The notes under the pieces are model-generated. The model ran no database searches and had not been told where the DNA came from. It saw nothing but the letters and a program-made list of their open reading frames with translations. The translations under genes were made by a program, and so were the position numbers. From a virus, in IMG/VR virus record IMGVR_UViG_3300032323_002407, positions 1 through 50,423 of that record: a stretch of 50,423 bases of DNA. One strand, 5' to 3'. Shown here piece after piece: positions 1-50,423 of this stretch (position 1 is the first letter of the stretch; the number at the start of each line of letters is the position of its first letter).

Positions 1-45
1 ACCGAGTTAGTAGAAGGCAAATGGGTTCGACTCCCACCCGCGGGG
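1..45 (+). tRNA. 3' part of a tRNA or tRNA-like fold, cut by window edge
   Basis: A T-arm is visible at about 21-37 with the loop TTCGACT flanked by GGG and CCC. The 5' half lies outside the window. No CCA follows the T-arm, unlike most tRNAs here. It may be a degenerate tRNA or a tRNA-like domain of a longer RNA, as seen again at 2147-2217. The anticodon cannot be assigned. Confidence 0.35.
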
Positions 46-182
46 AACTGCGGAGGTCCGTAAAGGGGACTACGCTGGACGAAGCCCAAGTGATATCCAT
101 CGTGCTCGAGGTCAGGCTAGGCGGCCGGTAGGTCCTGAATAAATCTACGATAAACGTGACGTAGGCTTACAAATTCAATATG
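46..182 (+). ncRNA. structured non-coding stretch of unknown function
   Basis: There is no credible gene between the partial tRNA and tRNA-Ala. Self-complementary segments are visible, for example GTCC (57-60 area) with GGAC about 20 nt later, and CTACG/CGTAG near 150-170. It could be the 3' end of a larger RNA starting upstream of the window. The family was not recognised; the strand is assumed from the neighbouring tRNAs. Confidence 0.3.
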
Positions 183-256
183 GGGGGAGCCGAGGGCGGC
201 GGTGGGTCCTTGCAAGACTCATGACTACAAGGGTTCGATACCCTGGTCCTCCACCA
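183..256 (+). tRNA. tRNA-Ala(TGC), first copy
   Basis: The anticodon stem GGGTC/GACTC encloses the loop CTTGCAA, giving anticodon TGC. CCA is encoded at 254-256. The acceptor stem is G-rich with one mismatch at its inner end and the D-arm is irregular, so this copy may be a poorer tRNA than the second Ala(TGC) at 3036. Confidence 0.7.
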
Positions 257-263
257 AGTTTAT

Positions 264-337
264 TCCCGGATAGTGTAGTGGTAACACAACAGACTTTGAC
301 TCTGCTATTGTAAGTTCGATTCTTACTCCGGGTGCCA
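264..337 (+). tRNA. tRNA-Gln(TTG)
   Basis: The anticodon stem CAGA/TCTG carries the loop CTTTGAC (anticodon TTG). The T-loop is TTCGATT and CCA is encoded. The first acceptor pair is U1:U72, a weak pair in keeping with the weak 1-72 pair of tRNA-Gln. Confidence 0.85.
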
Positions 338-428
338 ATATACAAATACATTAGTGAAAGAACGAGCGTAGCTCTTAGGGCTTAGCCTGCGGCATTGTCC
401 TTCGACGGTGGCTAGTGTATTTCTATAT
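338..428 (+). ncRNA. inter-tRNA long-stem hairpin element A
   Basis: A 17-nt arm at 338-354 pairs with 412-428 (15 Watson-Crick pairs, one G-U, one mismatch). It closes an inner region holding the small hairpin GAGC-GTA-GCTC. The element starts directly after the CCA of tRNA-Gln and ends where tRNA-Arg begins. Elements B (1141-1220), C (1574-1655) and D (4463-4551) have the same layout. Function unknown. Confidence 0.6.
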
Positions 429-505
429 CGGTCCGTAACTCAATGGATTAGAGTGCTAGTCTTCGAAACTAGAGGTTGGGAGTTCGAGTCTCTCCGGGCC
501 GGCCA
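429..505 (+). tRNA. tRNA-Arg(TCG)
   Basis: The acceptor stem CGGTCCG pairs fully with CGGGCCG (one T-G). The anticodon stem CTAGT/ACTAG encloses CTTCGAA, anticodon TCG. CCA is encoded at 503-505. Confidence 0.88.
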
Positions 506-511
506 ATTAAT

Positions 512-585
512 GGTGTTGTTAGTGTAATGGCTGCACGGCTGTCTGTGAAACAGTCAGGGAGGGTTCGATTCCCCACTTCACCCCA
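512..585 (+). tRNA. tRNA-His(GTG)
   Basis: The anticodon loop CTGTGAA gives GTG. The extra 5' G at 512 faces discriminator C, the hallmark G-1:C73 pair of tRNA-His, and the 3' end is CACCCCA as in bacterial tRNA-His. Two U-U mismatches lie in the acceptor stem. Confidence 0.85.
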
Positions 586-590
586 ATAAT

Positions 591-666
591 GCTACTTTAG
601 CTGATGTGGTCATAGCGGCGGTTTGAAGCACCGTTGAAAGAGGTTCGATTCCTCTAGGTAGCACCA
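591..666 (+). tRNA. tRNA-Phe(GAA)
   Basis: The acceptor GCTACTT pairs with AGGTAGC. The anticodon loop TTGAAGC gives GAA. The T-loop is TTCGATT and CCA is encoded. Confidence 0.85.
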
Positions 667-671
667 ATATT

Positions 672-755
672 GCGAGTGTGGTGTAATGGTAGCCACAGGA
701 GACTTAAAATCTCCCGTCTTCGGGCGTGCCGGTTCGACTCCGGCCACTCGCACCA
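672..755 (+). tRNA. tRNA-Leu(TAA)
   Basis: The acceptor GCGAGTG/CACTCGC is perfect. The anticodon stem GGAGA/TCTCC carries CTTAAAA (anticodon TAA). A long variable arm with a TCTTCGGG-type hairpin marks a class II tRNA, as expected for Leu. CCA is encoded. Confidence 0.92.
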
Positions 756-761
756 AGTAAT

Positions 762-839
762 GCCCCTCTAGCCCAATTGGTATGAGGCGTCTCTCTCAAA
801 AGGAGAATCGTCCCGGTTCGAGTCCGGGGAGGGGTACCA
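762..839 (+). tRNA. tRNA with CAA anticodon but short variable loop
   Basis: The acceptor GCCCCTC/GAGGGGT, anticodon stem TCTCT/GGAGA and T-arm CCCGG/CCGGG all form well. The loop CTCAAAA gives anticodon CAA (Leu, codon UUG). Leu tRNAs normally have a long variable arm, but only about five nt lie here. The anticodon is one base from Trp (CCA). The fold is secure; the amino-acid identity is not. Confidence 0.7.
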
Positions 840-857
840 GTTAGAAAATAAATTTAT

Positions 858-935
858 GTGAGGGTGGCAGAGAGGCCCAATGCAGTGGATTGCAAATCCG
901 CAAAACCGTGGGTTCGAATCCCACTCCTCACTCCA
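858..935 (+). tRNA. tRNA-Cys(GCA)
   Basis: The acceptor GTGAGGG/TCCTCAC closes the molecule. The anticodon stem GTGGA/TCCGC encloses TTGCAAA, anticodon GCA. The discriminator is U, as in tRNA-Cys, and CCA is encoded at 933-935. Confidence 0.88.
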
Positions 936-942
936 AGACAAT

Positions 943-1017
943 GCTCGGTTCGTCTATCGGTAAGGACGCTGCCCTTTCAAGGCGGAAAGACGAGTTCGAT
1001 TCTCGTACCGAGTACCA
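943..1017 (+). tRNA. tRNA-Glu(TTC)
   Basis: The acceptor GCTCGGT/ACCGAGT is fully paired apart from G1:U72. The anticodon loop CTTTCAA gives TTC. The T-loop is TTCGATT and CCA is encoded. Confidence 0.88.
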
Positions 1018-1039
1018 ATTTTTTAAAAGGAGATCTGTC

Positions 1040-1078
1040 ATGAAAAGTGACAAGAGTGATAAGATGTCGGGGGTATAA
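1040..1078 (+). CDS. 12-codon mini-ORF running into tRNA-Lys
   Basis: A strong Shine-Dalgarno AAGGAG (1027-1032) precedes ATG at 1040 with 7 nt spacing. The frame encodes MKSDKSDKMSGV and stops at TAA 1076-1078, which lies inside the first bases of tRNA-Lys (1069-1142). The peptide is half Lys, Ser and Asp. It could be a genuine micropeptide, a translated leader tied to tRNA processing, or a remnant of a longer gene. No function is recognised. Confidence 0.4.
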   Translation: MKSDKSDKMSGV

Positions 1079-1142
1079 CTTAACGGTAAAGTAGTAGGCT
1101 TTTAACCTATTAATCAGAGTTCGATTCTCTGTGCCCCTACCA
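1069..1142 (+). tRNA. tRNA-Lys(TTT)
   Basis: The acceptor GGGGGTA/TGCCCCT and anticodon stem GTAGG/CCTAT enclose loop CTTTTAA (anticodon TTT). The T-loop is TTCGATT and CCA is encoded. Its 5' end overlaps the stop of the mini-ORF at 1040. Confidence 0.88.
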
Positions 1143-1220
1143 TATAAAAACATATTAGCCACAGCCTAGACAAATAGACTTAGGGTGCGTAGCACGTTGT
1201 CGTTAGTGTGTTTCTATATG
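1141..1220 (+). ncRNA. inter-tRNA long-stem hairpin element B
   Basis: An 18-nt arm at 1141-1158 pairs with 1203-1220 (14 Watson-Crick, three G-U, one mismatch). The inner region includes GTGC-GTA-GCAC, the same GTA-loop hairpin type as element A. The 5' arm begins inside the CCA of tRNA-Lys and the 3' arm ends on the first base of tRNA-Met. Its 3' part resembles that of elements A and C (TAGTRTRTTTCWATAT). Confidence 0.6.
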
Positions 1221-1294
1221 GTGATGTAGCAAAGTGGTAATGCACTACCTTCATACGGTAACTATCGTAAGTTCGAATCTTACCATCACCACCA
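1220..1294 (+). tRNA. elongator-type tRNA-Met(CAT)
   Basis: The acceptor GGTGATG/CATCACC is perfect, so it lacks the C1:A72 initiator mismatch. The anticodon loop TTCATAC gives CAT. CCA is encoded at 1292-1294. A lysidine-type Ile tRNA with the same anticodon cannot be excluded by sequence alone. Confidence 0.82.
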
Positions 1295-1299
1295 TATTT

Positions 1300-1374
1300 G
1301 GTCTCAAAGTGTTCATGGACGCACATCAGCCTGTCACGCTGAAAGAAGGGGATCGTTACCCCTTGGGACCGCCA
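1300..1374 (+). tRNA. tRNA-Asp(GTC) with unusual T-loop
   Basis: The acceptor GGTCTCA/TGGGACC, anticodon stem TCAGC/GCTGA and loop CTGTCAC (anticodon GTC) form well; discriminator G and CCA fit tRNA-Asp. The T-stem AGGGG/CCCCT encloses ATCGTTA instead of the TTCGAxT seen in nearly all other tRNAs here, so the usual U54 is A. Confidence 0.82.
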
Positions 1375-1404
1375 AATATATTTTTTAAAGATAGTCAAAA
1401 AGAC

Positions 1405-1433
1405 TTGTGTTTTTAAAATAATGATCGTATAAT
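1405..1433 (+). promoter_or_regulatory. sigma70-type promoter before tRNA-Leu and the large ncRNA
   Basis: A -35-like TTGTGT (1405-1410) is followed after exactly 17 nt by TATAAT (1428-1433). It lies in an AT-rich gap and would transcribe tRNA-Leu(TAG) and the long structured region after it. Confidence 0.65.
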
Positions 1434-1492
1434 ACATACATGCTGTTAAACAACACAGCTAAATGTTCATTAAAAAGTTAAGCAAGATATTT

Positions 1493-1576
1493 GCCCCGAT
1501 GGTGGAATGGTAGACACGTTGGTCTTAGAAGCCAATGTCGAAAGGCGTGAGAGTTCGAGTCTCTCTTGGGGCACCA
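1493..1576 (+). tRNA. tRNA-Leu(TAG)
   Basis: The acceptor GCCCCGA/TTGGGGC, anticodon stem TTGGT/GCCAA and loop CTTAGAA give anticodon TAG. A long variable arm is present, as expected for Leu. CCA is encoded at 1574-1576 and doubles as the start of hairpin element C. Confidence 0.9.
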
Positions 1577-1655
1577 TATTAAAGCATACTGCTGAAGTTG
1601 GTTCAGTTAGACAGGGAGATCCAATAGCCTATGTCGTTAGTATGTTTCAATATGG
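1574..1655 (+). ncRNA. inter-tRNA long-stem hairpin element C
   Basis: A 17-nt arm at 1574-1590 pairs with 1639-1655 (15 Watson-Crick, one G-U, one mismatch). The 5' arm includes the CCA of tRNA-Leu(TAG). Unlike A and B it is followed not by a tRNA but by the large structured RNA region, so it could be the first stem of that RNA. Confidence 0.55.
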
Positions 1656-2625
1656 TAAAGAATTTAAGGGTGGTTTAACATCCTGTAGGCGGCTCGCCGC
1701 TTACGAAGAATAACTGTGGTGACACAGCCAAAGGAGGTATGCCTACATAACTCCGCTAGTAATAGTTCATTTAAGCAAGCCTGCTCACTGTCGCGAGACA
1801 GCGATCACTGATAAGACCGGTGGTTGTAACAGCAAAGCTGATGTATGGGGAAGAACATTGTTCGACGTGCCGCAAGGAACACGGGGCAGTGAAAAGTAAC
1901 AGGTGGTGCTGACTTCCATACGAAACCAATCAGTCAGTTGGTATGAGAAAGGGTAGTGTATTTGTCCGAAGGGTCGCTCCTAAGGGCTCGTATGCAGTTT
2001 GAGTGGTTGGTGGAATACGTTGTGAAACGTTGTTACATCGATCGCAAAAGACGACTGAGTAGCTCGCGAGGCAAAAGGTACGTGGTGTGTTGTATTGGGT
2101 AGAGCAAAACTTTATTCAGCAACAGAGTCAGCACATCGCAGTAGGTTCAGTTATAGCACAATGGTAGTGCATCTCCCTGTTAAGGAGACGGCTGAGGGTT
2201 CAACTCCTTCTAACGTTTAAAAAGCAAAGACTGACTCGGTCATATGTGAAAAGCATCTAATACTGTAGTGGCAACACAATACAGTCAGACGTAACTCGCA
2301 AGGTGAAATCTGTTTATGCAAGAAGTTTCGTAACTGTTTAGCGACAGTGAATGGCTCTAAAGGTCAACGGGATAGAAAGCGTAGAATAGCATATGGCGAC
2401 AAGACTAATGCCTGTCTTTAAAAACGGCGATGTTGGCAGCAGACTAGGTTACATAGCAATATGGATCTAGTGGAAGTCGGAAGAAAGCGGTCTCGCAAGG
2501 ATCGTAATAATGTCCGAGGTGTTGTTAGGTAAGCATGTATTCTCAGTGCTCCACTATTCTAAAACACATTACGAGTCCATGCCTCTTCCGCAATTAAGGA
2601 AGGACAGTGTGTTTCAGAATAGTTT
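1656..2625 (+). ncRNA. large structured ncRNA candidate, GOLLD/ROOL-like
   Basis: Nearly 1 kb carries no credible gene but many local hairpins, several capped by GNRA tetraloops: CTGTG-GTGA-CACAG (1714-1727), CTGTC-GCGA-GACAG (1788-1801) and ACGTT-GTGA-AACGT (2017-2030). A tRNA-Asn-like fold is embedded at 2147-2217. GOLLD and ROOL RNAs are known large ornate RNAs often found in phages beside tRNAs, and GOLLD can contain a tRNA. Length, setting and structure fit that class, but sequence identity to either family could not be tested. The ends are approximate. Confidence 0.55.
2147..2217 (+). tRNA. tRNA-Asn(GTT)-like fold inside the large ncRNA
   Basis: The D-arm GCAC/GTGC, anticodon stem TCTCC/GGAGA with loop CTGTTAA (anticodon GTT) and T-arm GAGGG/CCTTC are clear. 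Only the inner four acceptor pairs form, the T-loop is TTCAACT rather than TTCGA-type, and no CCA is encoded. It is the only Asn-type fold seen here, so it may be either a functional tRNA or a structural module of the surrounding RNA. Confidence 0.6.
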
Positions 2626-2699
2626 GCCTCGTTCGTCTAATGGTAGGGCCCTGCTTTTACACGGCAGAGACGGCAGTTCGATCCTGTCACGAGGTACCA
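2626..2699 (+). tRNA. tRNA-Val(TAC)
   Basis: The acceptor GCCTCGT/ACGAGGT, anticodon stem CTGCT/GGCAG and loop TTTACAC give anticodon TAC. The T-loop is TTCGATC and CCA is encoded. Confidence 0.87.
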
Positions 2700-2704
2700 A
2701 ATTA

Positions 2705-2796
2705 GGAAGGTTGGATGAGTGGCTTAAATCAGCAGTTTGCTAAACTGCGGGGTGCCGTAAGGTGCCCCGAGGGTTCGAATCCCTCACCTTCCACCA
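2705..2796 (+). tRNA. tRNA-Ser(GCT)
   Basis: The acceptor GGAAGGT/ACCTTCC is perfect. The anticodon stem GCAGT/ACTGC encloses TTGCTAA (anticodon GCT). The long GC-rich variable arm is that of a class II tRNA. CCA is encoded. Confidence 0.92.
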
Positions 2797-2819
2797 TGTT
2801 TTTTTAAAAGAGGAAATAT

Positions 2820-3032
2820 ATGAAACCAGGTCCAAATTATAGAATGAGTTCGCTGCTTAAAATCAGTTTAGCCACAGGTAAGTTTACAGATGCACATCAA
2901 CGTGGTGCGTGGAAACGTGCATGTATCGATGCCGAACTATGTGCTGCGGTTCAACCTAAGCGTGAAAAGAGACCTGCTGGTCCGGGCGGATATGCAAAAA
3001 ATCCAACCGGTACTGCTTCGACTAGGTCATGA
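2820..3032 (+). CDS. small basic protein between tRNAs
   Basis: A 70-codon frame starts at ATG 2820 behind AGAGGA (2809-2814). It sits alone between tRNA-Ser and tRNA-Ala, ending four nt before the latter. The product is rich in Lys/Arg and Ala and has two cysteines, with a Gly/Pro-rich C-terminal third. No family is recognised. The ribosome binding site and the fit between the tRNAs favour a real gene over a chance frame. Confidence 0.6.
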   Translation: MKPGPNYRMSSLLKISLATGKFTDAHQRGAWKRACIDAELCAAVQPKREKRPAGPGGYAKNPTGTASTRS

Positions 3033-3035
3033 TTC

Positions 3036-3110
3036 GGGGGATTGGTATAGCTGGGAACACGGTAGCTTTGCAAGCTTCAGTCGGGAGTTCGATCCTCCCA
3101 TCCTCCACCA
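3036..3110 (+). tRNA. tRNA-Ala(TGC), second copy
   Basis: The acceptor GGGGGAT/ATCCTCC pairs well. The anticodon loop TTTGCAA gives TGC. The T-loop is TTCGATC and CCA is encoded. Together with 183-256 this makes two Ala(TGC) folds; this one is the more regular. Confidence 0.85.
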
Positions 3111-3126
3111 GGATAAGTAGTAGTAG

Positions 3127-3200
3127 GCCCTTTTAGTTAAATGGTATAACAGTTGATTTGTAATCATCAATTGGCAGTTCGATTCTGTCAAGGGGCACCA
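3127..3200 (+). tRNA. tRNA-Thr(TGT)
   Basis: The acceptor GCCCTTT/AAGGGGC closes the fold. The anticodon stem GTTGA/TCATC (one mismatch) encloses TTTGTAA, anticodon TGT. A frame giving Tyr(GTA) pairs worse. CCA is encoded. Confidence 0.78.
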
Positions 3201-3216
3201 GGATTACCAAAAAGAC

Positions 3217-3245
3217 TTGACATATCAAGTTAAATGTTATATAAT
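3217..3245 (+). promoter_or_regulatory. consensus sigma70-type promoter
   Basis: TTGACA (3217-3222), a 17-nt spacer and TATAAT (3240-3245) match the bacterial housekeeping consensus exactly. It follows tRNA-Thr(TGT) and would drive the long leader and the gene at 3540. Confidence 0.88.
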
Positions 3246-3539
3246 AGTTTTGTTGGGGCAGTAATGCTTCAACCGGTGAGGCGAAGGGTAGAAGAGGATA
3301 GACGAAAAGGCGTGAGCTTCATGCTTACTCCAAACTTACAATCCAAACTTGAAACTTGGAACGTGTTTATGTGATCCGATCCCTAATAGAATGTCATTTG
3401 TTAATCGGAAATATATGGACCTCTGTGTATTGTATATTGCACATTGTCAAGAAAGATTACAATTCTTTCGTTTGTACATTGTCCGGTCTATTACTTGACC
3501 TTTCGTTGACCCGTCATTGTTGTTTGAAAAAGGAAGAAA
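3246..3539 (+). other. long untranslated leader, possible structured RNA
   Basis: About 290 nt separate the promoter from the next start codon. I see no credible gene. The first 90 nt after the predicted start are purine-rich with short GC hairpins. The rest is AT-rich, with repeated CATTGTC-like words at about 3443 and 3478. It could hold a small RNA or a regulatory leader; nothing is recognised. Confidence 0.4.
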
Positions 3540-4115
3540 ATGAATATCACACTGAGAAAAGCAAATGCTGTACAGAACAGCATTAACGATACTGTCAAAG
3601 GTATCAAAATTGATTTCACGGTCGAACTCAACGAGTTCCAGAATGTTGAAGATGCCATCACCAAGGCCAACTCTGAATTGGTATCTAACGATGCTCGCAG
3701 ACAGAAATTGATCATGGCTCTGTACAACATCCGTGCATTGGTAGGCACAGCCAACGCAGCCAGCGGCATTAATACTGCACTGGCCAAGGCAGCATTCATC
3801 GATAAGCGTATCGGTCAGTTGGAACAGTTTGCAAACGGCAGCGAAATGGTGTCGTTAGATGTAATCAAAGGCAAGATCGAAAAGATCAAGAACGACAAAG
3901 GCGAAACCAGCCGTCGTAGCATTTACGGTTACACTGACACCGTGTCTACATCTATCCTAAGCAAGGATCAGATCGCACAGGCCAAGGCAGAAATCTTGAA
4001 TCTCAAGAAACAGAAGCAACAGCTCAACGATGAAGTGCTGGAGTTGAACATCAAGACTGAAGTCCCGCTCAGCGATGATACAGTGGCCACTCTACAAGCT
4101 GAAGGCTTGATCTAA
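3540..4115 (+). CDS. conserved-looking phage protein with coiled coil
   Basis: A 191-residue soluble protein starts at ATG 3540 behind AAGGAA. Residues about 140-175 (QAKAEILNLKKQKQQLNDEV) look like a coiled coil, and a basic helix with Lys-Ile repeats lies near 110. There are no cysteines, signal peptide or membrane segment. It has its own sigma70 promoter and leader, so it is probably an early, abundant protein. No function is recognised. Confidence 0.75.
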   Translation: MNITLRKANAVQNSINDTVKGIKIDFTVELNEFQNVEDAITKANSELVSNDARRQKLIMALYNIRALVGTANAASGINTALAKAAFIDKRIGQLEQFANGSEMVSLDVIKGKIEKIKNDKGETSRRSIYGYTDTVSTSILSKDQIAQAKAEILNLKKQKQQLNDEVLELNIKTEVPLSDDTVATLQAEGLI

Positions 4116-4462
4116 CAGACCCCGTCTTACTATTTCTACGTTAATGAAATAGCGTCCCTGAAACGATAGAACAGGGGGTACACTAGGACCTGACCTTACA
4201 GTCTCCCGTTCGGAGATCCTGAAAACTGCCTAGGGTGAGGTATAACACCGATGCCAGAAGAACAAATGTTATGGACAGAGTAACCGCTCAGTCTGGGGCT
4301 CCTGTGGTGGGAGTAGCCAGACACTTTATAAAAGCTCTTTGAAGTTTAACTACACTGGAATAAGCAAGTAACTGCTAAGTCGACTACACAGTGAAAGTCT
4401 CCAGGAAGATAAGGAGTTAAACAGTTTCGTTCGATTCGAACAGAGAGCCTCTATAAAGTTAT
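4116..4462 (+). ncRNA. structured non-coding stretch, second ncRNA candidate
   Basis: About 350 nt without a gene are dense in hairpins: CTATTTC/GAAATAG near 4133-4155, CCCTG/CAGGG near 4155-4176, TCTCC/GGAGA near 4203-4217, and GTCTGG/CCAGAC near 4292-4324 with an inner CTCC/GGGAG. A GTTCG-AT-CGAAC hairpin lies near 4430. It precedes element D and tRNA-fMet. It does not match RNase P RNA or tmRNA by eye. Strand assumed from neighbours. Confidence 0.45.
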
Positions 4463-4551
4463 TTTAATAAAACACATTTTGCCTAAACATAGTTTAGGTT
4501 GGAAGGACTGCACACCGGCGTCGACAAAAGTGCGAAGTGTGTTTTATTAAA
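4463..4551 (+). ncRNA. long-stem hairpin element D before tRNA-fMet
   Basis: A 19-nt arm at 4463-4481 pairs with 4533-4551 (17 Watson-Crick, two G-U). An inner hairpin CCTAAAC-ATA-GTTTAGG lies at the base of the loop. It ends five nt before tRNA-fMet, the same placement as elements A and B before their tRNAs. Confidence 0.6.
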
Positions 4552-4556
4552 TTTAT

Positions 4557-4632
4557 CGCGGGATGGAGAAGGTGGTATCTCGGAAGTCTCATAAGCTTCA
4601 GATCGTCGGTTCGACTCCGACTCCCGCAACCA
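4557..4632 (+). tRNA. initiator tRNA-fMet(CAT)
   Basis: The sequence begins CGCGGGA and ends TCCCGCAACCA, giving the C1:A72 mismatch that defines bacterial initiator tRNA. The loop is CTCATAA with anticodon CAT, and the 3' end matches E. coli tRNA-fMet. An initiator tRNA is unusual in phage arrays; IF-1 (6203) and omega (4652) are encoded nearby. Confidence 0.92.
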
Positions 4633-4651
4633 GTTTTTACAAAGGCAAAAA

Positions 4652-4879
4652 ATGAAACTAACTGATAGCCGTGGCCCCACAGTAGATACACAACAATGTG
4701 TAGAACAAGTAGGAGGTAACAGATTTGATCTTGTACTAATAGCCACTGTGAGAGCTAGAGAACTCAGTCGCAGGCATAAAGCAGCAGGTCATGCTACCCA
4801 GATCAATGCTCCCGTAAGTGCCTTGTTAGATATCCAAGAAGGCAAGATAGGTAGAGAGTATCTTAAAAAAGTAGAATAA
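4652..4879 (+). CDS. rpoZ: RNA polymerase omega subunit homologue
   Basis: The 75-residue product carries the omega core GGNRFDLVLIATVRARELS, equivalent to the GNRFDLVLVAARRARQ of bacterial omega, then an acidic IQEGKI segment matching the family EIEEG region. It is shorter than E. coli omega (91 residues) and lacks its C-terminal tail. AAGG lies just before ATG 4652. Host omega binds beta' and aids assembly of RNA polymerase. A phage copy could replace it or adapt host polymerase. It lies between tRNA-fMet and tRNA-Pro. The family assignment is firm; the role is inferred. Confidence 0.85.
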   Translation: MKLTDSRGPTVDTQQCVEQVGGNRFDLVLIATVRARELSRRHKAAGHATQINAPVSALLDIQEGKIGREYLKKVE

Positions 4880-4882
4880 GTT

Positions 4883-4959
4883 CGGAGTGTGGCGCAGTCT
4901 GGTAGCGCACCTGGTTTGGGACCAGGGGGTCCAAGGTTCGAATCCTTGTACTCCGACCA
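4883..4959 (+). tRNA. tRNA-Pro(TGG)
   Basis: The acceptor CGGAGTG/TACTCCG begins with C1:G72. The anticodon stem CCTGG/CCAGG encloses TTTGGGA, anticodon TGG. The T-loop is TTCGAAT and CCA is encoded. Confidence 0.92.
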
Positions 4960-4984
4960 GTGTCAGTTGATAAGTAAAGACAGT

Positions 4985-5058
4985 GCGGGGTTAGTTTAAT
5001 GGCAAAACAGCAGATTTCCAATCTTCGGTCGAGAGTTCGATTCTCTCACTCCGCTCCA
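4985..5058 (+). tRNA. tRNA-Gly(TCC)
   Basis: The acceptor GCGGGGT/ACTCCGC is perfect, the discriminator is U as in tRNA-Gly, and the loop TTTCCAA gives anticodon TCC. CCA is encoded. Confidence 0.9.
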
Positions 5059-5062
5059 TAAT

Positions 5063-5641
5063 ATGCAAGTAATCGATCAAACAGAACTTGTTCGTAAGTT
5101 TAACTTTCGCAGTGTAATCACTGAGCAAGATGATGCAGATGCCTGCAACATTATCAAGAACATCATTGCCGACGGCAATTACTTTACTAATAGTCCCAAG
5201 TTTCAAACCAAAGAAAATATCTTTGCCAGACCAGAACCCATATGGTTGAAATATCGCATGAGCTTTATGTTTAGCTTATTCATGTATCTGGGTCGTGAAG
5301 TAAAGGTTTCTGACATGATGGCCTGGAGTTTTATGACCAATCTCCAGGGTGCCGAAGATCGTGAAAAACTGTGGCACAATCATTGGCATCCAAAAAATCC
5401 CAATAGTAAAATGTTCAGCGGAATATATTATCTGCACATCCCCGATGATGTCAAGGATCGGGACTATTGCGGCACAGAGATAGCACCTAATGGTGCAGAG
5501 CAAGATGGCAAGTATTTCATCACTCCTACAACAGGTCATTGGATCATATATCCCAGCAATACATGGCACCGTCCAGGTATTGTGCAGAGCAACCAATATC
5601 GATTCGTATTGGCAGCAGACATAGAATGCTCCTATAGTTAA
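5063..5641 (+). CDS. 2OG-Fe(II) oxygenase-like protein
   Basis: The 192-residue protein has the layout of phage 2OG-Fe(II) dioxygenases. A WHNHWHPKN segment near residue 113 supplies candidate iron ligands, followed by the strand SGIYYLHIP, then a late WIIYPSNTWHRPG segment (distal His) and an R-x3-A strand. Such enzymes hydroxylate protein or small-molecule targets using 2-oxoglutarate and O2. The ATG starts four nt after tRNA-Gly and lacks a Shine-Dalgarno. The last 14 nt overlap tRNA-Thr(GGT), so the gene is woven into the tRNA array. Substrate unknown. Confidence 0.75.
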   Translation: MQVIDQTELVRKFNFRSVITEQDDADACNIIKNIIADGNYFTNSPKFQTKENIFARPEPIWLKYRMSFMFSLFMYLGREVKVSDMMAWSFMTNLQGAEDREKLWHNHWHPKNPNSKMFSGIYYLHIPDDVKDRDYCGTEIAPNGAEQDGKYFITPTTGHWIIYPSNTWHRPGIVQSNQYRFVLAADIECSYS

Positions 5642-5701
5642 ATGGCATAACGCATCCTTGGTAAGGATGTATTTCAAGTTCGATTCTTGGTTGGAGCACC
5701 A
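5628..5701 (+). tRNA. tRNA-Thr(GGT)
   Basis: The acceptor GCTCCTA/TTGGAGC, anticodon stem CATCC/GGATG and loop TTGGTAA give GGT. CCA is encoded. Its 5' part overlaps the 3' end of the oxygenase gene. Confidence 0.9.
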
Positions 5702-5702
5702 C

Positions 5703-5731
5703 TTGACAATATTCAAATAAGATTGTATAAT
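5703..5731 (+). promoter_or_regulatory. consensus sigma70-type promoter of the sprT-infA operon
   Basis: TTGACA (5703-5708), a 17-nt spacer and TATAAT (5726-5731). It begins two nt after the tRNA-Thr CCA and precedes AAGGAG (5744-5749) and ATG 5755. Confidence 0.92.
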
Positions 5732-5754
5732 TAAGTAATACGCAAGGAGTTCTT

Positions 5755-6216
5755 ATGGATATTCAAGTTATGGCAAGGAAAAGCGCCAGCAAACTGTTGG
5801 TTGAAACCTGTCTACAAGTGTTTCGAAATGAATTGAAATTACAGAACAGTCGGTACTCGCTGATAGTTGTTCCCGAAAGAGGAATGAGCGTCAAAGAAGG
5901 AGTGCGAGGCAGTGTGTTCAAACTAGGACCCACTGTTATAGGTATGAGCATAGATACAGCTCTTGACATAGAAAGATTGATCATTGCGCTGGCACACGAA
6001 ATGGTGCATGTCAAACAGTATGCTCGAGGACAGATCACACATGGAAAGAATCTCAACAGCAGATTTTGGATGGGTAAAAAATTCAAAGGACACTATTATG
6101 ATCTTCCCTGGGAAGTAGAAGCTTTCAGCAAGGAAAGAGTTTTAGCCAACAAGGTATTCCAAATCATAGACAAGGCAGATGCCAAAGTAAAATCAAAGAA
6201 AAATGTCAAAAAGTGA
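5755..6216 (+). CDS. SprT-like zinc metalloprotease
   Basis: The 153-residue protein has a zinc-metallopeptidase helix [15 protein letters not shown] with H81, E82 and H85 (HExxH). [10 protein letters not shown] segment about 35 residues later plausibly gives the third ligand. The C-terminus is Lys-rich and may bind nucleic acid. SprT/Spartan-type domains cleave proteins, in Spartan those crosslinked to DNA; the phage target is unknown. It is first in an operon behind a consensus promoter and AAGGAG. It overlaps infA by 14 nt. Confidence 0.8.
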
Positions 6217-6421
6217 TCTAATTGAATTAACCGGAGCAGTTGAAGAAGTACTGCCAGGCAGCATGTTTAGGGTCAAGGTAGATAACCTACCTAATATTCT
6301 TACCTGCTATACCAGCGGTAAATTGAAACAGCATAAGATAAAAATTATCTTAGGCGATAGAGTGAAAATTGAAGTTAGTCCATACGATCTAACCAAAGGC
6401 CGTGTAACATACAGACTATAA
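6203..6421 (+). CDS. infA: translation initiation factor IF-1
   Basis: The 72-residue protein is collinear with bacterial IF-1: [20 protein letters not shown], then [32 protein letters not shown] split across the OB-fold strands, ending in VTYRL. E. coli IF-1 has the same length and the same GDKVTVELTPYDLSKGRI signature. IF-1 occupies the ribosomal A site during initiation and tunes start selection. It overlaps the metalloprotease by 14 nt and shares its promoter. With tRNA-fMet at 4557 it suggests that the phage manipulates initiation. IF-1 in large phages has been reported. Confidence 0.95.
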
Positions 6422-6427
6422 AATATC

Positions 6428-6634
6428 ATGAATATTTCAAGAGCAGAACAAAGTGTTATCAAACACAATCAGGAACAGTATCGTTTAGATCAGATTCGTT
6501 TGGAAAAACAACGAGCTAATGATTATTGTAAAAAGGTTGAAGAACGCAGACTTGACCAAATCATTGCAGACCGAGTAAGTAGAAACCTTCGCCTAGATTT
6601 AGACAAGGGTCGACATATTGATTTAGAATGTTAA
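6428..6634 (+). CDS. small charged helical protein
   Basis: A 68-residue protein rich in Arg, Gln, Asp and Glu is probably one long helix or coiled coil (residues about 5-50, with QIRLEKQRAND). It follows infA by six nt in the same operon. No strong ribosome binding site is visible, so translation may be coupled. No family is recognised. Confidence 0.6.
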   Translation: MNISRAEQSVIKHNQEQYRLDQIRLEKQRANDYCKKVEERRLDQIIADRVSRNLRLDLDKGRHIDLEC

Positions 6635-6644
6635 GGAGATAATT

Positions 6645-7208
6645 ATGCCGTGGATTCAAAACGTAGCCCTTGTGGATATCCCCAGGGGCTTTCACTTTGA
6701 TGCAGGTGAGAACAGTATGCTGATCCAGATCGTGGATCCTGGCATGGAATTTCCTGTGCCCAAGCATCAGTTCAAAGAAATTCATCAGTTTGAATTTCTT
6801 GATATTGAAGAAAATGATTTCTCCATAGACGAAGCATGGCGTTGCAGTCAAGAACAGGCCAACGAGCTCGTTCGCTTGCTGCAACATGCTCTTGAAAATA
6901 GGATGCAGGTTGTCGTGCATTGCCATGCTGGTATTTGCCGCAGTGGTGCAGTCTGCGAAGTCGGAGTCATGTTGGGCTTTGACGACACCGAAGTATTTCG
7001 CAGTCCTAATCTATTGGTCAAACATCGTATGATGCGAGCATTGGGCTGGACCTATGACGAGCAAGAACCTCACTCTATTAACGGAGTTACTTTGCCGTCT
7101 GGAATAGTTATTCCGGCTAAGACTATAGACTGGACCAACGACAACGAAAAGGTCTTTACTCTTGCCGCAGAACGTAGGGCACGTAGAATCAAAGAAGGTG
7201 ATATATGA
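6645..7208 (+). CDS. CX5R protein phosphatase (dual-specificity/tyrosine type)
   Basis: The 187-residue protein contains VVHCHAGICRSG, the cysteine phosphatase P-loop with nucleophile C93 and R99. An upstream LDIEENDFS segment offers a candidate general-acid Asp. The C-terminal 50 residues are charged and end in a basic helix. AAGGAG precedes ATG 6645. The gene is fourth in the operon and overlaps the next by ATGA. Substrates could be phosphoproteins or phospho-nucleotides; this cannot be told here. Confidence 0.82.
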   Translation: MPWIQNVALVDIPRGFHFDAGENSMLIQIVDPGMEFPVPKHQFKEIHQFEFLDIEENDFSIDEAWRCSQEQANELVRLLQHALENRMQVVVHCHAGICRSGAVCEVGVMLGFDDTEVFRSPNLLVKHRMMRALGWTYDEQEPHSINGVTLPSGIVIPAKTIDWTNDNEKVFTLAAERRARRIKEGDI

Positions 7209-7405
7209 AAACCGTTGTTTTACATCGTAATGATATCGAACGAATCTCTGACATCTTGTCTAAGTTTCCGGATGTTCAAGCATTTGAACTAACACAAGAA
7301 AGTTCTAGTGGTATTGGTTCTGTTACCTACATTACCTTTGCACAAGATATCAACGGACATAAAGGCTCATTTGAAGTAGAAGTGTCGGGTGTAGAACACT
7401 GGTAA
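7205..7405 (+). CDS. small hypothetical protein
   Basis: A 66-residue acidic protein overlaps the phosphatase by ATGA and has GAAGG just upstream. The pattern of short strands (FELTQ, VTYITFAQD, GSFEVEVSG) suggests a compact alpha/beta fold. It is last in the operon. No family is recognised. Confidence 0.65.
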   Translation: MKTVVLHRNDIERISDILSKFPDVQAFELTQESSSGIGSVTYITFAQDINGHKGSFEVEVSGVEHW

Positions 7406-7431
7406 GCTGTGGCGTCTATGCTACACTTCGG

Positions 7432-7460
7432 TTGACAGGTTCTCTTTTTGATGTTATAAT
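7432..7460 (+). promoter_or_regulatory. consensus sigma70-type promoter
   Basis: TTGACA (7432-7437), 17-nt spacer, TATAAT (7455-7460). It drives the small gene at 7488 and probably the metallophosphoesterase at 7672. Confidence 0.92.
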
Positions 7461-7487
7461 TATATATTAAACAGTGAAAGGAATCAA

Positions 7488-7658
7488 ATGGCTGGCAAGG
7501 CGAAATCGATTTATCTCACAGTAACTACGATGGATCACAAATCAGTTTTTCATCGTATGTTTTTCAACGCAAAAGAATTCAATGAGTTTGTTAAAACTGA
7601 TGAATTCAAAGCAAAGTACCCAACGACAGAATTTAAAATTGTAAAAGAAACTTACTAA
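7488..7658 (+). CDS. 56-residue hypothetical protein
   Basis: A frame of 56 codons plus stop starts at ATG 7488, behind AAAGGA and 28 nt after a consensus -10 box. The product begins MAGKAKSIYLTVTT and contains FFNAKEFNEFVKTDEFK; it is basic, with short strands and a helix. No family is recognised. Its first position behind a perfect promoter makes it a likely highly expressed early gene. Confidence 0.75.
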   Translation: MAGKAKSIYLTVTTMDHKSVFHRMFFNAKEFNEFVKTDEFKAKYPTTEFKIVKETY

Positions 7659-7671
7659 AAAGGAGGCGAAT

Positions 7672-8280
7672 ATGCCAAGTGTATTCTTAGTAAGCGATAC
7701 ACACTTTGGTCACACTGGTGTATGTCGCTTCACACGTAACGATGGTGTTACAAAACTTCGTCCATGGGACTCAGCTGAGGAAATGGACGAAGCTATGGTC
7801 AAGTCGTGGAACGAAAGAGTCAAGCCCACGGACAAGGTTTATCACCTTGGCGATGTGGTTATAAACCGCAAGGCGCTAAAAACCTTATCTCGCTTAAATG
7901 GAGACAAGGTGCTTATCCGTGGCAACCACGATATTTTCCGTGATGACGACTATCGAGAGTATTTCCGCGAGTTACGAGCATATCACGTTATGAACGGAAT
8001 GATCTTGAGCCATATTCCGTTACACAGTGACAGCTTAGGTCGATTTGGTGTTAACATTCACGGACACACTCACGCAAATCGTGTGCGTAAGGCTCGTGGA
8101 GTTGATGCACGTACAGGAGAAGTTTTGTACAGTGACGAAATTGATCCACGCTATCATTGCGTTTGCGTAGAACAAACTCCGGACTTTGCGCCTATCTTAT
8201 TCGAAGATGTGTTAAAGCGCATCGAAGCAGAAGGTGGCAGTGTAGGGTTTAAGAGTGGTAACGGACCTATAGCAGATTAG
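7672..8280 (+). CDS. calcineurin-like metallophosphoesterase
   Basis: The 202-residue protein has all metallophosphoesterase motifs in order: SDTHFGH (residues 8-14), HLGDVV (about 59), RGNHD (about 83), SHIP (about 111) and HGHTHA (about 126). These bind a two-metal centre that hydrolyses phosphomono- or diesters. AAGGAGG lies just upstream of ATG 7672. An intrinsic terminator follows 50 nt after the stop. Relatives include small phage phosphoesterases; the substrate is unknown. Confidence 0.9.
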   Translation: MPSVFLVSDTHFGHTGVCRFTRNDGVTKLRPWDSAEEMDEAMVKSWNERVKPTDKVYHLGDVVINRKALKTLSRLNGDKVLIRGNHDIFRDDDYREYFRELRAYHVMNGMILSHIPLHSDSLGRFGVNIHGHTHANRVRKARGVDARTGEVLYSDEIDPRYHCVCVEQTPDFAPILFEDVLKRIEAEGGSVGFKSGNGPIAD

Positions 8281-8331
8281 GACGTAGTCCTATAGTAGCG
8301 CCAGCCCCAAGGCGCTTTACAAAAAGGGCAG

Positions 8332-8358
8332 AATAGCACCTCCGGGTGCTATTTTTTT
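8332..8358 (+). terminator. intrinsic terminator after the phosphoesterase
   Basis: The stem AATAGCACC/GGGTGCTATT with a TCC loop is followed by a run of seven T. It separates the sigma70-driven operon from the accessory island. Confidence 0.9.
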
Positions 8359-8400
8359 GACTGGAAAATCTAAAAATATTTTGTATGGTACTGGTTGTTC

Positions 8401-8407
8401 ATAAATA
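8401..8407 (+). promoter_or_regulatory. T4-late-type ATAAATA box, 5 nt before a start codon
   Basis: ATAAATA precedes ATG 8413 by only five nt, in the Shine-Dalgarno position, and no GA-rich ribosome binding site is present. A T4-type late start about 6 nt past the box would fall on the ATG and give a leaderless mRNA. Confidence 0.55.
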
Positions 8408-8412
8408 TCTTC

Positions 8413-8877
8413 ATGCAACCAGTGACCCATTTAAATTATCAAATTGACAGACTTAAATTATTAGCAGAATCTCAATCTGTAAAAAACGAAGCTGAGGTGT
8501 ATACTGATCCAAGATATCCCGGCTATGAAATTCCAGGGTATCTTATAAAGCACTATACCAGCGAATACACAACTAAAATAATGAATGATCTCGGAGTGCA
8601 AGGCAAGTCCAGATTTTATTGGCTGCATCCTTTTACTAAAATTCCAGAACATATAGACAACGGCACCCTATGCGGAGTAAATTTTGTGCTAACGGAAAAC
8701 GCCAGCCCTATTACTTTTGGAACCACAGACTATCATTATAAATCAATTATTGTTAATACTACTATTCCACACAGTGTTACTAACAACGAGCACGAACGTG
8801 TGTTGTTTAAAATCAGTATTTTTGACACTACATATGAACAGTTGGTGGAAAAACTACAACACTATCATTCATGCTAA
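8413..8877 (+). CDS. 2OG oxygenase-like (double-stranded beta-helix) protein
   Basis: A 154-residue protein with the likely iron-binding pair at IPEHIDNG (HxD, about residue 78) and a distal IPHSVTNNEHERVLFKIS segment, the H...R layout of aspartyl/asparaginyl hydroxylase-like folds. I start at ATG 8413; an in-frame TTG at 8395 lies within the ATAAATA box context and is less likely. It is first of five same-strand genes. It overlaps the next gene by seven nt. Substrate unknown. Confidence 0.65.
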   Translation: MQPVTHLNYQIDRLKLLAESQSVKNEAEVYTDPRYPGYEIPGYLIKHYTSEYTTKIMNDLGVQGKSRFYWLHPFTKIPEHIDNGTLCGVNFVLTENASPITFGTTDYHYKSIIVNTTIPHSVTNNEHERVLFKISIFDTTYEQLVEKLQHYHSC

Positions 8878-9584
8878 TAGACCGTGAAAAAATCATTCAG
8901 GAAACATTACAGGTATTCAAACACACTGAAAAATTCCGAAATATCACTGACTTCATTGATCAATTCCAATACTCGGAAATACACAGAAATTTTTTAACAG
9001 CCACTGATATCTTCATAGACTGCGATCAGCTCAGTAATGATATAGAGCGATATAACGACTATTTTCAACCGTGGGGAAACAAACACAACGACTTGCCCCG
9101 ATACGGTCTGGCGTTGGTTAATCAAGATGGCACGTTGAAAACTGATGATCCTATCAATGGGTCATTGCATGAATGGAATATCAAACATCCGGACAATGTA
9201 ATCATTGAAACTGATTGCAGAGAACCCACAGACGTGCTGTCAGCAGCTTCTTTGTTACCACTGAATATTTTTAACGGGCATTGGTGCAGATCAAATATAT
9301 TGAAATGGCACCGTGGAGCTAAATTCTATCCGCACATAGATACCTGTATACCTAGTCCCTGGATAAGATTGTGGGCTACTAATGATGCAGAAAAAATCAA
9401 TCTGAGATACATGGACGAGCAGGGAGTCATGCAATCTGTGCCAAACATCGAAAATGGTAGAGTGTATGTGATCGACACAGCTGTGGTACATGATGCAGAG
9501 TGCCACGACACCGTATACCAATTATTTTTAAGTGTTACTCCCCAGGCCATAAATATACTCAAGGAAAGACTGTGTATAACATAG
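8871..9584 (+). CDS. aspartyl/asparaginyl hydroxylase-like 2OG oxygenase
   Basis: The 237-residue protein contains GAKFYPHIDTCIPSPWIRLW (HxD metal motif) and later NIENGRVYVIDTAVVHDAEC with the distal His, as in beta-hydroxylase-type 2OG enzymes. The N-terminal 100 residues are less familiar and may recognise the substrate. It overlaps genes on both sides, so it is probably translationally coupled with the methyltransferase that follows. Confidence 0.7.
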   Translation: MLIDREKIIQETLQVFKHTEKFRNITDFIDQFQYSEIHRNFLTATDIFIDCDQLSNDIERYNDYFQPWGNKHNDLPRYGLALVNQDGTLKTDDPINGSLHEWNIKHPDNVIIETDCREPTDVLSAASLLPLNIFNGHWCRSNILKWHRGAKFYPHIDTCIPSPWIRLWATNDAEKINLRYMDEQGVMQSVPNIENGRVYVIDTAVVHDAECHDTVYQLFLSVTPQAINILKERLCIT

Positions 9585-10339
9585 ACAACAACATACCCGG
9601 GTGGCAGGACTATGTTCTCAACATAGACAGTGATCGTGGACCGTTAACAGTGAAGTGGAGTCAAGCTGACAAATTAGCGTTTTGGGCTAACATACAGGCT
9701 GGCGTTTATCTACAGAAAACAAACTCATTACAAACTTTTTATGAATTCTTCCCTAGATGGTATCAACTGTTCTGGGATCGAAGATTTGTACAAGGACTGT
9801 TTGATGTTGCAGATGATTCTGTGATTTTAGATATAGGATGCGGTATTGCGGTAATTGATCTGCTGTTAGCATCTTATCTTCCTCGCAGTAAATTCTATCT
9901 TCTCGATCGGCAGGGATACAACTTTACAACTGGCATCTACTACGACGACAACTATCCTGTGTATCACAATTGGGATCCTGTAATTGATGCTATATCTACA
10001 AGTGGGTTGGATCATAACAGATTTGTTTTTTTAGAACCTGAAAATGCTTGGCCTGAGCAGGTGGATGTAATTACTTCATATTTCTCTTACTGTTTTCATT
10101 ATCCAAAAGAAAAATACTGGGATAATATTTTAGCTTCGTTGAAAATCGGAGGAAAGCTGATATTAGATGTAAGGCAATTATCCGATAGAGATACAATAGG
10201 AGAGATCAGCGAAGTTATGAAATCCACACCCACCTGCCATTGGTTTGATAGTAAATTACCCGAACATGTTGATAACATGCCTGCTCCTATACCAGGCATG
10301 CCCATGGGAGGAAGATGTATGTGGACGAGGAACAAATAA
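9572..10339 (+). CDS. class I SAM-dependent methyltransferase
   Basis: The Rossmann motif I VILDIGCGIAVID lies at about residues 84-96, followed by an acidic strand end (FYLLDRQ) and a post-motif block GGKLILDVRQLSD typical of class I methyltransferases. I choose GTG 9572 with AAGGAA at 9561-9566; ATG 9500 would overlap the upstream gene by 85 nt and has no ribosome binding site. The product is about 255 residues. It sits between 2OG oxygenases, and its stop overlaps the next ATG (TAATG). Confidence 0.8.
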   Translation: MYNIDNNIPGWQDYVLNIDSDRGPLTVKWSQADKLAFWANIQAGVYLQKTNSLQTFYEFFPRWYQLFWDRRFVQGLFDVADDSVILDIGCGIAVIDLLLASYLPRSKFYLLDRQGYNFTTGIYYDDNYPVYHNWDPVIDAISTSGLDHNRFVFLEPENAWPEQVDVITSYFSYCFHYPKEKYWDNILASLKIGGKLILDVRQLSDRDTIGEISEVMKSTPTCHWFDSKLPEHVDNMPAPIPGMPMGGRCMWTRNK

Positions 10340-10974
10340 TGACAGAATTTAACCTGGGGGAATTTAAAGATTTATTTCCTTTGAAAATCTATGAAGCTGA
10401 GTATCCGGATTTTCATAAAATTAAACAAAAACTACTCGATGATCTAGAGCCTCATTTTGCTACGTTGTCTCCTGGAAATGAGTATATCGACTCCTCGGGA
10501 AATCCGTTGATATATCGAACATTGCCTAATTTAGAAAAAGATCCTAACTTTAAAGAACTTATAGAATTTGCAGAACATCACGGGAGGATCTATTGGAAGG
10601 AATGTAAGCTCACAAACCGAGTTGATCCTTACGTGTTGCACATGTGGTCTAACAAAATTCCGCCTGGGGGTTTCACTCCGGTTCATGTACACACGCCTAT
10701 ACCAATTGCAGCAGCATTTTATATTAATGCCAACAACGATATGGGAGTCTTAGAAATAGAGAATCCCATTGACACTATACAAAAATTAATGCCAAGAGAT
10801 AATTATTTTTTTCCACCCCAGGAACTACATAAAGTAAACGTATCAGACGGAAAACTGGTACTGTTTCCAGGATGGGTAAGACACTGTACACGATCAAATC
10901 TTACAACTGAAAATCGAGTGATTGTAAGTTTCGACATAGGAGCAAATATAACATATCATGCCAAAAACCATTGA
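10339..10974 (+). CDS. phage-type 2OG-Fe(II) oxygenase, paralogue 1
   Basis: The 211-residue protein follows the layout shared by four genes here: LFPLKIYEAEYP at the N-terminus, YVLHMWSNK-PPGGF, the metal segment HVHTPIPIAAAFYINA, a GVLEIENP strand, then LVLFPGWVRHCTRSN with the distal His and a late Arg. ATG 10339 has GAGGAA upstream and overlaps the methyltransferase stop (TAATG). Paralogues lie at 10958, 12897 and 15997. Such families are common in aquatic T4-like phages. Substrate unknown. Confidence 0.8.
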   Translation: MTEFNLGEFKDLFPLKIYEAEYPDFHKIKQKLLDDLEPHFATLSPGNEYIDSSGNPLIYRTLPNLEKDPNFKELIEFAEHHGRIYWKECKLTNRVDPYVLHMWSNKIPPGGFTPVHVHTPIPIAAAFYINANNDMGVLEIENPIDTIQKLMPRDNYFFPPQELHKVNVSDGKLVLFPGWVRHCTRSNLTTENRVIVSFDIGANITYHAKNH

Positions 10975-11614
10975 CATTTTTCCTCAGACCATTTACGAAG
11001 TTGAGTATCCGAATTTTGAAAAAATACAATCTGCGCTTACTACACATATCAATACAGAATATAAAAATCAACTAATAGAGGATTATTCTGCTCATGACCA
11101 TCCTATTCGGTTAGGGTCATTGACGAAAATTTTTGATAGCAACGATAATTATAAATCAGGAAAAGTCATTGAAGATCAAACGTTGATATCTCTCATGGAT
11201 TTTATCACAGAGCACGGCCGAGCATATTGGAAAATATTAAATCTATCAAGCCATCTGGACCCTTACATTTTACAGCTTTGGGTCAACTCTGTAGGAAAAG
11301 GCGGGTTTGTAGCAAGCCATAATCATAACCCTGTGCCTGTCTCTGGAGTGTTTTATATCAATGCAGAGCCTAAACAAGGAAATCTTTTTTTAGAAAATCC
11401 GTTAGACATACTGTTAGGAAGAAGTGCATTGGACGTAACTGCGAAAACACCTACAAGATTTAATTATGAGATAGAATCTGTAACTGGAAAATTAGTTTTA
11501 TTTCCTGGTTGGATGAAGCATTTTACAAGACCCAACACTACTGACGAGTCAAGAATAAGCATGGCTGTGAATTTCGGATGCCAGGGGCAGGTGTCATTCA
11601 CAGAATTTATTTAG
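10958..11614 (+). CDS. phage-type 2OG-Fe(II) oxygenase, paralogue 2
   Basis: The 218-residue paralogue of the preceding gene carries IFPQTIYEVEYP at the start, YILQLWVNS, the metal segment ASHNHNPVPVSGVFYINA and LVLFPGWMKHFTRPN. It is the last gene of the plus-strand block and its stop overlaps the opposing gene at 11611 by four nt. Adjacent, diverged copies point to tandem duplication with specialisation. Confidence 0.8.
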   Translation: MPKTIDIFPQTIYEVEYPNFEKIQSALTTHINTEYKNQLIEDYSAHDHPIRLGSLTKIFDSNDNYKSGKVIEDQTLISLMDFITEHGRAYWKILNLSSHLDPYILQLWVNSVGKGGFVASHNHNPVPVSGVFYINAEPKQGNLFLENPLDILLGRSALDVTAKTPTRFNYEIESVTGKLVLFPGWMKHFTRPNTTDESRISMAVNFGCQGQVSFTEFI

Positions 11615-11808
11615 AATCCCATGATCCTAGAATCTATTCTAAAGTTTCCTGTGTGATCTAGTACTTTAATATCATACCGAGATCCAGGAAATTTATACTG
11701 TTGAAAAATAACGTGTATCAGAGACTTAGGAACGGTAACAGTTTTGACCTTGTTGTCACCTTCATAGATATTAATTGTTAAAAAGAAACTGTTTAAATCG
11801 TTGTCCAT
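11611..11808 (-). CDS. small hypothetical protein
   Basis: A 65-residue product ends the minus-strand block. It starts MDNDLNSFFLTINIYEG and alternates short strands. It overlaps the upstream gene by 16 nt and the opposing oxygenase by four nt. No family is recognised. The tight packing supports it being real. Confidence 0.6.
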   Translation of the reverse strand: MDNDLNSFFLTINIYEGDNKVKTVTVPKSLIHVIFQQYKFPGSRYDIKVLDHTGNFRIDSRIMGF

Positions 11809-12584
11809 TTTTCTCTCGCATAAGTTAATAATTCTTCGATCTGTTCTTGATCAAGGCATCCGCAAAGATATGCGAATCCCAACGTTGCCCCGAACACCTC
11901 TAGATGGATGATCAGCATTTCATTTTTGCTTAGATTCCAATCTTCGTGATCAATATCCGACCAAAAATATCCCACCGTGTCTTTATATCGATTAGAAGCT
12001 TCACACAATCCTTTAGGCATACCACAACTGTGTGTTTCACTGATCTGCACAGCAGCTTGAATAAGATCTAAAGATTGATCAAAATATTCAGTGAAATAAT
12101 CTTTGACTGAATTTTTATATTCCGCATCAATACTGGCATTTGGAATTAACCCGTCGGTGAGTTCAGGCCAACTAAAAACATCATCATTGAAATTGTATCC
12201 GTAATCCCTGTTTGGTGATTGCAGTTCTACATATTCCCATGTTGTATTGTCTAATACAGTTTCTTCTCTAAAAATAGGAATATCGATTCTAAATTTGCCG
12301 CTGGTAATTCCCGCCTGATACAACTCGTTGTAACATACCCAATCTGTCTCTTGAAAATTCTTTTTGATTCTATAAATCATCCCATTTCTAAGATCGCAGT
12401 ATGACACTACACGATCACTCATGTAATAATACCCGTTGTCGTCACGCTCGATTCCGAAGTCGGCGATCGTAGGATTGTTTGGATGAACCAAGTAGTTTTT
12501 TTGAAATTCTTTGTTTTTCCAGTTGATGACTCTAACCTGCAGTTCTTTTTGCAAAAAGTTTCGTCTTAGTAGTTGTATGCTCAT
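11793..12584 (-). CDS. hypothetical protein
   Basis: A 263-residue soluble protein rich in Tyr, Asp, Asn and Trp. A conserved-looking core HSCGMPKGLCEASNR lies near residue 195, and a hydrophobic GATLGFAYLCGCL segment near 235 might be a buried helix. No catalytic motif is identified. It overlaps both neighbours by 4-16 nt in the operon with the oxygenase at 12897. Confidence 0.65.
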   Translation of the reverse strand: MSIQLLRRNFLQKELQVRVINWKNKEFQKNYLVHPNNPTIADFGIERDDNGYYYMSDRVVSYCDLRNGMIYRIKKNFQETDWVCYNELYQAGITSGKFRIDIPIFREETVLDNTTWEYVELQSPNRDYGYNFNDDVFSWPELTDGLIPNASIDAEYKNSVKDYFTEYFDQSLDLIQAAVQISETHSCGMPKGLCEASNRYKDTVGYFWSDIDHEDWNLSKNEMLIIHLEVFGATLGFAYLCGCLDQEQIEELLTYAREKWTTI

Positions 12585-12904
12585 GATATATCCTGGGGTT
12601 CTATAACGTAGTATTTATACTCATGTTTTGTCCTGGCACAGTATTCATTGATCAACAGCATTCTTTTATCCAATAGATCCTTGTTTTCTACAGCAAACTG
12701 ATAGAAAGTTTGGGCACTATCGAAGCATAATGCTTTATCGCATCTATAGTCGTCTCTGTAAACATTCTCATCTACACCCAAAAACCCTGATAATTTTTTT
12801 GCATTTTTGTGTAGTTCTTGAATGAGTTCGTATTTCATGTAGATATCGCCGAAGAATTCGAACTCAGTGTCGGGCCGAATAAATGAAGCTACTATTTTAA
12901 ACAT
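12581..12904 (-). CDS. hypothetical protein
   Basis: A 107-residue protein beginning MFKIVASFIRPDTEF; a second Met at residue 23 is a possible start. It is mainly helical by appearance and contains two cysteines. It overlaps the 2OG oxygenase upstream by eight nt and the next gene by ATGA. No family is recognised. Confidence 0.6.
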   Translation of the reverse strand: MFKIVASFIRPDTEFEFFGDIYMKYELIQELHKNAKKLSGFLGVDENVYRDDYRCDKALCFDSAQTFYQFAVENKDLLDKRMLLINEYCARTKHEYKYYVIEPQDIS

Positions 12905-13532
12905 TATGATCCCATTGTGCTGACCAATACTTGCCCTTGGAAGCTATGTTAAATGCTAAAATCAGTCTATCTTCGGCAGAGGTATTAGGCTTTACACTGT
13001 GTTTAATGTACCCAGGAAACATAACAAGATCCCCCGAGTTAACTGATATTTCTTCTCCGATAGGATATTTCACATTAGGTCCTATAGGCTGCGTCATTAA
13101 AATTGTATCCATGGGATTTTCTAAAAATAAATTGCCTTGGTCTGGACTTGCCTTTATGTACAGCACAGCAGTGAATGGCATGTTGCCGTGTAGATGAGAA
13201 TCCACGTATCCTCCCTGTGGAGTTTTATTAGCCCACATCTGATACACAAACGGAGTTAGTTCTTGATAATACCCGCATTGATCCCAGTACTCAATTGCAC
13301 ACTGTTCTACAAACGCTACAACATCTGCTGTGTCTTCTTTGAATCGTTGGTGCAGGTCCGGATATGTGTGATAAGAACATATTGTGCCCTGCTTCATAAA
13401 AACATTGTTCTTAGACTGTGTGTGGTCAAATAGTTCTTGTAATTTAGGAAACAAGGTATCTTCTATTTGCTTAAACTTGTCATAGAAATTTTTATAAACT
13501 ATTGTTGGAAATAGTTGCAAACTTTGCTTCAT
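12897..13532 (-). CDS. phage-type 2OG-Fe(II) oxygenase, paralogue 3
   Basis: The 211-residue protein shows the paralogue layout: LFPTIVYKNFYD, YQMWANKTPQGGYVDSH, the metal segment HLHGNMPFTAVLYIKA, GNLFLENP and DLVMFPGYIKHSVKPN with a late Arg. It lies in the minus block next to two cupin-like genes. Substrate unknown. Confidence 0.8.
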   Translation of the reverse strand: MKQSLQLFPTIVYKNFYDKFKQIEDTLFPKLQELFDHTQSKNNVFMKQGTICSYHTYPDLHQRFKEDTADVVAFVEQCAIEYWDQCGYYQELTPFVYQMWANKTPQGGYVDSHLHGNMPFTAVLYIKASPDQGNLFLENPMDTILMTQPIGPNVKYPIGEEISVNSGDLVMFPGYIKHSVKPNTSAEDRLILAFNIASKGKYWSAQWDHNV

Positions 13533-13534
13533 TG

Positions 13535-14026
13535 TTAGACTTTTATTCTAGTGGCATGTTCGGGTCCTATTGGGTCTCCGACATAATGAACACTTTGACT
13601 CGACATGGTTAGATGTTCTGGCCAGTATTGTGTTATAGCGATTAATCCGCCACGAGGACCAGTTTTAACAGTATGCTGATCACTGCCTGAGAAATCCCAA
13701 ACTGTACCGAACCCAACGTTCGTACCATCTTCATTTTTCATATCTGCATAAAAATAATCAGGAGTGTCTACTAATTTTTCTTTATTCTTGGTTCCGGTCA
13801 ATGTGCCGTTGAGATAGATGATTCGATATTCGATATCAGGATGCTCATGATTAGGAGTTTCCCAGTTAGGTGCAAGAAAGTAAGTTTCAACTTGATATCG
13901 TCCTTGCCGAAATGTTATTGCGCTGAGACTGTGATCTGTAACATAGATAGGATCTTCGTTTGGTGGCTTCATCGGGTATCCATTTTTTTGATACCATTCT
14001 GTAAACTCGTCTATATCACTCCACAT
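13535..14026 (-). CDS. cupin-like protein, tandem copy 2
   Basis: The 163-residue protein resembles its upstream neighbour along its length: both begin MW-x-EF-x-W-Y-x-NG-P and contain EDPxYVTD, a histidine cluster (PNHEHPDIEY) and a GG-rich end segment. The histidine-rich strand pair suggests a metal-binding cupin barrel. It overlaps copy 1 by 11 nt. Function unknown; it may act on the product of the neighbouring oxygenase or dehydrogenase. Confidence 0.6.
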   Translation of the reverse strand: MWSDIDEFTEWYQKNGYPMKPPNEDPIYVTDHSLSAITFRQGRYQVETYFLAPNWETPNHEHPDIEYRIIYLNGTLTGTKNKEKLVDTPDYFYADMKNEDGTNVGFGTVWDFSGSDQHTVKTGPRGGLIAITQYWPEHLTMSSQSVHYVGDPIGPEHATRIKV

Positions 14027-14522
14027 TTTTATTCTCCAAAGTTTTTATAATTTTACCATGAGCTGGGTCAACTGGCTCACCCTTCCAATTAATAGTAACT
14101 GAATCAGGTCTGACACCTTCTGGCCATTTTTCTAAACTTAAAAATGCGCCACCTTTGTCACCTGCTATCAGCGCATGAGTTTGATTGTCAGTGAGTTTTT
14201 TACTGCACATTCCAAATAATTTATTGGTACCGTTTTCAGCAGATTCTGTATAGTGTTCACTGTAGTCTAACAGTTTACCATTCTGGACAGTATGTACATT
14301 TCCTCCCCAGATCATTACTATATTCTCAACTCCCGGATGGCTGTGTTCGGGACTGCTGGTGTTAGGCCTAACTAGATATAACTCAGCTTGATATTGCCCT
14401 TCTCTAAACAACACATAGCTATAACTAATATCGGTTACATAGACCGGATCTTCAAACGGCGGCCGTACAGGAAACCCGTTATCCTTGTACCACTGCGCAA
14501 ATTCTTCTAATGTATTCCACAT
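14016..14522 (-). CDS. cupin-like protein, tandem copy 1
   Basis: The 168-residue protein carries the cupin-like PEHSHPGVENIVMIWGG segment and a later DNQTHALIAGDKGG. AAGGA precedes its ATG, and a minus-strand TAAATA box lies 15 nt upstream of the ATG. It is a diverged duplicate of the gene at 13535. Confidence 0.62.
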   Translation of the reverse strand: MWNTLEEFAQWYKDNGFPVRPPFEDPVYVTDISYSYVLFREGQYQAELYLVRPNTSSPEHSHPGVENIVMIWGGNVHTVQNGKLLDYSEHYTESAENGTNKLFGMCSKKLTDNQTHALIAGDKGGAFLSLEKWPEGVRPDSVTINWKGEPVDPAHGKIIKTLENKNVE

Positions 14523-14537
14523 ACTTGGTCCTTGTAA

Positions 14538-14543
14538 TATTTA
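14538..14543 (-). promoter_or_regulatory. TAAATA box before the cupin-like pair
   Basis: TAAATA on the minus strand lies 15 nt before ATG 14522, leaving room for the AAGGA ribosome binding site. It overlaps the end of the dehydrogenase gene and could be an internal late promoter. Confidence 0.45.
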
Positions 14544-15110
14544 TTTGTCACTGTGCTGTATGTCAATCCAGTCCTGAAATGGCACATCTAAAATCAACTC
14601 CTGAACATAGATTTGATTCCGTTGTTCTAATATATCCACTAACAGTTTTGCAATGTGACTCGGTTGAAGTTTCTTGGCTACGAATATCTGCGACATTTCA
14701 GTTTCGACTAATCCTAGAATCAAATTAACTATTTGCGGGCAGGCCTTGAATTTTCTCTGTTGAATAAAATGATTCTGTGCTGTTTTATCTTCGACATAGA
14801 GTTTCATAGAATCCGGAACAACAGGAGCAAAGATAGATTTACTGCTGACATTAACAATTACTTTATCAAGCCCCTCCCATTGGTCTACAAACATCTGTAA
14901 TAGTTGAAACTGCGAATCTGGGTAAAATGCATTATTAATAAAAACATCGCAGTCTGCCGCTTCTGATAGTATCCGTTGTCTGCATGACTCTTGCCCTATG
15001 TCAAAACCGTTCGTTAGAGAATACCCAATCACGCTGTGACTTCGTTGAACTAATTCATGAAAAATAGCTGCTCCTATTCCCCTGGTGTGCCCTGTAATTG
15101 CAACTTTCAT
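14541..15110 (-). CDS. short-chain dehydrogenase/reductase
   Basis: The 189-residue protein begins MKVAITGHTRGIGAA, the NAD(P)-binding TGxxxGIG motif at residues 6-13. It continues with an NNA segment at about 59-61, VSS at 88-90 and the catalytic Y105-x3-K109 (YVEDK). It is shorter than classical SDRs (about 250), lacking much of the C-terminal part. I start at 15110 rather than an upstream in-frame Met because the Rossmann strand begins there. It is first in the minus block with oxygenase and cupin-like genes. Substrate unknown. Confidence 0.82.
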   Translation of the reverse strand: MKVAITGHTRGIGAAIFHELVQRSHSVIGYSLTNGFDIGQESCRQRILSEAADCDVFINNAFYPDSQFQLLQMFVDQWEGLDKVIVNVSSKSIFAPVVPDSMKLYVEDKTAQNHFIQQRKFKACPQIVNLILGLVETEMSQIFVAKKLQPSHIAKLLVDILEQRNQIYVQELILDVPFQDWIDIQHSDK

Positions 15111-15114
15111 GATG

Positions 15115-15120
15115 TACTTA
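15115..15120 (-). promoter_or_regulatory. TAAGTA box variant 4 nt before the dehydrogenase start
   Basis: The minus-strand TAAGTA stands four nt from ATG 15110, mirroring the divergent ATAAATA box of the QueC-like gene. It may be a degenerate late-type box. A weak AGGA lies farther upstream. Confidence 0.35.
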
Positions 15121-15138
15121 TCCTGTAACCGGGCTATC

Positions 15139-15145
15139 ATAAATA
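15139..15145 (+). promoter_or_regulatory. ATAAATA box 4 nt before the QueC-like gene
   Basis: ATAAATA is separated from ATG 15150 by GATC only, with no Shine-Dalgarno. A T4-type late start would fall at the ATG, predicting a leaderless transcript. Confidence 0.55.
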
Positions 15146-15149
15146 GATC

Positions 15150-16004
15150 ATGAATCCCATTTACGAGATTAATCCCAATAAACAACAATTCATTATCGAG
15201 GAACACTTTCCTAAGTTAGAAAAAAACAAACGCATGGGGGTATTCCTAAGCGGGGGCATGGAAAGCACTCTGATCACGTTAATCGCTCAAGAGGTCTACG
15301 GAAAAGAAAATGTTTTAATTTTTTATTCAGATAATATATTTTCTGATAACGATCCAAAACGCAGCAGCTATATCACAGCCAATGTATTTAGAACTGCAGA
15401 ATTGTTAAATGTGACTCCAATTTATGTAGATTTCGATTATGATTTTCATATATTGAATAGGAAGCAGTCAATAGAAAACAAAATATCGACTCTAAGAGAA
15501 CAGTACTCGGTAGATTTTGTAATGTTCGGATTTACTAAATTATTTTTTGAAGTTGAAGTTTTTAAACAAGATGGGCTGACTGAGGAAATGGTCAAAGAAA
15601 TGGCGTTTGCCTATCCAGAAAAATATCAGTCAACCATTGAAGAATTTTATTTAGAGACTGATGAATACACATGGACACTGCTTGAAATTGATATACCGGC
15701 GGAAGTATATCCGTTATTAAGACATACCAGCGGATTCATTAGAAGTCCTTTCAACAATCTCAACAAATGCGAAGTAGTTGACCTATACAGTCAACTGGGA
15801 AAATTGGATATTTTATATCGCACCAGCTCATGCATCACTGACAGCCTTACCAGAGTGGGCAAACATTGTGGTCGTTGTTTTAATTGTCAACAGAGATGGG
15901 ATGCCTTTAAAATTTTAGGAACTGATATAAAAGATTTAACTGAATACGATTCTGATGAAATAATGCATCGTCGAGAAAAACTAGAGGCAGTGAGAAATGC
16001 TTAA
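15150..16004 (+). CDS. QueC-like ATP pyrophosphatase
   Basis: The 284-residue protein has an N-type ATP-pyrophosphatase loop FLSGGMES (S34-S39) where QueC and ExsB have SGGxDS, and a four-cysteine zinc site C228, C240, C243, C246 (HCGRCFNCQQRW) as at the QueC C-terminus. QueC converts carboxy-deazaguanine to preQ0. The D-to-E change in the loop and the long middle region show it is diverged, so it may adenylate another substrate. It heads a plus-strand block with 2OG and radical SAM genes; QueD is at 34362. Confidence 0.72.
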   Translation: MNPIYEINPNKQQFIIEEHFPKLEKNKRMGVFLSGGMESTLITLIAQEVYGKENVLIFYSDNIFSDNDPKRSSYITANVFRTAELLNVTPIYVDFDYDFHILNRKQSIENKISTLREQYSVDFVMFGFTKLFFEVEVFKQDGLTEEMVKEMAFAYPEKYQSTIEEFYLETDEYTWTLLEIDIPAEVYPLLRHTSGFIRSPFNNLNKCEVVDLYSQLGKLDILYRTSSCITDSLTRVGKHCGRCFNCQQRWDAFKILGTDIKDLTEYDSDEIMHRREKLEAVRNA

Positions 16005-16626
16005 AGATATTTTTCCAGTACAGATTTATGAAGTAGACTTTCCCGATTACGACAGTATCAAAGATAGTCTATTGGCCGACGTTTTGAAATTGTTTAACAC
16101 TAATCTTGATCTATATGCTAAACACAGATTGTTTAATCAATCATATAGCCTTGAGGGCACAGAAGAAGGCATGTACCGAGACCTACACAAGGTGTTGGAA
16201 TATCCAGAATTAATGGCATGGATACAAGAACACGTACAACGCTACTGGACTGCGTTAGAATACAGCAGATTCGTTACTCCTGAAATCATGCATATGTGGG
16301 CTAACCTAACTCCAACAGGTGGTAACATAATACAACACAATCACAGTCCGTTTGAAATAGCAGGTTCATTTTATGTTGATGCTGATCCAGGCAGAGGTTC
16401 GTTGGTGTTGGTAGATCCTAATGAGATCATCAGGGGACGGTTACCTTACTACGATTCGCATGAAAGCAAGCAGGGAAGATATTTCTTTGATCATGTTGTA
16501 GAACCCCGACCCGGGAAACTTGTGTTATTTCCAGGATGGTTGTACCACAAAACTCAAAAAAATCCCAGCGACATTCCTAGAGTTGTTCTTGGGTTGAATG
16601 CTGGCCTAATGTATAAGATTGTTTAA
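15997..16626 (+). CDS. phage-type 2OG-Fe(II) oxygenase, paralogue 4
   Basis: The 209-residue protein shows IFPVQIYEVDFPD, EIMHMWANLTPTGG, the metal segment QHNHSPFEIAGSFYVDA, GSLVLVDP and LVLFPGWLYHKTQKN with a late Arg. It overlaps the QueC-like gene by eight nt, so the two are co-expressed. Substrate unknown. Confidence 0.8.
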   Translation: MLKDIFPVQIYEVDFPDYDSIKDSLLADVLKLFNTNLDLYAKHRLFNQSYSLEGTEEGMYRDLHKVLEYPELMAWIQEHVQRYWTALEYSRFVTPEIMHMWANLTPTGGNIIQHNHSPFEIAGSFYVDADPGRGSLVLVDPNEIIRGRLPYYDSHESKQGRYFFDHVVEPRPGKLVLFPGWLYHKTQKNPSDIPRVVLGLNAGLMYKIV

Positions 16627-16627
16627 A

Positions 16628-17791
16628 ATGTACTTCATACACAACACTGTCAGCCTGTGCAATCATTGTTATAGACATATCCCAGCGATAGTCTATGAAA
16701 AAGATAATAGGATAATGATGGCCAAACAATGCTCTGTTCACGGAATACAGGACAGCGTAGTAGAAATCGACACTGACTTTTATTACGGGTTAGAACATCA
16801 TCGAGATATTTCTTGGTTCAATCAAATACTGTTCGAAGCCAGCGATAGATGTCAACTAAATTGTCCTCACTGTTATCATCTACCTGATAATAAAATTCAG
16901 GATCGGCCTATTCATGAAATTATAGAACAGCTTAAACAATTTCCCAAAGATAGTTCTCCTATGCTTGCAGGAGCCGAAGCTACACTGAGACCAGACTTTG
17001 TCGAACTTTGTCAAGAAATCAACAAATTAGAATTTTCAGAATTTCAACTGTTGTCCAACGGGCTACGATTTGCAAACAAAAAATGGTGCCGAGAAGTCTA
17101 CGATGCAGGACTAAAAAGCATGTGCTTGGGATTAAATCATCCCAGCTATCAGGGACAGAAGATTCATAACAAACAGCTGTCTGCGTTGAGAAATATGATA
17201 GATCAAGGGTATGCTATTGGATATGTTGGTTATACAATAGAGTCGTATGAAAATTTAGCTGACATTTTAAATGAAATAAAATCTATTCACCATCCTCAGA
17301 TAAATCACTATCGTATAAGATGTGGAAGTTTTATAGGAAGAAGCAGCGATCAACAGAGAAGTTATCTAAGCGAACTGGTTAAAAGAATACGAGTGTTAAC
17401 TGACGGGAATATACAATCTTATCAGTCTGACGATAATCCCTATCATATAATAGTATCATGGAACGGAATTTTATTAAGACTGATTCAATGGCCGGATGTT
17501 ACCAATATCGATATGGAAGAATTAGCTACCGGACCATGGTGTCAATTTTATGATGGCCCTGTAACAAATTTCGTACATCAAGTGATTACTAGAGATGCAT
17601 ATAAAAATATGAATCTTCCGCAACTTGACACAGCGCCGATCAAATATCAGTATAGGTCAATGAGCATTACACATCCACACTGGAAAGATCAGTGGCAGGG
17701 GAAAAAGCATTTTGAAACGTTTGACTGGTCTCTTGAACCCGATCAAACTCCTGTTAAAAAGAACTTGATTCCTATTAAAAATGAAAAATAA
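16628..17791 (+). CDS. radical SAM protein with N-terminal Cys/His site (Tes-like layout)
   Basis: The 387-residue protein has the radical SAM motif DRCQLNCPHC (C75, C79, C82). It is preceded by SLCNHCYRHIPA and KQCSVHG (C11, C14, C35, H38), the N-terminal layout known from the archaeal-type Tes/MoaA-like radical SAM group. A LAGAEATLRPDF segment stands in the GGEP position. I start at ATG 16628; an in-frame TTG at 16619 is less likely. It overlaps the next oxygenase by 11 nt. Chemistry inferred to be radical C-H activation; substrate unknown. Confidence 0.8.
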   Translation: MYFIHNTVSLCNHCYRHIPAIVYEKDNRIMMAKQCSVHGIQDSVVEIDTDFYYGLEHHRDISWFNQILFEASDRCQLNCPHCYHLPDNKIQDRPIHEIIEQLKQFPKDSSPMLAGAEATLRPDFVELCQEINKLEFSEFQLLSNGLRFANKKWCREVYDAGLKSMCLGLNHPSYQGQKIHNKQLSALRNMIDQGYAIGYVGYTIESYENLADILNEIKSIHHPQINHYRIRCGSFIGRSSDQQRSYLSELVKRIRVLTDGNIQSYQSDDNPYHIIVSWNGILLRLIQWPDVTNIDMEELATGPWCQFYDGPVTNFVHQVITRDAYKNMNLPQLDTAPIKYQYRSMSITHPHWKDQWQGKKHFETFDWSLEPDQTPVKKNLIPIKNEK

Positions 17792-18365
17792 TTTTATTGA
17801 AAAAATAGACTACAGTGTCGACTTAGATCGCATGATGCAAGATCTGCACTACGTGGAATCGATTACAGAGTGGCCTGAAAAACGTTTTACTAAGAATGGC
17901 CGAGACTACAGTGCTAATCAAATAGGACTGAATTCCAGACCAGGGGCCGAATATCCCTGGTACGATGCCAACGGCAGTTTATACAACAAACTAGAAAAAT
18001 CTTTTTTGGCCAGAGAGCATGAGTTCACCGAATGGAATCCCATAGGTGCATATACAAAGACAATAATTGATCAACTGTCAGAGAAGTTTAATATTAAATT
18101 TGGCAGGATAAGATATATGAAACTGCTGCCTAAAACTGGACTGAGCATACATCCAGACGCCGAACCACGATATCATCTAGCCCTGCAAACCAGCCCACGA
18201 GCTCTGTTTCTTGATTGCACCCAGGAAGGAGATGTGATGGCAAAAGCATATCATATACCTGCCGACGGATATTTTTATAAAGTCAACACTTTAAGAGAAC
18301 ACACTGTTTTTAATGGTGGATGGGATCCTAGAATACACTTGGTGCTATCAGATATAACATGTTAG
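17781..18365 (+). CDS. aspartyl/asparaginyl hydroxylase-like 2OG oxygenase
   Basis: The 194-residue protein carries LPKTGLSIHPDAEPRYHLAL with an HPD metal pair, then a distal NTLREHTVFNGG His and a terminal DPRIHLVLSDI Arg strand, the beta-hydroxylase arrangement. It overlaps both neighbours. It probably acts with the radical SAM protein upstream; no substrate is indicated. Confidence 0.72.
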   Translation: MKNNFIEKIDYSVDLDRMMQDLHYVESITEWPEKRFTKNGRDYSANQIGLNSRPGAEYPWYDANGSLYNKLEKSFLAREHEFTEWNPIGAYTKTIIDQLSEKFNIKFGRIRYMKLLPKTGLSIHPDAEPRYHLALQTSPRALFLDCTQEGDVMAKAYHIPADGYFYKVNTLREHTVFNGGWDPRIHLVLSDITC

Positions 18366-18937
18366 AACTTGAATTTCACAATCTTACCCGCAGCAACGAG
18401 CTTTGGCAAGAAATTTATGATGTAGCTAAAAACGATCAATCACATGCTCTTTGGGAGAACTATCAAGAAATAGACATAGAACAATATGAAACTATGATTG
18501 TAACCACATGCCGAGGAAAACCTGCAAGTTTTCAGGGCATATATAATCAAGGAAGATGGCCTAATAATGTTTCAAGATTTTGCAATCGGGCATACATTAA
18601 TCCGCATTTTCGTAATTTAGGCGCAGGTCTCGAGATAACTTGGCGCAATGTTAAATATACATTAGACCACTACGACAGTTGGAATAAAGATATATTGTTT
18701 ATTTCTCGAGGTGTTCAGTACGACAATGTTGAAACAAGCTTCAAAAAATTTGAGAAATTTTGCAAGTTTCTTATAGAAAAAACTGGGTACAAATTAGACT
18801 ATGACGACCGTTTATATCAGTGTTGCCCTAAATTTTGCAAAGACTGTTATCAATTTTGCGTATGGTACGACCCAAAAGATCTAAGAAAATCTACAGAAAT
18901 AGCACAAATTAGCATGCAGCAATGGAGCTGCTTGTAA
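18359..18937 (+). CDS. possible GNAT-like acyltransferase
   Basis: A 192-residue protein overlapping the oxygenase by seven nt. The stretch RFCNRAYINPHFRNLGAGLEI resembles the beta4/alpha3 region of GNAT enzymes (strand, then R-x2-G-x-G). The C-terminal third is rich in cysteine (CCPKFCKDCYQFC), which could bind a metal. The GNAT call rests on one motif. It ends the plus-strand block. Confidence 0.45.
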   Translation: MLELEFHNLTRSNELWQEIYDVAKNDQSHALWENYQEIDIEQYETMIVTTCRGKPASFQGIYNQGRWPNNVSRFCNRAYINPHFRNLGAGLEITWRNVKYTLDHYDSWNKDILFISRGVQYDNVETSFKKFEKFCKFLIEKTGYKLDYDDRLYQCCPKFCKDCYQFCVWYDPKDLRKSTEIAQISMQQWSCL

Positions 18938-18955
18938 TGAATACTGTTTTCTGAC

Positions 18956-18961
18956 TAAATA
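18956..18961 (+). promoter_or_regulatory. TAAATA box before the tail-fibre-like gene
   Basis: TAAATA lies 33 nt upstream of ATG 18995, leaving space for a leader with CAGGAG. This is the conventional late-promoter spacing, in contrast to the boxes abutting start codons. Confidence 0.6.
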
Positions 18962-18994
18962 ATACAGTTGGTATTGAATCCAGGAGTTAAAGAT

Positions 18995-20275
18995 ATGCCC
19001 TTACAGATCCGCAGAGGCACCGATGCAGAACGGTTAGCAATGACACAGCCGTTAGCTCAAGGTGAGCTACTGTTTGTTTCAACCCCAGGCGCTGAGAGAT
19101 TATTCATCGGTAACGGTGTGACTCTTGGTGGCGTCCAGATTACAGGGTACACAAACGAAGACGCACAAGATGCAGCCGCCCTGCTTTTCAGCAACGGCGT
19201 ACACAACGGAATAACTTTCACGTATAACGACGCAGCAGCCTCTTTAAATGCTGCGGTCAATTTAACAAATTATCAAGGCGTTATCCAAGCTAACGCTTTT
19301 AAAGGCTCGGTATTTGCTGACGATTCTTCATTATTAGTAGATGCAGTTAGTGGTAGATTATTAGGCCCACTTACTGGTAATGTCACTGGTAACGTTACTG
19401 GCAATACTGCCGGAACACATACTGGCCCTGTAGTAGGTAATGTAACTGGTAATGTCACTGGAAATTTAACTGGGTTTCATACAGGCGATGTCAAAGGCAG
19501 TGTATTCGGCGACGACAGTACAGTATTAGTTAACGGTGTTGAACTATCTATAAACTTAAACGGCACTGTAAAATCTAACATAATCCCAGGAACCACAGCG
19601 GTTTTTGATATCGGTAGTGCAGCTAACCAATTCGATGACGTATACGCTGTTAATCTTAAAAATGCCAGCGATCAGATCGTGCTCAGCACAGCTACTAAAA
19701 CCGCGACTCTGGCACAGATAAATTTAGAATCTTCTGGATTAATTACTGGCCCGGCGATGATTGCTACAGTGCCATCAATACTGTATGCCACAACCGGAGT
19801 GTCTGCCACAGACCCATGGCCCAATCTTTTAACTATTAACACAGCATCTGTAGCAACTAACAGCTTGGGGTTATCTAGAAGCCGAGGCACATTGGTCACA
19901 CCCGCTTCGGTGGTCAACGGCGATGAAATCGGATCGATATCCATAAACGGACACGATGGCACTGGCTTTATTGCCTCAGCAGAAATAGTATTTCAAGTCA
20001 ACAACACAGTATCTACAGGTGTTATACCGTCAAAGATGGATTTCAATGTAAGTAGTGCTGCAGGAGTTGTTGCAACTAAGATGTCAGTGAAAGCCACTGA
20101 CGTTGCATTCTCAGTACCGCCGATGCTTCCTGTTGTAGCTAATGACACTGCTCGCACTGCATTGGTGCCAACTCCAGCTACTGGCATGATGATTTTCATG
20201 ACATCGGGCACATCACCTGCAGCTACAAATAAGGTGCAGGTATACGACAGCACTGCTTGGGTTAATTTGCACTAA
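18995..20275 (+). CDS. tail-fibre-like structural protein
   Basis: The 426-residue protein begins MPLQIRRGTDAERLAM and continues to LLFVSTPGAERLFIGNG, a start module common to phage tail fibres and tropism proteins. A TGNVTGN-type repeat run fills residues about 122-160, flanked by two KGSVFxDDS motifs also found in the protein at 47371. CAGGAG (18981-18986) sets ATG 18995; the upstream TTG is rejected. It is the only structural gene inside the accessory island, and its 3' end overlaps the opposing radical SAM gene by 14 nt. Confidence 0.82.
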   Translation: MPLQIRRGTDAERLAMTQPLAQGELLFVSTPGAERLFIGNGVTLGGVQITGYTNEDAQDAAALLFSNGVHNGITFTYNDAAASLNAAVNLTNYQGVIQANAFKGSVFADDSSLLVDAVSGRLLGPLTGNVTGNVTGNTAGTHTGPVVGNVTGNVTGNLTGFHTGDVKGSVFGDDSTVLVNGVELSINLNGTVKSNIIPGTTAVFDIGSAANQFDDVYAVNLKNASDQIVLSTATKTATLAQINLESSGLITGPAMIATVPSILYATTGVSATDPWPNLLTINTASVATNSLGLSRSRGTLVTPASVVNGDEIGSISINGHDGTGFIASAEIVFQVNNTVSTGVIPSKMDFNVSSAAGVVATKMSVKATDVAFSVPPMLPVVANDTARTALVPTPATGMMIFMTSGTSPAATNKVQVYDSTAWVNLH

Positions 20276-21344
20276 AAATTAAGATATCTTTAACTACCGC
20301 AGGCATAACTTCTAACAGATTATGCCTGTTTTCACTTTTCGGTGTACATAATCCGCACCCGCATAATTTATTAGGGCACACAATCACAGGCATGTTGTTG
20401 TTAGTGAGCATAGATTTAAGATCAGTTAACACTGTTTGACTTTGACTAATTGTTCCTATCGCTCCGCGGGTACCATCTAACTTTGCCTGGCAGGTTTGAT
20501 GATGAAATATCGAATCAGTCTGTTGTTCGATATGTAGAAAGTACCAATTAACACTGCAATGCCATCCTTGAAACTCTCTGTAATTCACTGACTTGGTTTC
20601 TTGTTGTTGGTCCTTGGAACAGGTAGCAAACGTTCTCCCTCCGCAGCAAGGCCGATGTTGCGGTGATATATCCATGTTCCAATAATTTTTTAACCATTCT
20701 TTCTGTGTAGCTGTATATAGATGCGCTTGACTAAAAGCACTGTTAGGATCTTCTCCAATCAGCCTTGGAATAAACTTAATTTGATTTTCAGTTAACCAAG
20801 AACAAAAGTCTACACATTGTTCAAATAAGTTAGCATGAAACATGACATTGATTTTCAACGATATCGAGCTGTCATTAAATTGCAATATACGAGCTTTGAC
20901 CATTTGTATTAATTTGTCATCAGCTTCTGCATGATAACTCACAGTCACATAATCAAAATTATCAATCACCGATTGTGCTGTGCGAGACGACATTGCTCCG
21001 TTGGTAGTAAGATCTAATTTGAGATTAAATTTTTGTGTAAAATTATTTTTGTATTTTGATCTTAGATACTCTGCAAATTCAATAAATTTAGGATGTACTG
21101 TAGGCTCTCCACCGGTGAAGCTTATGTGAAAATCTTTATTGTTTCTGTACTCAGCTATCAACGAACTGTAGTCAAATACAAAATCAGCAGTGCTTTTAAG
21201 ATTCTCTATGGCAGCATGAGCACTGAAATTATCATGTCTGTGACTTGGGCAATAACTACAGTCATAGTTACAACGGCGTCCTACATCCCAAGTAATAACA
21301 AAAGGATCTGCATTGATTGGAATGATCGAATGAAAGGTTTTCAA
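20262..21344 (-). CDS. radical SAM protein with C-terminal cysteine cluster
   Basis: The 360-residue protein has C25-x3-C29-x2-C32 (RRCNYDCSYC), FTGGEPTVHP at about residue 75 and TTNG near 112, the radical SAM core. The C-terminal half holds many cysteines (PCCGG, WHCSV, CPNKLCGCGLC), suggesting an auxiliary Fe-S or SPASM-like domain. It is the last of six co-directional genes on the minus strand. Substrate unknown. Confidence 0.85.
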   Translation of the reverse strand: MKTFHSIIPINADPFVITWDVGRRCNYDCSYCPSHRHDNFSAHAAIENLKSTADFVFDYSSLIAEYRNNKDFHISFTGGEPTVHPKFIEFAEYLRSKYKNNFTQKFNLKLDLTTNGAMSSRTAQSVIDNFDYVTVSYHAEADDKLIQMVKARILQFNDSSISLKINVMFHANLFEQCVDFCSWLTENQIKFIPRLIGEDPNSAFSQAHLYTATQKEWLKNYWNMDISPQHRPCCGGRTFATCSKDQQQETKSVNYREFQGWHCSVNWYFLHIEQQTDSIFHHQTCQAKLDGTRGAIGTISQSQTVLTDLKSMLTNNNMPVIVCPNKLCGCGLCTPKSENRHNLLEVMPAVVKDILIFSAN

Positions 21345-22444
21345 TTTGATACTCTTTTAATAAATTGATCTTTTGGTTTTGAAAAATTATCAGTAGACTT
21401 ACCGCAAACTCTAGCACACGTATATAAAATTTTAGTGGTCCAGTATTCTTCCCAAACAGTTTGCCATTGTTCCCGGTCAATTATATCTTTTAAAGAATGT
21501 TTCGTGGCATCTAAATTATCAATGCCGCCTAGCGATGCAACAAGATCATGATATTGTTCTAGTGATCTGCTATAAAATTTACCTATCATTACTTCTAGAT
21601 CAGTACTAGGAGCAATACTGGACTGATAGTTGTAAGGGGCGCTTGCTAAAAAACAACAAGGAAATACATTCTTGTGAGCATCGATATAAATTTCTTTGGT
21701 TTTTAGTACATAACAATCAATCTTGCTATCGCTTAGAATTTTCTCATGATTCATTATTGTATTATTCTTTACAAACACAACCTTGTTGTCTGTTGGGGGT
21801 TCTAAATAATACAAGGTATCCCCATTGGCATCAACTACGTTATATTGTTTGCCTTCAATAAATCTAGTTGTGTTCTTAACAGCGAATCTTTGAAACCCCA
21901 ATTCTTTACTACGGCGTTCCGCTTCATCGACCTGGTGCTCGTTGTGCTTGAATTTAATGAATACCCATTCAGCTATTCCGCCTACGTTGATAAAAGTAGT
22001 AGCATTCCGTATAATATTTTCGTATTTGGTACCTATTCGATATAGATGATGAGTATCTTCTAGCCCGTCTAGTGCAAAAATAACAACATGTTTTTCTGGT
22101 AATGCATAACGTAGAGCTTGCCACCATCGTGAACTACGGGCACCCCCATTTGTGTGAATGCGTAAATCAATATGCGGAGCATGAGTCTTTATATGCTGAC
22201 ACATTGATATGAGGTCATCATTCATAATAGGATCACCAAAATTACCACAGAAATATATAATTTCTAACTGCTGATATACTTCGGGTGTAAACACTGTTAT
22301 AAATTCTTCATAGGTCCAATCAGCAAGTTTTAAATTTGGATTTTCTATGCCGCCATGGTATTTGCGAGGACACATAGGACATGATGCTTGGCATCTTGTG
22401 CTGATTTCTAAATGCACTGATTTTAACTCGTTAAATTTAAACAT
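21341..22444 (-). CDS. radical SAM/SPASM-like protein
   Basis: The 367-residue protein carries TRCQASCPMC (C18, C22, C25), a FCGNFGDPI segment in the GGEP position, HTNGG, and a C-terminal IDAHKNVFPCCFLA segment typical of SPASM domains that bind auxiliary clusters. SPASM proteins often modify peptides. It overlaps its neighbours by 4-8 nt. Confidence 0.85.
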   Translation of the reverse strand: MFKFNELKSVHLEISTRCQASCPMCPRKYHGGIENPNLKLADWTYEEFITVFTPEVYQQLEIIYFCGNFGDPIMNDDLISMCQHIKTHAPHIDLRIHTNGGARSSRWWQALRYALPEKHVVIFALDGLEDTHHLYRIGTKYENIIRNATTFINVGGIAEWVFIKFKHNEHQVDEAERRSKELGFQRFAVKNTTRFIEGKQYNVVDANGDTLYYLEPPTDNKVVFVKNNTIMNHEKILSDSKIDCYVLKTKEIYIDAHKNVFPCCFLASAPYNYQSSIAPSTDLEVMIGKFYSRSLEQYHDLVASLGGIDNLDATKHSLKDIIDREQWQTVWEEYWTTKILYTCARVCGKSTDNFSKPKDQFIKRVSN

Positions 22445-23030
22445 GTCCGATCACCATAAATCTTTTATACAATGGTAGTTCTAATTCTCCTGCCCATAAC
22501 ACTGTTCTAAGGTCGCATTGTTCTACAAACTCGTCTAAATTCTGAGCGGTGCGTACATGCTCTGGAATATCGTAATTGTTGCTCTGTAAAACAAGTAAAC
22601 TGTTATATGGGATGCCGCTCTTCCATAACTCGAATTGATCCTGTGTGATATGTTCACAACTGGTGTTAATGATTACGTCAGCATCGCTGCGGATAGCACA
22701 CATGTCTGCGGTAATTGCTCTGAACATACCTGCCATCTCTTCTTTCTTATTCATCATTATTGCAATAGGTTCACATGTTGGATCAATATCAACACTTCGA
22801 ATCTTCGTGACGTATATGTCACTTTGAAACAGCATACTGGCCAACACTCCAACCCACCCGCCATGAATATCTATACTAACAACTTTTTTTACATTCTTAC
22901 GTAGATTAGTTATCAGCCATTCTTTGCTGTTAAGTTGGCCACTCCAAAAGGCATCCATGGTACGCATGGGATCGGGACTTTGGCGAATTGCCTGCATCCA
23001 GTGATGTAGGTGTTCAGTATCAATTTGCAT
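22437..23030 (-). CDS. SAM methyltransferase-like Rossmann protein
   Basis: The 197-residue protein shows a Rossmann start VVSIDIHGGWVGVLASML, an acidic second strand SVDIDPTCEPIA and VIINTSCEHI in the motif IV position. The glycine loop is atypical (DIHGGWVG), so SAM binding is likely but not certain. It lies among radical SAM genes with overlapping ends, implying a shared pathway. Confidence 0.62.
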   Translation of the reverse strand: MQIDTEHLHHWMQAIRQSPDPMRTMDAFWSGQLNSKEWLITNLRKNVKKVVSIDIHGGWVGVLASMLFQSDIYVTKIRSVDIDPTCEPIAIMMNKKEEMAGMFRAITADMCAIRSDADVIINTSCEHITQDQFELWKSGIPYNSLLVLQSNNYDIPEHVRTAQNLDEFVEQCDLRTVLWAGELELPLYKRFMVIGHV

Positions 23031-24057
23031 GAATTGAAATTACCTTTGGTTGATCAGTAGTCTTCCACTTCGATAACATTGCTTCTCCTGCACATAAACA
23101 TTCCAGTCTGTGACATGTTACTGTTTGTAATGTTGGATGAAAATTATTTTTTAGGGCGGGATCATTTATATTGTAGTAATCATCTATTCCATATAACTTG
23201 GCTTTGCAGGTTCCGGTAATTAATCCCTCTCTGGTTATGTACAAAAAATTAGTACCGAGGGTGCATTGCCATCCAAAGAAATTGTTTATTTTGTTTAAAA
23301 TAAAATAATGATCAGTTTTTATAGTTTCTTTTGAGCCGTCGTCAAATATTGCAATGTGTTTTTTAAAAGTAAAGAATTTATCAAGGTGTCTTATTATGTC
23401 TACGAAAGAAGAATGTCTTTTTCGAGAAACTTTTAGATATTTTAATTGATCTGCTGTGTAGGTTGTCTCGCCGTTGATGTGGATTGGTCTGGCGATTACC
23501 ATGAATTTAATTTTCGTAGCGACCAAATAGTCAACCATAGATTTACATTTGTCCCATGCAGTGTGATCCATAAGCACTGCGGTAAGCACTGACACCTTTT
23601 TTTCAAGAAGTATTTCTACTACATCAACTATATGATTTAAATTTACAGATTCGTGATGAACGCTTATACCAATATGATCAAAGTAATGACCGTATTCTTT
23701 CCACCATCTCAATGTTCTCGATGCGTTGGTTTGTACTGTTATTAGAAGTTTTTTCTTTTTTCGGTCGTAATTAGATTTTTCACATACATGTTTAACCAGT
23801 TCTCCTAGATCTTTCCAAAGAGTAGGTTCACCGCCTAACAGATTTAATTGTATTTCATCTATGCCGTTGTTAAAATAGAACTCTATAATTGTTACTAAAT
23901 TTTCTTTTACTACGTTAACATCGGGCCATCCTGTGGTGCCTTCATTAGATCCAGGAAAACAATACCAGCATTTATAATTGCAGACATTACTTAACTCGTA
24001 TTGAAGTCTCAGTGTTTTAGGACTGTTATTTTTGATTTCAACAAGTTGTTTCTTCAT
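23020..24057 (-). CDS. radical SAM protein
   Basis: The 345-residue protein has C26-x3-C30-x2-C33 (NVCNYKCWYC), NLLGGEPTLW near residue 72 and a TNAS-like strand. Late cysteines (TGTCKAKL, CHRLECLC) suggest an auxiliary cluster. It overlaps the methyltransferase-like gene by 11 nt and the upstream gene by ATGA. Confidence 0.85.
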   Translation of the reverse strand: MKKQLVEIKNNSPKTLRLQYELSNVCNYKCWYCFPGSNEGTTGWPDVNVVKENLVTIIEFYFNNGIDEIQLNLLGGEPTLWKDLGELVKHVCEKSNYDRKKKKLLITVQTNASRTLRWWKEYGHYFDHIGISVHHESVNLNHIVDVVEILLEKKVSVLTAVLMDHTAWDKCKSMVDYLVATKIKFMVIARPIHINGETTYTADQLKYLKVSRKRHSSFVDIIRHLDKFFTFKKHIAIFDDGSKETIKTDHYFILNKINNFFGWQCTLGTNFLYITREGLITGTCKAKLYGIDDYYNINDPALKNNFHPTLQTVTCHRLECLCAGEAMLSKWKTTDQPKVISIHAN

Positions 24058-25439
24058 AGTATAGTCTCTAATTCTTTGAATATAGTTTCAGAATGCAGAC
24101 CTCTGATGTTGTCAAGATTGTGAACATATTCTTTAAAATCGGGTATTAGATTACTATGATCCTCTGCCTCTACAAATTTAAGTATGCTTTCCCAACGATT
24201 CCATCCATTGGGGTTGTGTATCCAAAAGTCATCATCCTGGCGGTAGTTGTCCCATAACCATTGTTTAAATTCTGCGAAGTCTTTTCTCAACTGTGCTTTA
24301 TCTTCCTTAGGAAGAATACGTGCTGACAGAAATGTGGGAATATACAACATATGCATATTAAGTAGGCCACCGCCGGACTCTATACCAAACATCTCAAACT
24401 TGTTGATCTTTTTAAATTGTTTTTTAACTTTCCATTTGGCAAAATCTATTATGTGTTTGATGTTGAAAATTTGCACAGCGCAGGCAATACCTACCTTGAT
24501 GTTGTCTGGAGTGTTGTCAAGTTTTTCCAACGCTGCTTCGGTCTCGGCCCAACTCACAGGATATCGAATATAATGATTGCGATCTCCTACAGCATCTATG
24601 CTGAATGCGAATCTAACTTCTCGGAACTTGGACCAGATTTCAATGATTTCATCGTCGACCAACACTCCGTTTGAATTGTATCGAACAGTGATATTGCCAG
24701 CATGGCCTCGACGAATGATCTCTTCTAAGAACTTTCTATGCTCTTTGATCATTAAAGGTTCGCCTCCGGCAAAATACAATTGCTGTATGTTCGGAATCTG
24801 CTGAAAAATTTCTTCCCAAAGCTCCGGCTTTTCATACCATTGATTATCAAACGTGTCTTTGTCCCAATTGATCTGTTGTAGAATAATAGGACTTCGAGTT
24901 TTAGAGATCAGTTTGTCGTAGTCTTGCGTCCATCTACTGCTGTCGTGCGGGGTACACATCACACATTTTAAGTTGCAGTTATGACCGAGTCGTAGATCGA
25001 GATATCGTATCATCGGAGGAACTACTCCGTTGGTTTCTGTATCTCTGACTAATTGTGCAAGGTCAGTGCCTTCTTCGTGCCAGTAGTATGTTTCCCAAAT
25101 ACGTTTGCTAACTATTCCTTGTGATTCTTCTTCGAAACACTTAGAACAGCTTGAAGGAATATTGCCATCCAGCATGGTAGTTCTAACAGTTCGCATATAC
25201 TTGTTATTCCATGCACTCTGTAGAGTTTCCTTGCCAAAATTAGCAGGTATGCCATCTTCTTTTTTTACTAATCCTGCATCCATGATGCCGTTAGTAGCTT
25301 GGCTGGCATTTGATCCGCAGCATAATCTAGCATCGCCATTGGGGCGTGTGGCCACGTGTATCCATGGCAGCACACAAAATGTAGAGGTACCTGTTTTCTT
25401 TTCTACTATTTCAATAAATTTTTTAACTTTATCAGACAC
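24054..25439 (-). CDS. radical SAM protein with N-terminal twitch/SPASM-type cysteines
   Basis: The 461-residue protein begins with FCVLPWIHVATRPNGDARLCC (C22, C40, C41) and C98/C101, the pattern of twitch-domain radical SAM proteins. The catalytic GHNCNLKCVMC (C155, C159, C162) and FAGGEPLMI follow. It is the longest of the set. Unlike the others, auxiliary ligands precede the core. Likely Fe-S cluster dependent; substrate unknown. Confidence 0.85.
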   Translation of the reverse strand: MSDKVKKFIEIVEKKTGTSTFCVLPWIHVATRPNGDARLCCGSNASQATNGIMDAGLVKKEDGIPANFGKETLQSAWNNKYMRTVRTTMLDGNIPSSCSKCFEEESQGIVSKRIWETYYWHEEGTDLAQLVRDTETNGVVPPMIRYLDLRLGHNCNLKCVMCTPHDSSRWTQDYDKLISKTRSPIILQQINWDKDTFDNQWYEKPELWEEIFQQIPNIQQLYFAGGEPLMIKEHRKFLEEIIRRGHAGNITVRYNSNGVLVDDEIIEIWSKFREVRFAFSIDAVGDRNHYIRYPVSWAETEAALEKLDNTPDNIKVGIACAVQIFNIKHIIDFAKWKVKKQFKKINKFEMFGIESGGGLLNMHMLYIPTFLSARILPKEDKAQLRKDFAEFKQWLWDNYRQDDDFWIHNPNGWNRWESILKFVEAEDHSNLIPDFKEYVHNLDNIRGLHSETIFKELETIL

Positions 25440-26448
25440 TGTTAGCCTTTGAACAGCCGTCTCTGTTCTGCCATTTCGGAATTTTAGAATCTGCCGAACT
25501 TACACAGCTGGCAGTCTCACATGATTTTGGACTGTCAAACAATTTAAATCCCTGAGTCAATGTTCCCAACGGCTGATCGTGACAGCTATATGATCTTTTT
25601 ACTTCATTACTTCTTATTATAACACTTTGATAGCCACTATTGCAACTCCAACCATTGAACTTATTGAACCCAAATGCATTGAACCTTTCGGCTTGATCAA
25701 AAAGATATTCTGTGTCATTGTCATCGTATAGTGCGATTTGATAAAGTTCACCATCCATCGACTGCTGTGGAAATCCTGTCTGCATGAGATGTATCATTTC
25801 GTCAGTGTATCCGTGAACAATACCGCTGGCTGTGGGATCGCTTTGAGGTTTCAGCGTTACATTGATTCCACGAGCATGAAATCGTTGACAGCGTTCATAC
25901 AGTGACCAAAATTGATCAGGAACCATAACTTGATTTATTGTAACATGTACTCGCTCGTAGATCAGTTGCAGACATTTGTCTCCAAACTCTTGCTCCTTGG
26001 CAAATTCTGCATGAAAGCTGGCTGTGATACTGCGGCGTTGTACCATGTCTGTGTTAGCACACCAAGCATTCCACCACTTAGATCCGGGCGAAAGATTCGT
26101 GGTCATGTGTACACTTTGGTAAGAACTTTCTAGATCGTCTTGCATATACCGCATGAGTTGAGGCAGCTGTTTATACGCAGTAGGTTCACCGCCCGAGAAA
26201 CTCCAATGGAATTCAGTAAATCCATTTGATCTGGCCTGTTGTTTGATTTCATCTATAGTGTTGGTGTATACTTCAAATGGTTGATAATCAATCTTATCAC
26301 TTCGGGCATACGGCCAACAGTAAGAACAGTTGTAATTACAGAAGCGGCCTAAAATCCAACTGGTTGAAAACAGTGGACGGCCAAGCATCGTGCGTTGTCC
26401 AAATCTTACTATGCGATCAAATGGTATCTTGGTAAAGTCGTGCGTCAT
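25432..26448 (-). CDS. radical SAM protein, first gene of the minus block
   Basis: The 338-residue protein has C37-x3-C41-x2-C44 (RFCNYNCSYC), SFSGGEPTAY near residue 90 and a TTNLS strand, with late cysteines (WSCNSG, SYSCHD, CETASC) for an auxiliary site. A minus-strand TAAATA box lies 10 nt before the ATG with no clear Shine-Dalgarno. It resembles the genes at 20262 and 23020, so the group probably arose by duplication. Confidence 0.85.
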   Translation of the reverse strand: MTHDFTKIPFDRIVRFGQRTMLGRPLFSTSWILGRFCNYNCSYCWPYARSDKIDYQPFEVYTNTIDEIKQQARSNGFTEFHWSFSGGEPTAYKQLPQLMRYMQDDLESSYQSVHMTTNLSPGSKWWNAWCANTDMVQRRSITASFHAEFAKEQEFGDKCLQLIYERVHVTINQVMVPDQFWSLYERCQRFHARGINVTLKPQSDPTASGIVHGYTDEMIHLMQTGFPQQSMDGELYQIALYDDNDTEYLFDQAERFNAFGFNKFNGWSCNSGYQSVIIRSNEVKRSYSCHDQPLGTLTQGFKLFDSPKSCETASCVSSADSKIPKWQNRDGCSKANSV

Positions 26449-26458
26449 ATTCTGACAG

Positions 26459-26464
26459 TATTTA
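26459..26464 (-). promoter_or_regulatory. TAAATA box before the radical SAM block
   Basis: The minus-strand TTAAATA ends 10 nt from ATG 26448. It is the only promoter-like signal upstream of the six-gene minus block, and no GA-rich ribosome binding site is seen. Confidence 0.5.
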
Positions 26465-26476
26465 ACTACAAAATGC

Positions 26477-26505
26477 TTGACCTTTTGCGTTTACGGTTAT
26501 ATACT
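26477..26505 (+). promoter_or_regulatory. sigma70-type promoter of the tRNA-like RNA
   Basis: TTGACC (26477-26482), 17-nt spacer, TATACT (26500-26505). The expected start about 7 nt downstream is 26512, precisely the 5' end of the tRNA-like fold. Confidence 0.8.
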
Positions 26506-26511
26506 GTATGA

Positions 26512-26620
26512 GTGGTCGTGAGTGGAACTTGGTATACCTCCGGTCCGTTGTGAAACGCATTTGGGCAAGGGCAACGTCTTAGACATCGCTTTGTAGGTTC
26601 GAATCCTACCGACCACACCA
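26512..26620 (+). ncRNA. tRNA-like RNA without a normal anticodon arm
   Basis: The acceptor GTGGTCG/CGACCAC is perfect, and a T-arm GTAGG-TTCGAAT-CCTAC and encoded CCA follow. The total of 109 nt is too long for an ordinary tRNA. The middle has no seven-base anticodon loop. It holds a hairpin CGTT-GTGA-AACG (26546-26557) with a GNRA tetraloop and an imperfect hairpin built on GTC-TTA-GAC. A dedicated promoter starts at its first base. It could be charged but not decode, or act as a regulatory RNA. A highly aberrant class II tRNA is the alternative. Confidence 0.65.
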
Positions 26621-26663
26621 TATACTACGATAAGTAGAATAACATAACTTTAAGGAAAATAAT

Positions 26664-26858
26664 ATGTCAAACACAGTAGAACAACTAAAAGCAGACTTCG
26701 AAGCATTCCTGGCTGAGGATGCAAAGTTCACAGCCGGTAATGGGGCTGCAGGAACTCGGGCTCGTAAAGCACTTCAAGAAGTTGCCAAAGGTGTTAAAGC
26801 TCGTCGCAATGAAATTACCGAAGAAAAGAATTCCCGCAAAGAAGCCAAGGCTGCGTAA
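26664..26858 (+). CDS. histone H1-like protein (Hc1 family)
   Basis: A 64-residue Lys/Ala-rich protein with the Hc1-type pattern: a short acidic N-terminal helix (LKADFEAFLAEDAKF), then GAAGTRARKALQEVAKGVKARRNEI and a basic tail. Such proteins bind and compact DNA. TAAGGA precedes ATG 26664. It follows the tRNA-like RNA and may share its promoter. Confidence 0.75.
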   Translation: MSNTVEQLKADFEAFLAEDAKFTAGNGAAGTRARKALQEVAKGVKARRNEITEEKNSRKEAKAA

Positions 26859-26859
26859 A

Positions 26860-27360
26860 GTGGCAGACTCTCAGGACGATACCATCATCGATCTTGGAAT
26901 TGGTCACGGTGCTGGCACTGGTTACATTTCGGGCGGTGCCGGCACTGATACCATTACAATAGATTCATCTATATGGACCACCGGATCTACCACGATATCT
27001 AATGGCGGGTATACAATAGGAACTGGTAGCACTACTGTTCCCTACACATATACTACTACAGGAACTGGATCTTATAATCCATTCAATGGATATAATAATA
27101 TCGGAATTGGAAATACTGGTACTACTGTACATATCGACGGCGATGGTCTTACCATGAAGGAAGGTGCTGATATTAAAATCGGTGGTAAGAGTCTAACCGA
27201 GGCTATAGAAAAGATCGAGGAACGGTTAGGCATACTTCATCCTAATCCCAAATTAGAAGAACGTTGGGAACAGTTAAAAGAATTGCGTAGGCAATATGTA
27301 GAAATGGAAAAAGACCTTCTCGAAAAAGACAAGCTCATGAAGATTTTAAAGGAAGCATAA
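26860..27360 (+). CDS. Gly/Thr-rich protein with C-terminal coiled coil
   Basis: I choose GTG 26860 (AAGG upstream) over an ATG at 26719 that would overlap the Hc1-like gene by 140 nt. The 166-residue product has a low-complexity Gly/Thr/Ser first half resembling fibre repeats. It continues with DGLTMKEGADIKIGGKS and a charged helix (residues about 115-165). It may be a minor virion or assembly protein. It overlaps thyX by TAATG. Confidence 0.65.
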   Translation: MADSQDDTIIDLGIGHGAGTGYISGGAGTDTITIDSSIWTTGSTTISNGGYTIGTGSTTVPYTYTTTGTGSYNPFNGYNNIGIGNTGTTVHIDGDGLTMKEGADIKIGGKSLTEAIEKIEERLGILHPNPKLEERWEQLKELRRQYVEMEKDLLEKDKLMKILKEA

Positions 27361-28043
27361 TGAATGTTCGATTGCTCAGTTACAGCCAGCCCACACAGGA
27401 ATTTGAAGACCTTGGCATCGCAGATGCACAGGAACTCATTGCGTATTGCGCCCGTGTCAGCAACCCATCAAACCAACTCAACACAGACACATCAGAAAAA
27501 CTCATCCGATACTTGGTCAAGCACCAACACTGGAGCCCACTTGAAATGGTCTCAGCCTGTATCGAAATCACAACCACAAGAGATATTGCACGACAGATCC
27601 TTAGACATCGCAGTTTCAGCTTCCAAGAATTCAGTCAGCGATATGCTGACCCTACTCAAGACCTGTCGTTTGTACTGCGAGAAGCACGAAAGCAAGATCC
27701 AAAAAACAGACAGAACTCAATCGCATTGGAACCAACAATTGGTGATGCACTGTTACAAGACCAATGGCGAGACAAACAGCTCGAGCTTATTGCATTGGCC
27801 AAAAGCACCTACGAGTGGGCTGTCAATAACGGTATAGCCAAAGAACAAGCTCGTGCAGTGCTGCCAGAAGGCAATACAGTTAGTAAACTTTATATGAACG
27901 GTACACTTCGTTCGTGGGTGCATTTTATCGAACTGCGGTCGGCGAATGGCACACAAAAAGAACATCAAGAAGTTGCTATTGCCTGTGCTAAAGTAATTGC
28001 GGACATATTTCCGATGGCAGACAATCTAGTAAAACATGACTGA
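27360..28043 (+). CDS. thyX: FAD-dependent thymidylate synthase ThyX
   Basis: The 227-residue protein contains RHRSFSFQEFSQRY, the ThyX signature RHRxxSxxxxSxRY, and a later NGTLRSWVHFIELR segment typical of the family. ThyX methylates dUMP to dTMP using methylene-tetrahydrofolate and FADH2. Phages commonly carry it for DNA synthesis. It overlaps genes on both sides. Confidence 0.95.
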   Translation: MNVRLLSYSQPTQEFEDLGIADAQELIAYCARVSNPSNQLNTDTSEKLIRYLVKHQHWSPLEMVSACIEITTTRDIARQILRHRSFSFQEFSQRYADPTQDLSFVLREARKQDPKNRQNSIALEPTIGDALLQDQWRDKQLELIALAKSTYEWAVNNGIAKEQARAVLPEGNTVSKLYMNGTLRSWVHFIELRSANGTQKEHQEVAIACAKVIADIFPMADNLVKHD

Positions 28044-28419
28044 CGAATTAAAAGACTTTTGTCGCAACTATGAAGTGAATGTGCTCAACGATTCGAAACG
28101 TAGAGCACGTTATCACCCTCCACGTTTCTTTACAGAACCATCCAGAGCCGATGTTATTCGCAACGACATTGTGGAGTTTGAAACTGAGCAGGTCATTACC
28201 TTAGAAATTCCAGAAGGTCGATTGCGTACACTGATAGAGATGGAACGCCGTTTCTTTAAATGGCAACGACATAGTCAAGGAGAAATTGACATGTTTGAAA
28301 CACTAATGAACAAAGAACGAGAAGAAGCAAACATTAGGCACACCAACACCGCGGTGCAAAAGGCCTATGAGCAGTATTCAATCATGCTTAATCTAGCAGG
28401 CTACCAGAGAAAGATATGA
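28036..28419 (+). CDS. hypothetical protein
   Basis: A 127-residue charged protein with a likely C-terminal helical region (residues 65-120). It overlaps thyX by eight nt and kdsB by ATGA, so it is co-expressed with them. No motif or family recognised. Confidence 0.7.
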   Translation: MTDELKDFCRNYEVNVLNDSKRRARYHPPRFFTEPSRADVIRNDIVEFETEQVITLEIPEGRLRTLIEMERRFFKWQRHSQGEIDMFETLMNKEREEANIRHTNTAVQKAYEQYSIMLNLAGYQRKI

Positions 28420-29075
28420 AAACCGCTGTAGTCATTCCAGCAAGATTAGACAGCACTCGTTTTCCAAACAAAATGCTCTGCGATGTTGGAGGTCAAACTC
28501 TAATACGCAGAGTATACGAACAGTGTTTGAAAACAGGCTTTGATGTCTATGTGGCCACTGATAGCAAAGAGATTGCCGATCAGGTAGACAATGCAGTCTT
28601 TGCCTATGACTGTGAAAACGGTACAGCACGTATCGCTGAAGCATATAAACAGATGCCGCACTACGATTGCATCATCAATGTGCAAGGCGACATGGTCATT
28701 GTTCCTGTGGAAGATGTTCTCAAACTACCGGCATTGTTAGACATGCATGATGTCGCTACTCTCAAACATCCAATGCAACCAGATCAACAACATGATTCAA
28801 ACACAGTCAAAGTAATTTCCAGCAACGGAGAAGCACATTGGTTCTGTCGGGCTCCGCTGAAGTACGGAGATTGGCATTATGGAATCTATGCCTATCGAAC
28901 TCCTGCGTTGAAATGCTACAGAACATTAACTGTCTATCCCGAAGAGTCAATTGAAAGTTTGGAACAACTGCGTTGGATCCAAAATGGCTACACTATTGGC
29001 ATCGCTGACGCAGGCTACGCTGCCGAAATCAACACTCCTGAAGATTTGGAATCATTCAAAAAACAAGTATCTTGA
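28416..29075 (+). CDS. kdsB: CMP-Kdo synthetase (KdsB)
   Basis: The 219-residue protein begins KTAVVIPARLDSTRFPNKML, the nucleotide-binding start of KdsB. It also has VYVATDSKEI, the NVQGDMVIV metal/nucleotide segment and the late sequence ESIESLEQLRW. KdsB couples Kdo to CTP, giving CMP-Kdo, the donor for lipopolysaccharide core. It is about 30 residues shorter than E. coli KdsB. KdsA is encoded at 35086; together they would feed a Kdo-transfer step. Confidence 0.92.
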   Translation: MKTAVVIPARLDSTRFPNKMLCDVGGQTLIRRVYEQCLKTGFDVYVATDSKEIADQVDNAVFAYDCENGTARIAEAYKQMPHYDCIINVQGDMVIVPVEDVLKLPALLDMHDVATLKHPMQPDQQHDSNTVKVISSNGEAHWFCRAPLKYGDWHYGIYAYRTPALKCYRTLTVYPEESIESLEQLRWIQNGYTIGIADAGYAAEINTPEDLESFKKQVS

Positions 29076-29100
29076 CAGGTTTCTAGAAAGATAGTATAAT
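29072..29100 (+). promoter_or_regulatory. consensus sigma70-type promoter
   Basis: TTGACA (29072-29077), 17-nt spacer, TATAAT (29095-29100). The -35 box overlaps the kdsB stop codon. It drives the genes from 29137 to about 31269. Confidence 0.92.
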
Positions 29101-29136
29101 TAAAGTGTTCGGCAGTATAATCTTTAAGGAATAAAA

Positions 29137-29970
29137 ATGCGTAGTCATTATTGGACATGTTCAAAATTTGCAGATTGGCTTCGAGGCACGCCAAAGATCA
29201 AGTGTGGCACCAGCGAAGAGTGGGATGCTTGGACCGAACAAGCCAAAACTGCGCACCCAATTCGTTGGTGGATTGCTGAAGAAGGATTAGATCACCTTCA
29301 AAAATTTGTCTATTACATACCAGATCGACTAAATGACATTCGCTATTATATTAATAATCGTTGGATTACTCGCAGTCATGCCCTTACTGCCCATCCCCGA
29401 GATATTGCGCCGGGCACTTGGCGGGATGTGGGCAATCGCTTTCTTCCTTGTCTTTTCAATGAGCTTGTGGATTTTGTTGAAATAGAGCAGGCATGGCATC
29501 ACTGTATTTGGAGTGATGATGCTAAGACCAAGTTCAATGTTCCTTGGTATCGCAAAGGGTGGCTACGGTTGAGAACATGGCGCTGTCCAGAAGCCGGTAT
29601 GGAATATCTACGTTGGGCCGAAACTCTTACCAACGAAGAGTTTTTGGAAGAAGGTGAAAAGCACAAAGCCGAGCCAACATATCAAGCCAAAGCTGCTAAG
29701 GAAATCATCGAGCTGTATACCTGGTGGACTGTTACTTATCGCAATCGTCCAGACCCTATGGATGCCAGTGGTTGGAGTGCCCACTGCGAGGCCATGCGTG
29801 TGAAGTATCCAGGTAGTTTCTTTTCTAGCTTAAACTCAAAAGATCCTACAGATCGCAAAGCCAGCGACAAGGCACACAAACTGCTTACTAAGATTGAAAA
29901 GACCTACGAAAAAGAAGATGAAGAAATGATGATCCGACTGATTAAAATTCGCGAAAGCCTATGGACTTGA
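29137..29970 (+). CDS. hypothetical protein
   Basis: A 277-residue protein very rich in Trp (about 20) with charged helices, starting at ATG 29137 behind TAAGGA. The N-terminal motif YWTCSKFADWLRG and a central HHCIWSDDAKTKFNVPWYR stand out. No catalytic motif is recognised. It is first behind a consensus promoter, so probably early. Confidence 0.75.
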   Translation: MRSHYWTCSKFADWLRGTPKIKCGTSEEWDAWTEQAKTAHPIRWWIAEEGLDHLQKFVYYIPDRLNDIRYYINNRWITRSHALTAHPRDIAPGTWRDVGNRFLPCLFNELVDFVEIEQAWHHCIWSDDAKTKFNVPWYRKGWLRLRTWRCPEAGMEYLRWAETLTNEEFLEEGEKHKAEPTYQAKAAKEIIELYTWWTVTYRNRPDPMDASGWSAHCEAMRVKYPGSFFSSLNSKDPTDRKASDKAHKLLTKIEKTYEKEDEEMMIRLIKIRESLWT

Positions 29971-29971
29971 T

Positions 29972-30193
29972 ATGAGTATAGCAGATAAAAACGACCACAG
30001 CATTGAGGATCTATATGCCAAATATCTACAGTTCACATCAGTGATGTTGGAAGACTATAAAGATATCGAGATAGCAGGTATCATGATCACACAGGCTCTC
30101 AGCATGTATAAAACCGTGTTGCTAGAAGAAGATTATCAACGCATGGTACAAAGCATATATGAAAGAAGAAACGATGTCAAAACCTTCAACTGA
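29972..30193 (+). CDS. small hypothetical protein
   Basis: A 73-residue, mostly helical protein (IEDLYAKYLQFTSVML) follows the previous gene by one nt. The end overlaps the next gene. It has the size and composition of phage accessory proteins with no assignable role. Confidence 0.65.
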   Translation: MSIADKNDHSIEDLYAKYLQFTSVMLEDYKDIEIAGIMITQALSMYKTVLLEEDYQRMVQSIYERRNDVKTFN

Positions 30194-30524
30194 TTTTAAA
30201 CCTCAATCTCCTGCACAAGGAATCCTCAAACGTGATAGTTGGGGAGATGCTATCACTTATCAGGTTGTTTGTGAATGTCAAGATGCTGATCACGATCACA
30301 ATGTTTGGGTTGAAGCCGATGATCATCGTGTGACTGTTACTACCTATACCACACAGAAGTCTCAATGGTGGAAGCTCAATCGTTGGCAGACTATTTGGAT
30401 CCTGCTGACCAAAGGCTATGTTAAGTACGAAGCTAACATTATTATGAGTGAGCAACAGGCTCTTAATTACGCAGAAACTCTAAAGAAAGCAATTAAAGAT
30501 GTCAAAAGTTTCAAGCAGTCCTGA
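30174..30524 (+). CDS. hypothetical protein
   Basis: A protein of 116 residues from ATG 30174 (an ATG at 30159 is the alternative). A His/Asp-rich stretch CECQDADHDHNVWVEAD lies near residue 40 and a TTQKSQWWKLNRW basic-aromatic segment follows. It overlaps both neighbours by 20-26 nt. No family is recognised; metal binding is possible but unproven. Confidence 0.65.
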   Translation: MSKPSTDFKPQSPAQGILKRDSWGDAITYQVVCECQDADHDHNVWVEADDHRVTVTTYTTQKSQWWKLNRWQTIWILLTKGYVKYEANIIMSEQQALNYAETLKKAIKDVKSFKQS

Positions 30525-31056
30525 ACGCCATACCTTTCAAAAGGAAGGTGCTATTCAGAGGGCAGAAGAAAAGGGTGAAGAACCTAACCAAGCCTATATC
30601 GATATGTGGGATCAGATTAAGATCGACGATGCCAACAAGATTAACGATCCTGCTTGGCAACAGAACAACATGGAATACGATCTACGCAGTAACGAGTGGA
30701 TTTTAGAAAAAGTTCGTGCCAGCGAAACCTATGCCCAAAATGTATATGCGGCGATGTGTAATAACGATTTTATAAAATTAGAAGTTGTTCCTATCCTTAG
30801 ACAAGATCCAGACAGAGACTATTGGTCAGCTTCTTGGAGATACGCAGGCGGCATTGTGGCAGATATGCGACAAGAAGGTGACTACATTGATTGGTATTGT
30901 AGCGGCATCGGTAATGACGAGTCTGGCTACGGATTAGATCATCGTCCTGCAAATGGGTATGTACCAGAAGGTTGTATTACCGACGAGATCCGGTCTGATC
31001 TCCAACGTCTTGGCTGGGCAGTAGTGCCTGGTGGAGATTGGGAAAAATTTACTTAA
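30499..31056 (+). CDS. hypothetical protein
   Basis: A 185-residue acidic protein with a charged N-terminus and a C-terminal half rich in Gly, Asp and Trp (DYWSASWRYAGG, then ESGYGLDHRP). It overlaps the previous gene by 26 nt. No recognised motif. Confidence 0.7.
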   Translation: MSKVSSSPERHTFQKEGAIQRAEEKGEEPNQAYIDMWDQIKIDDANKINDPAWQQNNMEYDLRSNEWILEKVRASETYAQNVYAAMCNNDFIKLEVVPILRQDPDRDYWSASWRYAGGIVADMRQEGDYIDWYCSGIGNDESGYGLDHRPANGYVPEGCITDEIRSDLQRLGWAVVPGGDWEKFT

Positions 31057-31074
31057 GGAGATTGTGTTAGTATC

Positions 31075-31269
31075 ATGAACTTTGAACTATACGAAGTTTG
31101 GGCAGTGGATGAAGCCGGTCACGAAGAATTGGTAGAAACCACCAGCAGCAGGAAAGAAGCGTTAGAAATAGCAGAAGCCAATCTTGGATTGGGTGTTATG
31201 GAAGCCATTGTATATCAAGAAGATGAGAATGGTGACCTACACGAAATCAAGAGATTTACTCATGGTTGA
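31075..31269 (+). CDS. small acidic hypothetical protein
   Basis: A 64-residue protein with alternating strands and a helix (YEVWAVDEAGHEELV, then SRKEALEIAEANLG). AAGGAGA lies about 17 nt upstream. The stop codon lies inside the -35 box of the next promoter. No family is recognised. Confidence 0.65.
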   Translation: MNFELYEVWAVDEAGHEELVETTSSRKEALEIAEANLGLGVMEAIVYQEDENGDLHEIKRFTHG

Positions 31270-31294
31270 CAAATGTACAGTTTGGTGCTATAAT
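31266..31294 (+). promoter_or_regulatory. consensus sigma70-type promoter
   Basis: TTGACA (31266-31271), 17-nt spacer, TATAAT (31289-31294). It precedes the AGGAG and ATG 31326 of the next gene. Confidence 0.92.
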
Positions 31295-31325
31295 ATATGT
31301 ATTGTTTAACAACAGGAGTGACTCT

Positions 31326-32501
31326 ATGGTAACCAAACTGAAAAAAGCCAGCATCGCTATTCGTCAAAATAAAGGACGTGATCTAAGTCCAAAATGGGAT
31401 GATCACGAGACTATGACTGCTGATCAGTTTAGTCGACACTTTCGAATGGCTATGACTTATTATCGATTAGAAGCCAGCGGTAAAGAACTTAAACCTAAGG
31501 TTATTAATTGGATGAGCAGCCAGGACTATCCAAAAGATATTATTAAAGCCTTTAAGAATACCAAAGATAATCGTTGCGGCACCACCGTAGGCGCTATCGC
31601 TGCCAATCTGCTTAGAGGCATGCCTGCAATAAGAGCAGACTTCAACGAAGGTCGTAACACCGCAGAATGGTTAAGCAAGGCCATTGCCAAGATCATCGAA
31701 GAGGGCAAGCATGACGAAGTCGAACCCGAAGAAGGTGCGGTCGAAGTCAAGCCCGCAGTGTATACTCCTAGTATTCAAGAACGACTGCGCGATGTTGCAA
31801 TAGGCATGACTGAAGAAATCGAAGATGCTATCGAATCGTTTCAAACAGATCCAGAATCGTTTGATCCAAAAGCGTTTAAACTGTTAAATCTTCTGCGTGG
31901 ACGTCAAGCCAAAGCTGCTCACGCTCGCATTATCAAAGATCTATATATCCGCAACTACGAAGAATTAGTTGAAGCAGCTACAACCAAAGACGAACAATTG
32001 AAAGAAGGCTACAGTCATTTGAGCAAGGCTAATCTGAAAAAGATTACGCTGTTCTACAGCGAGATTCTTTCAGCCTGTGACATGCTGGCACAAGAAGCCA
32101 AGGTTAACAAAAAGCCTCGTGCTAAGAAGCCCACTGACAAGGCCAAAGTTGTGGCCAAGATGAAGTACCTCAAGCAGGACGAAACTCTTAAATTAGTGTC
32201 TATCAACCCGCAAGATATTATAGGTGTTAAAGAACTGTGGATCTACAACGTCAAGACACGCAAATTGGGCAAGTATGTGGCTGCAGAGTTCAACGATCTC
32301 GGAGTCAAAGGCACAACAATCATTGGGTTTGATACAATAAAAAGTGTTCAGAAAACCCTGCGCAAGCCCGAAGATCAATTAAAAGAGTTCAAAGCCTCGG
32401 GCAAGGTACAGTTGCGCAAGTTCTTAGAGGATATTAAAGCTGTAGATATCAAGCTCAACGGACGTATTAACGAAGATACTGTGTTGTTAAAAGTACAATA
32501 A
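31326..32501 (+). CDS. hypothetical protein
   Basis: A 391-residue Lys-rich protein. I place the start at ATG 31326 (AGGAG upstream), since an upstream in-frame start at 31266 would lie within the promoter. The N-terminal half is helical. A basic linker KVNKKPRAKKPTDKAK near residue 260 precedes a domain of strands (TLKLVSINPQDIIGVKELW). The basic linker suggests nucleic-acid contact. It is transcribed alone, bounded by its promoter and a terminator, so probably strongly expressed. No family recognised. Confidence 0.75.
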   Translation: MVTKLKKASIAIRQNKGRDLSPKWDDHETMTADQFSRHFRMAMTYYRLEASGKELKPKVINWMSSQDYPKDIIKAFKNTKDNRCGTTVGAIAANLLRGMPAIRADFNEGRNTAEWLSKAIAKIIEEGKHDEVEPEEGAVEVKPAVYTPSIQERLRDVAIGMTEEIEDAIESFQTDPESFDPKAFKLLNLLRGRQAKAAHARIIKDLYIRNYEELVEAATTKDEQLKEGYSHLSKANLKKITLFYSEILSACDMLAQEAKVNKKPRAKKPTDKAKVVAKMKYLKQDETLKLVSINPQDIIGVKELWIYNVKTRKLGKYVAAEFNDLGVKGTTIIGFDTIKSVQKTLRKPEDQLKEFKASGKVQLRKFLEDIKAVDIKLNGRINEDTVLLKVQ

Positions 32502-32520
32502 CAAAGTAAATTCTCAGTAA

Positions 32521-32544
32521 AAGCGGGCAGATGCCCGCTTTTTT
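32521..32544 (+). terminator. intrinsic terminator
   Basis: The perfect stem AAGCGGGC/GCCCGCTT with an AGAT loop is followed by a T run. It ends the sigma70 unit and insulates the late tail gene that follows. Confidence 0.93.
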
Positions 32545-32552
32545 GTTCATGG

Positions 32553-32559
32553 ATAAATA
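32553..32559 (+). promoter_or_regulatory. ATAAATA box 7 nt before a tail gene
   Basis: ATAAATA follows the terminator and ends seven nt before ATG 32567; no Shine-Dalgarno is present. It supports late-type transcription of a structural gene with little or no leader. Confidence 0.6.
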
Positions 32560-32566
32560 CATTACT

Positions 32567-33655
32567 ATGAGCAACGTCAATAATCTTTTAGCCGCACTTG
32601 GTGATGAAATCAACTCAATCGCACAACGAGCTGCCCCCGATCCTAAAGAGATCGCAAGAAAACTTCCACTGAGATCGCTGTCGGGTGATCATATTTCAGG
32701 CGGAAAAATCCAAAACTTTGCCAGCACTGGTATCACAGACACTGCGGTGAAAACCCAGCTGACAATAAACAACGATGGTGTAACTGTTAAGAATCTATTT
32801 GTAGAAAACATAGATAACCTCACAGTAACAGGCACTTTAAAAACCAAGATTCTAGAAGTTGATGAAATCCGTGCTGACATTAAGTTTGAAAAAGATGTGC
32901 CTATCGTGTTTTCGGGAGACACCTTAGATGGTAAAGGACTACTGTGGGCCGGAAAAGGCAATACCAAGCAGCTGATATTCAATTCAAATCCGGATAGATT
33001 CTTTGTGTCAGAACACATCGATCTTGCACGTGGTAAATCAATTACCGTCAACAACATCAAGATACTAGACGAATCGGAATTAGGTCCTACTATCACCAAA
33101 AGCAATCTTAGAGAAGTTGGACGCCTAAAAGGTCTAATAGTAGATGGCGGCCTTAATGTAGGGCAGTACATGGTGTTTGATGCCAGCACCAGTCGGTTAG
33201 GACTAGGCACAGAAAGCCCCAATGCTGCGTTTAGCATTGTTGACGACGGTGTTGAACTTGTACTAGGTGCCAAAGATACAGTTAAAGCATTTGTTGGAAC
33301 ATTTGCCGCACACGATCTCGAATTAGGCACAAACAATACCGCAAGAATTAGTTTATTAGCCGATGGCAATATTGTTATAGGAAATTCACAAGCTGGCTAT
33401 CATAAAATATCAATGATGGCGTTGGTGGGAATTAACACACAGACACCGGATCAACGCAGTGCTCTGCATGTTAATGGAGCTCTTAAATTCAATGATAAAC
33501 TACATTTTAGTTCAGATCAAGCTCCTACTATGAATTCCTACACCAAAGGTGACGTATGTTGGAACGACAATCCTCAAGCCGGCAAACATGTTGGTTGGGT
33601 GTGTGTACAATCAGGTAGTCCTGGCATATGGAACGGATTCGGCAGAATTGAATAA
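32567..33655 (+). CDS. tail-fibre-like structural protein
   Basis: A 362-residue protein with beta-rich fibre repeats (GVTVKNLFVENIDNLTVTGT, RLGLGTESPNAAF) and a C-terminal KGDVCWNDNPQAGKHVGWVC segment followed by PGIWNGFGRIE, a common closing motif of marine phage fibres. I start at ATG 32567; an upstream in-frame start lies inside the terminator. It overlaps the next gene by TAATG. Confidence 0.8.
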   Translation: MSNVNNLLAALGDEINSIAQRAAPDPKEIARKLPLRSLSGDHISGGKIQNFASTGITDTAVKTQLTINNDGVTVKNLFVENIDNLTVTGTLKTKILEVDEIRADIKFEKDVPIVFSGDTLDGKGLLWAGKGNTKQLIFNSNPDRFFVSEHIDLARGKSITVNNIKILDESELGPTITKSNLREVGRLKGLIVDGGLNVGQYMVFDASTSRLGLGTESPNAAFSIVDDGVELVLGAKDTVKAFVGTFAAHDLELGTNNTARISLLADGNIVIGNSQAGYHKISMMALVGINTQTPDQRSALHVNGALKFNDKLHFSSDQAPTMNSYTKGDVCWNDNPQAGKHVGWVCVQSGSPGIWNGFGRIE

Positions 33656-34248
33656 TGCTTCGAGCATTGGTAATCGGCAATGGCGAAAGCAGACGCCATG
33701 TTGATGTTAGTACATATCCTCAACATATATTAATAGGCTGTAATGCCATACACAGAGATCTCAACGTTGATCATTTGATCTGTTGCGATCGCAGAATGGC
33801 TGAAGAAGCTGTAAACAATCCTAATACCAAAGACACAGAAATATATGTGCGTGATCATTGGCATCACTATTTCAGAAAAATAAGAAAAAACAAAAACATC
33901 AATCTTCTACCTGGGGTACCTACTCAAGGAGAATTAAAAAAAGATCAAGCTGAACATTGGGGCAGTGGCGGATACGCTGTGCTGTTGGCGGCTGTATTAG
34001 GACACGAAGAAGTTACACTGATTGGGTTTGATCTGTATCCTATCGACCACACAGTGAATAATATCTATAAAGGCACTGTGAATTATGCCAGGGAAGGGTC
34101 GCAGGCAGTGGATCCCAGTTATTGGATCTATCAGATTGCAGCAGTATTCATGTATTATCCTAATACAAAATTTATTATCTATAATAGACCAGACTGGAAG
34201 ATGCCGCCGGAATGGAGAAAAAATAATGTGGAATTCATTGCATTATAA
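33655..34248 (+). CDS. sugar-transfer-type Rossmann protein, putative
   Basis: A 197-residue protein beginning with a Gly-rich nucleotide-type loop (ALVIGNGESRRHVD) and a CNAI-RDL-DHLICCD core. A GSGGYAVLLAA helix and LIGFDLY strand follow. The pattern resembles DUF115/sialyltransferase-like proteins seen in aquatic phages. It is coupled to the upstream tail gene (TAATG), which fits fibre glycosylation. The assignment is tentative. Confidence 0.5.
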   Translation: MLRALVIGNGESRRHVDVSTYPQHILIGCNAIHRDLNVDHLICCDRRMAEEAVNNPNTKDTEIYVRDHWHHYFRKIRKNKNINLLPGVPTQGELKKDQAEHWGSGGYAVLLAAVLGHEEVTLIGFDLYPIDHTVNNIYKGTVNYAREGSQAVDPSYWIYQIAAVFMYYPNTKFIIYNRPDWKMPPEWRKNNVEFIAL

Positions 34249-34266
34249 ATAGAAATGTAATATAAT
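34239..34266 (+). promoter_or_regulatory. sigma70-type promoter overlapping a TATAAATA box
   Basis: TTGCAT (34239-34244), a 16-nt spacer and TATAAT (34261-34266) precede the leader ORF and queD. A T4-late-type TATAAATA lies at 34244-34251 within the same region, so the unit might be read early and late. Confidence 0.65.
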
Positions 34267-34294
34267 AGTACAATACACACACAAAGAGGACTCT

Positions 34295-34396
34295 ATGGCA
34301 TCATCCCTCTATAAACACTCTGCAGTCATCAAACTTGCTACCTATATAAAGGAGACTAGAGATGGCAAAATATCTTTCAACAAAAACTTACGGTAA
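34295..34396 (+). CDS. 33-codon leader ORF overlapping queD
   Basis: ATG 34295 has AGAGGA eight nt upstream. The 33-residue frame (MASSLYKHSAVIKLATYIKE...) contains the queD ribosome binding site and runs 35 nt past the queD start in another frame. It could be a leader peptide that couples or attenuates queD translation, or a small independent protein. Conservation is untested. Confidence 0.45.
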   Translation: MASSLYKHSAVIKLATYIKETRDGKISFNKNLR

Positions 34397-34886
34397 CGAC
34401 CGCGGACTATCATGCTGTTTTAGACAGTGGAGAAGTACACATAGTCACTGCTCATTACTACACGGATACTCAATTGGTATCAAATTAATCTTTGAATCTG
34501 AAACACTAGATGATCGCAATTGGGTTATGGACTTTGGTGGACTCAAAGCATTTAAAGAATGGTCAGAGTGGCAGTTTGATCATACTACTGTTATGGCACT
34601 AGACGACCCGCATCTTCCAAAGTTCAAAGAACTGGCTAAGTTAGGTAAGCAAGCAGAAGGTGGCGTACTGGATCTACGTATCGTAGAAGCAGTAGGTTGC
34701 GAAAAGTTTGCTGAGTTGGCATATCGAACTATGAATGAAATACTAGAAGCATACAAAGAAGGACGAGGCTGGACACATCCAGATGGAGCAGTGTTTGAAG
34801 CACGGTATCCTGTTGGTCAAGGTGTCAGACTTCGAAGTGCTGAAGTATTTGAACACGCTGGCAACTCAGCAGTTTATGAGGGCTAA
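34362..34886 (+). CDS. queD: QueD, 6-carboxytetrahydropterin synthase family
   Basis: The 174-residue protein has the zinc/catalytic pattern of the 6-pyruvoyl-tetrahydropterin synthase fold: CCFRQWRSTHSHCSLLHGY (Cys and His ligands) and VMDFGGLKAF, then QFDHTTVM and the late acidic end (AEVFEHAGNSA). AAGGAG precedes ATG 34362. QueD makes the precursor of 7-deazaguanines used in queuosine or in phage DNA modification. A QueC-like gene is at 15150, but QueE and GCH1 are not in this window. Confidence 0.88.
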   Translation: MAKYLSTKTYGNDRGLSCCFRQWRSTHSHCSLLHGYSIGIKLIFESETLDDRNWVMDFGGLKAFKEWSEWQFDHTTVMALDDPHLPKFKELAKLGKQAEGGVLDLRIVEAVGCEKFAELAYRTMNEILEAYKEGRGWTHPDGAVFEARYPVGQGVRLRSAEVFEHAGNSAVYEG

Positions 34887-35077
34887 TGAATAGTATTGAA
34901 CGAGTATGGGCCCGGGCAACCGGGCACCTTATGGGGAACACGGATGACGATCGTCCGGACGTTCCTATCCTTACATTAAAAGAAGCCCGTTGGGCTTTAT
35001 TCTTTAAAACATTTTGGGTTATCATTCATGTTATAACCTGTTGCTTTATTATTGCCAACACCATTAGACACTGGTAA
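34886..35077 (+). CDS. small membrane protein
   Basis: A 63-residue protein overlapping queD by TAATG. Residues about 37-58 form one membrane segment ([20 protein letters not shown]), preceded by a charged N-terminal part likely to be cytoplasmic. The N-terminal coding region holds strong RNA hairpins. No family recognised. Confidence 0.7.
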
Positions 35078-35085
35078 ATAATAAT

Positions 35086-35931
35086 ATGCGTACATTTAAC
35101 ATCAATAGCCTTGCTATTAGCAACGACTTACCATTTGTTCTTATTGCTGGACCTTGTCAAATAGAAAGTCAAGCTCATGCCGAAGACACCTGTGCTAGAC
35201 TAATTGCTATCACAACATTACTTGGCATTCCCTTGATCTACAAAAGCAGTTTTGACAAAGCTAACCGAAGCAGTATATCTACTAAACGAGGTGTTGGTAT
35301 CCAAGAAGGACTACAAATTCTTAATGGCATCAAACATCAGTTCGGGGTGCCTGTTTTAACTGATATTCACGAAAGCTGGCATGCAAAAGAATGTGCCGAT
35401 GCTGGCATCGACATACTACAGATTCCAGCATTCCTTTGTAGGCAGACTGACTTATTGTTGGCCGCAGGTGAAACTGGCTGCGCTATTAATGTTAAGAAAG
35501 GACAGTTCCTTGCTCCACACGATATGAAAAATGTTGCGGCAAAGATTGCCTCAACTGGCAATGAACGCATTATGTTATGCGAACGAGGATATACTCATGG
35601 ATACAATAATCTTGTGGTTGACATGCGCAGTCTACCTATTATGGCAAGCACTGGCTATCCAGTGGTCTTTGATGCTACACATTCTGTTCAGCAGCCTGGA
35701 GGAATGGGAGAAAGATCAGGCGGAGATAGGACCATGGTACCCTACTTGGCGAGAGCTGCTGTAGCCACAGGATCAGTGGCTGCGGTGTTTATGGAATGTC
35801 ACGAAGATCCCGATAACGCACCCAGCGATGGTCCTAATATGATCAAGCTAGACGATCTAAACAATATTTTAAAAGACCTGGTAGCCATAGATGGAATTGT
35901 CAAAAGAACAACGCAGACAAGCCAAGGATGA
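35086..35931 (+). CDS. kdsA: Kdo-8-phosphate synthase (KdsA)
   Basis: The 281-residue protein contains [12 protein letters not shown] at the N-terminus, [12 protein letters not shown], the VLTDIHE segment, the FLCRQTDLL helix, [10 protein letters not shown] and [12 protein letters not shown], all KdsA signatures. It condenses phosphoenolpyruvate with arabinose-5-phosphate. Length matches bacterial KdsA (about 284). With KdsB at 28416 it indicates Kdo production during infection. No clear Shine-Dalgarno precedes ATG 35086. It overlaps the glycosyltransferase gene by 41 nt. Confidence 0.96.
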
Positions 35932-36706
35932 AAAGCGAGCTGCTAAAGCAGCAGCACGTGGTGAATATCCAGATCGAATACCCGTAACAGTGTCTGTGGA
36001 TCCTAGTGATCCGATCACGGTATTGTGTGTGAGATTCGGTAACAAGTACAGCAGAGAATATGTTGAACGACTGCGCAACATGGTTGCGAGGCATCTCACA
36101 GTACCTTATGAATTTGTCTGCCTCACAGACGATCAACACGATATAGCCGGAGTACGCAAAATATATCAACCCAATGCCAACTATGCTAGAGGATGGTGGC
36201 ATAAGGTACATATGTTTGATTCTGCATTACCTCTTAAAGGTAGAATACTGTACACAGATCTCGATGTGGTCATACATGCTAACATAGACAAACTCGCAGG
36301 ATACCACAGCAATAGTTTTATAGGTATTCACGATTTCAACAGAAAATTTTTTCCCAGCTGGAACTATCTTAATAGTTCAGTGTTAGCATGGACTCATGGC
36401 ACCCAAAGTCATATCTATGATCAGTTCAAACTCAAACCATCAGAGGCTCAGCGGATGCAAGGAGATCAAGATTGGATTTGGAAATTGGCTAAAGATCGAA
36501 TGAAGTTTTGGCCTCGAGAATGGATTATGAGTTACAAATGGGAGATTCGTAATCGAGACGACCTTACTGTGACCCAAGGCGGCAGGCAGTTCAAAACTGT
36601 GAGGCATGATGTTTACCCTCCTCCGGATTGTAGCATAGCTGTGTTCCACGGCGAACCAAATCCTCAAGATGTTCAGGACAAGTTTGTAGTTGACAACTGG
36701 CGGTAA
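35891..36706 (+). CDS. glycosyltransferase-like protein
   Basis: The 271-residue protein has a basic N-terminal helix, then a nucleotide-sugar type fold with [14 protein letters not shown] (DxD motif, about residue 120), [11 protein letters not shown] and GDQDWIWK, resembling GT8-type enzymes. It overlaps kdsA, which suggests use of, or coordination with, surface sugar synthesis. Donor and acceptor unknown. Confidence 0.75.
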
Positions 36707-36718
36707 CGATGTTATACT
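36690..36718 (+). promoter_or_regulatory. sigma70-type promoter giving a predicted leaderless mRNA
   Basis: TTGACA (36690-36695), 17-nt spacer, TATACT (36713-36718). Only six nt separate the -10 box from ATG 36725, so the expected start falls on or next to the ATG. Confidence 0.8.
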
Positions 36719-36724
36719 TGTAGT

Positions 36725-36955
36725 ATGACATTTAGTACACATCGCAGCCAAATTCGCACAATCAAACGAGATGACCCTCGTTTTCGTATCGTCGATAAAT
36801 TTGTAATTGCTGGTAGAGCAGGATTCGAAATTTCCAAACAATGTCCACGTGAATACAGATTGATACTATCCGAATGTATCGATCGAGGTTGGATACAACC
36901 TGTGGCATATATGACAGAACGCGAACTTTTTATTTCAGGACTAACTAATGACTAA
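36725..36955 (+). CDS. small hypothetical protein
   Basis: A 76-residue basic protein with ISKQCPREYRLILSECIDRGW at residues 38-58. It starts right after a sigma70 -10 box and overlaps uvdE by eight nt. No family recognised. A leaderless start is predicted. Confidence 0.7.
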   Translation: MTFSTHRSQIRTIKRDDPRFRIVDKFVIAGRAGFEISKQCPREYRLILSECIDRGWIQPVAYMTERELFISGLTND

Positions 36956-38012
36956 ACGCATAGGCTTTGCCTGCAAATGGATCAACGATCCTTCCGAAGT
37001 TAACGGAATGAAAATCAATGCTCAAGACCGTGAGCTCAACACAGGGTCAACTACAGTGGCCTGGCTCAAACGACAGACTGCCGATGTAGCAGAGCAGAGA
37101 TTGTGGGATCTCATGGTAAGAAATATTGAATCAGTTCGAAAACTTGTAGAAAGAGTAGGTACCTTAGATGAACAACTTCGTATGGTCCGTATTGGCAGTG
37201 ATGTGCTGCCTGTTTATACTGAGCGCAATTACAGCTGGTTTTGGCGTCAAAGCCATGTGGTCGCATACGCCCAACAGCATTTTGCTGAAGTGGGGCGTAT
37301 TGCTCGAGATCGTAACGTTCGCCTTAGTTTTCATCCTGGCCAGTTTACTGTTTTGGCATCTGATAATCCCGATATTGTTGATCGTAGCATAGAGGAGTTT
37401 GAATATCATGTGGACATGGCTCGATGGATGGGGTACGGTAAAACTTTTCAAGACTTTAAAATCAATGTACATATCGCTGGCCGACAAGGCCCGCCCGGTA
37501 TCCGTAGTGCTTTGGCACGGATGACTCCCGAAGCCCGCAACTGTCTTACTATAGAGAATGATGAAATGACCTGGGGCATTGAACACAGCATTGAATTAGC
37601 CAAAGACTGTGCGTTGGTCATGGACATACACCATCATTGGATTAAAACTGGAGAATATATTGAACCGAATGACGACCGTGTTAAGCGGATTATTGATAGT
37701 TGGCGTGGTGTGCGCCCTGTTATACATTATAGTGTTTCACGGGAAGACTGTCTTATTGACCATCCCGGACACATCCGCCCCGATCTTTCGTCCCTCTTAG
37801 AGCAGGGCTACAAAAAAGCCAAGCTGAGAGCACACAGTGAATTCTATTGGAACACTGCGGTCAATGCGTGGGCGTTGACCTTTAGAGACCAATTCGATAT
37901 CATGTGCGAAAGCAAGGCCAAGAACTTGGCCTCATTTGCTCTATACGAGCAAGATAATACTATTAAGAAGTCTTTGGTTTGCGAGGAGTCTTCGGTGCTG
38001 CTGCCTTCTTAA
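36948..38012 (+). CDS. uvsE: UV damage endonuclease (UvdE/UvsE family)
   Basis: The 354-residue protein is a TIM-barrel UV endonuclease: IGFACKWIN at the start, NIESVRKLVERV, LRMVRIGSDVLP, RLSFHPGQFTVL, LTIENDEMTWG and ALVMDIHHHW with metal-binding His/Glu/Asp, then RAHSEFYWN. It nicks DNA 5' to UV photoproducts and starts repair without photolyase. It overlaps the upstream gene by eight nt and its 3' end converges with the basic protein gene at 37963. Confidence 0.92.
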   Translation: MTKRIGFACKWINDPSEVNGMKINAQDRELNTGSTTVAWLKRQTADVAEQRLWDLMVRNIESVRKLVERVGTLDEQLRMVRIGSDVLPVYTERNYSWFWRQSHVVAYAQQHFAEVGRIARDRNVRLSFHPGQFTVLASDNPDIVDRSIEEFEYHVDMARWMGYGKTFQDFKINVHIAGRQGPPGIRSALARMTPEARNCLTIENDEMTWGIEHSIELAKDCALVMDIHHHWIKTGEYIEPNDDRVKRIIDSWRGVRPVIHYSVSREDCLIDHPGHIRPDLSSLLEQGYKKAKLRAHSEFYWNTAVNAWALTFRDQFDIMCESKAKNLASFALYEQDNTIKKSLVCEESSVLLPS

Positions 38013-38220
38013 CCGGTGCTTTCTTAGCTGGTGCTTTCTTGGCTTTAGCTACTGCTACCGCTTTGTTTTGGGCAGTGACTTCTGCTGCTGTTGTAGTTTC
38101 AACTACCAATGGAATTGGTGTAACAGCTGCTGGCTCAGGTACCTTGTAAGGTGCTGATTCTACTGCCGGGGCTACTTCAGCTGGCTTGACTCCGAACATT
38201 TTTTTCAATAATCCTAGCAT
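37963..38220 (-). CDS. Lys/Ala/Pro-rich basic protein, histone-like tail
   Basis: An 85-residue protein with an N-terminal LLKKMFGVKPAE helix, an Ala/Pro/Val-rich middle and a tail of KKAPAKKAPVKKA repeats like H1-type histone tails. AAGGAG stands at ideal spacing, and a minus-strand ATAAATA box lies 21 nt upstream. It probably binds DNA or RNA. Its 3' end overlaps uvsE by 50 nt in convergent orientation. Confidence 0.75.
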   Translation of the reverse strand: MLGLLKKMFGVKPAEVAPAVESAPYKVPEPAAVTPIPLVVETTTAAEVTAQNKAVAVAKAKKAPAKKAPVKKAAAPKTPRKPKTS

Positions 38221-38241
38221 ATTAAAAATCTCCTTGTAGGT

Positions 38242-38248
38242 TATTTAT
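38242..38248 (-). promoter_or_regulatory. ATAAATA box of the basic protein gene
   Basis: The minus-strand ATAAATA is 21 nt from the ATG with AAGGAG in between, the conventional late promoter geometry. It is divergent to the box at 38253. Confidence 0.6.
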
Positions 38249-38252
38249 GCGG

Positions 38253-38258
38253 TAAATA
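38253..38258 (+). promoter_or_regulatory. TAAATA box 5 nt before the superoxide dismutase gene
   Basis: TAAATA ends five nt before ATG 38264, with no Shine-Dalgarno. It belongs to the set of boxes abutting start codons. Confidence 0.5.
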
Positions 38259-38263
38259 CAAGC

Positions 38264-38821
38264 ATGGCATACAATTTTATACAAAAATTCATAGTTGAAG
38301 GTCGCAAAGACAAACTAATCCAGCTGACTCTGCCCTATGCTGATGATGAACTTGCTCCAGTAAAAAGCAAAGCAACCATAGATTATCACTACGGAACATT
38401 GTACAAGGCCTACGTTGATCGTTATAACAAAGGCGAAGGCGATGACGATTTCAACGAAGCCGGTGCTTTCTTACATAATATCTATTTCGGTCAGTTGAAA
38501 TCACCTGAAGGTTCTAATAGACCTTATGATGCTATTTTACAGTTTATAGAAAAACATTTCAAAACTTTTGACCTATTCAAAAACGAAGTTGAAAAGACTG
38601 CCATGAAGATACAGGGCAGCGGATGGGTGTATTTGGCTAGAGACGGCGAAATTAAAACCATCGTTAATCACGAAATCAAGAACGATATTGTATTATTAAT
38701 AGATTGGTGGGAACACGCTTGGGCGTTGGACTACCAGGCAGATAAAAAAAGCTATCTGTCTAACATATGGAAGATAATCAATTGGAGGGTGATAAATGGC
38801 GTACTCGGACAAAGTAATTGA
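38264..38821 (+). CDS. Fe/Mn superoxide dismutase
   Basis: The 185-residue protein has the SOD layout: LPYADDELAPV, H42 in YHYGTLYKAYV, a second His at about 71 (FLHNIYFGQL), GSGWVYLAR, and the signature LLIDWWEHAWALDY with the Asp and His metal ligands. It converts superoxide to peroxide and O2. The second-His helix differs from the usual WNHxFYW. It overlaps iscU by 26 nt, which ties oxidative protection to Fe-S assembly. Metal preference is unknown. Confidence 0.88.
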   Translation: MAYNFIQKFIVEGRKDKLIQLTLPYADDELAPVKSKATIDYHYGTLYKAYVDRYNKGEGDDDFNEAGAFLHNIYFGQLKSPEGSNRPYDAILQFIEKHFKTFDLFKNEVEKTAMKIQGSGWVYLARDGEIKTIVNHEIKNDIVLLIDWWEHAWALDYQADKKSYLSNIWKIINWRVINGVLGQSN

Positions 38822-39182
38822 TCATTACGAAAATCCCCGCAATGTAGGCTCATTTCCAAAAGATGATCCCACAATAGGCACAGGTATGGTTGGTGCTCCT
38901 GCTTGCGGCGATGTAATGAAATTACAGATAAAGGTGGACGATGATACAGGTATTATTACAGATGCAAAATTTAAAACGTATGGCTGCGGATCGGCTATCG
39001 CGAGCTCGAGCCTCGTTACAGAATGGCTCAAAGGCAAAACCCTCGACCAAGCAGGAACAATCAAAAACTCCAAAATCGCCGAAGAGTTAGCCCTACCCCC
39101 AGTTAAGATACATTGTTCAATTCTAGCAGAAGATGCTATCAAGGCAGCTGTTGATGATTACCGTAACAGACACAGCCACTAA
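38796..39182 (+). CDS. iscU: Fe-S cluster scaffold IscU
   Basis: The 128-residue protein matches IscU closely: HYENPRNVGSF, C37 in GAPACGD with D39, C64 in YGCGSAIASSS, and H106-C107 after LPPVK (residues 100-104), the motif bound by HscA chaperone. All cluster ligands are present. It overlaps the dismutase gene and iscA. No iscS, hscA/B or fdx is in the window, so it would work with host proteins. Possible clients are the radical SAM enzymes here. Confidence 0.95.
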   Translation: MAYSDKVIDHYENPRNVGSFPKDDPTIGTGMVGAPACGDVMKLQIKVDDDTGIITDAKFKTYGCGSAIASSSLVTEWLKGKTLDQAGTIKNSKIAEELALPPVKIHCSILAEDAIKAAVDDYRNRHSH

Positions 39183-39480
39183 AAAAATCAAACAGAATTT
39201 AGAGCGCCGCGGTAAAGGTGTGGGTATTCGGTTAGGTGTAAGAACTACAGGGTGTAGCGGATTAGCCTATACTATAGAATACGTTGACGAGTACACCACT
39301 GAAGAAGGAGTTACTAATTTTGCTCAAACAGACTTCGTGGTATTAGTAGATGCCAAAAGTTTAGCATATCTTAATGGCTTAACAATGGATTGGGTCCGCA
39401 ATGGACTCAATGAAGGATTTGATTTCGTCAATCCAAATGAACGCGATCGCTGTGGTTGCGGAGAATCGTTTAGAATTTAG
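39154..39480 (+). CDS. iscA: A-type Fe-S carrier IscA/ErpA
   Basis: The 108-residue protein begins MITVTDTATKKIKQNLE, with C34 in TTGCSGLAY and C100/C102 in CGCGESF, the three conserved cysteines of A-type carriers. I start at ATG 39154; an upstream in-frame start at 39133 is longer than the family. It overlaps iscU by 29 nt. It would pass clusters from IscU to apo-enzymes. Confidence 0.94.
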   Translation: MITVTDTATKKIKQNLERRGKGVGIRLGVRTTGCSGLAYTIEYVDEYTTEEGVTNFAQTDFVVLVDAKSLAYLNGLTMDWVRNGLNEGFDFVNPNERDRCGCGESFRI

Positions 39481-39757
39481 ACACCGGTAAATCTACGCTG
39501 GCTGGCATATCCCATATCTGCTTCTGTTCCACTCCCTTGCGTTGAGCAAATCGTTTAGCATCACAAGACCCGCAACAATGAAAGAAATTGTTACTGAGTC
39601 GTTTCTTATCCATGTGTTTGAGGTCTCTTTCAAATACTATGTCACAGGCGTCACATCTTAACACTGCCACAGTCTTTTTTCTTTTATATTGATGCTGTAC
39701 TCCGTTTTTACTGAGTCTACAGTATTGATTTTGCTGAGTTTTGATTTTGAGAAACAT
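39470..39757 (-). CDS. zinc-ribbon-like small protein
   Basis: A 95-residue basic protein with LRCDACDIVF and FHCCGSCDAKRF (two CxxC pairs about 30 residues apart), a likely zinc-binding site of the HNH/ribbon sort, but no HNH catalytic triad is clear. It lies opposite to iscA, overlapping by 11 nt. A TAAATA box lies four nt before its ATG. Confidence 0.65.
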   Translation of the reverse strand: MFLKIKTQQNQYCRLSKNGVQHQYKRKKTVAVLRCDACDIVFERDLKHMDKKRLSNNFFHCCGSCDAKRFAQRKGVEQKQIWDMPASVDLPVSKF

Positions 39758-39761
39758 CTAG

Positions 39762-39767
39762 TATTTA
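39762..39767 (-). promoter_or_regulatory. TAAATA box 4 nt before the zinc-ribbon gene
   Basis: The minus-strand TAAATA is followed by CTAG and ATG 39757. No Shine-Dalgarno is seen. It is a member of the start-abutting set. Confidence 0.5.
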
Positions 39768-39791
39768 CATCCGGCTTATAAAACTTTGGGC

Positions 39792-39797
39792 TAAATA
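39792..39797 (+). promoter_or_regulatory. TAAATA box before the giant tail gene
   Basis: TAAATA lies 32 nt before ATG 39830 with CTAGGA between, the usual late promoter spacing for a structural gene. Confidence 0.6.
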
Positions 39798-39829
39798 TTA
39801 GAGCATTTGCTCAATCTAGGATTATAACC

Positions 39830-42800
39830 ATGGCAAGAAAGACTATTGATATCGGCGCAGTTGGCAACGACGGCACCGGCGACAGTATAAGAGATTCATT
39901 CCGTAAAGTCAATGACAACTTTAGAGAACTTTATAGCTCATTAGGGCTCGGCGAAAGATTAAAATTTACCGGTCTCGAAGATGCACCAGCTACCTATGTA
40001 GGGCAAAATGATCCAGTTACTGGAAATACCCCAGTAGTCACAGTAAACAACACTGAATCGGGATTGGCATTTAAAAAACTCATCGCTGGATCAGGTATCA
40101 GCATTGACTTTACCACTAACCCCAACGAAATCGCTATCAATGCAGACTTTGCTGAAATTGTAGCAGATGACACGCCCCAATTAGGTGGTGATCTTTCTTT
40201 ACGTTCAGGTGGAAATCAATATCGTATTATTGATGCTGGAACTGCAATTACTCCGCTGGCACCTATATTTTCAACAGAATTAGTCAACAAAAATTATGCT
40301 GATTCTAAAATTTCCAGAGCAGGTGTAGATGCTATTGATCCTGCTACCGGTACGGTAGACGTAAGTTTTGGACGCATGAGCGGTCCCTTGATTCTTTCGA
40401 GAAGTCCAGAACCGGACGATGATGAATTGTACGGAGGTTTGATTGCAGCTACTAAATCATACGTAGACAGTTCGGCGTTCGGATCTAGTGTAAATCTTTA
40501 TGTAGCAACCAGCGGTGAAGACGATCGCCCAGGTGTATCACCAGCTCTACAAGGTCGAGCATTGGCCTATGCCTATCGTACACTAGAAGCTGCACTGAAA
40601 CGTGCAGAAGAATTGGTGTTAGATGCAAGACCAATTATTGGTCCTTACGAAAAGACCCTGACGTATAACAACGGTGTATCAGAGTGCTCATTGACCTCTG
40701 TGACCACATCTCCTATATCAGGAACAGGATTTGCAGGTGCTGTAAGAATGAGCGTAGACACTGCAACGTTGAACAGTGTGGGCACAAACTATTATGCCGG
40801 AGATATATTACAGATCGCTGGCGGCACAGTTGCAGCAGGAGGCAGTGCTTGTTTGATCGAAGTACTGTCAACACTAACTACTCCGGGAGCTATTGTTACT
40901 TTCCGAGTTATATCAACCGGTGTGTATTCTGCATTGCCTGGGGCAACTTCTGTATCGACTACAATCGGTACCAGTGCTGCGCCAGTGGGCATCGGTCCTA
41001 TTGGTGCTGGTGCCACATTCAATCTTACATACAAAGTAGGATCAGTTTCTATAACCAACGGAGGAACCGGATACAGTTTGGTTTCTGTGAGAATTACTGG
41101 AGGTGGTGGAACGGGAGCATTCGGCACAGCTGTGGTTACTGCAGGAGTTATAACCAGTGTAACTATCACAGATAAAGGAGCAGGTTTTGTTAGCTTGCCT
41201 AGCTTCGTGGTTGATCTTCCTAGATTCTCAATATTCACTAATGGCCTACGTACAGATTTCACCGGCGATGTACTGACCAATACAGCCGAAGCTGTAAGAG
41301 GTAGAGACATCAGAGAAGGCCTGTTCCTACGCGGTAAAACCAGCGGAGCATTGGCACAGATCCTCAGTCATGACGGTGCCTTAGACAGCAGCGGTAATGA
41401 GATCTTTGATGTGGATATCATATACGGCACTTTTCAAAATGGCGAATCAATTACCTACGGTGACATCGCAAGAAACATACAGATTTCAGTATTGGTAGAA
41501 AGTGGCGAGTACTATGAAAACTATCCGCTAAGAGTTCCACCGAACGTCAGCATAGTAGGAGATGAATTCCGTCGAGTAATATTTAGACCTCGTCCTGGAA
41601 CTTCGGCCAGTCCGTGGGCTTTTCAAAGATTCCGCAGAGATAGAACTATTGGAAATCAGGATACCTTACGTCAGGTATATAATGATCAAACCACCGAGTG
41701 GAGTCCACAAAATGTGGTTCCAGATCAATTGACTCTTGCACAAGTAGAATACGGATATCATTATCTACAGGATATTACTGAACCTGTCTATCCTAAAATA
41801 CAAAACAAAGGTGCCTATGAATCAGCAGCAGACTTGATAAGATTGAATAGATCATTTCTGCAGGAAGAAATCGTTGCAAGAATAGATTTCAACAAAGCCA
41901 CTAATGTTTCTCCATTCAGCACGGGATTTATCTATAATAAGAATTTTTATAAACGCAGTATAGGACAACTGGTCGATGATCTGACATTTGATCTCGACTA
42001 CGGCGGATATAATAGAACTATTTCCAATGCACTGAAATTTTATCAAGATGACATTGGGACACTTGTGATAACCACACAGCTGTCACAGTATCTGGCCGTG
42101 ATTGATCTGTTCAATACTCTAGTGCAGGATATTATAGATAATACCACAATCACAGGATTGAAACAAACTCTGTTTTTCCAGACGATCGATCCTGCATTCC
42201 AAGCAGAGACAGGTTCAGATGCTGTTATTCTGTTGTTAATCAATGCGTTTAAAGACGTCATCGACGGATCTGGTTCAGTAAACTATCCGTTAGACAACGA
42301 AGAAATGGATGTGTTCTTAGCCAATGACACTGTGCGTTGGCAGGCTATTAGTGCCATAGGACACGGCGGTTTCATGGGTGTGTTAGATCCCACAGGTCAG
42401 ATATTGTCTAGATCTCCGTACTTTCAAGAATGTGCTTCGTTCAGCCGCAGCCAAGATCGTCAGGTGTTCGCAGGAGGTATGTTCACCGACGGATTTGCTG
42501 GTAACTTGGAATTCAATATAGATGCAGTAGTTTCACCGACAAGATTAGAAGTCAGTGACCTTGATAGATATCCGCAACTGCCAGCATCTTTCATTGTGTT
42601 TGACGCTGTGTATAGAATCAACTATGTCAGAGATTTTGTCTATGACAAAGACGGCAGCACAGCTACATTTATCTTAGACGAAACAACACCGTGGCCGTTC
42701 CAAGTATTCACATATAATGCTGCTGCCTGTAGCAGAGACACTGGGTTAATCTTAGATGGATTGAGTCGAGATATTGTACTGAACACCAACTACTGGACTA

Positions 42801-45800
42801 GACAAAACGGTCTAACTTATAGACTCAGTCAAAGTGCAGTGGTGCTACAGGATCAACGAGCTATTACCATAGAAGCTATTAAATTTGTGCATGATTCTGT
42901 TAACGATCTAATTACTGCGTACCCTGCCATTCAAGACACAGTGGATCTCAGCAACATCGTAATAGCAGATATACTTGCACGTGGCGTGGCCGCTACTCCG
43001 ACTCTCAGCTTTACTTTACCTGCTGGTTTATCTGTTAATCTAACCAGCGCCTATAATCTGTTATTGGCCAACAGAGATTATGCCATAGCAGAAATGCTAG
43101 GATGGATTGCTAACCAAATATCAACTCCTACTGCACCATTCACAGCCCTTGATATTTTTATAGCAGGTGAAATTGAATTTCAGACCCGTCAAGCTGTAGA
43201 AGCTGTGATACATGATGTTATCTACGGTGGTAATGTGGCCACACGTACTAGAGCACTGAAATTCTATAACAATCTCACAGGCGCAGTAATCACTGACTCG
43301 AATCTTTCAAAGGCTAAAACTGCTGCATGGCATACCTATTTGAATTATCTGTTGGGACAGGTTGTACAAAATTTAAATCCTGCTGTGTCTTATTCAGGAT
43401 TGAGTAGAACTACCGGTACAGCCGCTACAGCCACTGAAGCTGCTACAATCAATACCTTGATGACCAACATGAGTTCGATCATCGGTGCAGCTGATTTCAC
43501 AGCAGCACAGGCGGTGGTAGCAATCACAGAACCTAGTTTCGTAGGATATACTGCCAGCAACACTGCTGTGAGAACCATCATTCAAACCAATCGAGCTACT
43601 CTGCAGGCGTCTGCTGTGGCTTATGTGGATTTCAATGGCAATAGATATGAATTATTAATGCCTGGTAATAGAAGTATGCTGTGTAACGACTTCACACAGA
43701 TCAACGACCTAGGCTACGGAATTGTTGTGGCCAATGGCGGTCTTACAGAAGCTGTTTCAATGTTTACCTACTACTGCCATATTGGTTACTATTCAGTGAC
43801 AGGTGGTCAGATTCGTTCTGTGGCTGGCTCTAATGCACACGGTAATTATGCATTGGTAGCAGAAGGTGCAGATCCACTGGAGGTGCCAACTCCAGCTACT
43901 ATATATGAAGAACTCAGCCAACGTGTAGACAGTTATTTCCCCAGCGGTGCATATGCTAACGTGGCTGGAGGTCTGCTGATATATGTAACCAATTATGAAT
44001 ATACTCCGCTGGGTGGTTCAGAGCTAGAAGTATTGCATCCCACAAACAACAGCATATATCGATATCCTGTAACTTCCATAACCACCACTGATCTACCTGT
44101 AGGAGTCGCAAGATTAAATCTTTCTACAGGTACAGGATCTGCCACAGAAGGTTTGTTTGCTGTGGTTGCCGATGGCACAAAAATGACGCTGAGACAGTCA
44201 AGTCTCACACTGCTAACAGGTGGATTAGAAGATGTTGCTGTAAGACCGTCTACTGGTCTTAAACTGCGCGAGACCCTAGATACAGTTTATCGTGTTCTAC
44301 AATTCAACTCATATGTAGATTCAAATGGCCCGTATGAAGTGCTGTTCAATATCAATTCTCCTGCAAGGTTCCAGGTATTACTGACCATTACTACTATTGC
44401 GTCTAATGTGGTTACTACCAGTGGTAACCACAAACTGAGAATTGGTGATAGAATTATTCCTACCAGCACTGCCAATAACTTTGTGAGTGGAACTACTTAT
44501 TACATTCGTACACAACCTAGTTACAATACATTCACAGTATCTACCAGTCCTGGTGGAAGCACATTTGTATTGGCTAATGGTAGTGGGTTGACTATCAAAG
44601 CTGTGAAATCACACAAGCTGTTAGAAGCCTACACTGTGAATTTTACTGCTGCTGGTGTGGGTACACTACCTGCTCCAATTTTAGCGGGCCAACTATATTA
44701 TGTGTTGCCAAACAATCTCACTGAAACTGAATTCAGTGTCAGCACACAACAGAACGGAGCGGCAGTAAACATAACCACTGCTGGTAGTGGTACACATCGA
44801 TACAACCTCGCTGGGCTGACTCTAACTCAGACTAGAGAAAACTATAATTACATAGACATAACAGTGATCCAGCCTGGAGAATTTATAACGTCAACTCCGA
44901 CCGGCACAACCTGTACTATCAGCATAGCCAATCCAGCTGTGGTTACATTAACCAGCCATGGATTCGTAGCTGGTGATGTAGTTAAATTTACAACCACTGG
45001 TGCGTTGCCCACAGGCGTAAGTATGCTGAACAGATACTTTGTGTTGGCTGCTGGACTGGGTGCAAACAGTTTTAGAATTTCAGCTCAACTAGGTGGCGAT
45101 GCTGTAGAAACTACAGGTACTCAGAGCGGTGTACACAATGTTGGGTTAGTCACTGGACGTGCAGGCGATACTACGTTTGCTGTGGTGGCGATTTCTACAT
45201 CAGAAATATCAAGAACACAGGGCAGTAAATTTGTATATCTGGGTGAAGAATATATTATAAACACGTATCAACCAGAAGCTGTAACTAATCAGCCGTTTGG
45301 TAGAATCATCCTTAATCGAGCATTGGTCAACGCCATCAACAATTTAGATAGTGCATACACTATTAAAGCAGGTGTGGCTGTGCGCAGCAGTGGCAGTCTT
45401 GGCACACTGACTATACGTATTTCATTGACTCGTGTTACAGGTCACGACCTATTAGAAATTGGCACAGGGTCATACGCGGACACCAACTACCCTAAAGAAA
45501 TCTACGGTGCAAGTGTTAATCCAAGCAATCCAACAAATGAAGTAGAAGAACGTGACGTAGGACGCTGTTTCTACGTGACCACTGACCAATTTGGTAATTT
45601 CTCAGTAGGACCGTATTTTAGAGTAGACCAAGGTACAGGACAGGTTACATTCTCTAGTTCAATAGCATTGAGTAACCTCGACGGTATTGGTTTCAAACGT
45701 GGTGTTCCAGTCAGCGAATTTTCCACAGACAGCGGATTTACAGACAATGCAATTGATACTGTGCCCACTGAAAACGCTACTCGTATCTATTTAGAACGTC

Positions 45801-47371
45801 GACTTGGTCTAACTCACGACGGTGCGGTTGTTGGCGTAGGACAATTGATACCTACCATCACTGGTGGATACATGGCGCTGGATGGACAGTTGGGTATGAA
45901 ATCCAACATGAATCTTAATAATAACAAGATCATTAATGTCACCGATGCTACTAATCCTCAAGATGCTCTTAATCTCAGAAGTTTTACTTTAAGCAATTTC
46001 CAAAATTGGGGAGGATCGAATCCTCAAGCCAGTCAATTCATGGTGTTCACCGGTGTTGGTAACACTGTGATCAATGCCACAGTAACTGGTGATTTAACCT
46101 TTGACCTACGCACAGGTGTAGACTCTAGTTTAAACAATGTGGATGTGCAGCTGAATGCCGGTGTGGTAAACAATGCAGAAGTTAATGCTGCGGCGGCTAT
46201 TGCACAGAGCAAGTTGAATATGACTATCGCCACTGCACAGGCTGCTGCTCCTAGTGGTACAGCGGCTGTGATACAGGCGGCCAGCGGATTAAGCAGTTTC
46301 AGCAATGCAGACTTCGATGTCACTAATGGACATGTCACACTCAAAGCTAATAGTGTGTTGTTAGGAGATCTCGCACAGTTAGCTCCTGACACGTTGATAG
46401 GCAACAGTACCATAAGCACCGCTAATGCTGCCGCAGTGGCATTTACCACTGTGGTCGACGAAGGGTTGGCCATTAAGAAATCACAGTACAGCAGCGTGGG
46501 ATTCTTGCGCAGAACTGGTGCAGCAACAGCATCAGATGCCAATTATGTTGTAGTGGCGGGATCCGCTGGTTCAAGTTCAAGCCTAGGCAATGGTGAAATC
46601 ATTGTCAGAGACAGCAGTGGTGATTTTGGTGGTAGAACCATAGATGTTCAAAACATCAAGATAGATGCTAACTTGGCCATAGACACTGTGAGCACTACAG
46701 CCACAGACGGATACCTTAGATATTACGGGTTTGATTCAGCAGGCGGTATATTAATACAAACCAGTTCGAGTGTTGCAGCTAATAGAAAAACTGCATATTG
46801 GAATAACTTCCATGAATTCAAAACGCAGAACGGTGTATCAGACGCACCTATTACCTGTTCTACTGTGACGGCGAGTTCTATTCAGGTGCAGGCTATTACC
46901 ACAGGTGGTAATACCACAGCAGGCACTATCACAGGTCGTTGGACATTAACTGGCACATCACCTAATGAATCAAGACTACAGGCCACATACTCCGCTGACC
47001 TTGCAGAATACTACGAAGGCGACAAAGAGTATGAAGTCGGAACAGTTCTTGTGTTTGGTGGAGACAAAGAAGTCACTGTGACTAATACGCAAAGTGACAA
47101 TCGCGTGGCAGGTGTTGTATCTAACACTGCTGCGTTTGCCATGTATGAAGGATGTCCGGGACTTAAAAATCTAGTAGCTTTACAAGGTCGCGTACCGTGT
47201 AAGGTAGTAGGAAAAATACGTAAAGGAGAAATGCTTGTGACTTCAAAGATTCCAGGCGTTGCTGTAGCAGGCGGAAAAGATATCAAGGTCGGAACTGTGG
47301 TAGGTAAAGCACTGGTGGACTATGACAATGATCACATTGGCACAATTGAAATAGCGGTAGGGAGAACATAA
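39830..47371 (+). CDS. giant tail-fibre-like structural protein (2513 residues)
   Basis: The N-terminus has the module GAVGNDGTGDSIRDSF followed by KVNDNFRELY, shared with the gene at 49054. Residues about 220-600 resemble a beta-helix adsorption domain (ALAYAYRTLEAALKRAEEL; NYPLRVPPNVSIVGDEFRRV). Related helical blocks recur between 650 and 1250. Beta-rich repeats fill 1400-2300. The C-terminus (SADLAEYYEGDKEYEVGTV...) is a closing domain frequent in marine phage fibres. No transmembrane segment. Likely a tail fibre or baseplate appendage for host binding. It overlaps the next ATG by one nt (TAATG). Confidence 0.85.
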   Translation: MARKTIDIGAVGNDGTGDSIRDSFRKVNDNFRELYSSLGLGERLKFTGLEDAPATYVGQNDPVTGNTPVVTVNNTESGLAFKKLIAGSGISIDFTTNPNEIAINADFAEIVADDTPQLGGDLSLRSGGNQYRIIDAGTAITPLAPIFSTELVNKNYADSKISRAGVDAIDPATGTVDVSFGRMSGPLILSRSPEPDDDELYGGLIAATKSYVDSSAFGSSVNLYVATSGEDDRPGVSPALQGRALAYAYRTLEAALKRAEELVLDARPIIGPYEKTLTYNNGVSECSLTSVTTSPISGTGFAGAVRMSVDTATLNSVGTNYYAGDILQIAGGTVAAGGSACLIEVLSTLTTPGAIVTFRVISTGVYSALPGATSVSTTIGTSAAPVGIGPIGAGATFNLTYKVGSVSITNGGTGYSLVSVRITGGGGTGAFGTAVVTAGVITSVTITDKGAGFVSLPSFVVDLPRFSIFTNGLRTDFTGDVLTNTAEAVRGRDIREGLFLRGKTSGALAQILSHDGALDSSGNEIFDVDIIYGTFQNGESITYGDIARNIQISVLVESGEYYENYPLRVPPNVSIVGDEFRRVIFRPRPGTSASPWAFQRFRRDRTIGNQDTLRQVYNDQTTEWSPQNVVPDQLTLAQVEYGYHYLQDITEPVYPKIQNKGAYESAADLIRLNRSFLQEEIVARIDFNKATNVSPFSTGFIYNKNFYKRSIGQLVDDLTFDLDYGGYNRTISNALKFYQDDIGTLVITTQLSQYLAVIDLFNTLVQDIIDNTTITGLKQTLFFQTIDPAFQAETGSDAVILLLINAFKDVIDGSGSVNYPLDNEEMDVFLANDTVRWQAISAIGHGGFMGVLDPTGQILSRSPYFQECASFSRSQDRQVFAGGMFTDGFAGNLEFNIDAVVSPTRLEVSDLDRYPQLPASFIVFDAVYRINYVRDFVYDKDGSTATFILDETTPWPFQVFTYNAAACSRDTGLILDGLSRDIVLNTNYWTRQNGLTYRLSQSAVVLQDQRAITIEAIKFVHDSVNDLITAYPAIQDTVDLSNIVIADILARGVAATPTLSFTLPAGLSVNLTSAYNLLLANRDYAIAEMLGWIANQISTPTAPFTALDIFIAGEIEFQTRQAVEAVIHDVIYGGNVATRTRALKFYNNLTGAVITDSNLSKAKTAAWHTYLNYLLGQVVQNLNPAVSYSGLSRTTGTAATATEAATINTLMTNMSSIIGAADFTAAQAVVAITEPSFVGYTASNTAVRTIIQTNRATLQASAVAYVDFNGNRYELLMPGNRSMLCNDFTQINDLGYGIVVANGGLTEAVSMFTYYCHIGYYSVTGGQIRSVAGSNAHGNYALVAEGADPLEVPTPATIYEELSQRVDSYFPSGAYANVAGGLLIYVTNYEYTPLGGSELEVLHPTNNSIYRYPVTSITTTDLPVGVARLNLSTGTGSATEGLFAVVADGTKMTLRQSSLTLLTGGLEDVAVRPSTGLKLRETLDTVYRVLQFNSYVDSNGPYEVLFNINSPARFQVLLTITTIASNVVTTSGNHKLRIGDRIIPTSTANNFVSGTTYYIRTQPSYNTFTVSTSPGGSTFVLANGSGLTIKAVKSHKLLEAYTVNFTAAGVGTLPAPILAGQLYYVLPNNLTETEFSVSTQQNGAAVNITTAGSGTHRYNLAGLTLTQTRENYNYIDITVIQPGEFITSTPTGTTCTISIANPAVVTLTSHGFVAGDVVKFTTTGALPTGVSMLNRYFVLAAGLGANSFRISAQLGGDAVETTGTQSGVHNVGLVTGRAGDTTFAVVAISTSEISRTQGSKFVYLGEEYIINTYQPEAVTNQPFGRIILNRALVNAINNLDSAYTIKAGVAVRSSGSLGTLTIRISLTRVTGHDLLEIGTGSYADTNYPKEIYGASVNPSNPTNEVEERDVGRCFYVTTDQFGNFSVGPYFRVDQGTGQVTFSSSIALSNLDGIGFKRGVPVSEFSTDSGFTDNAIDTVPTENATRIYLERRLGLTHDGAVVGVGQLIPTITGGYMALDGQLGMKSNMNLNNNKIINVTDATNPQDALNLRSFTLSNFQNWGGSNPQASQFMVFTGVGNTVINATVTGDLTFDLRTGVDSSLNNVDVQLNAGVVNNAEVNAAAAIAQSKLNMTIATAQAAAPSGTAAVIQAASGLSSFSNADFDVTNGHVTLKANSVLLGDLAQLAPDTLIGNSTISTANAAAVAFTTVVDEGLAIKKSQYSSVGFLRRTGAATASDANYVVVAGSAGSSSSLGNGEIIVRDSSGDFGGRTIDVQNIKIDANLAIDTVSTTATDGYLRYYGFDSAGGILIQTSSSVAANRKTAYWNNFHEFKTQNGVSDAPITCSTVTASSIQVQAITTGGNTTAGTITGRWTLTGTSPNESRLQATYSADLAEYYEGDKEYEVGTVLVFGGDKEVTVTNTQSDNRVAGVVSNTAAFAMYEGCPGLKNLVALQGRVPCKVVGKIRKGEMLVTSKIPGVAVAGGKDIKVGTVVGKALVDYDNDHIGTIEIAVGRT

Positions 47372-49041
47372 TGCCTTTTAATACAAATATAATTCCAGGT
47401 CGTCCTCCTATATTGTGGAGTGAGGTCAACGACGCTTTCGTAAAAGTTAATGAAAATTTTGACATTCTAGTTGCAACCATCGGTAGTGGCAGTGGACTAA
47501 CTCCTATAGATTTTACTTCGTTGGACACTGATGTTACACCTACTACAGATAATTTACGCAGTCTCGGCGATACCACACACAGATGGCAATCAGTGTTTAC
47601 TTCAGAGCACACTACCTCTAATCCGTTAAATGGTTTATGGGCTGGTAATGCACAGATCAAAGGAGTTGGTGTTGTTATAAACCTACCAGAAAATTCCACT
47701 GTTGGTGGAGATCCGCTTACTGGTATTGGAACCAGTTTAATTATAGACCCTAATAAAACATTCTTCAAAGAAATACAGGTAAACAATGAGCTGTCTGTGG
47801 TAGCAACAACATTCGGTGATAGTGTAAATTTCTTATCAGGCTCAGGTGTTGGCCTTGCTGTGAGTTCTGGTGCTGACTCAATCACATTCTCAAACACAGG
47901 TGTACTGAGTGTAGCAGCTGGTACTGGTATTACAACTGCCACAGTTAGTGGAGTGGCTACAGTGACTAATGCTGGGGTTCGCAGTCTACAGAGTACAACT
48001 GCATTGCCCTCAGGCAGAACCACAGGTGCAGGTATTAACATCACTGGATCAACTGGTGACAATCTAAGAATTACCAACGCAGGCGTGATCAGTATTTCAT
48101 CTGGTGTGGGTATCACCGTGAGTTCTGATGCAGCCACAGGCGATGTAACTATCACGAACTCAGCTCCTGCAGTTAATACGTTTTCACAAATTCAAGTCGA
48201 TGGTGATACCATAAACAGACTACAGGCTGACGCTGTCAGTGACGTGCTTAATATCAACGGCGGACAAGGCATCACATTATCTAAAACTGTTGGTACAGAC
48301 ACACTGACCATTGCAGTTAATCCAGTATTTGATTTGAAAGGTTCAGTGTTTGGTGACGATTCAACTAAAATTATTGACGCTGTAGAAAATAAAGTCTACG
48401 GCGGAATATTTGCAACAACATTGAGAACAACAGAATCTAAAATTGCACTAGGCCAAGGTGCAGGAGGCGACGGACTGCAAGGTTTAGAATCTGTTGCTAT
48501 TGGCTTTACAGCAGGTGGATTTACTCAAGGAGACTACGCTGTTGCTATTGGTTCTGGTGCAGGCAACATTGGACAAGGGAATCGTGCTGTTGCTATCGGA
48601 GCCACTGCAGGTGTAGATCAAGGCGATTACGCTATTTCTATAGGCAACAGTGCAGGGTATCCGTCAGCTGTTTCGGGATCCATTGCAATTAACGCATCTG
48701 GATTTACACTAGATGCACCGGCAGCTGGTTTATATATTAATCCAATTCGTTCAACTGCTAATGGCAGACCGTTGATGTATGATACATCAACTAAGGAATT
48801 GTTTTCTAGCAATGTACTAGAATTTTTTGGTAGTAGAATTTCAACCAGCGACTCATCGGGTATTGTCGTAGATGTACAAACAACATTCAACACAGATGTT
48901 ACTGTTGAAAATGATTTAAATGTCACACAGCGATTGCGGGTACAAGGTAGCAGAGTTATTAATATAAGCGAATTACAAACCATTGTGGCGGCAAGTGCAG
49001 ATTTTGCTGCATTTAAAACAGCAATAGCAGCATTGGCATAA
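47371..49041 (+). CDS. tail-fibre-like protein with YadA-type head repeats
   Basis: The 556-residue protein starts with a shortened N-module (WSEVNDAFVKVNENFDIL). Near residue 328 it has KGSVFGDDSTKIIDAVENK, like the protein at 18995. From about residue 375 a repeat series SVAIGFTAG, YAVAIGSGAG, AVAIGATAG, YAISIGNSAG resembles YadA-like left-handed roll repeats, so the protein is probably a trimer. It overlaps the giant gene by one nt. Confidence 0.83.
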   Translation: MPFNTNIIPGRPPILWSEVNDAFVKVNENFDILVATIGSGSGLTPIDFTSLDTDVTPTTDNLRSLGDTTHRWQSVFTSEHTTSNPLNGLWAGNAQIKGVGVVINLPENSTVGGDPLTGIGTSLIIDPNKTFFKEIQVNNELSVVATTFGDSVNFLSGSGVGLAVSSGADSITFSNTGVLSVAAGTGITTATVSGVATVTNAGVRSLQSTTALPSGRTTGAGINITGSTGDNLRITNAGVISISSGVGITVSSDAATGDVTITNSAPAVNTFSQIQVDGDTINRLQADAVSDVLNINGGQGITLSKTVGTDTLTIAVNPVFDLKGSVFGDDSTKIIDAVENKVYGGIFATTLRTTESKIALGQGAGGDGLQGLESVAIGFTAGGFTQGDYAVAIGSGAGNIGQGNRAVAIGATAGVDQGDYAISIGNSAGYPSAVSGSIAINASGFTLDAPAAGLYINPIRSTANGRPLMYDTSTKELFSSNVLEFFGSRISTSDSSGIVVDVQTTFNTDVTVENDLNVTQRLRVQGSRVINISELQTIVAASADFAAFKTAIAALA

Positions 49042-49053
49042 TTGGAGCGATAA

Positions 49054-50423
49054 ATGGCAAAACAGAATATTAATGTAGGTACCGCAGCTAACGACAAGAA
49101 GGGCGATAGCCTACGAGCTGCCTTCCAAAAAGTCAATGCCAACTTCACAGAACTCTACACTGAGCTGGGATTGGTTGTTGATGCAAACTTAAACCTAGGA
49201 GCATTTGAATTTGCGGGCAGCACACTAAGTACCACAGACAGTTCAGCCATTGTAATTGATCAAGCTGTCACGGTCTCTAGCAACTTGACAGTAGGTGGCG
49301 ATGTTTTGCCCAGTGTGACCAATGGTGGTGATCTAGGCTCGGCTGCTAGACCTTGGCGCAGTCTGTATGTGAGCAACAATACAATTTTCTTGGGCGGCAC
49401 AGCATTATCTGTAAACGGTGCAGGCAATCTATTGGTCAACGGCAGTCTAATAACTGGTGGCGGTGTTTCAAGTTATGCTGACCTGTCAGGTAAACCCACA
49501 TTGTCCGCTGTGGCCACTACAGGTGCTTACGCTGATCTAACTGGCAAGCCTACTTTGTTCAGCGGAAGCTATGCTGATCTAACCAACAAACCCAACCTTG
49601 CAGGCACATACCAGTTTAGTGTGGCCGCAGATGATTCCACACAGCGAGTAATAAGCACAGATGAAGTCATCAAATTTAGGGGTGCAGGTGGTATCACCAC
49701 TGCCAGTGATGCCGAAGGCAATATTACTATCACTGGATCAGCTGGCAGTGTTTCCAGTTTGGTCAACGGTGCCTACACAGCGAGCCTTGGTAATACTGGT
49801 GCATTGACATTACCAGCAGGCGGGATTATTTCAGAGGGTGGCGGACTCACTGGTGCTATCAAACTCAGACCCGCTGGCGGTGCCAACGCAAATCAAGCAT
49901 TGTTAATTTACCCCACTGCCGGTGCACCAGACGGTGATCACGTACACTTGACCGCAGGCGGCGGCTCCACTGAATTATATCTAGGCAATGATACACATTA
50001 TGTCAAGTTAGTTGACGGTGGCAATGTAGAAGTAAGAGCCTCCACTGCAAATTTGTCCAGTCAGGCGGCTTGGACATTTGAAACCGACGGCGAATTAGAT
50101 ACCATCCGACCGTTGGGGATAAAAGTTCCCAATGGTGTGCCAACCGATGTTGCTGTGATCAACAGCACCAGTGGCAGTTGGGAAATGAATCCCAGGTCTG
50201 ACTTGGCCACAACAGGAGGTTCAGGCAGTGGACTGACTGTGAATGTTACTGAGACTGGTGGATATGCCAGTACTATTGCTATTGCTGAGATTGCCGGTAC
50301 AGGATATCTCAACGGAGATGTTATAACAGTTACAAGTGGCACATCAAATGCCACATTCACTATTGTTATTGGAGGTCGAAACACTTGGCAGTTTGGCACA
50401 GATCGTGCATTAACATTACCTTC
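49054..50423 (+). CDS. tail-fibre-like protein, cut by window end
   Basis: ATG 49054 has GGAG at 49044-49047. The frame stays open to the window end (at least 456 codons). It begins MAKQNINVGTAANDKKGDSL then FQKVNANFTELYTELG, the N-module of the giant gene. SYADLSGKPTL, AYADLTGKPTL and SYADLTNKPNL repeats near residues 145-180 are typical fibre repeats. A third adjacent fibre gene indicates an appendage cluster. Confidence 0.85.
   Translation, partial: MAKQNINVGTAANDKKGDSLRAAFQKVNANFTELYTELGLVVDANLNLGAFEFAGSTLSTTDSSAIVIDQAVTVSSNLTVGGDVLPSVTNGGDLGSAARPWRSLYVSNNTIFLGGTALSVNGAGNLLVNGSLITGGGVSSYADLSGKPTLSAVATTGAYADLTGKPTLFSGSYADLTNKPNLAGTYQFSVAADDSTQRVISTDEVIKFRGAGGITTASDAEGNITITGSAGSVSSLVNGAYTASLGNTGALTLPAGGIISEGGGLTGAIKLRPAGGANANQALLIYPTAGAPDGDHVHLTAGGGSTELYLGNDTHYVKLVDGGNVEVRASTANLSSQAAWTFETDGELDTIRPLGIKVPNGVPTDVAVINSTSGSWEMNPRSDLATTGGSGSGLTVNVTETGGYASTIAIAEIAGTGYLNGDVITVTSGTSNATFTIVIGGRNTWQFGTDRALTLP

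What the first reader, a model, noticed from the sequence alone, without database searches (positions are those of the whole stretch)
10339..16626. Four paralogous 2OG oxygenases spread over both strands
The genes at 10339, 10958, 12897 and 15997 share the same layout (LFPxxIY start, MWxN, HxH metal segment, FPGWxxH) but are clearly diverged and lie in three different transcription blocks. This suggests duplication followed by different substrates, rather than dosage.
Basis: seen in the sequence. Interest (0 to 1): 0.55.

Follow-up and report, generated by a model that had tools for sequence, protein, structure and literature searches.

The report
Phage oxygenase paralogues beside tail fibres
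A bacterial virus carries four anciently duplicated, still-conserved copies of a little-studied iron-enzyme gene in a fast-changing gene cluster beside its tail-fibre genes, which suggests, but does not show, that the enzymes chemically decorate the parts that touch the host.

Summary
The four genes are real: all pass the Pfam PF13759 cut-off and match phrog_81. A divergent fifth copy (5063-5641) was missed. All four keep H-x-H…H and the distal Arg; the usual carboxylate is missing, but family-wide (second His in 103 of 103 rows). Each copy forms a clade with orthologues from other virus contigs and the four group together (98/93), though AU tests do not reject alternatives (p 0.07-0.17). Five other contigs carry all four in the same strand blocks. 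So the duplications look old and viral. The 15997 type also occurs alone in 11 differently arranged contigs, always after two cupin genes and a Gly-rich gene, so it has also moved between phages. The cassette (oxygenases, cupins, radical SAM) flanks an Mtd_N-type fibre gene and diverges faster than its flanks in three of four comparisons. This fits published host recognition clusters and metaviromic islands; multi-copy PF13759 is also published. My preferred role, modifying host-contact proteins, is inference. A new variant of a known kind.

The parts
10339..10974 (+). ox1, PF13759 / phrog_81 oxygenase-like protein (an ATG at 10315 is also in frame)
10958..11614 (+). ox2, PF13759 / phrog_81, tandem with ox1
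12897..13532 (-). ox3, PF13759 / TIGR02466; predicted fold matches 2RG4 and 3BVC, then SnoN and prolyl-hydroxylase-type folds
15997..16626 (+). ox4, PF13759 / TIGR02466; the most conserved copy (82-83% in six contigs)
5063..5641 (+). fifth, divergent PF13759 copy, outside the four-copy clade
13535..14026 (-). cupin-like protein B, next to ox3
   Evidence: no Pfam hit; 36% to cupin A and homologous in alignment A4
14016..14522 (-). cupin-like protein A; predicted cupin fold; homologue precedes ox4 in 11 other contigs
14541..15206 (-). short-chain dehydrogenase-like (weak, below Pfam cut-off); next to cupin A in six related contigs
8395..8877 (+). Asp/Asn-hydroxylase-like (PF05118, below cut-off)
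   Evidence: conserved in cassette
8871..9584 (+). conserved protein with a visible H-x-D...H pattern, no family hit
9584..10339 (+). methyltransferase-like (weak; the ORF list starts it at 9500)
15150..16004 (+). QueC-like ATP pyrophosphatase; lies beside ox4 here
16619..17791 (+). radical SAM with N-terminal zinc ribbon (PF23545 + PF04055)
17781..18365 (+). Asp/Asn beta-hydroxylase-like (PF05118 above cut-off)
18968..20275 (+). fibre-like protein, Mtd_N N-terminal domain (21.1 bits, below cut-off 26.3)
   Evidence: orthologues
20262..26448 (-). block with five radical SAM genes and one methyltransferase-like gene
   Evidence: Pfam on 20262 and 25432; NCBIfam on 24054, 21341, 23020; 22437 no hit, called methyltransferase-like by eye
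39830..47371 (+). 2513-aa baseplate/tail-fibre protein (T4_gp9_10_N, phrog_9851), places the contig among T4-like phages

Best explanation
Shown: ox1-ox4 are members of PF13759 that keep all three family histidines and the distal arginine, have orthologues in the same strand blocks in five related virus contigs, and lie in a cassette of oxygenases, cupins and radical SAM enzymes around a fibre-like gene. Favoured by the data: they arose by old duplications inside a phage lineage, and ox4 also moved between phage types. Inferred: they are Fe-dependent oxygenases whose four copies act on different sites or substrates, and the cassette modifies phage host-contact proteins (fibre or adhesin) after translation, so that it varies together with host recognition. 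The exact substrate and reaction are unknown.
For: Family. Ligands. One clade 98/93, each copy its own clade (97-100 bootstrap). Of the five related contigs that hold all four copies, 5 of 5 keep the blocks AspH2/8871/MT/ox1/ox2 and ox3/cupB/cupA/SDR; the third block reads ox4/radical SAM/AspH as in the window in 2 of 5 and radical SAM/ox4/AspH in 3 of 5. Purifying selection on ox1 and ox3. Fibre link: a fibre homologue next to the cassette in G001, G002, G004, G005, G006 and L058; in 11 of 11 other contigs the order is Gly-rich protein, small protein (9 of 11), cupin, cupin, one further gene (4 of 11), ox4, with an S74-motif fibre upstream in 9 of 11 (S74 and collagen repeats confirmed by Pfam for L072 only). 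Cassette less conserved than flanks: median 50 v 88% (G005), 53 v 86% (G006), 43 v 95% (G014). Fold neighbours include protein hydroxylases such as P. putida P4H and PHD2. Literature: Fe(II) oxygenases listed in metaviromic islands under host recognition (PMC3909814, one section read); radical SAM cassettes in the host recognition cluster (PMC7029224, passages).
Against: No substrate, activity or virion proteome. AU tests do not reject trees that break the four-copy clade. ox3 scores as well against outsider L084 (124 bits) as against its paralogues (105-129). The divergence contrast is absent in G004 (p 0.23). Flanking a fibre gene is association only, and the window's fibre does not look Gly-rich or collagen-like (by eye). 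The carboxylate ligand is absent, and the same Asp-to-His change abolished activity in human P4H (PMC2767507, passages). The best characterised fold neighbour is SnoN, a small-molecule epimerase.
Confidence: 0.4

Rival explanations
1. The cassette makes or tailors a small molecule, peptide or surface glycan (radical SAM + oxygenases + cupins + SDR + methyltransferase), not the phage's own fibre.
For: The enzyme mix resembles natural-product or sugar-tailoring sets (recall); radical SAM hits are mostly to peptide maturases or cofactor enzymes, at low scores; cupin fold neighbours include sugar isomerases, KdgF, CapF and BacB; SnoN is a fold neighbour of ox3. A glycosyltransferase and KDO-like genes (by eye) lie downstream.
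Against: No precursor-peptide gene is obvious in the tight cassette (genes mostly overlap; short ORFs were not tested systematically). Most radical SAM scores are far below family cut-offs, except N_Twi_rSAM for 24054 (380 v 170).
Confidence: 0.3
2. Each copy was acquired separately from other phages rather than duplicated.
For: ox4 occurs without ox1-ox3 in another setting; the L058 and L059 records hold two family members each, ox1 and ox3, although the neighbours of ox4 are there; AU tests do not reject broken clades.
Against: Four copies form one clade 98/93 to the exclusion of 29 other family members; each of ox1, ox2 and ox4 scores higher against the other three clades than against any outsider in the set.
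Confidence: 0.2
3. Host metabolism role: the enzymes draw on 2-oxoglutarate to adjust the nitrogen or energy state of the host, as proposed for cyanophages.
For: Proposed by Sullivan et al. 2010 (PMC3037559, passages).
Against: Does not explain four diverged, conserved copies beside fibre, cupin and radical SAM genes; the lack of a carboxylate leaves 2OG chemistry itself untested.
Confidence: 0.1
4. Nucleic-acid repair or modification (AlkB-like).
For: AlkB structures are among the fold neighbours (Z 14.6-14.7); DNA repair was suggested for cyanophage homologues (PMC3037559); a QueC-like gene lies beside ox4.
Against: AlkB ranks below 2RG4/3BVC, SnoN and prolyl hydroxylases, though by little; the QueC-like gene is missing beside ox4 in the five related contigs.
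Confidence: 0.08

Closest known systems
PF13759 (2OG-FeII_Oxy_5) / TIGR02466 / phrog_81
   Same: Profile scores above cut-off, same motifs, H-x-H...H and distal Arg; solved members 2RG4 and 3BVC (uncharacterised) share the fold (Z 21.8 and 21.5)
   Different: A closely related set of four kept together in one cassette with two cupins and radical SAM genes
Multi-copy 2OG oxygenases of T4-like cyanophages (S-SCSM1: 24 genes, 10 with PF13759; S-CREM1: 10 genes)
   Same: Several low-identity copies per genome (PMC9602691 and PMC9964418, passages)
   Different: The cyanophage sequences in the tree fall outside the window's four-copy clade; S-SCSM1 and S-CREM1 themselves were not in the tree
Host recognition cluster of pelagimyophages / metaviromic islands
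   Same: Fast-changing region with fibre genes, radical SAM cassettes and Fe(II) oxygenases
   Different: Here the oxygenase-cupin-radical SAM content is large and its block order is conserved; position between VrlC and gp14 not tested
Prolyl 4-hydroxylases (P. putida P4H, PHD2, Chlorella virus vCPH)
   Same: Related double-stranded beta-helix fold (Z about 14-16); His...His and distal basic residue in a similar pattern (recall for P4H)
   Different: Second triad residue is His, not Asp; structural identity 12-17%

Membership tests
PF13759 / TIGR02466 | Profile score above the curated cut-off | tested here: met
   PF13759: 4 of 4 plus 5063 marginally; TIGR02466 run on ox3 and ox4 only, both above 62.5
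PF13759 / TIGR02466 | Conserved H-x-H...H and distal Arg | tested here: met
   All four copies; in 103 rows: first His 102, second His 103, third His 101 of 101 with a letter, Arg 93 and Lys 5
Canonical 2OG-Fe(II) dioxygenase | 2-His-1-carboxylate triad | tested here: not met
   Second position is His in 103 of 103; no column with D/E in 70% or more of rows. By sequence alignment only; metal ligands not seen in a structure
Canonical 2OG-Fe(II) dioxygenase | 2OG- and Fe-dependent oxygenase activity | not testable with these tools
   No biochemistry of the family seen in the listings
Prolyl 4-hydroxylase | H-x-D...H triad | tested here: not met
   H-x-H in all copies; D-to-H inactive in human P4H
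Host recognition cluster / metaviromic island | Fibre genes inside the region | tested here: met
   Mtd_N-type fibre (below cut-off) next to the cassette, with homologues in related contigs
Host recognition cluster / metaviromic island | More divergent than flanking genome | tested here: inconclusive
   Yes for G005, G006, G014; no for G004; metagenome recruitment not run
Host recognition cluster | Lies between VrlC and gp14 | not tested
   Those genes were not looked for

The most novel reading that the evidence does not exclude
The cassette is a dedicated phage system that matures its own receptor-binding proteins by several successive oxidative modifications, using a PF13759 enzyme class with a three-histidine iron centre that differs from canonical 2OG oxygenases; duplication of the oxygenase widens the set of modified sites and so tunes host recognition.
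Probability: 0.15. Interest if true: 0.75.

Novelty: new variant of a known kind. Interest (0 to 1): 0.42.

Why it matters
Fe(II) oxygenases are frequent, unexplained genes in aquatic phages and are usually called auxiliary metabolic genes. A conserved, fibre-linked set of duplicates with cupin partners gives a concrete and testable alternative: modification of host-contact proteins. The family-wide absence of the carboxylate ligand also questions the automatic label 2OG oxygenase.

Tried and rejected
Close relatives: megablast of 8300-26500 against 50,697 phage records gave no match; tblastn of cupin A and of the zinc-ribbon radical SAM gave none there either. A viral scan with ox1 alone gave no relative, although orthologues were reached through the other copies. 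Bacterial relatives (5 loci) are distant; the four neighbourhoods viewed gave no functional clue. Tryptophan halogenase as a partner: absent from the window, present in another multi-copy contig. Collagen-like substrate: GXY runs were flagged in two of the 11 contigs, so not general. Recent duplication or dosage: rejected by 26-31% identity and old clades. dS was saturated in 15 of 19 pairs, so there is no dN/dS for ox2 or ox4. Fold lists show neighbours only; families not listed are not excluded.

Row choices: the tree set took 118 of 143 profile hits (at least 30 bits and 130 aa), dropped 16 near-identical ones and added 5063 (103 rows). One search used 59 of those, hand-picked: all of ox1-ox3, 9 of 14 ox4 rows, 29 outsiders; one named row (L077) was absent. 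The search that supplied the rows used the four copies themselves, so intermediates may be under-sampled. The AU groups were named after the tree was seen.
Full report
OBSERVATION. The four genes exist where stated, pass the PF13759 cut-off and match phrog_81. A search of the whole record finds five family members; the fifth is 5063-5641. Within the alignment of four, invariant residues include F8, P9, W100, N102, H113, H115, H178, N183 and R189 in ox3 numbering. The names ox1 (10339), ox2 (10958), ox3 (12897) and ox4 (15997) are mine.

LIGANDS. In 103 family rows the second His of H-x-H is present in 103, the first in 102, the distal His in 101 of the 101 rows that reach it, and the distal Arg is Arg in 93 and Lys in 5. 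No column is Asp/Glu in 70% or more of rows. So the family has a three-histidine pattern where canonical enzymes have H-x-D/E...H (canonical motif: PMC2767507, passages, and recall). In human P4H the equivalent D-to-H variant had no detectable activity. This is not a defect of one copy: it is shared by the whole family, including solved members 2RG4 and 3BVC, whose aligned segments show H-I-H. The predicted ox3 model (mean pLDDT 89.4) matches these best (Z 21.8 and 21.5), then SnoN (17.1) and prolyl hydroxylases (about 14-16). Metal geometry was not examined.

ORIGIN. Each copy has orthologues elsewhere. Five other contigs hold all four in the same three strand blocks (G001-G005); the third block has ox4 and the radical SAM gene swapped in G002, G003 and G005. 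In a careful tree of 59 rows ox1, ox2, ox3 and ox4 are each one clade and together one clade (98/93), against 29 other family members from cyanophages, pelagiphages, virus contigs and bacteria. Against this, three AU tests of broken clades were not rejected (p 0.087, 0.172, 0.071), and ox3 is about as close to L084 as to its paralogues. The fifth copy is outside. Whole-record counts give two copies in each of the L058 and L059 records; there ox1 and ox3 are present while ox2 and ox4 are missing although their neighbours are there (records may be fragments). ox4 occurs in another setting in 11 contigs. I therefore read the history as old duplication plus later transfer or loss.

SELECTION. Of 19 orthologue pairs, dS was measurable in four, giving dN/dS of about 0.12 and 0.08 (ox3), 0.14 and 0.09 (ox1); the rest were saturated. 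So ox1 and ox3 are clearly under purifying selection; for ox2 and ox4 intact frames and conserved ligands point the same way but no ratio was obtained.

NEIGHBOURHOOD. The cassette contains weak or clear members of several enzyme families: Asp/Asn hydroxylase-like genes, methyltransferase-like genes, two cupins, an SDR-like gene, a QueC-like gene and radical SAM genes. A fibre-like gene with an Mtd_N domain (below cut-off) follows, and a 2513-aa baseplate/fibre gene lies downstream. In the 11 other contigs, two cupins precede ox4 in all, a Gly-rich ORF precedes those in all, and an ORF with an S74-like motif lies upstream in 9; the motif scan was a simple pattern, confirmed by Pfam only for L072. 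These contigs are related to each other, so they are not 11 independent cases. Cassette genes are less similar to their orthologues than flanking genes for G005, G006 and G014 but not G004.

MECHANISM. Shown: family, ligand residues, order, neighbours. Inferred: iron oxygenase chemistry; that copies have different targets; that targets are host-contact proteins. The main rival is tailoring of a small molecule, peptide or glycan.

LITERATURE. S-SCSM1 carries 24 2OG-superfamily genes, 10 with pfam13759, at low identity (PMC9602691, abstract and passages); S-CREM1 carries ten 2OG genes (PMC9964418, passages). Sullivan et al. proposed a 2OG/nitrogen role (PMC3037559, passages). Mizuno et al. list Fe(II)-dependent oxygenases eight times in metaviromic islands, under host recognition (PMC3909814, one section read; authors' reason for that label not given in the section). 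PMC7029224 (passages) describes a host recognition cluster with radical SAM cassettes. Searches for 2OG-FeII_Oxy_5 (3 papers) and TIGR02466 (1 paper) showed no biochemical study of the family in their listings. A search for oxygenase with tail fiber, phage, glycine-rich and adhesin found none.

VERDICT. The phenomenon is known in kind; the conserved four-copy, cupin-linked, fibre-flanking cassette and the family-wide three-His site are the parts worth following.

Noticed in passing
L060:9604-14832, L064:9613-14809, L079:2899-11690, L101:1777-3390: Other virus contigs give 7-9 PF13759 matches each and carry tryptophan-halogenase-like genes (Pfam-confirmed for L060:9604-11076 only, E 1.8e-79; the others by sequence start). 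A weak DUF6065-like protein was found beside them in L101.
   Followed up: partly
L072:812-5968: A 1410-aa fibre with collagen repeats and an S74 chaperone domain, followed by a 29% Gly protein with a weak host-specificity fibre hit, directly upstream of the cupin-cupin-oxygenase unit.
   Followed up: partly
window 264-5701: Twenty tRNA genes, with the divergent fifth oxygenase between the last two and overlapping the start of the last by 14 bases.
   Followed up: no
window 33655-39480: QueD-like, KdsA-like, glycosyltransferase, UvdE-like and IscU/IscA-like genes (mostly by eye; glycosyltransferase by phrog_1962).
   Followed up: no
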